Of a stretch of 34,183 nucleotides of DNA, positions 1 through 34,183 are shown piece after piece; the first letter of the stretch is position 1; the number at the start of each line of letters is the position of its first letter. The stretch covers positions 1-34,183 of IMG/VR virus record IMGVR_UViG_3300036980_000349, one strand, 5' to 3'. Both the position numbers and the translations under genes were made by a program. The stretch is from a virus. The notes under the pieces were generated by a model that worked only from the letters and a program-made list of their open reading frames with translations, had not been told where the DNA came from and ran no database searches.

Positions 1-2
1 AT

Positions 3-764
3 TCACGTCCGAACACCGGCACTGCCGTAGTGTTTGACGCGGTGAAGATTGGTTCTATGGTCTACTTCTCAGAAGAGATCACAGAGGACAGTTTAATTCC
101 CGTTGTGCCTTACCTCAAAGAGAGTATGGCTCGGGCGATGGCTAACGCACAAGAAAACGCAGTCATCAATGGACAAGCTTCCGGCGCAATCGACGCTGGA
201 GCCGCTGGCTCTGATGTGCGTATGGCTTGGGACGGATACCGTAAAGTTGCCCAATCAGCTGCAAAAGTTGATCTGAGTAGCTGGGCTGTTGGTGGCTCCT
301 ACGCCGCCGGCACTGGCCTACTTCGTTCAATGCGTGCGAAGATGGACAAATACGGAACCGATCCTAAAGACCTAGTTTGGGTTACAAGCATTGCTGGTTA
401 CCACCAGATGCTCGGTATCCAAGAAGTTCTGAAGCTCAATGAGTATGGTCCTAACGCGACTATCCTCAGCGGCGAGCTCGGAAAATTCGACGGTATCCCG
501 ATCATCATCAGTGAGTTTATCGGTAATAACCTAAACGCAGCTGGAGTCTATGATGGTGTTACAACCACAAAGACAATTATTGCCCTTGTGCACACACCAT
601 CATTCATGTTCGGCGATCGGCGTTCGATCTCGGTGAAAACGAAAGACAACCCGGAGTACGATAACCACCTGCTAGTTTGTCATCAGAGACTGGACTTCCA
701 GCCTCTGTATGCAGTGGCGTCAAATTACATCGTCTCGCTCGGATACGGTCTAGCAAAGCAATAA
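3..764 (+). CDS. HK97-fold major capsid protein (5' end outside window)
   Basis: This is the main shell protein of the phage head. The frame is already open at base 3 and continues through an internal GTG at 30, so the true start lies upstream and about 253 codons of the C-terminal part are visible. The segment from SEEITEDS through a long helix (YLKESMARAMANAQENAVINGQ, about 22 residues) is the spine-helix region of HK97-type capsid proteins. LVWVTSIAGYHQML, GKFDGIPIIISEFI and the C-terminal FGDRRSISVKTKDNPEYDNH with DFQPLYAVASNYIV match the P and A domain strands of the family. The family is usually 300-420 residues, so any N-terminal arm or scaffold is not visible. A strong terminator follows the stop. 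The family call rests on recognition by eye, with no search run. Confidence 0.88.
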   Translation, partial: SRPNTGTAVVFDAVKIGSMVYFSEEITEDSLIPVVPYLKESMARAMANAQENAVINGQASGAIDAGAAGSDVRMAWDGYRKVAQSAAKVDLSSWAVGGSYAAGTGLLRSMRAKMDKYGTDPKDLVWVTSIAGYHQMLGIQEVLKLNEYGPNATILSGELGKFDGIPIIISEFIGNNLNAAGVYDGVTTTKTIIALVHTPSFMFGDRRSISVKTKDNPEYDNHLLVCHQRLDFQPLYAVASNYIVSLGYGLAKQ

Positions 765-791
765 GCTTGATCGTTTAATACTAACCTTAAC

Positions 792-824
792 CTCCAGGAA
801 GCTTCGGCTTCCTGGAGCTCTTTT
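792..824 (+). terminator. Intrinsic terminator after the capsid gene
   Basis: An 11-bp perfect stem (CTCCAGGAAGC at 792-802 and its complement at 807-817) closes on a TTCG tetraloop, in the very stable C(UUCG)G arrangement, and is followed by CTCTTTT. It begins 27 nt after the capsid stop. It would end or attenuate capsid transcripts, so downstream genes need read-through, antitermination or their own promoter. Confidence 0.9.
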
Positions 825-936
825 AACTCCAGGTCCAAACCCACTTTAAAATTACAAATTTAGTTAAGAGTGGAGTTTTTATTAAACTCCATCCATCCCG
901 ACATTTGTCGAGGTCAAAGCTTGGAGGTTAATAAAA
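825..936 (+). promoter_or_regulatory. Leader between capsid gene and next gene, with possible alternative hairpins
   Basis: Downstream of the terminator, GTGGAGTTT (870-878) can pair with AAACTCCAT (884-892) around a 5-nt loop, with one G-U pair. An upstream alternative pairs CCACT-TTAA (841-849) with TTAA-AGTGG (864-873, one bulged G). The two share bases 870-873, so they exclude each other. A GGAGG Shine-Dalgarno at 923-927 lies 9 nt before the ATG at 937. I see no convincing sigma70 -35/-10 pair. Whether the structures regulate anything is speculation. Confidence 0.35.
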
Positions 937-2622
937 ATGGCAATTGCTTCAGATTTCAGTGTTGCTGTTAGTGGCGATATTCGACACGTATCGGGTGCCA
1001 GTCACTATACAGTTCTCGATCTACACAGGTATTTACAGGATCTAGCTGATAATGCTACCGCGTCTGGTGATGACGTTCTCGACATCACGTCAAGCACTCC
1101 CTCAGAACGTTCGACTGATAACATTATCACCTTGCTAGGAACGTATAACATTGACGATACCACCGCTCAATACTTCTATGGCGGGTCAATCAAACAAGGT
1201 ACTGGAGGCTCAGAAGTTATTTATTCTGGTCTTAAAGTCTTGGGAGCGGTAAATAACTCTGCAACCCAGATTCAAGTAGTCCAGAATAATGCACTTTGTG
1301 CGGGAATTACCCCATTTTGGGGAACTCAATCAACCGGTGGATATAATGGTGACGCTACTGCTGGTGTTCTTCTAAGAGTTCTCATCAAGTCAAAAACGAG
1401 CGGAACAAATATTGACGGGCAGCGCGTCCGCGTACAAGCTAGACACTGGGGCGATACATACGACTTCTTTAATGTAACTCTCGGTGAAGGTGAGGCGGTA
1501 GCGGCTATTGGTACCACTCCTGATGCTCAAAATACAACTACAATTGGAACCGTCCAAGGTTGGACTTCGGGGGATATCCCGACTAATGTTGAAGGGTATC
1601 AAACTATCAATCTGAATAACGGTAACGGCGCTCAACCTTACTACTCTAAGTGGACTTACAATACTAACTCGACTAAGCTTAAAGCTATTTGGCAGTGGAT
1701 CAAAGAATTGACAAGCCAAGTTTCCCCCGCAGCTAGTCTCTATGGAATGGATGGCTTTCTCTTTCTTGGGATCACCCACCAAGTTGCTATCAGCGTCCCC
1801 TCGGGTACATACGTACAGAACGAAATTGTAACGTGGACTGGTGGGACAGGTGCTCTTCTTGCTATCGATAGCGTGACCGCAGGCACAAAAATGTGGATCC
1901 AGCTACTAACTGGAGTTGCGCCCACATCTGGTGCGATTACTGGAGCTGGGGGTGGAAGTGCTACTATCGGTACAGTAACAAGTAAAACCGTTCCTAAGGT
2001 TTTCCTTGGGTCATATACGGGTACTTTAATCGGTGCCTATGGAGTTGGTGTTGATGCTGACGATCTAACAGCATCTGATACCATTCAAGACTTACTCAAC
2101 GTAACTCAAACACCCCCGAATAACGTCGTCTTTACTGTTTCTGGACTTGTAATGGATGAAGATTACGTTCTCGTTGGACCGAAAGATACTGGTAACGCGA
2201 TTAAGTTTGATCAGCTTCTACTGAACACAACTCTTTCTGGTGCCACTGAAACTGCTGTTGTTTGTACTACTGCCATCCCTTCTGATACCCCCGCTTCTGG
2301 TACAATTCGTATCGAGCTTGATTCTGGGATTTATCGTAGGATTCCTTATATAAGTTGGGCTACTGATACGTTCGTTATCGCTGAGACCAGCTTTGAGGAT
2401 CCAAATGATGCGACTGCTGGAGCTAATATCTGGATCTCTTACATCGATAGGTTGTGCGAGGGAGATACTTCTGAATCTTTCACCACAATCTATAGCTCAT
2501 CTAGAAACCTCTATGTGAGAGTAAGAGACGGCGGAGGAACACCAATCAAGACCTTCGAGTCTCCAGCTGTACTTGGAGCTGCGGGCGGAAGTGCTGTAGC
2601 GTCTAGAATTACAGACGCGTAG
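937..2622 (+). CDS. Putative virion structural protein, beta-rich, 561 aa
   Basis: I do not recognise a named family with certainty. The N-terminus (MAIASDFSVAVSGDIRHVSG, then HYTVLDLHRYLQDLADNA) and the C-terminus (YSSSRNLYVRVRDGGGTPIKTFES, then AAGGSA) look like conserved ends of proteins found beside phage capsid genes. The middle is rich in Gly, Thr, Ser and Val, with GTYVQNEIVTWTGGTGA and LLTGVAPTSGAITGAGGGSAT resembling small beta domains. There is no signal peptide, membrane segment or enzymatic motif. It starts at ATG 937 behind GGAGG and lies alone between a terminator upstream and a 28-nt palindrome downstream. Position right after the capsid gene suggests a capsid-associated or decoration protein. 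The structural role is inference; that the frame is a real gene is very likely. Confidence 0.6.
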   Translation: MAIASDFSVAVSGDIRHVSGASHYTVLDLHRYLQDLADNATASGDDVLDITSSTPSERSTDNIITLLGTYNIDDTTAQYFYGGSIKQGTGGSEVIYSGLKVLGAVNNSATQIQVVQNNALCAGITPFWGTQSTGGYNGDATAGVLLRVLIKSKTSGTNIDGQRVRVQARHWGDTYDFFNVTLGEGEAVAAIGTTPDAQNTTTIGTVQGWTSGDIPTNVEGYQTINLNNGNGAQPYYSKWTYNTNSTKLKAIWQWIKELTSQVSPAASLYGMDGFLFLGITHQVAISVPSGTYVQNEIVTWTGGTGALLAIDSVTAGTKMWIQLLTGVAPTSGAITGAGGGSATIGTVTSKTVPKVFLGSYTGTLIGAYGVGVDADDLTASDTIQDLLNVTQTPPNNVVFTVSGLVMDEDYVLVGPKDTGNAIKFDQLLLNTTLSGATETAVVCTTAIPSDTPASGTIRIELDSGIYRRIPYISWATDTFVIAETSFEDPNDATAGANIWISYIDRLCEGDTSESFTTIYSSSRNLYVRVRDGGGTPIKTFESPAVLGAAGGSAVASRITDA

Positions 2623-2631
2623 AAATAGACC

Positions 2632-2659
2632 GGAGTGGAGAGAATATTCTCTCCACTCC
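2632..2659 (+). terminator. Perfect 28-nt palindrome, possible weak terminator
   Basis: GGAGTGGAGAGAAT (2632-2645) is followed immediately by its exact complement (2646-2659). As RNA it would form a 12-bp stem with a 4-nt loop. It lies 10 nt after the stop at 2622 and before the next Shine-Dalgarno (AAGGA at 2676-2680). The sequence after it (TCCTTTCTCT) is pyrimidine-rich but not a clean U tract, so it may be a weak terminator, a 3'-end stabiliser or a processing site. Confidence 0.55.
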
Positions 2660-2687
2660 TCCTTTCTCTATCGCGAAGGAATAATTA

Positions 2688-4748
2688 ATGGCAGGGGCAA
2701 CTTACACAACAGATCTAACGCTGATTCATGCTTGTGACGCAGCTAGCGCGAGTTGGACTGAACCTACCGGTTTTACTGTTGGTAGTATCACCCTTCCAGA
2801 AACTGACTACTTTATTCACAATACGGGGTGTCTTTCCAAAAACCAACAGGCGACTGGTGGTAACGGCGCTATTTTTAATGTAGGCTCTGGTGTGACAATT
2901 CCTACAAACGGAGCTTTTTTTGCCTGGGTGATTTTCTCGGCTCCCAACGCTTTAGGTGCTGAAGCCGCAGGCGGCGTGCAAATGTTCGTCGGCTCAGCTA
3001 CGAGTGCCTTTAAGCAATTTTATGTTAGAGGAAACGATACGTATACATATGGTGGGTGGGTTTGCGTTCCTGTTAATCCCCTAATTGATTCTCAAAATCA
3101 AACGATCGCGGTTAACTCAACAAATAAAACGTTCACTAGATCATCTGGAAGTTTTGTCACAGATGGCTTTGAAGCTAATATGCCTATTGTAACTACAGGA
3201 TTTACCAATGCTGGAAATAATACTTCGAAAGTTATTGAATCTGTTACCACGTTAGTAATTACCGTAACGAGTGCAACTGGACTTGTAACTGAAACGCCGG
3301 GCGGCGGTGATGAGCGCATTAGATTTTGTGATGCCCTTACCGGTGCTCCTTCTACAACTATGCAATACTTTGGCGCTGGAGTAAACTGCCCGAGTTTTGC
3401 TCCCACTAAAGGTAATGCTTTTGGTCTTGATATAGTTAGATATGGCCGCGGGGAAGCAAGAATGGTAGGTGGCGATTTAGCTAATGGCTACGCAACCTTT
3501 GCAGGCTTTGCTACACAGAATGATGCCCTTGCAAATCGTTGGGGAATTTTACAAGCTGTTGGCGGCGGATATCAAGTACAAGGGCTTATCGTTCTTGGGT
3601 ATGGCGGCGCAGTAGATTTTCGTGACTCAAATAAATCTATCGTATTTGTGGACACTAAACGAGTAACTTCCAACTTCAACGGTATCGAAGTCCGCAACTC
3701 ATCTTCCAGAGTCGATATGACCGCCGTTTCTTTTCAGGCGCTTGGTACTACATCTAAAGGTAAGTGGATCGCGACAGACGATGTAGATGTCAATCTTGAT
3801 GGATGTACGTTTACGGATTTAGGAACCCTTGATTTCAAATCTCAAAGTACTATTTTGAACACTACTTTCCGGAGATGTGGCCGAGTCACCCAAGTATCTC
3901 CAGTCTTTGCAGGGGGGGCGACATTCACTGGGTGCACCTTTGATAAGACCGCGGATGCTACTGCCGCTTTTTCTATGTGTCGTGCCACAATGGTAACTTA
4001 TTGTACGTTTCAATCAAGCGGTACTAAACATGCTATTGAACTAACGGCGGCAATAGGAAGTGAGTTTAATTTATATAATAATACTTTTACGGGATATGCC
4101 ACCTCTAATGGAAGTACTGGAAATGAAGTTATTTTAAATGCTACTGGAACCACAATAACTCTCAATATTTCTGGAAATATAGGCACAATATCTATAAAAA
4201 ACGTAGGAGCCGGATCAGTAACAAACTTAGTTTCGGGTTCCGCTGCATGTACCGTTACCGTAAAAAACGCTTCAACAGACGTTGTCCTTCCTCTCGCAAG
4301 GGTGCTAATCTTAGCTGCTACTGGAGGTCCTTTACCCTTTCAAGCTCCAGTTACAATTACGCGGGTTACTACTGTTGCTACAGTAGCACACACTGCTCAT
4401 GGACTATCAACAGGAAATAAAGTTTTAATCGCCGGAGCAAATCAACCTGAGTACAATGGCGTTAAGACTATTGCTTATATTGGAGTAGACTCCTATTCAT
4501 ACACAGTGAGTGGCACACCTGATTCGCCTGCGACAGGAACGATTAAAGCCACGTATGTTATAATAGATGATGAAACTGATTCAAATGGGCTAGTTACTTA
4601 TACAAGATCGTATTCTTCTAATCAACCTATCACAGGAAGAGTGAGAAGATATACCTCGGGGGCATATTTTAAAACCTCTACAATTTCTAATATAATTAAT
4701 AGCACTAACGGTATTTCGATTGTAGTACAATTAATACCTGAAACTTAA
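2688..4748 (+). CDS. Putative virion protein with right-handed beta-helix and FCCH-like domain, 686 aa
   Basis: The middle third (about residues 300-500) repeats short strands ending in CTF or similar, such as VNLDGCTFTDLGTLDFKSQ and ILNTTFRRCGRV, the pattern of a parallel right-handed beta-helix as in many phage fibres and tailspikes. Residues about 555-628 (THGL-like AHTAHGLSTGNKVLIAGA, then EYNGVKTI and SPATGTIKA) match a small beta domain resembling the E1 FCCH domain, common in phage structural proteins. The C-terminus (QPITGRVRR, then a Lys-Thr motif) resembles a tail region of such proteins. No catalytic acidic cluster of a pectate lyase or depolymerase is evident. The ATG has AAGGA 7 nt upstream. 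A surface appendage, perhaps on the head, is my inference. Confidence 0.6.
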   Translation: MAGATYTTDLTLIHACDAASASWTEPTGFTVGSITLPETDYFIHNTGCLSKNQQATGGNGAIFNVGSGVTIPTNGAFFAWVIFSAPNALGAEAAGGVQMFVGSATSAFKQFYVRGNDTYTYGGWVCVPVNPLIDSQNQTIAVNSTNKTFTRSSGSFVTDGFEANMPIVTTGFTNAGNNTSKVIESVTTLVITVTSATGLVTETPGGGDERIRFCDALTGAPSTTMQYFGAGVNCPSFAPTKGNAFGLDIVRYGRGEARMVGGDLANGYATFAGFATQNDALANRWGILQAVGGGYQVQGLIVLGYGGAVDFRDSNKSIVFVDTKRVTSNFNGIEVRNSSSRVDMTAVSFQALGTTSKGKWIATDDVDVNLDGCTFTDLGTLDFKSQSTILNTTFRRCGRVTQVSPVFAGGATFTGCTFDKTADATAAFSMCRATMVTYCTFQSSGTKHAIELTAAIGSEFNLYNNTFTGYATSNGSTGNEVILNATGTTITLNISGNIGTISIKNVGAGSVTNLVSGSAACTVTVKNASTDVVLPLARVLILAATGGPLPFQAPVTITRVTTVATVAHTAHGLSTGNKVLIAGANQPEYNGVKTIAYIGVDSYSYTVSGTPDSPATGTIKATYVIIDDETDSNGLVTYTRSYSSNQPITGRVRRYTSGAYFKTSTISNIINSTNGISIVVQLIPET

Positions 4749-4757
4749 GGAGAACGC

Positions 4758-5018
4758 ATGTCAACACTGGAAGAAGATTACAGGGCGTTAAAACGTTTAC
4801 ACGATTCGGCTAATGAGGCCATTTATACCCTGCAGGTGAAGAATGCTGAACTTGTGGAGGAAAACAACCTCATCCTTAAAAAATTGGTGGACTGTCAAAA
4901 CGCTCTTGACATCACCAAGGAAATCATGCGTAACGCCTTGACAACTCAAAATGAAATAAAGGACGCGTATGTCATAGAAATCCAAGACTTAAAGACCAAG
5001 CTCGCGTTACGGGGATAA
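4758..5018 (+). CDS. Small coiled-coil protein, 86 aa
   Basis: Nearly the whole protein is a charged amphipathic helix with heptad-like spacing of Leu, Val and Ile, for example YTLQVKNAELVEENNLILKK, which predicts a coiled coil. There is no membrane segment or known enzymatic motif. It starts at ATG 4758 behind AAGGAG (4747-4752) that overlaps the previous stop, and ends 6 nt before the next gene, so it is co-transcribed with the two beta-rich genes around it. It could be an oligomerisation or attachment factor, or a chaperone, for one of its neighbours. I do not recognise a family. Confidence 0.6.
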   Translation: MSTLEEDYRALKRLHDSANEAIYTLQVKNAELVEENNLILKKLVDCQNALDITKEIMRNALTTQNEIKDAYVIEIQDLKTKLALRG

Positions 5019-5024
5019 ACCTTA

Positions 5025-6287
5025 ATGGCGATCACAATTGATTGGGGAACTCGAGTAATTTTCATCCCTCGAAATGATCTAACGCTCATTCAATTAACTC
5101 CCACTGAGATTCGCGAATTGAATCTTAACGAGTTTCGCATGACGTTAAAAGATCTTGAAGACAGTGAAGACGGAATGTGCTTTCCTGATACACATAGGCA
5201 TAACACTGAAGTTTCTATTGCTGGTTTAGTAATAGCCCGAGTCATTGAAATTATTAATGGGTTTACAATTACCTTTGAAGATGGCCAATACGCTGTTAAC
5301 TTAGTTGGTGCCAATAGTAATGTTGGTGATGTAGTCAACGTTAATCAAGTATCTATCCGTTCCCAAAACTCCGCCGGTTTGATTTCAAACATGACAATTG
5401 AGTACGCCTCATATCAGGAGTGTGTCACGATTGATATTACTTCCCCGTGGGCTGGTACTTTACATCCCGTAGGAACAGGTCAAAAACCTGTGAATAATAT
5501 TGCGGATGCGAAACTTATCGCAGCTGCTCGGGGATTTCAAGCGTTTCGCCTTTTAAGCTCAATGGATGGCACTACTGACTTTAGTGACTTCATTGTTTCT
5601 GGTATTCCAAGATCAGTTGTATTAAATATGCTTCCACACACTTGCCAAAGTGGATGTCGATTTCGTACTCTTACATTGACCGGACAAATGTGTGGTCAAG
5701 TGTGCACATTTGATGAGTGTGATTTACACAATTTGAGCAAGGTACAGGGTACTATCTATAACAGCACAATTGCAGGTGTTATTACCTTGACTGGATCTAA
5801 CACTAATATCATTGATTGTGCATCGGGAAGGACTATTGAGTATGGAAGAACCGTTATAGATATGGACTCAGATCCCAAGAATTTGCAAGTTCGCCGCTTT
5901 TCTGGGGGATTGATACTTAAAAACTTTACATTCCCAGATAATAGAGTCGTTTTGGATTTCGATTCGGGGGCGTTGGAAATTGATCCTAGTTGTACCGATG
6001 GAACTATTGTAGTGCATGGTGAAACGACTATTCTCGATAATGGCGGACCCCGCTTAATCAGAGACTTTTCAGCTGCAGTATCTCCAGAGTCAGTTGCAGA
6101 TCGAACTAGAGTTGAATTATCACCCGAGCTAGCGGAAATCTCTAAAGTGAAAGCATTCATTGTCAATCGTTTAAGGGTCAATAAGACAACAGGAGCTTGG
6201 ACAGTTTATGATGTCAGTGGAATTATACCCCTATTTACGGGTATAATTAGTGACGACGGAACGTTTAAAGATAGAGTACCTATATGA
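5025..6287 (+). CDS. Putative virion protein with conserved N-terminal domain and beta-helix, 420 aa
   Basis: The N-terminal 120 residues (WGTRVIFIPRNDL, RMTLKDLEDSEDG, NGFTITFEDGQYAVNLVGAN, then NSNVGDVVNVNQVSIRS) form a domain I know from many phage structural proteins, usually unannotated. Residues about 190-330 show short Cys-containing strands (CQSGCRF, GQMCGQVCTFDECDLHNL) and IYNSTIAGVITLTGSNTNII, again suggesting a right-handed beta-helix. A small C-terminal domain (VNKTTGAWTVYDVSG) ends the protein. The ATG at 5025 has only a weak site (GGGGA, 5011-5015). The next gene overlaps by 4 nt (ATGA), implying coupling. It could be a head-surface or adsorption protein; the exact role is unknown. 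Confidence 0.6.
   Translation: MAITIDWGTRVIFIPRNDLTLIQLTPTEIRELNLNEFRMTLKDLEDSEDGMCFPDTHRHNTEVSIAGLVIARVIEIINGFTITFEDGQYAVNLVGANSNVGDVVNVNQVSIRSQNSAGLISNMTIEYASYQECVTIDITSPWAGTLHPVGTGQKPVNNIADAKLIAAARGFQAFRLLSSMDGTTDFSDFIVSGIPRSVVLNMLPHTCQSGCRFRTLTLTGQMCGQVCTFDECDLHNLSKVQGTIYNSTIAGVITLTGSNTNIIDCASGRTIEYGRTVIDMDSDPKNLQVRRFSGGLILKNFTFPDNRVVLDFDSGALEIDPSCTDGTIVVHGETTILDNGGPRLIRDFSAAVSPESVADRTRVELSPELAEISKVKAFIVNRLRVNKTTGAWTVYDVSGIIPLFTGIISDDGTFKDRVPI
6221..6248 (+). repeat. 10-bp inverted repeat inside the 3' end of the beta-helix gene
   Basis: AATTATACCC (6221-6230) and its exact complement (6239-6248) are separated by 8 nt, 36 nt before the ATGA junction of the two genes. It may form an mRNA hairpin affecting coupling to the 67-residue downstream gene, or be chance within coding sequence. 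Confidence 0.45.
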
Positions 6288-6487
6288 GTGATCCATTAAA
6301 CACGTTGGGATTCCTTAGTTGGGGGCTTCTAGGAAGTGGAGATGGCGTGGAAGCTGTGATACTTATTCAAGATCTGGATTTAGCGATCTCTCTGATTGAA
6401 ACTTTAGAGTGCTCGTTGGAATCACCCGTTCTAGCTGTCAATATTAATGTAGATCGCATTCTCGATATCAGCGTGGAGGTTGAATAG
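6284..6487 (+). CDS. Small hypothetical protein, 67 aa
   Basis: An acidic protein with alternating hydrophobic residues (AVILIQDLDLAISLIETLEC, then VNINVDRILDISVEVE). Its ATG overlaps the preceding stop as ATGA, which suggests translational coupling, since no good Shine-Dalgarno is visible. It ends at 6487, two bases before the likely TTG start of the next gene. I do not recognise it. The repeated pattern DLDLAIS / NINVDRILDISVEV suggests short beta strands. It may be a small accessory to the neighbouring structural proteins. Confidence 0.5.
   Translation: MSDPLNTLGFLSWGLLGSGDGVEAVILIQDLDLAISLIETLECSLESPVLAVNINVDRILDISVEVE
6475..6479 (+). promoter_or_regulatory. Shine-Dalgarno that fixes a TTG start at 6489
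   Basis: GGAGG at 6475-6479 is 9 nt before TTG 6489 and directly abuts an alternative in-frame TTG at 6480. Spacing favours 6489, giving a product beginning M-A-T-S-I-T. Confidence 0.6.
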
Positions 6488-6488
6488 A

Positions 6489-6827
6489 TTGGCTACGTCA
6501 ATTACACTAAAACAAGGTGAGGCTAAAACGTTGCGATTTGTTATAACCGAAAATGGGGCTGCTGTCGATCTCTCCGTAGGTACAACCTCGTTTTTCTTTG
6601 GCATGAAGAAAAAGAAATCAGATACTTCCTACATAGTCTCAAAAGACGATGCGTCGTTTACCACTACAGATGCAGCTAGTGGAGTCATCACAGTTGTTCT
6701 TACTGCAACTGATACAAATCAAACTCCCACCACCTATATTGGAGAATTAAAAATCAGATTTTCCGACGATTCGATCGATAAGAGTGAAGACTTGACGATA
6801 AAAATCGACCAGGCGGTGATTACATAA
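6489..6827 (+). CDS. Ig-like structural protein similar to BppU N-terminal domains, 112 aa
   Basis: The pattern ITLKQGEAKTLRFVITENGAAVDLSVG, FFFGMKKK, ASGVITVVLTATDT and YIGELKIRF follows the small Ig-like beta sandwich seen at the N-terminus of phage baseplate upper protein BppU and in many stand-alone phage proteins. Length fits a single domain. The start is TTG 6489, chosen from the GGAGG site 9 nt upstream; TTG 6480 would add three residues. The stop overlaps the next ATG as TAATG. In this position, between beta-helix genes and the head-tail connector, it is probably a virion accessory or adaptor. The fold call is moderate and the role is inference. Confidence 0.6.
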   Translation: MATSITLKQGEAKTLRFVITENGAAVDLSVGTTSFFFGMKKKKSDTSYIVSKDDASFTTTDAASGVITVVLTATDTNQTPTTYIGELKIRFSDDSIDKSEDLTIKIDQAVIT

Positions 6828-7429
6828 TGCTTGTAGAACTAGCCACCTTAAAAGATTATTTGGGGTTTAGTGGAGTTACTAGTGAAGATACTCCCCTAAA
6901 TATCTGTCTTCGTACCGCAGATGGTTTCATGAGGAACTATTGTAATCGAAACTTCGAAGAAACAACTTATAATACTCCCCTCACACCTGTAGATATTTGT
7001 ACCATCCTCGTGCCTGAAATTCCCCTCACTGCAATTGTTGGGATGACCGCATTTCAACATATTAGTGATTTAGTCGGACAGCCCGTATCATTAGAGTACG
7101 TTAAATTTTTTCGCAGCGGTAAGATTTATAGCTCTGAAGGTTTTTTCTGCCCATTTATGAACAGTGTCCAGGTTATATATACTGCAGGATTTACTGAGGA
7201 AGATTCAGAGTGGAATACCCTACAGTGGTTACAGTTAGAGATTGCGAGTGAACTTTACCGCGGTCGGGGCCTTTTAAACATGGCAACGTTTCAGTCAGGC
7301 GGGGCTCAGTGGCAGAGAATGTCGAATACTGAAACAACTCAGTCTGGTGAGATTACCTCAATGTTAAGCCCCGAGATTGTTTTAATGCTAAACATGTTCT
7401 CAATCCGCGGTCCTAGAATAGACTATTAA
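6827..7429 (+). CDS. Head-tail connector protein, gp6-like, 200 aa
   Basis: The product begins LVELATLKDYLGFSGVTSED and continues LNICLRTADGFMRNYCNRNFEE, matching gp6-like (HK97 gp6 / SPP1 gp15 type) adaptors that form a ring below the portal: an N-terminal helical pair, then a beta insertion (IPLTAIVGMTAFQHI, VQVIYTAGF), then helices (WLQLEIASELYRGRGL). YTAGF plus the following helix is a strong hallmark. Usual length is 100-200 residues, so this is at the long end. It overlaps the previous gene by one base and is followed 2 nt later by the next. It would join the portal to the head-closure ring. Confidence 0.75.
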   Translation: MLVELATLKDYLGFSGVTSEDTPLNICLRTADGFMRNYCNRNFEETTYNTPLTPVDICTILVPEIPLTAIVGMTAFQHISDLVGQPVSLEYVKFFRSGKIYSSEGFFCPFMNSVQVIYTAGFTEEDSEWNTLQWLQLEIASELYRGRGLLNMATFQSGGAQWQRMSNTETTQSGEITSMLSPEIVLMLNMFSIRGPRIDY

Positions 7430-7431
7430 CT

Positions 7432-8007
7432 ATGTTTGATTGGAATGACGTCATTACCTTTACCCGAAAATCGAACGCCGTTGTCCAAAACTGGACTTCC
7501 GGATCGCCCGTTATCAGTTCACTCGGAGAACCCGCATACTTAGAAATTAATACCGCAGGAGTTACAGCTGGAACTTTGATGATCTCTGGAAAGGATTCCC
7601 TGGATCAATCAATTACTGAGCCAATTTACTTTGAAGCCAGTTCAACTCTCTTATCAACCAATCAATATAAGAGTATAACAACACTTACACCGAGTTGGAG
7701 TTCTTACACAGTTAATATAAAAGCGGTCGATATTCAAGGGGCCCCTATATTTATAGAGAGAAATTTTGGTCCCTTTCCATGTAGCGTAAATATCGATCCT
7801 ACAATGTCTCCCGCGGGGACTCTCGGAGTCCCGGGACAATTGAAGGGAGCAATTTTTAGGATATCGTTATTGGCATTTGAACCGCAAGAAGGAGATGCAG
7901 TACTTACTAAGAAGGGCTATAGTGGTATTGTATCCAATATTCTTGCAATTCCTTTCCCTAACTTTCCAACTGGCTGGGTGTTTTTCCTAGAGGAAAACCC
8001 TGGCTAA
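7432..8007 (+). CDS. Putative head-closure (stopper) protein with beta insertion, 191 aa
   Basis: Position directly after the connector and the C-terminal pattern FEPQEGDAVLTKKGYSGIVSNI suggest the beta-barrel head-closure family (HK97 gp7 / SPP1 gp16 type), in which a short barrel seals the DNA exit. The region from about residue 25 to 120 (GEPAYLEINTAGVTAGTLMI, DQSITEPIYFEASS, SYTVNIKAVD) looks like an inserted Ig-like sandwich, which would explain why the protein is longer than the usual 100-120 residues. The assignment depends on gene order more than on motifs. Confidence 0.5.
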   Translation: MFDWNDVITFTRKSNAVVQNWTSGSPVISSLGEPAYLEINTAGVTAGTLMISGKDSLDQSITEPIYFEASSTLLSTNQYKSITTLTPSWSSYTVNIKAVDIQGAPIFIERNFGPFPCSVNIDPTMSPAGTLGVPGQLKGAIFRISLLAFEPQEGDAVLTKKGYSGIVSNILAIPFPNFPTGWVFFLEENPG

Positions 8008-8016
8008 AATTTCCTT

Positions 8017-8021
8017 GGAGG
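8017..8021 (+). promoter_or_regulatory. Shine-Dalgarno for the glycosyltransferase GTG start
   Basis: GGAGG lies 5 nt before GTG 8027. An in-frame TTG at 8015 overlaps the site itself and is therefore an unlikely start; the ATG at 8025 is in another frame. Confidence 0.6.
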
Positions 8022-8026
8022 ATAAT

Positions 8027-10459
8027 GTGGAACCATTAGTTTCAATTGTGATACCCGTATATAACGGGTTGAAGTACACTATGGACTGCCTCGCTTCAAT
8101 TGAAGCCAACGCCCCCCAATTCCCTTATGAAGTTGTTGTAGTAGGGACTGGAACTGATGGTACTGTGAGTATTATGCGCGAGTTCGAAACCACACGACCC
8201 AACTTTAAATTCGTCCACAACACTGGGGAACACAAACACTTTGCAGCTCAAGTAAATTTAGGGGTAAAACACGCTCTTGGTATCTTTGTATGCATTCTCA
8301 ATAATGACACACTAGCCACCCCGAAGTGGCTCGATCAAATGATGGCGTGCTACAAGAAGATTTCCTCACTGCCTGAACTTGAACGTCCTTGCCCTCCTCC
8401 CGCCATGATTGGTCCATGCAGTAACTACGTGATGCAACATCAGTTGATACAGCCGGGCGGAGACTTTAAGTTGAGTGAGCTCGATCGATTTTGTGAGGAT
8501 GTCAATCGTAAAAATCGTGGCCAATGGTTTTACGCTAGCATCATCTCCGGATTTTGTATGATGGTAGATCGCCTTATTTACGAGACACTTGGGGGGTTAG
8601 ATGAAAGCTTGGTCAATGGAAATGAAGACGTTGACCTGTGCATTCGTGTTAACGCCCTAGGATATTCGTGCATTGTTGATCGCAGTACCTTTATTTACCA
8701 CTATGGATCCAAGACTCTCACAGCCCATCCTGAGTTAGATACTCATAGTGGAATTATGAATAGGTATGAGCTAGTCAAGAAAATGTTCGGTGATACCCCC
8801 ACCCCGCAGCATATTGCTGGGTGTATTCGACTCAAATGCTCCAAAGAAGAGCTTTCAGCTTGGCTATCTCGACACTATGATTTATTTGATACAATTAATA
8901 TTGTTGACGATGATAGCGGTTGGGATATGGGTGGTTATTGTAAAGCCGAGTGGCCCAAGGTAACCTATGTAAATATGCCGGGTAAAATTGAAGTGGATCA
9001 ACGCCGCGTGCTTTACTTACTTGCCCGTGAGCAGAGTGCAGATTGGATGGTCGTACTCGATCACGATGAGTTCTTAGAGGAGAAAGTTGATCGCGCGTAT
9101 CTGCAGCGTTTAGCAAATACTCCAATTCCCGGTTGTCAGGCGTTTGTTGCACGGTGGATTCACCTATGGAACTCCCCCAAGACTTACCACGTTAAGTATC
9201 CCCCAAGCCTTGGGATTTTTATGCGCCGAGTTCTTCCAAACTTAGCGTATATCCATGGATCCCCTGGATCTTCGTTACATTGTAGCCGCATCCCTGAAAC
9301 CCCTGTTGTAGGTTCATCTCCCACGAATATTCACATTATGCACTACGGATATGTAGATGCTGATCAGAGAGAGAGAAAGCGGGCGTACTATGAAGAAAAG
9401 GATCCCAATCCAATTCCTCAGTTAGTGGGTGGAACGTCTTACAGACATTTGACGGATCAAAGTGAGATCACTATCTCTGAATGGAAAGGAGGATCCAATT
9501 ACACCATAAGCCTTGCCGCAATGACTGAGACTGAGCCTCCATATCAAGTTCAAATGCTATTTGAACTAGTCGGGCCTCTCATGGATGAAATCGTTATGAG
9601 AGTTCCCCCTGGAAGTCCCTCAATTCCTCTTCTAAAGCGTTGGGGTGTTAAAGTAATTGAAAAGACTTGGACCGATAACTTTTCAGAGATGCGCAATCTT
9701 GTTATAAATCAATGCACGTCTAATTACATTCTTGTTATGGATATAGACGAATCTCTGCAAGATCCCATGGAGCTTGTCAGACTCATTGAGCTTCAACCTA
9801 CTGCAGTTATGTTTACAGTACAAAACGTACAACCCCAAGGAAGACCTCCTGCAATCACTGAAGTAATGCGGATGTTTCAAAACCGTCCTTATATTCGGTT
9901 CAAGGGATTACTGCATGAAACGATTGAAGATGATATGGCAGCTCTGCGTGATAAGATCATTGTTCGAGCTCATGGCGTTTTAACTCACACTGGGTTTTTA
10001 AAACTAAAACTCCCGGATAAATTAAAGAAATACGTGAAATTGAATCGAAAAGCGATGCACCTCGATCCTCAAGATCCTAAGCCCTACTTCAATCTCGCTC
10101 TTCACTTTCTCGAAGATGGAGATATAGAAGCCGCTGTTGATCACTTTACGAAGTCTATCGTGTTACATCCTAGGTTCACGTTGGCCAAATTGGAACTTAG
10201 TAAGCTGTACTCTAGATTTGCACACGCAATGGTTATGAGTGCTCTTGATGATATCCCAGAGAATCATCCATTGAGACAGCCTACATCTCAATACGAGCGG
10301 ATTTTAGCAAACCTGGTTCCCCCAAAAGAACCAGAGCTTTTCCCGCCCGCAATTAAGAAGGGATTAGAGGGCGCACAAAAACTCGCCTCGAAGTTTCAAC
10401 CAAAAATTGAAATCGTCCCAGTAGAAGAGGTTGGAAAATTAAAAATTGGCAAACCCTAA
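8027..10459 (+). CDS. Multi-domain family 2 glycosyltransferase with TPR-like C-terminus, 810 aa
   Basis: Numbered from GTG 8027. Domain 1 (about 1-250) is a classic GT2 fold: VSIVIPVYNGLKYTMDCLAS, the metal/sugar motif LNND (91-94), and ED at 200-201 in NEDVDLCIRVNALGY. Domain 2 (about 255-480) has a second GT-A-like core with VDDDSGW and a DHDE motif (345-348). Domain 3 (about 485-665) resembles SunS-like GT2 enzymes: NFSEMRNLV, DIDE (572-575), HE at 630-631. Residues about 670-735 are TPR-like (PYFNLALHFLEDGDIEAAVD). It would transfer sugars to one or more acceptors in the cytoplasm; the acceptor is unknown. It sits between head-closure and tail-completion genes and its end overlaps the next gene by 14 nt, so a virion protein target is plausible inference. 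Confidence 0.85.
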   Translation: MEPLVSIVIPVYNGLKYTMDCLASIEANAPQFPYEVVVVGTGTDGTVSIMREFETTRPNFKFVHNTGEHKHFAAQVNLGVKHALGIFVCILNNDTLATPKWLDQMMACYKKISSLPELERPCPPPAMIGPCSNYVMQHQLIQPGGDFKLSELDRFCEDVNRKNRGQWFYASIISGFCMMVDRLIYETLGGLDESLVNGNEDVDLCIRVNALGYSCIVDRSTFIYHYGSKTLTAHPELDTHSGIMNRYELVKKMFGDTPTPQHIAGCIRLKCSKEELSAWLSRHYDLFDTINIVDDDSGWDMGGYCKAEWPKVTYVNMPGKIEVDQRRVLYLLAREQSADWMVVLDHDEFLEEKVDRAYLQRLANTPIPGCQAFVARWIHLWNSPKTYHVKYPPSLGIFMRRVLPNLAYIHGSPGSSLHCSRIPETPVVGSSPTNIHIMHYGYVDADQRERKRAYYEEKDPNPIPQLVGGTSYRHLTDQSEITISEWKGGSNYTISLAAMTETEPPYQVQMLFELVGPLMDEIVMRVPPGSPSIPLLKRWGVKVIEKTWTDNFSEMRNLVINQCTSNYILVMDIDESLQDPMELVRLIELQPTAVMFTVQNVQPQGRPPAITEVMRMFQNRPYIRFKGLLHETIEDDMAALRDKIIVRAHGVLTHTGFLKLKLPDKLKKYVKLNRKAMHLDPQDPKPYFNLALHFLEDGDIEAAVDHFTKSIVLHPRFTLAKLELSKLYSRFAHAMVMSALDDIPENHPLRQPTSQYERILANLVPPKEPELFPPAIKKGLEGAQKLASKFQPKIEIVPVEEVGKLKIGKP

Positions 10460-10811
10460 CTTTGAAGCAATCATCAAGCAAGAGATAGACAGGGCTAAAA
10501 CACAAGTCCGCGGTGAGATTTCTGAGGTGGTACAAAAATTATACGCTGAAGCCGAGCGACTGTTGAGTCAGCCCTCTCTAAAACGCAGCGAAGTTACTTT
10601 GGGTGTTAAGACTGGACGACTACGTCGCGCGTTAAAATTTCGGTTAGAGCAGTCTGACAATGGAATTGAGATTCGGTTATGGTTTGATGAAGCAGTAGCA
10701 CCACACGCTAAGTTCGTTATCAATGGAACTCGAAAAATCAAACCACATCCAATTTTCGAACAGGCGTTAGCCAAAGTATTGGGGGATGATTATGTACTTG
10801 GAAGCGGTTGA
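10446..10811 (+). CDS. HK97 gp10-like tail completion protein, 121 aa
   Basis: The layout is that of the gp10-like family: a long N-terminal helix (FEAIIKQEIDRAKTQVRGEI), then TGRLRRALKFRLE, then HAKFVINGTRKIKPHPIFEQAL, matching the family signature TGRLR-S, H-A-Y-E-GT and the P-F-L-AL end. Length is usual. The start is TTG 10446, which overlaps the glycosyltransferase 3' end by 14 nt; GGA at 10433-10435 is a modest ribosome site. The protein helps join the finished tail to the head. Confidence 0.75.
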   Translation: MANPNFEAIIKQEIDRAKTQVRGEISEVVQKLYAEAERLLSQPSLKRSEVTLGVKTGRLRRALKFRLEQSDNGIEIRLWFDEAVAPHAKFVINGTRKIKPHPIFEQALAKVLGDDYVLGSG

Positions 10812-11199
10812 TGGTGCTCTTCGCCAACGGTTAGTTGCCAATCCAGTTATCAATTCTCTCGTCTCAACGAGGGTCTATCCTAACTACTTGGCGAGTATCC
10901 AAAACCCCCAATTTCCTTTGATTTGTTTTAGTCGAATCCCCACCCAGAGGGACTTTAGATACAATAAACGAATCACATGCCAGTACACTGTGTGGATTTA
11001 CTCGTCTAAGGGGTTCTCTCAAACTGATCCGATTTTTGAGATGATGAAGACCTCTCTCGACAATGAGTTTTTCGACTTGCCCAACTCCTTGGGCCGCGTT
11101 GGATTTCGTCTCACAGAGTTTCCATCCCAAGATATGGATCCAGATCAACAACTTTACTATGCCACATTCAATGTAGTTGCGATTGCATACTTCAAATAA
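10792..11199 (+). CDS. Tail terminator / tail completion protein (DUF3168-like), 135 aa
   Basis: The product begins YLEAVDGALRQRLVANPVIN, then STRVYPNYLASIQNPQFPLICF, the N-terminal helix plus RVYP and P-FP-I pattern of DUF3168/gpU-type tail terminators, with a later strand YYATFNVVAIAYF. Such proteins form the ring that caps the tail tube and docks to the head. It overlaps the gp10-like gene by 20 nt. ATG 10792 has GGGGGA (10781-10786) at good spacing; ATG 10786 overlaps that site and would add two residues. Confidence 0.7.
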   Translation: MYLEAVDGALRQRLVANPVINSLVSTRVYPNYLASIQNPQFPLICFSRIPTQRDFRYNKRITCQYTVWIYSSKGFSQTDPIFEMMKTSLDNEFFDLPNSLGRVGFRLTEFPSQDMDPDQQLYYATFNVVAIAYFK

Positions 11200-11209
11200 A
11201 AGGTGATTT

Positions 11210-11419
11210 ATGGCTGAAGAACAGAAGGACAAACCAGAAGTACGTGACCTCGGTTGGAAGTGCCCATCTTGTGATAATATCCTTGGATATATTGGACGTA
11301 ATGGCACTGTGATGCGAATGAAGTACAAAGACTTTTACGTGTTCATCGAAGAAGCGACTAGTATCATGACCCTGTGTCGTAGATGCGGACGTGAATGTGT
11401 TATTCATCAATCAACATAA
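11210..11419 (+). CDS. Small zinc-ribbon protein, 69 aa
   Basis: Two CxxC pairs (C18-P-S-C21 and C56-R-R-C59, with C63 nearby) can bind one zinc, as in a short zinc ribbon. Between them lies GYIGRNGTVMRMKYKDFYVF, probably beta strands. The ATG follows an AGGTGAT site 9 nt after the terminator gene. Small Com-like zinc proteins of phage Mu type bind mRNA, and others are simply structural; nothing here decides. Its place between the tail terminator and the tail tube gene is conserved context only by inference. Confidence 0.65.
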   Translation: MAEEQKDKPEVRDLGWKCPSCDNILGYIGRNGTVMRMKYKDFYVFIEEATSIMTLCRRCGRECVIHQST

Positions 11420-11487
11420 CAGGTTTTGTTTTGGACCATCCCTGAACAAATTACTCTACGAAGCCTCACACACGGTGATAATCCTTT

Positions 11488-11496
11488 AAGGGGGTG
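11488..11496 (+). promoter_or_regulatory. Near-consensus Shine-Dalgarno of the tail tube gene
   Basis: AAGGGGGTGA (11488-11497) matches the 3' end of 16S rRNA complement AAGGAGGTGA at 9 of 10 bases, with 5 nt to ATG 11503. It fits the very high expression expected for a tube protein. The 83-nt gap before it (11420-11502) shows no clear promoter or terminator. Confidence 0.7.
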
Positions 11497-11502
11497 AACT
11501 GA

Positions 11503-12072
11503 ATGCCTTATAATCTTCCAAGTTATGATACCAACCGTTTCTCTATCGGTCCCTGTGTCATCTATCTGGGTGCTGCTGGAACCACTCCGACAATTGATGT
11601 AGGTGCGGTAGAGGCGGGTGCGACTCTGACTACTACTCGTGCAAAGGAAGAGATTTTCCAGGGTTTTCCTAAAACCTTGGTGGCACAGTTCGCAACTCAA
11701 GAAACCGCGGTCTTAAAGCTGAGCGGAATTGAGTGGAATGTGAACAACCTGATGTATGCCCTGGGTGCTGGTTCTACCACAGTCAGTTCTTCACAAGAAG
11801 TTCTTGAATTTGGTGGCCAGATCACGTTTACAAGCGTTGCCCTGAAAATCGTGCATCAAACTCCAAACGGGTGGACAGTCAATGTCTATGTTTGGCAAGC
11901 CCAAGGCGACGGCGCAGTTGAAATGAACTTCGCGGATACCCATCACAAGATGCCGTATACGTTCAACGCAATGGTGCCGTGGAATAACACATCCCGGAAC
12001 TGCAAAGACTGGGGTGGCGCTGTTCTCGCTGACGGTAAGCAACTCTTTAAAGTTATTGTCGAAAAACAATAA
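11503..12072 (+). CDS. Major tail tube protein, 189 aa
   Basis: It would polymerise around the tape measure to form the tail tube. The N-terminus (NTNRFSIGPCVIYLG-like, actually DTNRFSIGPCVIYLGAAG, then PTIDVGAV) and the strands LKLSGIEWNVNNLMYALG, VALKIVHQTPNGWTVNVYVW and HKMPYTFNAM fit the beta-barrel tube-protein fold: a GA-V strand, a long loop, and a domain of alternating strands ending in a hydrophobic-YTF strand. Size and position (after the terminator, before two chaperone-like genes and the tape measure) are canonical for siphophages. A full-length paralogue lies at 30855-31409. A near-consensus ribosome site precedes it. Confidence 0.8.
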   Translation: MPYNLPSYDTNRFSIGPCVIYLGAAGTTPTIDVGAVEAGATLTTTRAKEEIFQGFPKTLVAQFATQETAVLKLSGIEWNVNNLMYALGAGSTTVSSSQEVLEFGGQITFTSVALKIVHQTPNGWTVNVYVWQAQGDGAVEMNFADTHHKMPYTFNAMVPWNNTSRNCKDWGGAVLADGKQLFKVIVEKQ

Positions 12073-12109
12073 CCGCTAACACATATGAGGTCTAGGAGGC
12101 CCTACTTTT

Positions 12110-12556
12110 ATGTCTGATCTAGAGAACACCCCAACTTCTCCTGAAGTTCCCACTTCTACAATCCCAGAGACCCTTTCAATTACTGACGTTGATGGCAACG
12201 GTCGTACTGTAAAGATGAAGCTACCTTGGGGGAGGGAAAGAAAGCTTCTAAAAATTATCGGCGACCTTTTTGCTAAAATCCCGTCAGAGTTGACTTTCGG
12301 AGTCACTTCATCAGAGAATCCTGGTCTTGCGCTTCTTATGTATATTACAACTGAGGCGCCCGAAAGAGTTACCGAGATCGTCGCCCTGCTTCTTACCATC
12401 CCTCCTGAGGAGGTAGATGAAAAGTATGATGGTGATGAAGTTATTAACTTTGCGGTTCCATTTGTTACCCATTACGCAGCAAAATGGGGCGAACGGTTAA
12501 ACGGACTTCCAATTTCCCAGCTACTTGGCGGGGCAGCAGGAAAGGTAAGTGTCTAA
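12110..12556 (+). CDS. Putative tail assembly chaperone, first gene (gpG-like position), 148 aa
   Basis: Just upstream of the tape measure gene in siphophages there is normally a pair of chaperone genes that coat the tape measure and recruit tube subunits. This protein has an N-terminal Pro/Thr/Ser stretch (TPTSPEVPTSTIPETLSITD), then a charged strand (GRTVKMKLPWGRERKLLKII) and helices (PERVTEIVALLLTIPPEEVD). The KMKLPWGRERKLLKIIGDL segment resembles the chaperone opening where a conserved basic helix follows a beta hairpin. AGGAGG (12094-12099) lies 10 nt before the ATG. It overlaps the next gene by 8 nt. Confidence 0.6.
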   Translation: MSDLENTPTSPEVPTSTIPETLSITDVDGNGRTVKMKLPWGRERKLLKIIGDLFAKIPSELTFGVTSSENPGLALLMYITTEAPERVTEIVALLLTIPPEEVDEKYDGDEVINFAVPFVTHYAAKWGERLNGLPISQLLGGAAGKVSV

Positions 12557-13187
12557 TGATTGGAAGACTTTCATTGTCACTACAAAATATGTGACTGACC
12601 TTCAGGGGTTTGAATACAAATATCAAATCCCTCCATCATGGAGATCTGAGCTTCTACTTTGGGATATTCTTGAAAACTCCCCAAACAGTCAAGCTGCAGA
12701 TCTTGAGTCTATTTTATCTGCTTTCGATGCCGTTTCCAAAGCGGTTACCTTTATTCTACAAATCCCCAAACAAAAAAACATTGAAGACATATTTGACGGT
12801 GAAAGTATTGAGACGGTCTTCACCGAGATTTGGGAAAGCATCTCCACTCTTCCAGAGAAACTAGTAAAATCAGCAAAAGCTGCAGTACATAAAGGTCCCG
12901 AAGAGGAATTTTCTCTTGCCACCGCCCTCGCCTTATTTGCCACTGAGTGCGGTTGGACTCCCGATCAAGTTCTTTCGCTACCTAAAATTCAAGTCATGAG
13001 TCTCGTCTCCGCAATTTCTGATTACATCTCCCAGAATATGAAGTTTCAGGCCGCAATCCATGGGATCCCCCTCGATGAGCCCGGTAGTACCTTAACTAGT
13101 TCAAGTACACCGAATTCGGCCCAAATTGATATTGAGGCCCAAATGCTTCAGTTTAAAGCGGCGGGCTTACCAATTGAGGTAATCTGA
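12549..13187 (+). CDS. Putative tail assembly chaperone, second gene, 212 aa
   Basis: It starts at GTG 12549 with AGGAAAGG upstream, 8 nt inside the end of the preceding gene and in a different frame, and its stop overlaps the tape measure ATG as TGATG. The helix-rich sequence (YQIPPSWRSELLLWDILENS, LATALALFATECGWTPDQVLSLP, LVSAISDYISQNM) with the GWTPDQVLSLPKIQVMSL turn is like C-terminal extensions that contact tape measure proteins. In lambda the equivalent is made by -1 frameshifting as gpGT; here the downstream frame has a TAA at 12546-12548 just before the GTG, so separate initiation is more likely. Confidence 0.6.
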   Translation: MSNDWKTFIVTTKYVTDLQGFEYKYQIPPSWRSELLLWDILENSPNSQAADLESILSAFDAVSKAVTFILQIPKQKNIEDIFDGESIETVFTEIWESISTLPEKLVKSAKAAVHKGPEEEFSLATALALFATECGWTPDQVLSLPKIQVMSLVSAISDYISQNMKFQAAIHGIPLDEPGSTLTSSSTPNSAQIDIEAQMLQFKAAGLPIEVI

Positions 13188-16100
13188 TGCCCTTAGGTCT
13201 AAACTTCCAAGCCAACGTTGATTTAACCTCTTTCAATAAAGCCATCTCCTCGATGGTTGAGGGTTTGAATGTTGCCCAAAAACGTATTACAGAAATCACC
13301 ACTCAGGTAGGCCCTCAAGCTGAAAAGATCTTTAAAGGGTTCAAAATTGATCCAACTGGTGTCACTAGCCCCCTTAATTCAGTTCTCGGGACTCTAAGTC
13401 AAGTAGGTAAGGCGCTTGATACCATCAACGAAAAGAGTGGTAAATTAAAATGGTCTAGCGCCTTCGAAATGGATCGGGATGTAAAACAGGCGTCAACCAG
13501 TTTAAATAGTCTTGTCCGTACTCTTATGGAAGCGGCTGATGCAATGACTCAAGTGGGTACGCGCATGCAGTCCACTCGTTTACTCAATAGATCGGTTATT
13601 GATGAAGGTGGAAAGAGCCTTCGTGATCTCACAAAAGACGTAAAAGAACTTGAAAGGGCCTACAGTCAAGCTCAGAGAGCCCTTCAGAAAGATCCTGGCA
13701 ATTTGGGGCTCAAGGATGAGCTTCAAGTTATCCGTAGTTTGATTCGCGGTGCTGAGTCTGACGTAAGTATGCTCCAACAGCGAATCCGCCAGACTCAAAG
13801 CGTTGGGGGGATTTTACAGGCGGAAGCTCAAGGTATTAAAAGGTATGCAGCCTCGGTTCTGGAAAGTTATGGCAGTATACTAGAACTTGGAAAAAGAGGC
13901 CAAGCAGCTCCTAAACCTATAACATACACCGAGCCAACTCGCGCCGCGGTTTTACCTTCACTCGCTCAACAGACAGGTCAAACATACGTAGAAGCCTTTG
14001 CTAGAAGTCTTTTTACTACTACAGAGACACTCCACAGCACCCTCAACAACGCCTTAAGAGATATGGCCGCAAAGTTAAAATTCGGTGTTGACCTTTCAGG
14101 GGAGGGAGTATCGGCAACCGCCACAAAAGAAATTACTGATAAGTATATCAACAGGCTCCGTGCAGCATCGAAAGCTATAAACGCTATTGTTGACTCCCCA
14201 GAAGCAACGAAAGCGATGTTAGAAATGGGCGAGGGCACTAGACCCCCTGAAGACTTAATTAGAAAAATTGGCTCCCGCCTTGATAAGATGTCTCAATACT
14301 TGTGGAAGCAAGTCGATGAATATGCCTCTAAGATGGGAGAGGGTAGCTCAGCATCTGCGGGTGTGACCGGCAAGATTCCTATTGAGCAAACTCGCGCTGA
14401 GATCTTACCTAAGGTTGCACAACTCACGGCAGAAATCAATCAGCTTGAAGCTGCGGGACTTAAGACTCAAGATCTTCGAATCGTAAAGCTTAGGGAGGAG
14501 CGGCAACAGCTCGAAGCGACTTTAAAGTACGCGGAGACTCACGGAGGTCTAACTGGGGTTTCTACTGCGCATAGAACGGGCTTAGATCTCACAGTCGGTC
14601 TAAGTGGCCGTACAACAAGACAGCGAGGCTCAGGTATCGATGAAAGCGTTTATGAAAAGACGTTAGGTCTTGATAGTCGAATCCTAGCAGATGAAACGTC
14701 TATCACTAATACTGTCATCCAACGTACGGCGGTATCGGAGGGGGCTCTTTCAGGATTGCAGAGAACTGCTTCAGTCGTTGAACATCTTCGTAATCTATGG
14801 GTTGGAATGGGTGCTGAGCCTGGTAAAGAGCTTGTCTCTATGCTTAAAGCCGCTGCCCAACTTGAAAGTTTAATCGGACGTTCCACGCAGATCGGAGCAT
14901 TTGATCCTGAAATAATGAAGGTTATTAGTTCTTTACCGATAGCCATTGGTAAGACCACCGGATATATCGGGCGTGAAATTCCCAACACAATCTCTGAAGC
15001 TTCAATGCTACTGCAGGGGACACACCAAGGTCTTTCTGGACTTCCAGGAGCTGCTCCATTTAAAGAGCAAATGGATGGGCTAACCAGTTTAGATAAGCAA
15101 CTCAGAGGAATCTCATATAAAAACATTGAAACCCAAATTGAGAAGGTCAAAACTATTCTTGGGGAGGCACTAACTGATCCCAAGACTAAACTCCCAGAGC
15201 TCTATAAAGCCCTTGGACATCTAAACACCCTACTTGAAAGTACTGCAAACGTTGCGACGAGTGTGCGTGAGAGAGCTTCGACAATGTTCGACTCAGTAAA
15301 CCTCGGACCTATACTTGAGAAGTTCGGCCAGCTTGAATCTCTGTGGTCTTCTCCCCTAAAAGGTAAGTCTCTATCCGCTGAGCTTGACACTCAAATGACA
15401 AGTTTCTTCAGTTCATTCAAGGAAGAAGGTGCTCAGAAACCCCTCCGTGACATTCTCACTTTATGGAAAGAAGTTTACAAAGTAGTGCAAATGTATCATT
15501 CAGAGGTGGCTTCCGCCACAAAAGCAACCGAATTCTACGGAACCCAATTTCGTAGCTTATCATCCATCACTCAAGAACAAGATAAGGTCGTAGGGAGAAC
15601 TGCGGCGATTCCCGCACACACTAAGGGATTCCCAAAAGCCTTCGCAGACAACATTAGGGAAGCTACAGGAACTAACATCACCGAGAAAGTCATAGTTCCA
15701 GTTAAACTTGATGCTGCAGCGAGTTTAAAGGAACTTCCGGAGGGGTTTGCTAAAAATTTGGATCCGATCACTCGAGTCCTTACAGAGATGGCTCATAAGT
15801 TTGGGTTCAACATTTCAAAAGAGTTAAGTTCAGCGACGACATTTGGGGATCTTGAAAAGATCTTTACTTCAATGGAGCAACGCGTTCTTCGTCCAGTAGG
15901 TCAAAAGTTCCAGGGTGCTTTTGAACAAGCTTCCCATGGCTTGAATTTAGGCTTTGAGGGTGCAAAAGCACCCTTAATGATCCTCAATTCTCTGAGTGAA
16001 GCGTTCATGAAAGTGATTTTTCATGCGCGTGACTTGGGTAGTGTGGGTGTCAATGCTGCTGGGATTTTAGGCGGCTCGCAACGTCTTTCTCTACTAACGA

Positions 16101-19100
16101 ATGAAGCTATTTCGGGCACTCTTCCCCGAGAAGTGACTGCTGAGTTTAATGCAATGCGGCAGGCAATTGAAAGCGCGACTGTTGTAGTTGAAGCGAGACA
16201 CCTACCCGCCCTTCAACTCGTATTAGATACTGTGAAGAAGTTAGAAATGACAACGCGGGAGTTTGCGGGGGGTAGCCTTTATCGGGCTCCTCGGGGCTTG
16301 ACTCCTGAGTGGTTAACTGAGAAGTTAGGCATTAGAACGGGTGCGGAGCCCTTTGCCTTTGGTGGATTCGGTCTTGAGGAATCACTAACTGCCTACACTC
16401 CTGTTGGAGGTCAAAAAATCTCTGCCATGGGGAGGTACTTTAGAAAGGTTGGTGAGGAGATCGAGGAGTACTTCCAAATGATCGGCGCACAGTTAAAGCC
16501 GACTGCCGCCCAAGCCGCTTTCCCCGGTAATTTAGAAGTCGTGGACATTGGGCTAAGAAAGATTCAAGGGGGAGTTGTTAAATCCCTGGAGTACACGATT
16601 GATCAGCTTGCTAGACATGAAATGCCCGTTCAAATGTTTGAGCCCACTATAACAGAGTACTTCCCAAAATTAATTGAAAGACTTGGGATTGCAAAACAAG
16701 CCGCGGGGGCCCCAGGGCATCGTCCTGATGTGGCTGCTTTAGACCTTACTTTAGGTAATACCAAACGTCAACTCGAAGTTGTCCAAGCCTTATATCGCGA
16801 ATTATTTGCAATAGTAAAGAGTGGAAAACCGATAACTGATGAAGTTTTCCAATCTATGGAAGCAAAAGCAAAAAGACTGAGTAACACCTTCAAGCGGGAC
16901 CTGATTGTTGACGTGGATACGTTGTTAAATAAACTTCGTCAATACATCCGCTTCGGAGAGGCAGTTCCTGAAGTAGTGCAGCAAGCGTTAAAACTTCCCG
17001 CAAAGACCGGCGGAGTTCGCTCCGGTATTTTTGAATTACTTACCGGTACTCCAACGGGCGCTCCCGGCGAAAAACCTTTCCTTGAGACCCTACAACCTGA
17101 GGCCCTCCTGCGACTTGAACATGGACTTTCAACAGCCAAGGCTGACGCAATAGCGAATCCTAGACTCCCCGAAAAGGTTTTGAATGGAATTCTTTGGAAG
17201 ATTGAAAAAGCCCAAGGACTACTAGCAACTCGAATTACAAGTATGCCAGAATCTGCATGGCCTAAAGGACTTTACGAGCAACTAAGTCCCGAGTTCCAAA
17301 AGACAGTTGGGAGAGGCCTACCCGGCGCTACAAAAGAAAAGGCAAGCTTAGGAGATCTCTCTGAACTTGCCGCGGAAGCGCAAGCACAAGCCGAAAAAAT
17401 GGAGCAAGCAGAGAGATCGATCCCCAAGAAGATTAACGAAGTTACACCTCTTAAAGTTGCGGCCCTGAAGAATCAACGCAAGGAGATGGTCGATCAAATA
17501 CAGCAAACTAAGAAAGTTGTGAATGAGGAAGCTGAACAAGTTCAACCTACAAAAAAGGTTAAGACTCCGAAGAAGACCGCTTTTGAGGAACATGAAAACG
17601 CAGAAGCACGTGCCGCGGATAGGAAGGACTCAAAAACAGTTGAAGAGGCCGTTGAGAGCTTATTCGGCACTCCTGAAGGTACTGGAACCGGTGGCACAGT
17701 TAAGGGGCGGAATAAGTATCAAACGGGCCCCAACTCAATGGTTGATGTTACAAATCAGAGCCTTTCTCTCAAGAACCGCCTTGCCGAGCTGAGTGAACAG
17801 TTTAATATTTTTGGCCATGCGGTTTCAAGTACTGGGGTGCCCGTTAATACCTTCATGCAAGGTATGACTAGTATCACCCAAATGATCAACGGTGTCATTA
17901 AAGAAATGGCGACAATGGGGGGATTAGCTCCTACATTCGATACAATGGTTGAGAAGTTCAACGCGGAGTCTACTAGACCCCATCCAAAGACGCAAGCAGC
18001 TGGACTACCTCTCGCGTTCACTGCTAATCTTCTAGACGCAGCCCCCGATATTTCAGTTCCTACTCCCGTTAAAACTATTAGAACGCACTGGACTGAAATG
18101 GAGGATCTACGGAAGGAAATTGATGAAAATCGTGTGGCGTATTTAGCTGCCAGACAAGGCTTAACTACAGATGAGGGGGCAGGCGTCGGCGCTCAATCGC
18201 CAATGCATCAAGTATTGGAGAACACCCAAGCAAGACATATTGAATTGACGGATCGGTTAAAAGTCAAACGGCAAGAAATGATCGCTACGATGGACGTCCT
18301 CCTGAGTAAGGAAAACCTTGCCCAAGATATCTACAATCGTGAAATTTCAACCATCGAGCAGCTCGGTTATAAATATCAAATTTTGAAGGCCGGCGCTGAG
18401 ACGGGTACTGGAGCGATCGCTAGCCGCACGGCCCATTTAGAACCACTGCAACAAGCGGAGACGATTGCACGTGAAGCACTCGTGAGTAACGCTTGGAATC
18501 GCCCTGGTTCATTGGGGGAAACAGCAAATCCTTCATCTCCCTTCTTGAATCTTGAACAGCCCGCGATGTCTCCAGTCGATGTGATGCGTAAGATCTTTTC
18601 ACCTGCCGCATCTGGAGAGGATCCATTCGCACACCAAAAAAGAAACATCCAAACATTTGCGGAAATCTTTGGTGAGAACGCCCAGAAGATTGCGGAGATT
18701 TATGCAAAGCTGAATGAGTCCTTAAGGCTTGGGATTAAATTTCCTGAGTTTGACAAGACGTTTGGAGAGCGCACATCAAAAATGGCGAAAGAATTAGAGA
18801 CGATGGATGCCTATCTTCAAAAACACGGTATCTCTCAAGCAGCAGATGCAGATCGTGTGGCGCTTAATGATGTCCTCCAAAAAGAAACTGAGGACTTTCT
18901 AAGCTCCGGCTTATTCCCTGCTATCGAGCAAACTTATCGCAAAATTTCAAATGAAGCGAAAGTGCTGCGTGAAATACAGGTGGGCCAAGATTTCGTAGCG
19001 AAGATCAAGAAGAGCACCGAAGCTGTCGCGGGGATGCAAACTGAATTAAGTGCCCTAACTAAGACCCTTGAAAAATTCAAAGCGCAGGGAATGGGTGTAC

Positions 19101-22100
19101 AGTTTAAAATTCCTGCGTATGAGTATTCTCAAGAGAAGATCCACGAGGCCCAGAAAATGTTGTTCCAAGCGCAACGTGGAGGTGCTCCAGCATCTGAGCT
19201 AAAAGGTCTTGCTGATACAATTGCTGAAACTCAAGCGGCTAGCAAGAATATGTTATCTGTTTGGGATCGGTTGACCAATACCATCAAAACTTCTCGGAAT
19301 TCAATGGCTGAGTTGTTCATGTATCAAGTTCGTTGGTATTCGTCAATGATGGTGTTCTTTGCCATCTTTAACCGCATCTCTGAACTTTTCTCCAACATGG
19401 TGCACGCCCAGTTTGAAATTGAACGGGCTACGATCAACATGCGTGAGCATACAGGTGAAGTAGTCGCTAACTATGAACGCCTTCAATCCATTGCTCGTAC
19501 TGCCATCTTCGAGGGAATGGAGAAGTGGGGGTACACTGCCAAGGATGCCTCTGAGGCCCTCTACCAACTAGGTTCAGCCGGTTTAACCGCGAAGGAAGCT
19601 TTAGCTGCGTTGAATCCCTCACTTGCAATGGCGATGGGTACAACTGCGGATATGAGGGAATCAGTAAAGACTTTAGCTGGGTTATACAACGTCCTAAGCT
19701 CTTCAATGACTCCCCTTGATAGGCTATCTCAAAGTATTGGCCTTTCAACTGCCGCCGAAGCCAATGCCCTGTCGGATGCTGCACAAAAAGGTGCTACATT
19801 TCGGCACATCGCAGATACTCTAACTATGGTGTTCCGCGATCACCAGGTTGAGATGGGTGAACTGAACAAAGGGTATCAATTCGCCATCTCCTCATCCGAC
19901 TTAGCTGGTCTTTCATTTGAACAATTGTCCGCGATCTTAGCTGTACTTAATGATAACATGATTAAAAGTTCTCGAGCTGGTCGTGGGGTGAACCAAGCGA
20001 TAGCTCAACTGGCTAAAGATCCTTACGCCGTCTTCGGTTCGTTTAAACAAATGGCGCTTGCTATGGAAGACTCGATCCGAGCGTCTGATAAAGGTGCCGA
20101 GAAGTGGCAGCGCGTTCAGGATATCTTGTCTAATTGGGACTACTCGAAACTCAAAGACAAAAACATGTTCGAAGCGTTCGGTGAGCTTTCAAAAATGATC
20201 AATGCTACGGGGTTAGACATCGGCACCTTGAGTAGAATTTTAGAGAACTTTGGAATTCTAGGCGGACGCGCCGTTGCTCCGATGTTAAAGAATTGGTTTG
20301 ATATTGAACGTGAGTCTATTCGCCTTTCCATTTCAGCTGCCGATTCATCTGAAATGATGGCTACCAGGATGTCCAATACAGTAGAAAAAGGTCTTTTAAA
20401 AGTCAGTGCCTATTTTCAATCTGCGTTTTATGATGTTATCTCCATAACTGGAGTCTTCTCAAAAGCCGTCTTAGGCTCCTTTGCACAAATTGGAGAGTCC
20501 GCCTCCGGACTTGGAAAATCAATTAGCGCCTCCCTGCCGGCCTGGTCCACTGGGGGTGGATTCACTGGAGGCTTCATCGAAGGCGCCTTAAAAGTTGCTC
20601 CTACCGTACTCACCCTTGCCAGCGCATTCTGGTTATTAGGGGGAGCAGTTCCAAAAATCGGAGCAATTTTTCCTGCTATCGGTGCTCATGTACTTTCCGT
20701 TGGCACAAAGATTGGTGCACTAACTACTGTCCTATATCAGGCCGCTTCCGGTACAGTCGCTCTTGGGACAGCAGCACAGGCTGCAGATGTTGCGTTGTCA
20801 TTCTCCGGAATTGGAAAATTCCTCTTAGGAATCGGAGTTGTAATTGGTACATTCGCTTTAATGACCGGGGTCTTTAAAAGGTTTTTTGAAAGTTCAGAAG
20901 AGGCTCATGCAGCAGCTGAACAATCTGTCGCAAACTACAATGCGGAGCTGGCGAAGGGCATTCAGAAACAAAGAGAAGCGTGGACTCAAGCTACTTATAT
21001 CAACCAGACTCGGACTGCTCTTTTAAATCTAACTGCCGAAATGTCCGACAACGCGAAGGTCACTGAGGAAGTTTATCAACGCTACCGCCTATACGCTGTC
21101 TCTCTTGGAGCAACAACTGAAGTAGAGAAACAACGATTCGCAAACATTGGCGAGCTTAGGAAGTCTCTCACCACTCTTCAAGGTTCTGAGGAAGGAGTAT
21201 TAAAGGCCTCAAGAGAGCGGGCGTTCTTCGCGGTCAATTCAATACAAGCCGAAAAGTTATACGTAAAAGCTGTTGAAGATACTATCGCCGTAATTCAAAA
21301 ATTGCGTCAAGAGTTAGAGACAGTCAATAGATTAAAGGAGGTAGCTGCGAAGGGCACAGTGATTCTACCTTCAAGCCCCTGGGCTCCTGAGGGGTTATAT
21401 GGACCTCCAGATTCTGCCGCAGTCAATAAGCTTACATATACAGAGAAGGCTCTAAAAGCAGAGGAAGAAGCGAGGATTGAGGAGTTGAGACAATTAGGGC
21501 GGCAGCGACTAATGCGTGCAACTGTAGATGTTTTTCCTCCGGGTGTTATCGCATCTATTAAGGAGAAGGGGGAGAAAGACGGAGCGGAGGGAGAGAAGGC
21601 CGCTCTTGAAGCGTTCGATAAGGGAATGCAAGATGCTCTTAAAAATGTTGGTAGTAGAGAAGGGCTAGCCGCTCTCATATTTCCGTCTATAAAGGGAGAT
21701 ACGAAATTAGCAGGTGAACAACTTGACAACTTGCTCGCGGAGATGAAGAACAAAGGCCCTCTGTTTAGTAAGTATATGGCTTCGATGGCGACAGTTACTG
21801 GAATTCCGTTAGGAGCGCAAACACAAGCTCAAGCCATGCAGAAGACATTTGATGCGCACAATTCCGCGATGCAAAATAATATTGCATCCAAAGAAAAGTT
21901 AATCCAGATTGAGAATGACCGGCTCGTTCAAATTCAAAAAGCTAAGATTGTTGATATGGATGAAGTTGAGTCAATCATGTCCCGGACTGCAGCCTTGAGT
22001 GCTGAAGCTATTCAATTAGAAAAGACTAAAGCCGCCCAAGAAAGAAAGTTTCAACTCGACAAGCTTTCAACGAGCTCTCCTTTGTATAACGCGGAAGCTG

Positions 22101-25100
22101 CGAAGGTTGAGACAGAGCATAGAAAGAAAAACCTCGAACTCGAAGATAAAGCTTTAAAACAACGCAACGAGAATCAACGGATGTACGAGCAGATGCTCAC
22201 TGTTTGGTATAAGCAAACACTTCCCCAAATTAGAGAGAAGGGTCAATCACTTACGACAGGGCCCAGCGGCGCCTTAGAGGTGGTTAAACCTGGAGCGGCT
22301 GAAACAACTGAGCAAATGATAGACGCTCTGAAACCTAAGGTGAGAGTTACAAAAGAAAAGTTCCAAGAAATTGTAAATGAGTTAAAGCAACAAATGACTC
22401 AGTTTGGATTTGGGCCTGAAGTTGCAAAGATCTTCATGGCCTTGATAGCTCATGAGAGTAATTATGTTGAAACCGCGATAGGTATTCAAACGGATTATGG
22501 TAAAGCTCGCGGCCTCTTGCAGATTCTTCCTTCCAACCTTACTGCTATGGGGGTTAAAGAGTCTGACTTCTATGATGTTAGGAAAAACCTCAACGCAGGG
22601 GTTAAGATGCTCCAAGGGCTCGATTCTCGGTTTAATCTTGACCTTCGTAACTTTGCCGCGAAAAGTCCTCAAGAGCAAGAAGACACCGTCAAGATCATCG
22701 TCTCGGCTTGGAGTGCAGGTCCTGGACGCGTTAAGTCGGTAGCTCAAGGCATAGTTCCTAACATTAAGGAAACCCAAAATGAAGTGAAAGACGTTTTGAT
22801 GCATTGGGGGCGTTTAAAGGGTGTAGCGATTGGAACTGCTGATGTTATCAGATCCGATGCCGATGCGTTCATCCTAAAATTCCTGGAGAAGATGTCTACA
22901 CCGGGGGGTGGAGTTCTTGAGCTCCCAGCACAGTCTCGTGTAACACTTATCAAAGGATTCATTGAATTCTTCGCCCAAACTTTCGGCTCTCTTGATAAGT
23001 TAACTCCGGCCGTCAAAAATAAACTCCTTGAGTTCGGTCACTCCGCTGGAGTTTCAATCCAAGACTCAATGAAGATGTCCGTTGCTGGGATTGAAAAGAT
23101 GCTCGAAGCCGGGCAACTTGTATCGCCTGATGCACTTGAAAGATTTTATGATGCCCAACTCGACCGGTTTAAAGATGTGGGCAGTGCGCAGTTCGGCCAA
23201 AAGCAAATGAAGGATTTGGGTCAAAAGCAAATTCAGGCAATGTTACAGCAAGACTTTTTATTTGAGCCGGGCATGTTTGATCAAACCGCCGCTCAATTAA
23301 TGCGTATCACGGAGCGGTCTGGCCTCACCATGACTAAGCTTTATAATATGCTTACGTCCGGAATGAACCCTGAAGTGATGAAGAACATATTGAGGGGAAA
23401 TGAAAATGTAACCCTCGAGTTCTACCGTAACTTCATGTCCACCTTCGAGCGGGCTGGGAGGGTGCCCACAAAGTTATACGCTGCTTGGGAGAGCGCCATT
23501 GTTGAGATGCTCGGCATTGGCGATGATTTCACGGAAGCAACCCTTCGTAACTGGGCTGCGATCCTGAAAGAGCTTCCCGTAAAGAAATTGGGGGAGGATG
23601 CCGCTGCATTTGCGAAGTACTTCACTCTCCTAGCTGCTCGCAAAGACATCAAGACCGATGATCTTCGGTTGATGTCGAGCCTGATGCAGCAGTTTGGTGC
23701 ATCAGCCGATGAGATTTGGAAGGCCTTTGGAGATGTCGCCGATCAGCAGATCCGTCGTATTCGTGCAAGTTGGTATGAATCGGGATCTGGACTTAAGAAT
23801 GACCTCAAGGAGTCTGCAACTCTTGGGGATGCTCTTTGGTGGTCAATGACTAAGGGTGTCGCCGACTTCGCCTCAAAACTTCGCGATCCTTTTAAAATGC
23901 TTTCAGATACTGTTTCGGGGATCCTAGAGCAGACTCGCAGTACTATGGAAGAAATGTTCACTGATCTTGGTATGAGGCAACCTAAGACCTGGCAAGAATA
24001 CCAGAATAAGTTTGCAGAAGGGTTAATCAAGATTGGCGCCAAGAATATGTCTGAGCAAGTAATGAGCGGCATGACCGATATGATGGGTAGTGCCTTTGGA
24101 ATGTCACCTGAAACGATGGAGAAAATGGGCCTGAAGAAATCAACAGCCGCCCAACGCACATCTGAAGACGCAAAGAAGACAGCCGCTTCTGCCTCAAGTA
24201 TAGATTCCACACTAAAGTCCATGGTGCCTCCATCGGAAAGAACTGCAGCTGCAACTGTCAGTATTGATACTAAAATGGGTGCTGGATCTGGACTAGGATC
24301 CCCAGGTGCAGCTTCTGGTTGGCCAGCTAGTCCAACTCCTGGGCCTGGCGAAGGTGCATATGAGAGAGTTAATCAAGAAACATATAGAAAGTATCCAGAA
24401 CTAGATCCCTTGTACGAAAAAATGAAGAAAGAAGGAATTGTAACTGGGAGGAAGACATCAGATGAAAGAATCGGATCTGAGACTGACACTAAACTAACGT
24501 CAGAGTCTTCGTCAACTTCCGGAACATCAACTGGTGCGAGTGGGTTCTCTCTATCTAATATTCCAATTATTGGTCCGATCTTTTCAATCTTACAGTCGCT
24601 ATTCAGTGGTCTAGGTAGAATGATCGGATTTAGAACTGGTGGAATTGTTCCCGGGTTCGGTTTTGGAGATATAGTTCCTGCAATGTTAGAACCCGGCGAA
24701 GCTGTTATTCCTCGTTCCGTGGTTAGAAAGTATCAGGATGGGGGCGAAGCATCCTCTATCGATGAAGAAGCACTTCAAGAAATGATGATGCAGATGGTCG
24801 ATGCGCGAGTGAGCGACACCTTAGAACCTCTTCAAGAAAGAATGGATCCGCTTGCCTCAATCGGAGAGGGTAACTATGGCCCCGCATTTGAACGGCAGCT
24901 AGCTTTTCAAGATTACATGGATCGTGCCTCCGCCGCGGATAATCAAAAGAAGCTCGCAGAGTGGAACATGAACACGGCGAGAGATGTTCAAGCATTCCAG
25001 TCTCAACCGACATTAATGGGCACTTTAATGCAAATGGGTATGAGTACTCTTAAAATGGTGGGAAGTATGGGTGGGATGATGGCCTTGGGAGGTCTTGTTC

Positions 25101-26998
25101 CCCACTTTGCGGTTGGAGGGCCTATTTTAACAACTCGCTCAGAGTCAGAGCGTCCTTGGCTTTATGCTAATCCTAGAACACTCACAATTGATGAGTCCGA
25201 TAAAGTACCTTGGTGGCAGACGCTTTACTCATATACTAGCGCCCTCCTAGGCCCTGCAATGATATTAACTAAAATGTTTGGGGGTAAAGAAGGGGGAGGT
25301 AAGTTCCCATCAGGATCCTATGAAAAGATCGGGCAGGAGAAGTTTAGACTTGACCCTTCATCAGACCCGATGCAAGGTGGTGGAAGCTGGCTGGATAAAA
25401 TCGGAAGCTGGTTCTCAGGATCAAAAGGTGCTTCGCCCGCAGACGCTACAGCCGGAGCTGGAAGCGGCGGCGGAGGAATCGGAGGTCTATTTGGTGGATT
25501 AGGTACTACTGGAATCGGTGACTTCTTTAGTGGTATTGGTAGCTGGTTCGGTGGTCTCTTCGCAGACGGAGGAGTTGTACCTCCCTGGGCTCCTAAATTA
25601 GCTACAGGCGCATATGCGACAAAGTCGGGCTACTTCCCAACTTCAGGTTACGGGTCATCGACAGCCGCAAATAGTACTTACACGACTACTGGGACTCAGG
25701 GTAGTTACTGGCCTGCTATGATAATGGCAATGCTACCTTTACTGTTCATGCTTCAGAAGTATGGTTTGGGTGGAGATAAAACAAAGAAGGCTGAAACTGC
25801 CAAACCTGTCACTCCCACCGATGTTTCAAAGACTGGAGAAGAACCCGGATTCTTTGGTAATCTTTGGACTGGTTTCAAGGGGTTGTTCGGAGCCTCTTCA
25901 GGTGGATTAATCCCTCATTATGCTGGCGGTGATCTCGTTGAGCTTCTTCAAAAGAAACGCCCTGACTCAGGTAAGGGACTTATTTGGGATATGGTTCTTG
26001 AAGAGTATGGGGGTAAGGCGAGCGCAGCCTGGAGCACAGTCCAAAATTATTTACCTGACTTCTTAAACACCAAACAGAAATTTCCTCCAGGCTGGAGTCC
26101 GGAAGAAATAGCAGCGGAAAGAGCTGCTGGAATGCTGAGTCCGGCACTGGGTGGTGATATTGCCAAGTCAAGAGGATTACCCGAAGGCCACATTCCTGAT
26201 GCGTGGAAAAATAGAGGGTTGATCGAAGAAGGTTATCCTCCGATCGAAGAGGCTCTTGGTGGATTAATTAAAGGGTTTGCAGATGGTGATCTTGTCGAGT
26301 TTCTAACTAGATCCCGCCCTGATACCGGCAAAGGTCTTATTTGGGATGAAGCTTTAGCTCAAGGAATTTCCGGCGCGTCTGGAGTTTGGGATTGGGTTTC
26401 CTCCTTATTGGGAGGCTCTGGTGGTGGCTTTGGTAAAGCAAAGATGAGTCCGTTTAACGCAGATGGCACTCCTCCCGACCCCGCAGAATATAAAGCTTGG
26501 ATGAAGACCCAAGGGGTAAGAAAAGCTTTAGGTGGACTTATTAACATGTTCGCTGTCGGGGATCAAGTTCCAGGACTTGGAAATGGAGATACTGTCCCCG
26601 CGTGGCTGACTCCTGGCGAGTTTGTAGTCAATAAAGGAACTGTGGGCGCCTTCAGTCCCGAGTTCTTCCACGGACTTCAAGGTATGGCCAAACAACAGAA
26701 GATAGATTCAATTGCTCATGTTGCCGGAGCGGCTCATCAAGCTCAGAGATTTGCAGCGGGTGGAATTGTTAAAACAGGCCCAGCTGCAACTACTTCTTCC
26801 GCTGCTGGCGGAGAAACATCAGGAGCTTCAATGTCCGGACATGCCGCAACGTCACCAGACATTAAAATGACAATGGTGACGGTTGTAGATGACGCCTCAC
26901 TCGACCAATTTCTTAATACAAAGAAGTACGGTGATGTTCTCGTTAATAAACTCGGATCTAGAATTTCAAGACGCATGTCTGGTGGGAGAGCAGTTTAA
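13187..26998 (+). CDS. Giant tape measure protein with lytic transglycosylase domain, 4603 aa
   Basis: It sets tail length and is ejected with the DNA. Residues 1-2040 are mostly helical, with a Lys/Pro/Glu-rich linker about 1430-1500. A hydrophobic stretch near 2045-2062 precedes a TP901-type core (about 2076-2400: FEIERATINMREHTGEVV, then SAGLTAKEALAALNPSLAMAMG). Hydrophobic membrane-like segments lie about 2474-2570. An SLT lytic transglycosylase domain covers about 3060-3190, with catalytic Glu3090 in AHESNY, GLLQILP (from 3109) and SAWSAGPGRV (from 3173). The C-terminus is Gly-rich with GD-VPA-L-PGE-V motifs at about 3818-3850 and 4463-4490. GAGGT lies 6 nt before ATG 13187. Usual length is 700-2000 residues, so this is exceptional. 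Confidence 0.93.
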   Translation: MPLGLNFQANVDLTSFNKAISSMVEGLNVAQKRITEITTQVGPQAEKIFKGFKIDPTGVTSPLNSVLGTLSQVGKALDTINEKSGKLKWSSAFEMDRDVKQASTSLNSLVRTLMEAADAMTQVGTRMQSTRLLNRSVIDEGGKSLRDLTKDVKELERAYSQAQRALQKDPGNLGLKDELQVIRSLIRGAESDVSMLQQRIRQTQSVGGILQAEAQGIKRYAASVLESYGSILELGKRGQAAPKPITYTEPTRAAVLPSLAQQTGQTYVEAFARSLFTTTETLHSTLNNALRDMAAKLKFGVDLSGEGVSATATKEITDKYINRLRAASKAINAIVDSPEATKAMLEMGEGTRPPEDLIRKIGSRLDKMSQYLWKQVDEYASKMGEGSSASAGVTGKIPIEQTRAEILPKVAQLTAEINQLEAAGLKTQDLRIVKLREERQQLEATLKYAETHGGLTGVSTAHRTGLDLTVGLSGRTTRQRGSGIDESVYEKTLGLDSRILADETSITNTVIQRTAVSEGALSGLQRTASVVEHLRNLWVGMGAEPGKELVSMLKAAAQLESLIGRSTQIGAFDPEIMKVISSLPIAIGKTTGYIGREIPNTISEASMLLQGTHQGLSGLPGAAPFKEQMDGLTSLDKQLRGISYKNIETQIEKVKTILGEALTDPKTKLPELYKALGHLNTLLESTANVATSVRERASTMFDSVNLGPILEKFGQLESLWSSPLKGKSLSAELDTQMTSFFSSFKEEGAQKPLRDILTLWKEVYKVVQMYHSEVASATKATEFYGTQFRSLSSITQEQDKVVGRTAAIPAHTKGFPKAFADNIREATGTNITEKVIVPVKLDAAASLKELPEGFAKNLDPITRVLTEMAHKFGFNISKELSSATTFGDLEKIFTSMEQRVLRPVGQKFQGAFEQASHGLNLGFEGAKAPLMILNSLSEAFMKVIFHARDLGSVGVNAAGILGGSQRLSLLTNEAISGTLPREVTAEFNAMRQAIESATVVVEARHLPALQLVLDTVKKLEMTTREFAGGSLYRAPRGLTPEWLTEKLGIRTGAEPFAFGGFGLEESLTAYTPVGGQKISAMGRYFRKVGEEIEEYFQMIGAQLKPTAAQAAFPGNLEVVDIGLRKIQGGVVKSLEYTIDQLARHEMPVQMFEPTITEYFPKLIERLGIAKQAAGAPGHRPDVAALDLTLGNTKRQLEVVQALYRELFAIVKSGKPITDEVFQSMEAKAKRLSNTFKRDLIVDVDTLLNKLRQYIRFGEAVPEVVQQALKLPAKTGGVRSGIFELLTGTPTGAPGEKPFLETLQPEALLRLEHGLSTAKADAIANPRLPEKVLNGILWKIEKAQGLLATRITSMPESAWPKGLYEQLSPEFQKTVGRGLPGATKEKASLGDLSELAAEAQAQAEKMEQAERSIPKKINEVTPLKVAALKNQRKEMVDQIQQTKKVVNEEAEQVQPTKKVKTPKKTAFEEHENAEARAADRKDSKTVEEAVESLFGTPEGTGTGGTVKGRNKYQTGPNSMVDVTNQSLSLKNRLAELSEQFNIFGHAVSSTGVPVNTFMQGMTSITQMINGVIKEMATMGGLAPTFDTMVEKFNAESTRPHPKTQAAGLPLAFTANLLDAAPDISVPTPVKTIRTHWTEMEDLRKEIDENRVAYLAARQGLTTDEGAGVGAQSPMHQVLENTQARHIELTDRLKVKRQEMIATMDVLLSKENLAQDIYNREISTIEQLGYKYQILKAGAETGTGAIASRTAHLEPLQQAETIAREALVSNAWNRPGSLGETANPSSPFLNLEQPAMSPVDVMRKIFSPAASGEDPFAHQKRNIQTFAEIFGENAQKIAEIYAKLNESLRLGIKFPEFDKTFGERTSKMAKELETMDAYLQKHGISQAADADRVALNDVLQKETEDFLSSGLFPAIEQTYRKISNEAKVLREIQVGQDFVAKIKKSTEAVAGMQTELSALTKTLEKFKAQGMGVQFKIPAYEYSQEKIHEAQKMLFQAQRGGAPASELKGLADTIAETQAASKNMLSVWDRLTNTIKTSRNSMAELFMYQVRWYSSMMVFFAIFNRISELFSNMVHAQFEIERATINMREHTGEVVANYERLQSIARTAIFEGMEKWGYTAKDASEALYQLGSAGLTAKEALAALNPSLAMAMGTTADMRESVKTLAGLYNVLSSSMTPLDRLSQSIGLSTAAEANALSDAAQKGATFRHIADTLTMVFRDHQVEMGELNKGYQFAISSSDLAGLSFEQLSAILAVLNDNMIKSSRAGRGVNQAIAQLAKDPYAVFGSFKQMALAMEDSIRASDKGAEKWQRVQDILSNWDYSKLKDKNMFEAFGELSKMINATGLDIGTLSRILENFGILGGRAVAPMLKNWFDIERESIRLSISAADSSEMMATRMSNTVEKGLLKVSAYFQSAFYDVISITGVFSKAVLGSFAQIGESASGLGKSISASLPAWSTGGGFTGGFIEGALKVAPTVLTLASAFWLLGGAVPKIGAIFPAIGAHVLSVGTKIGALTTVLYQAASGTVALGTAAQAADVALSFSGIGKFLLGIGVVIGTFALMTGVFKRFFESSEEAHAAAEQSVANYNAELAKGIQKQREAWTQATYINQTRTALLNLTAEMSDNAKVTEEVYQRYRLYAVSLGATTEVEKQRFANIGELRKSLTTLQGSEEGVLKASRERAFFAVNSIQAEKLYVKAVEDTIAVIQKLRQELETVNRLKEVAAKGTVILPSSPWAPEGLYGPPDSAAVNKLTYTEKALKAEEEARIEELRQLGRQRLMRATVDVFPPGVIASIKEKGEKDGAEGEKAALEAFDKGMQDALKNVGSREGLAALIFPSIKGDTKLAGEQLDNLLAEMKNKGPLFSKYMASMATVTGIPLGAQTQAQAMQKTFDAHNSAMQNNIASKEKLIQIENDRLVQIQKAKIVDMDEVESIMSRTAALSAEAIQLEKTKAAQERKFQLDKLSTSSPLYNAEAAKVETEHRKKNLELEDKALKQRNENQRMYEQMLTVWYKQTLPQIREKGQSLTTGPSGALEVVKPGAAETTEQMIDALKPKVRVTKEKFQEIVNELKQQMTQFGFGPEVAKIFMALIAHESNYVETAIGIQTDYGKARGLLQILPSNLTAMGVKESDFYDVRKNLNAGVKMLQGLDSRFNLDLRNFAAKSPQEQEDTVKIIVSAWSAGPGRVKSVAQGIVPNIKETQNEVKDVLMHWGRLKGVAIGTADVIRSDADAFILKFLEKMSTPGGGVLELPAQSRVTLIKGFIEFFAQTFGSLDKLTPAVKNKLLEFGHSAGVSIQDSMKMSVAGIEKMLEAGQLVSPDALERFYDAQLDRFKDVGSAQFGQKQMKDLGQKQIQAMLQQDFLFEPGMFDQTAAQLMRITERSGLTMTKLYNMLTSGMNPEVMKNILRGNENVTLEFYRNFMSTFERAGRVPTKLYAAWESAIVEMLGIGDDFTEATLRNWAAILKELPVKKLGEDAAAFAKYFTLLAARKDIKTDDLRLMSSLMQQFGASADEIWKAFGDVADQQIRRIRASWYESGSGLKNDLKESATLGDALWWSMTKGVADFASKLRDPFKMLSDTVSGILEQTRSTMEEMFTDLGMRQPKTWQEYQNKFAEGLIKIGAKNMSEQVMSGMTDMMGSAFGMSPETMEKMGLKKSTAAQRTSEDAKKTAASASSIDSTLKSMVPPSERTAAATVSIDTKMGAGSGLGSPGAASGWPASPTPGPGEGAYERVNQETYRKYPELDPLYEKMKKEGIVTGRKTSDERIGSETDTKLTSESSSTSGTSTGASGFSLSNIPIIGPIFSILQSLFSGLGRMIGFRTGGIVPGFGFGDIVPAMLEPGEAVIPRSVVRKYQDGGEASSIDEEALQEMMMQMVDARVSDTLEPLQERMDPLASIGEGNYGPAFERQLAFQDYMDRASAADNQKKLAEWNMNTARDVQAFQSQPTLMGTLMQMGMSTLKMVGSMGGMMALGGLVPHFAVGGPILTTRSESERPWLYANPRTLTIDESDKVPWWQTLYSYTSALLGPAMILTKMFGGKEGGGKFPSGSYEKIGQEKFRLDPSSDPMQGGGSWLDKIGSWFSGSKGASPADATAGAGSGGGGIGGLFGGLGTTGIGDFFSGIGSWFGGLFADGGVVPPWAPKLATGAYATKSGYFPTSGYGSSTAANSTYTTTGTQGSYWPAMIMAMLPLLFMLQKYGLGGDKTKKAETAKPVTPTDVSKTGEEPGFFGNLWTGFKGLFGASSGGLIPHYAGGDLVELLQKKRPDSGKGLIWDMVLEEYGGKASAAWSTVQNYLPDFLNTKQKFPPGWSPEEIAAERAAGMLSPALGGDIAKSRGLPEGHIPDAWKNRGLIEEGYPPIEEALGGLIKGFADGDLVEFLTRSRPDTGKGLIWDEALAQGISGASGVWDWVSSLLGGSGGGFGKAKMSPFNADGTPPDPAEYKAWMKTQGVRKALGGLINMFAVGDQVPGLGNGDTVPAWLTPGEFVVNKGTVGAFSPEFFHGLQGMAKQQKIDSIAHVAGAAHQAQRFAAGGIVKTGPAATTSSAAGGETSGASMSGHAATSPDIKMTMVTVVDDASLDQFLNTKKYGDVLVNKLGSRISRRMSGGRAV
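25901..26387 (+). repeat. Two-copy repeat in the C-terminus of the tape measure protein
   Basis: Copy one begins at residue 4239 (GGLIPHYAGGDLVELLQKKR, then PDSGKGLIWDMVLEEYGG) and copy two at 4358 (GGLIKGFADGDLVEFLTRSR, then PDTGKGLIWDEALAQGIS). The approximate copies are 25901-26030 and 26258-26387. Other GGL/GGI-P motifs nearby suggest the region grew by duplication of a short module. Confidence 0.75.
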
Positions 26999-27207
26999 TG
27001 TCTATTCCTAAACCCATACTACTGTTGGCACATACTGTAGCATTTCCAATCGTAATCACCGTGGCTTGGTTAATGGGCCACGCGAATTTTGGTCATATTA
27101 TCATCTCCGCTCAAGTATCTGTAATTGGAATTCAATTACAGAAGTACTTTTGGTCAGAGCGGGACTACTATGAGGTAAGACGGTTTTTATTTAGGGATGG
27201 AAAATGA
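26998..27207 (+). CDS. Small membrane protein, 69 aa
   Basis: One clear hydrophobic segment (about residues 6-26, ILLLAHTVAFPIVITVAWLM) and a weaker second (about 30-48, NFGHIIISAQVSVIGIQLQ) suggest one or two membrane helices with a basic/aromatic C-terminus (YFWSERDYYEVRRFLFRDGK). The ATG overlaps the tape measure stop by one base and its own end overlaps the hub gene as ATGA. I do not recognise it. A tail-associated or inner-membrane channel component is possible from its place between tape measure and tip genes. Confidence 0.55.
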   Translation: MSIPKPILLLAHTVAFPIVITVAWLMGHANFGHIIISAQVSVIGIQLQKYFWSERDYYEVRRFLFRDGK

Positions 27208-28028
27208 AGGTTTTTTTATACTCGTTTATATTGCAAGCGGAAAGTCAATCGCTCTATCTAACAAATGATAACACTAGCCACACATACGATGGTATTACGT
27301 ATGTTGCTAGTGCTATTGAAAGTAAAGAGTTTTCTTTTGACTTAAAAGAAATCATGGGTGAAGTTCCGATCACAATACCTTGGACTCAGTGCGGCTTCAT
27401 TCAAACATTTCCACAACAAAGCTTGGAAGGTCCAGTCGAAGTTACTGTCTATAGATATGGTACTGTAGACCACAGTATTTCTCTTGTCTTCAGGGGCTTT
27501 ATTAACTCCTTTAAAGTTGCAAAGGCAGCTGTGGATCTTCAATGTATTTCATTTATAGAACAATCTCGTGATAATTTTTCACGTTTAGTTTTAACTCGAC
27601 ACTGTAATCACCGCCTGTATTCAGAAATGTGTGGGATGATTCCGGGAAATTGGGCTTTTAAATCGACAATTGTTGGACTTGACTTTCCCCGAACCCAAAT
27701 TATTGTTAATCCTCCACCTGGCGTTGCTTCCGGTTTTTATCAATATGGATACGCTAAGTGCGACACAAGCCTCACGTATCGTTGGATCACTGGGGATGTA
27801 AGTTCTGAAGTGGCTGTTACCTTTGATATTATGCACCAAGCCCCAGCAAGCTGGGAGCTTGGTACTGAGTTATGGTTATTTGCAGGATGTGATAAGACCA
27901 TTGATACGTGCCGGTCAAAATTTGGTAACTTCTCAAACTTTATGGGATTCCCTTATGCTCCATTTGAGTCTATTCGTTTTACCGGACTCCGTCAGTCTGA
28001 GACTTCCACGTCCGGAGGTAAAAAGTAG
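27204..28028 (+). CDS. Tail hub protein, BR0599/DUF2163 family, 274 aa
   Basis: The N-terminal half (YDGITYVASAIESKEFSFDL, then VFRGFINSFKVAKAAVDLQC) and Cys pair C134/C143 in CNHRLYSEMCG, with C229 in GCDKTIDTC (C236) and then FGNFSNFMGFPYAPFESIR, follow the phage BR0599 C-terminal signature (C-d-t-tC, F-N--NF-GFP--P). In gene transfer agents and many siphophages this protein is the hub joining the distal tail ring to the tip; the conserved cysteines may bind iron-sulfur or form a metal site. ATG 27204 overlaps the previous stop. A DUF2460-type distal tail gene, usually just upstream, is not present. Confidence 0.85.
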   Translation: MKVFLYSFILQAESQSLYLTNDNTSHTYDGITYVASAIESKEFSFDLKEIMGEVPITIPWTQCGFIQTFPQQSLEGPVEVTVYRYGTVDHSISLVFRGFINSFKVAKAAVDLQCISFIEQSRDNFSRLVLTRHCNHRLYSEMCGMIPGNWAFKSTIVGLDFPRTQIIVNPPPGVASGFYQYGYAKCDTSLTYRWITGDVSSEVAVTFDIMHQAPASWELGTELWLFAGCDKTIDTCRSKFGNFSNFMGFPYAPFESIRFTGLRQSETSTSGGKK

Positions 28029-28462
28029 TGTCAATTGTTGAAGACCTCATTGAAGAGCTAACGAAGTGGGTTGGGACTCCTTACGTTACCCGGGGCTATA
28101 TTTGTGGCTCTCGTGGAGGTACAACTTGCGGTCATTATTTTGTGGCATGTATGATCAAAGTGTTACCCCGTGGAGCAGAATTAGAATATTCAATGGCGAG
28201 CGATCATAAGACGATCATTCTAAATCGCATCGATGTCATTACTCCCGCCTTTGAAATTGTAGCGTATGAAGTTCCGCTTGAAGAGATGCGTAGAGGAGAT
28301 GCCGCGATCTTTAAATTTTTTGATTTGCCGATGCAACCCAATATGTATTTAGGGGATGATCAGTTTATTTATTGTACTCGTGCGATGGGTGTGCAGATAG
28401 GACCTCTTCCTTCCAACTTGAGGGGGAGGATTATGCGCGTTTATAGGTGGAAGGATATTTAA
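28028..28462 (+). CDS. NlpC/P60-like tail-tip protein with missing catalytic histidines, 144 aa
   Basis: The layout follows the phage NlpC/P60 peptidases next to BR0599 hubs: WVGTPYVTRG, a Cys motif (GGTTCGHYFVACM; C34), RRGDAAIFKF, then NMYLGDDQFIYC and a C-terminal LRGRIMRVYRW. In active relatives the Cys follows Asp, and two His lie in HVGIY-like and FIHA-like positions. Here those are T33-C34, Q103-P-N-M-Y and Y115, so Cys is kept but both His are replaced. It may be an inactive structural paralogue. GTG 28028 is chosen because GGAGGT (28014-28019) is 8 nt upstream. Usual length. Confidence 0.7.
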   Translation: MSIVEDLIEELTKWVGTPYVTRGYICGSRGGTTCGHYFVACMIKVLPRGAELEYSMASDHKTIILNRIDVITPAFEIVAYEVPLEEMRRGDAAIFKFFDLPMQPNMYLGDDQFIYCTRAMGVQIGPLPSNLRGRIMRVYRWKDI

Positions 28463-28716
28463 TGGCCTTACTCGGTATCGTTACTTTAGTTCTCTGGCTC
28501 GTGAATATGGCCTTGCTCGGTCTGGGGTTTTTGTTATTTAAACCCAAACGGTCCGAACCCCAGAAATCCCCTATGGCCGAGTTTAAAATATCTGCGGTCA
28601 AGGTGGGTGCTACGATTCCAGTAGTTTTTGGAATCGCCAAGGTTGGCGGCTTAATTATTGAGTGGGGCGATTGGCAAGTAATAGCTCACAGAAAAAGAAT
28701 CAAAGCGGGGAAATAG
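28462..28716 (+). CDS. N-terminal piece of a J-like tail-tip protein, 84 aa
   Basis: A hydrophobic N-terminus (residues about 1-26) is followed by PKRSEPQKSP and IPVVFGIAKVGGLIIEWGDW, the pattern of the opening part of phage tip proteins (PVVYGT-V-G-I-W-GD). It ends in a basic tail (HRKRIKAGK) at TAG 28714-28716. The next gene begins at the adjacent ATG in the same frame, starting Gly-rich. In relatives as I remember them, this is one continuous chain with a Gly/Lys linker at this place. ATG 28462 follows GGAAGGA and overlaps the previous stop as TAATG; a longer start at GTG 28447 is less likely. Confidence 0.7.
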   Translation: MALLGIVTLVLWLVNMALLGLGFLLFKPKRSEPQKSPMAEFKISAVKVGATIPVVFGIAKVGGLIIEWGDWQVIAHRKRIKAGK

Positions 28717-30843
28717 ATGGGAGGCGGCGGCAAAAAAATGACGGTAACAACCTACACCTATAGGTGTAGGTATGCTGTTGCTATTAGTTTTGGACCGATC
28801 GATGAGTTTGTTCGTCTCGATTACAATTCAGACTTTCAGAACTACAATCAATCTGGTACGTCCATGTCCTTTGATACGGGGGAGTCTCTCCTTAAAGGAA
28901 CATTCTATTTTGGGACTGAATCACAAGGCGCGGATCCCAGTCTTGAAGTTATGCACGGTGGTAATACTTTATATTATCGTAGGATTGCTTACGCAAGCTT
29001 TTACTGCGATCTAGGGCAATCTCCTTCAATGCCTGCTACCGCCTTTACTCTTTGCAGATACTATTGTCCCTTATCCGATATGGAGTCATATAATGTTCTT
29101 TCAGCCTCTTTGGGGCTTAACCCAGTTCAAGTTTTATATGACATTCTTACAAACAAGTTTTACGGGTTTGGCTTGCCTTCCACTATCATTGATCAGGCCT
29201 CCTTTAGAGACGCCGGTATACGCTTATATAACGAGGGTATAGGCGTGGGTACTTCATTATCTGGTGGCGAACTATACAATGTTATTAGGGCCGTTCTTGA
29301 CTGGGTAGATGCTGAGTTAGTATACGACGAGACTTATGGCAATATTAAAATGATTTTGAGACGCCATGACTACGCGTGGGAGCTGCTTCCAGAGGTAACT
29401 GAGAGTGATATGAAGGCTCAGTCCTTTGAATTAAATCGTACATCTTGGTATGCCTCTAAGAATGTCTGTTACGCTAACTTTCTTGATATTGCCCGCGAGT
29501 GCGACCAGAATTGTGTTTACACAGAGGATCTCGGAAATTTCAATATAACCGGAAATTTACGGGTGCAGGAGTTTAACTTTGATATTTTTACAAACTCCTC
29601 CACGGCTCAATTAGTTTGCAATAGGCTCCTCCACAAACACTCCTACCCCCTCGCAAAAGTTGTCTTCGAATGCTTTGGGGCTACAGGCGAAAACCTTGCG
29701 ATCTTCGGACCCTTCCGACTTTACCACGCCTACTACGGAGTGTGGGGAGCTGTCTATAGAGTTGTCGAGAAAAGACGGCAAGGTCCTAATTTATGGAAGA
29801 TCGAAGCCGTTGAAGAGAAGTACCCGCCTAACTCTCTATTAACTGCGCAGGCCGAAATTCCGTATGACAATCCTGCATACTGGACGAGGACGTCAATTGA
29901 ATGGAGTTATAGAATAGTAGAAACTCCCTACAGAGGAGTCCTAGTGTTAGGGTACTCTGATGATCAACAGGTGGGGCATACAACTCTTGACGCATTCGGA
30001 GTCAGTACAGAGTACTGCGCCAACGAAGTTGCGTACGCTTGCATTGGAAGATTAAAAACGCAAGTTAATTACGCAGGAGCCGCGAATCTTTACCTTCAAC
30101 CAGATAAACATTATGTTGAAGATGATGCGGCGGACATCGACTACATCATGATTGAAGATGAGATCATGAAGGTGACCAACCAAACATCTTCGGGAGAGGA
30201 AATTTATTACTATGCATCAATAAGTAATAGGTGTGTAGAAGGGACGTCTACACCGCCGTGGCAGGAGGGGGAACCAGATTACTATGCTGTTGGTACAAAA
30301 GTCTACGCTGTGGAGTGTAGGGCCTTTTTAGCGGATACTCTGACTCCTAAAAATTCATATAGCTTAACCATCACTCCTCACTACCTGTATCCCAAACCTT
30401 ATTACTTTCCGGATGATGCTAAACAAACCAATCTTTATTATCAAGGATTAATCGTAAGCCCCACCGCCCCCGACAATCTTAGCGTATCGGGTTCCAAATT
30501 TCAAGATTGCACTATTTCCTGGACGAGAGAAAGTAGAGTGTACCCCCAACCTGTTCCTTGTGAAGGATTAAGTTCATATCCTATGAGTTATGGAACTCTA
30601 CCTAATGGCCAAGGTGCCTACCAAGATCAAATCTTGGGATGGAGAATCGATCACTCACTTCCAGGGGGATCCACCAGCCTTTTGACAATCTATGCTGATC
30701 CCACCCCTTCGTCATGTGTATCAAAGTATGTAGATAGAGCAGCTGCGGGATTGAGCAATACTTTCACTGTATATATTTACGCGAGAGGAGTGAAAGGATA
30801 TGACTCTCCCGTAGATGAAGGAACGCACTATCATTTCTTGTAA
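28717..30843 (+). CDS. J-like tail-tip protein, main piece, 708 aa
   Basis: After MGGGGKK, the strands YTYRCRYAVAISFGPIDEFV match the core of putative phage tail proteins (PF13550-like and J/Megatron-type tips). LNPVQVLYDILTNKFYGFGL, then GELYNVIRAVLDWVDAELVYDETYGNIKMIL, and YLD-like EKRRQGPNLWKIEAVEEKYPPNS are the usual continuation. The C-terminal part (about 480-708) looks like FN3/Ig-like domains (SPTAPDNLSVSGSKFQDCTI and SWTRES). ATG 28717 directly follows the TAG of the upstream piece and has GGGG 6 nt upstream, so re-initiation can supply it. It would form the central tail tip and contact the host. Confidence 0.8.
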   Translation: MGGGGKKMTVTTYTYRCRYAVAISFGPIDEFVRLDYNSDFQNYNQSGTSMSFDTGESLLKGTFYFGTESQGADPSLEVMHGGNTLYYRRIAYASFYCDLGQSPSMPATAFTLCRYYCPLSDMESYNVLSASLGLNPVQVLYDILTNKFYGFGLPSTIIDQASFRDAGIRLYNEGIGVGTSLSGGELYNVIRAVLDWVDAELVYDETYGNIKMILRRHDYAWELLPEVTESDMKAQSFELNRTSWYASKNVCYANFLDIARECDQNCVYTEDLGNFNITGNLRVQEFNFDIFTNSSTAQLVCNRLLHKHSYPLAKVVFECFGATGENLAIFGPFRLYHAYYGVWGAVYRVVEKRRQGPNLWKIEAVEEKYPPNSLLTAQAEIPYDNPAYWTRTSIEWSYRIVETPYRGVLVLGYSDDQQVGHTTLDAFGVSTEYCANEVAYACIGRLKTQVNYAGAANLYLQPDKHYVEDDAADIDYIMIEDEIMKVTNQTSSGEEIYYYASISNRCVEGTSTPPWQEGEPDYYAVGTKVYAVECRAFLADTLTPKNSYSLTITPHYLYPKPYYFPDDAKQTNLYYQGLIVSPTAPDNLSVSGSKFQDCTISWTRESRVYPQPVPCEGLSSYPMSYGTLPNGQGAYQDQILGWRIDHSLPGGSTSLLTIYADPTPSSCVSKYVDRAAAGLSNTFTVYIYARGVKGYDSPVDEGTHYHFL
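28750..28771 (+). repeat. Perfect 22-nt palindrome near the start of the J-like gene
   Basis: ACCTACACCTA (28750-28760) is followed immediately by its exact complement. It lies 33 nt after the TAG at 28714-28716, and 11 nt after a run of seven A (28732-28738). As RNA it would form a compact hairpin inside coding sequence; as DNA, a symmetric binding site. Confidence 0.75.
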
Positions 30844-30854
30844 GGAGATTTGCA

Positions 30855-31409
30855 ATGCCTACTAATCTACCCCAGTTTAACACAAAGCGGTTTTCAATTG
30901 GCCCCGCTGTCATGTATTTAGGCGTTGCAGGTGTAGCTCCCACTGTTGACTTAGGTGCGGTGTATGAAGTTGCGGTTAAGGTTACAGCCGAAAATAATAA
31001 GTTTCTACTCGGAGTCCCGGCAGTTCCCCAATGGTATCGTTTTAAAACAATTGAAGTGACTCTCACCGTTAAAGGTCTTGAGTGGAATTTAGAAACTATC
31101 CGAAAGGTTATGGGTGGATACTATCTTCAAGAAACTGTTGGAAATACCGACGTTCAAACTTTGTATGGTACATTTGAATATGTAGATCCCTTCTCTATTC
31201 GAGTCTTACATAAAACGCCAGCTGGGGGAACTATCACCCTTGATGTATTCCGAGCGTTACCTGGTGGAGGTGGAGACTTCTCTTTTGGTCAAAAAGTGCA
31301 TGAGATTCCTTACACGTTTCATGCGATCTCCTCGCCTTTAGATTTTGAAGGTAACGCGCTACCTCCGAATACCGCCTTTAAATTAAAGTTGGAGACTCCA
31401 AATGTCTAA
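30855..31409 (+). CDS. Paralogue of the tail tube protein, 184 aa
   Basis: It aligns over its full length with the tube protein at 11503-12072. The N-termini share MP-NLP, T-RFSIGP, YLG, AG, PT and GAV positions; further on LTVKGLEWNLETIRKVMG, SIRVLHKTPAGGTITLDV and HEIPYTFHAI correspond to LKLSGIEWNVNNLMYALG, ALKIVHQTPNGWTVNV and HKMPYTFNAM. By eye the N-terminal 35 residues are above half identical and the rest clearly similar. AAGGAG (30842-30847) overlaps the J-like stop. It may form a tip-proximal or terminal ring of the tube. Confidence 0.85.
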   Translation: MPTNLPQFNTKRFSIGPAVMYLGVAGVAPTVDLGAVYEVAVKVTAENNKFLLGVPAVPQWYRFKTIEVTLTVKGLEWNLETIRKVMGGYYLQETVGNTDVQTLYGTFEYVDPFSIRVLHKTPAGGTITLDVFRALPGGGGDFSFGQKVHEIPYTFHAISSPLDFEGNALPPNTAFKLKLETPNV

Positions 31410-32478
31410 TCTTGTGTTGTGCGGGTGGGAGTGGGGTACTATTCGAGAAGCCTCTGCGTGGCGCTATTCCGTCGGAGAAGGCAGCATCAAGACCAATAAA
31501 AAGCGGAGTGGGGATTACTCCTGCTTTGTCAATATTTACGATCATGTATACTTCTCGATTCCATGCATTGGATATCTTGGACTGGAAGAGATATATGTTC
31601 AATTTGCTATGCTCTTTGATTCCATTTTGGGGATGTCAGGCTCTTTCTTTTGTTGGAAGGGAGAGCAAGGGGGACTAACATTAGGAACTATGACTGTTGG
31701 AGTAAACGGGCAAGTACTTCTTTACACTGGATGCTCTGGAGATATCTTAGCCGTTGAGCATCCAACTACTGCGCCAAATACTTTACGTATCGCGAGTCAC
31801 ACTAGACTCCTATCCGATGTATGGTACGTCGTCGAGCTTTATATTAAAACTCACACTACTGCTGGAACTATAACCCTGAAGATCGACGGCAACATCGAAG
31901 GAACCTTTTCTGGAAATACTGCAAATGGAAATGCGAGTGAGTGGGGCCATACGAACTACAAGACCGATACTCTTGATTTTTATAATTTCAATGGAATGTA
32001 TTTCGATGATGTCGTTGTTGACGATGCAATTTGGCCCGGATGTCAGAAAATTGTTTTATTACGTCCGGAGGCCGAAGGAGATATAATTGAGTGGTCAAGA
32101 ACTAACGACTACGATAACTATGAACACGTGAATGAGGTTCCCCCCAATACTGAGGACTACGTTTATACCACACAATTAAACAGGACAGATCTGTATCAGG
32201 TGGAACAACTCCCAGACGATGCGTATGAAATCGCTAATGTCCGGGGAGATGCATGGGCGGTAAAAAATAGTGCGTCGAATGCTCAAAACGCAAGCATTGC
32301 CTTCGCGTTAAAAAATGGGGTGACGACTGCTTCAAGTGTATTTGTTTCCGATACGCAGAATCTTTACTTGTCGTGGAAGTTGGTCTCATATTCATGGGAC
32401 ATAGTAAATCCAGATACGGGATATACCTGGACTGTAGATGATATCAATATCATACAGTCCGGAGTTGTATCAGAATAA
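31402..32478 (+). CDS. Tail-tip protein with ConA-like jelly-roll domain, 358 aa
   Basis: The first about 210 residues follow a lectin/glucanase-like jelly roll: MSNLVLCGWEWG, strands through WYVVELYIKT and GTITLKIDGNIEGTFSGN, and FNGMYFDDVVVDDAIWPGC. The rest (about 220-358) is a repeated-strand domain (IIEWSRTNDYDNYEHVNEVP, DDYVYTTQ-like, YLSWKLVSYSWDIVNPDTG) seen after such jelly rolls in phage tail proteins. The ATG overlaps the tube paralogue by 8 nt. No catalytic acid pair is obvious, so carbohydrate binding at the tail tip is a reasonable inference. Confidence 0.65.
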   Translation: MSNLVLCGWEWGTIREASAWRYSVGEGSIKTNKKRSGDYSCFVNIYDHVYFSIPCIGYLGLEEIYVQFAMLFDSILGMSGSFFCWKGEQGGLTLGTMTVGVNGQVLLYTGCSGDILAVEHPTTAPNTLRIASHTRLLSDVWYVVELYIKTHTTAGTITLKIDGNIEGTFSGNTANGNASEWGHTNYKTDTLDFYNFNGMYFDDVVVDDAIWPGCQKIVLLRPEAEGDIIEWSRTNDYDNYEHVNEVPPNTEDYVYTTQLNRTDLYQVEQLPDDAYEIANVRGDAWAVKNSASNAQNASIAFALKNGVTTASSVFVSDTQNLYLSWKLVSYSWDIVNPDTGYTWTVDDINIIQSGVVSE

Positions 32479-34183
32479 ATGATCAATGATTTCTATGCCG
32501 ATTCCTCTTGCTACGCCCATTATCAGTTTGAAGAGGGATACCTTTTTGAAGATTCCCGTAGAACTAACACTCTCTCGAATTTCGAAGTAAGCTCTACTAC
32601 AGGCCCTGGAAGTTATAAAGAAGGGTACGGCGCTGCTGCATTCCATAGAGCGGACAGTCAATTCTTTAAAATAGAAGATTCAGATCTTTGTACGGGCTTT
32701 CCATTGAAGTGGAAATCAAGTCCTACCGACCGCTTCGAAACCCCGAATTACATCTCCTTCTGCTTTTGGTATTATCCAATCACCACGGATGGGACTCAAA
32801 CTCTCATCGCAAAATCAAATCAAGCTGACAAGAAGTGTTTTGAGCTTTCTGTTATTGATAGTTCTCTGTTCTTAATTTGGGGATACAGCGGTTCAGGAGT
32901 TGCAGCGATCACAGTTAACGTTGGGTTTTCCTTCACTCCAGAACATTGGTATCACGTCGGAGTTTCAATTAGTGGTCCAGATGCAGTCGCACACGTTCGA
33001 ATTTGGAATGATACTTCCCAGTTGATTGTTCGTAACTTTCTTGTAGAGTCTGTAGGTACAGATCTAGCAACAAATGATTCCCCCTTAACCATTGGAGCTG
33101 ACTATTCAGGATCGAACTGTATTGATGCTATCCTTGATGAGTTCGTCATCTTTGATATTGAAAGGACGTCTGTTGAATTTGATGCAATACGCACACAAAC
33201 ATACACAGGCCCGAGGCAAAATAGTTTTGTCGATGATCCAACCTGCAAGGCGTTATACAGATTTGAATCAGGAGCTCTTCTAACTGATTCAATCGGAACA
33301 AACCATTTAAGTGACTACAACACTGTACGCACCTCTGAGTTAGTTGGATTGTACATGGAGGGTAAACAGTCTGCGTACTTTAAAAGTTCTTATTTAGAGT
33401 ACGCCTTAATTACTGACGCAAATCTTGCTGCGGGTTTTCCTTTAAAGTCAACTGATACCACTAAGACCTTCTCTGTTTGTTTCTGGTTTAGAAGCACTAC
33501 AACAAGTGGAACTGCATATCTTATTAATAAGACCTCAACTACTTCTGGCCAAAAAAGTTTCGCGGTGTACCGCGTCGGGGCTAGTCTTAGAATGCTTTGG
33601 GGATATAGTAACGGAACACAAACCACTGAAATAGTAATTGGGAATATTTCGGCAAATAGGTGGTACCATGTAGGTATCTCGCTAGCGGGAGGAACCAAAC
33701 CGTATTTGATTTACCGTGTTTGGGATAATGTTTCACGACGTGTAATCTATTTCTATCAATCCCACCCAGGTACCCCTATTTCTGTAGGAGCTGCCCCTCT
33801 CGTCATCGCATCTTCATATCCAGTTGGTAATTTTTTTGATGGATATATTGATGAGGTGGTCATCTTCGCAGACGTTAAAACCGCCACTGAGATTGATCAA
33901 ATTCGCATGGGCGCATATCAAAGACAATTACTCCCCGTATATGTTGATGAATCTGGCTTGACCGTTGACAGTTTTAAAAAGCCACAACACTACGTGTACG
34001 CAGTTGGAGTCTCTCTTCCATACGAGCGAACACCTCAGTGGAGGTGTGGGGGTATCGGTGTGATGATTCTTGCGCAGGCACGACTCAGATTCATTTCGAA
34101 TAGATATTGGTCCGATCCTAATTGTGTAGCTTGTTATAGTTTTGAACGTGATGATCCTGGGCTGTTAGTAGATCACATTAGCG
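32479..34183 (+). CDS. Tandem LamG-like lectin tail protein (3' end outside window)
   Basis: ATG 32479 directly follows the previous TAA, and the frame stays open to the end (568 codons seen). Two full LamG/ConA-like units lie at about residues 11-240 and 256-475, and a third begins near 549: YAHYQFEEGYLFEDS, CKALYRFESGALLTDS and CVACYSFERDDPG start the three. Each full unit has a fixed pattern: a WYHVGVSISG or WYHVGISLAG strand and an LDEFVIFD or IDEVVIFAD strand. Between units two and three is a separate segment (QRQLLPVYVDESG, then HYVYAVGVSLPY). Repeated carbohydrate binding for host adsorption is inferred. Confidence 0.75.
   Translation, partial: MINDFYADSSCYAHYQFEEGYLFEDSRRTNTLSNFEVSSTTGPGSYKEGYGAAAFHRADSQFFKIEDSDLCTGFPLKWKSSPTDRFETPNYISFCFWYYPITTDGTQTLIAKSNQADKKCFELSVIDSSLFLIWGYSGSGVAAITVNVGFSFTPEHWYHVGVSISGPDAVAHVRIWNDTSQLIVRNFLVESVGTDLATNDSPLTIGADYSGSNCIDAILDEFVIFDIERTSVEFDAIRTQTYTGPRQNSFVDDPTCKALYRFESGALLTDSIGTNHLSDYNTVRTSELVGLYMEGKQSAYFKSSYLEYALITDANLAAGFPLKSTDTTKTFSVCFWFRSTTTSGTAYLINKTSTTSGQKSFAVYRVGASLRMLWGYSNGTQTTEIVIGNISANRWYHVGISLAGGTKPYLIYRVWDNVSRRVIYFYQSHPGTPISVGAAPLVIASSYPVGNFFDGYIDEVVIFADVKTATEIDQIRMGAYQRQLLPVYVDESGLTVDSFKKPQHYVYAVGVSLPYERTPQWRCGGIGVMILAQARLRFISNRYWSDPNCVACYSFERDDPGLLVDHIS

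Follow-up and report, generated by a model that had tools for sequence, protein, structure and literature searches.

The tail tip of phage Chi has been solved (PDB 8VJH), and in it a small protein built of a helix and strands (chain U, 76 aa, annotated as "Tail assembly protein 1") is a separate chain beside the hub, chain A. In phage lambda, the gene order L-K-I-J has been compared with genes 13-15 of RcGTA (PMC10721106). The product of the separate lambda gene I, gpI, forms a trimer that plugs the lumen of the tip and is bound to gpJ by beta-sheet augmentation; insertion of its hydrophobic helices into the outer membrane upon opening has been proposed (PMC10721106, PMC11101478). The megatron of RcGTA and R4C is one fused chain, and its first ~45 residues form the iris and a proposed membrane pore (PMC7296036, PMC10276861). 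Phage YuA (Mesyanzhinovviridae) encodes gp74, a member of the phrog_1180 family of small proteins, and gp76, a member of the hub family phrog_1101, each annotated as a phage particle protein. As a separate virion chain, the product of the small family has been demonstrated only for Chi and, by annotation, for YuA. Fused forms occur in Septimatrevirus, FtMidnight and Suzuki, and the megatrons of RcGTA and R4C correspond to these structurally.

The window analyzed here is the whole 34,183-nucleotide stretch of the IMG/VR virus record IMGVR_UViG_3300036980_000349. Its tail operon is of the siphophage type. The tape-measure gene is followed by a 69-aa ORF, hub 1 of the BR0599 type, a probable NlpC-type peptidase, the 84-aa ORF and hub 2, a gene order that corresponds to the lambda L-K-I-J order and to the hub-peptidase-megatron order of RcGTA and R4C. 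The features at the end of this operon that are relevant here are the following:

27204..28028, + strand, baseplate hub 1, gpL-like (RcGTA g13 type), 274 aa; Pfam Phage_BR0599 (4.4e-14), phrog_778
28028..28462, + strand, probable NlpC/C40-type tail peptidase in the lambda gpK position, 144 aa; phrog_329, gene order
28462..28716, + strand, small ORF of 84 codons that ends with TAG, probable stand-alone plug/insertion protein, 84 aa; phrog_1180, phrog_1101, Chi 8vjh_U, split orthologues in related viral contigs
28707..28710, + strand, GGGG, Shine-Dalgarno-like, 6 nt 5' of the hub ATG; same site in L002, the nearest relative found
28714..28716, + strand, TAG, stop of the small gene; TAA in relatives
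28717..30843, + strand, large ORF of 708 codons, tail-tip hub 2, gpJ-like (megatron-like), 708 aa; phrog_1101, Pfam Phage-tail_3, Chi and JBD30 chains
28750..28771, + strand, 9-bp perfect hairpin at the 5' end of the hub ORF; shared only with L002 among the relatives folded

The 274-aa protein also shows similarity to PF09931, the baseplate hub N-terminal domain, with a score of 25.2 bits that is just below the 26-bit cut-off. The 144-aa protein matches positions 535-657 of phrog_329 (3.3e-4), a region of the profile that is also matched by lambda gpK.

Several other genes and elements of the window deserve mention. The tape-measure ORF (13187-26998) encodes a giant protein of 4603 aa in which PhageMin_Tail and SLT transglycosylase domains are recognized; by the general rule of about 1.5 A per residue, its tail would be near 0.7 micrometre long. 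Two paralogous small proteins (34% identity, 7e-29) are encoded before the tape measure (11503-12072) and after the hub (30855-31409); neither has a match in Pfam, and the second has none in PHROG. A family 2 glycosyltransferase gene (8015-10459, 814 aa) lies within the structural gene cluster. The last two genes of the window (31402-34183) abut in frame (TAA followed by ATG), and the final one, cut by the window end at 568 aa, has two LamG-type domain matches and is a candidate receptor-binding protein. Near the window start, perfect 11- and 12-bp intergenic hairpins (792-817 and 2632-2659, respectively) are possibly terminators or processing sites.

The 708-aa protein belongs to the tail-tip hub 2 family (gpJ / megatron / Phage-tail_3) by both sequence and fold. 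It matches positions 75-508 of phrog_1101 (1.6e-53) and, above the cut-off, Pfam Phage-tail_3; a hub profile matches Chi 8vjh_A and JBD30 8rk3, and the fold is similar to those of Chi 8vjh_A (Z 25.2), JBD30 (24.6), RcGTA (23.5) and R4C (21.8). The 84-aa protein matches positions 8-76 of the same phrog_1101 (4.7e-9) and, over residues 11-78 of 84, phrog_1180 (4.6e-5), a 78-position family that consists of the small protein alone and is matched by all 17 aligned members of the small family. A direct phmmer search of PDB with the 84-aa protein alone yields no match, and a Pfam search with the small family yields no credible one, but the profile of the 17 small proteins finds chain U of 8VJH with an E-value of 3e-24. 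The small gene lies directly upstream of the hub gene; a position upstream of the hub gene is also characteristic of phrog_1180 and Chi 8vjh_U.

An AlphaFold model of the two ORFs joined, with the stop read as Gln for the purpose of folding only, is of modest quality (mean pLDDT 52). In it, a helix spans residues 2-25 and strands span 54-62 and 64-80, followed by a linker modeled with low confidence (81-93) and a further strand (93-110). The helix is hydrophobic (19-residue Kyte-Doolittle mean of 2.40); RcGTA and R4C likewise have a hydrophobic N-terminal helix before the hub strands. The 708-aa ORF starts at model residue 86, and residue 2 of the Chi and JBD30 hub chains lies opposite model residues 81 and 88, respectively; therefore, this ORF begins where separate hub chains, that of Chi included, begin. 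The chains of RcGTA, R4C, T5 and Sf11 align further back, to model residues 17-45, so that the small ORF contains strands which in other phages are part of the hub chain. Split hubs repeatedly begin with an N-terminus of the MG type, as does lambda J.

The original prediction, made from the window alone, described this locus as one tail-tip protein split by a single TAG. The sequence facts behind it are all reproduced: the two ORFs are in the same frame, the ATG at 28717 directly follows the TAG, the ends RIKAGK (small ORF) and MGGGGKKM (large ORF) look like one interrupted linker, and GGGG precedes the ATG by 6 nt. The comparison with homologs nevertheless runs against a single split protein, given that the relatives are split as well, an outcome that the original prediction itself named as refuting. 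All close relatives found are divided at the same Gly/Lys linker, with six distinct junctions that vary in stop, spacing and frame. In L002 (identity of 88% for the small protein, 76% for the large one and about 72% for DNA), the small protein ends at the same KAGK, followed by TAA and 1 nt, and the hub starts with the same MGGGG in frame +1. The junctions of L003/L004, L017/L018 and L021 are TAATG overlaps (frame -1), and those of L016 and L022 have a 34-nt gap with its own purine-rich ribosome-binding site before the hub start. In six of the six distinct relative junctions, the stop is TAA and the frame is shifted. A DNA-level search with the tail-tip region among cultured phages gives no match, and a scan of genomic contigs finds no relatives. 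Between the window and L002, dN is 0.10 for the small ORF (with dS saturated) and 0.19 for the large one (with dS of 1.65); both evolve as proteins under protein-level constraint.

Cultured phages show the same division. In YuA, VpKK5, SAP012, PaMx74 and PaMx25, the separation falls at the same linker, and the SAP012 small protein has relatives in 278 phage records. Unlike the window, where the genes abut, those cultured phages with separate genes that were inspected (e.g., SAP012, Casjensviridae) have one extra small gene in between, which is phrog_1196 in the three that were scanned, YuA (gp75), VpKK5 and PaMx74; furthermore, the YuA small protein is only about 25% identical to that of the window. 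Conversely, DLP_2 gp26, FtMidnight gp22 and Suzuki 053 have matches to phrog_1180 as well as to phrog_1101, and the phrog_1101 match starts at the beginning of the profile, so that, by family match, their linker is unbroken and the hub is one chain, unlike in the window. Judging by their reading frames, L023, L025 and L026, which are distant relatives, have the fused form as well. Thus, split and fused states both exist among distant relatives, and the original statement that relatives carry one chain here holds for some of these but fails for the close ones. A fused megatron of the RcGTA type, with the iris/penetration helix and the hub in one chain, is absent from the window and from all close relatives, where the ORFs are separate.

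These observations are best compatible with two separate genes that encode a small tail-lumen plug and a hub made by coupled re-initiation, a reading to which we assign a probability of about 0.93; among the options considered originally, it corresponds to a true gene split with re-initiation, which the split relatives with their differing stops, gaps and frames support. The common frame of the two ORFs is nothing special because abutting or overlapping neighbor genes are the rule throughout the operon and a second in-frame junction with no gap (TAA followed by ATG at 32478/32479) is present in the window and conserved in L002. The in-frame TAG-ATG arrangement itself is a coincidence, explained by a single-nucleotide indel that distinguishes the window from L002. 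Partial amber read-through that would yield an 84+708 fusion in addition to the two individual proteins is very improbable. The frame is open across the TAG, a hairpin lies downstream of it, and a fusion would be viable, as shown by the natural fused homologs in DLP_2, FtMidnight, Suzuki, L023 and L026; however, no close relative is able to make such a fusion, given the TAA stops and the shifted frames, which render it impossible in any of the six junctions, so that an in-frame stop within a continuous frame is kept in none of them (0/6). The hairpin was rejected as a read-through signal because L002, with its hub in the +1 frame, shares it and the other folded relatives lack it. A search for tRNA genes in the window finds none, hence no suppressor tRNA there. 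As anticipated originally, general recoding is rejected on this ground and on stop usage: TAG closes 4 of the 24 genes with a stop (e.g., those ending at 2622 and 28028), compared with 16 for TAA and 4 for TGA.

It is scarcely credible that the gene really encodes one chain and is either a pseudogene or broken by an error of sequencing or assembly. In this record, the two ORFs are only one codon apart, but an independent contig with about 72% nucleotide identity has the same KAGK stop and the same MGGGG start, other stops and other frames occur at the same linker, and the 34-nt spacers of L016 and L022 cannot be point errors; for the family, comparison of these sequences has already refuted this explanation. 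A scenario in which the hub gene was ancestrally fused and underwent fission in this lineage, so that the separate state is derived, would agree with the fused forms of L023, L025 and L026 but is unlikely, given that Yuavirus, Casjensviridae, Queuovirinae and Pamexvirus all have split forms, as do Chi (8vjh) and, by position, lambda. This scenario concerns history and is compatible with two separate genes. The very term "split" is misleading for a small gene that is equivalent in position to lambda gene I, itself a separate gene; the locus is an ordinary new member of a known arrangement that other phages share, among them the solved Chi.

With two separate genes, hub translation most likely involves a ribosome that terminates at the TAG and restarts at the hub ATG, helped by GGGG. 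The predicted duplex of this site with the anti-Shine-Dalgarno sequence has an energy of -6.9 kcal/mol, identical in L002. At the end of the small gene, the silent sites of 11 of the last 13 comparable codons are identical in L002, compared with a gene mean of 0.32 (binomial 1.6e-4, for a codon window chosen after seeing the data). The wider fold around the hairpin at 28750-28771 has z-scores of -3.5 and -3.0, the hairpin does not form in the more distant relatives folded, and it is possibly part of the translational coupling.

The small family aligns in register with the plug-and-strand segment in the C-terminal part of gpI, including a motif around G-x-x-(L/I)PVxxG. The hhalign similarity is weak (probability of 45%, E-value of 2.2e-4 for a single comparison); the gpI profile score is 29.5, compared with at most 17.0 among 60 controls with shuffled columns. 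The gpI set was a diverse one from annotated phages, a scan of viral contigs having given only near-identical copies. Lambda gpI has an N-terminal region of ~130 residues that is absent from the window's protein of only 84 aa, and because this region is missing, the protein is not classified as a gpI family member. By analogy with these relatives, the 84-aa protein is most likely a gpI-like lumen plug with a membrane helix and with beta-strands that hold it to the hub. Its N-terminal hydrophobic helix would be followed by strands pairing with the hub, and three copies may sit in the hub trimer, blocking the tape measure and DNA; upon receptor binding, the helix might be released toward the outer membrane, as for gpI and the RcGTA/R4C iris/penetration domain.

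More generally, it is somewhat favored that phrog_1180 ("tail assembly chaperone") is a virion plug/membrane-helix module, equivalent to gpI and to the RcGTA iris domain, and that this module has repeatedly switched between being a gene of its own and being fused to the hub as an N-terminal domain, always at the same linker. For the small protein, the label "tail assembly chaperone" in public databases appears to be misleading because a homolog forms one of the chains of a virion tip of known structure. These results remove a false candidate for recoding or read-through, and the small ORF gains a likely identity, that of a tail plug, in place of a piece of a broken gene.
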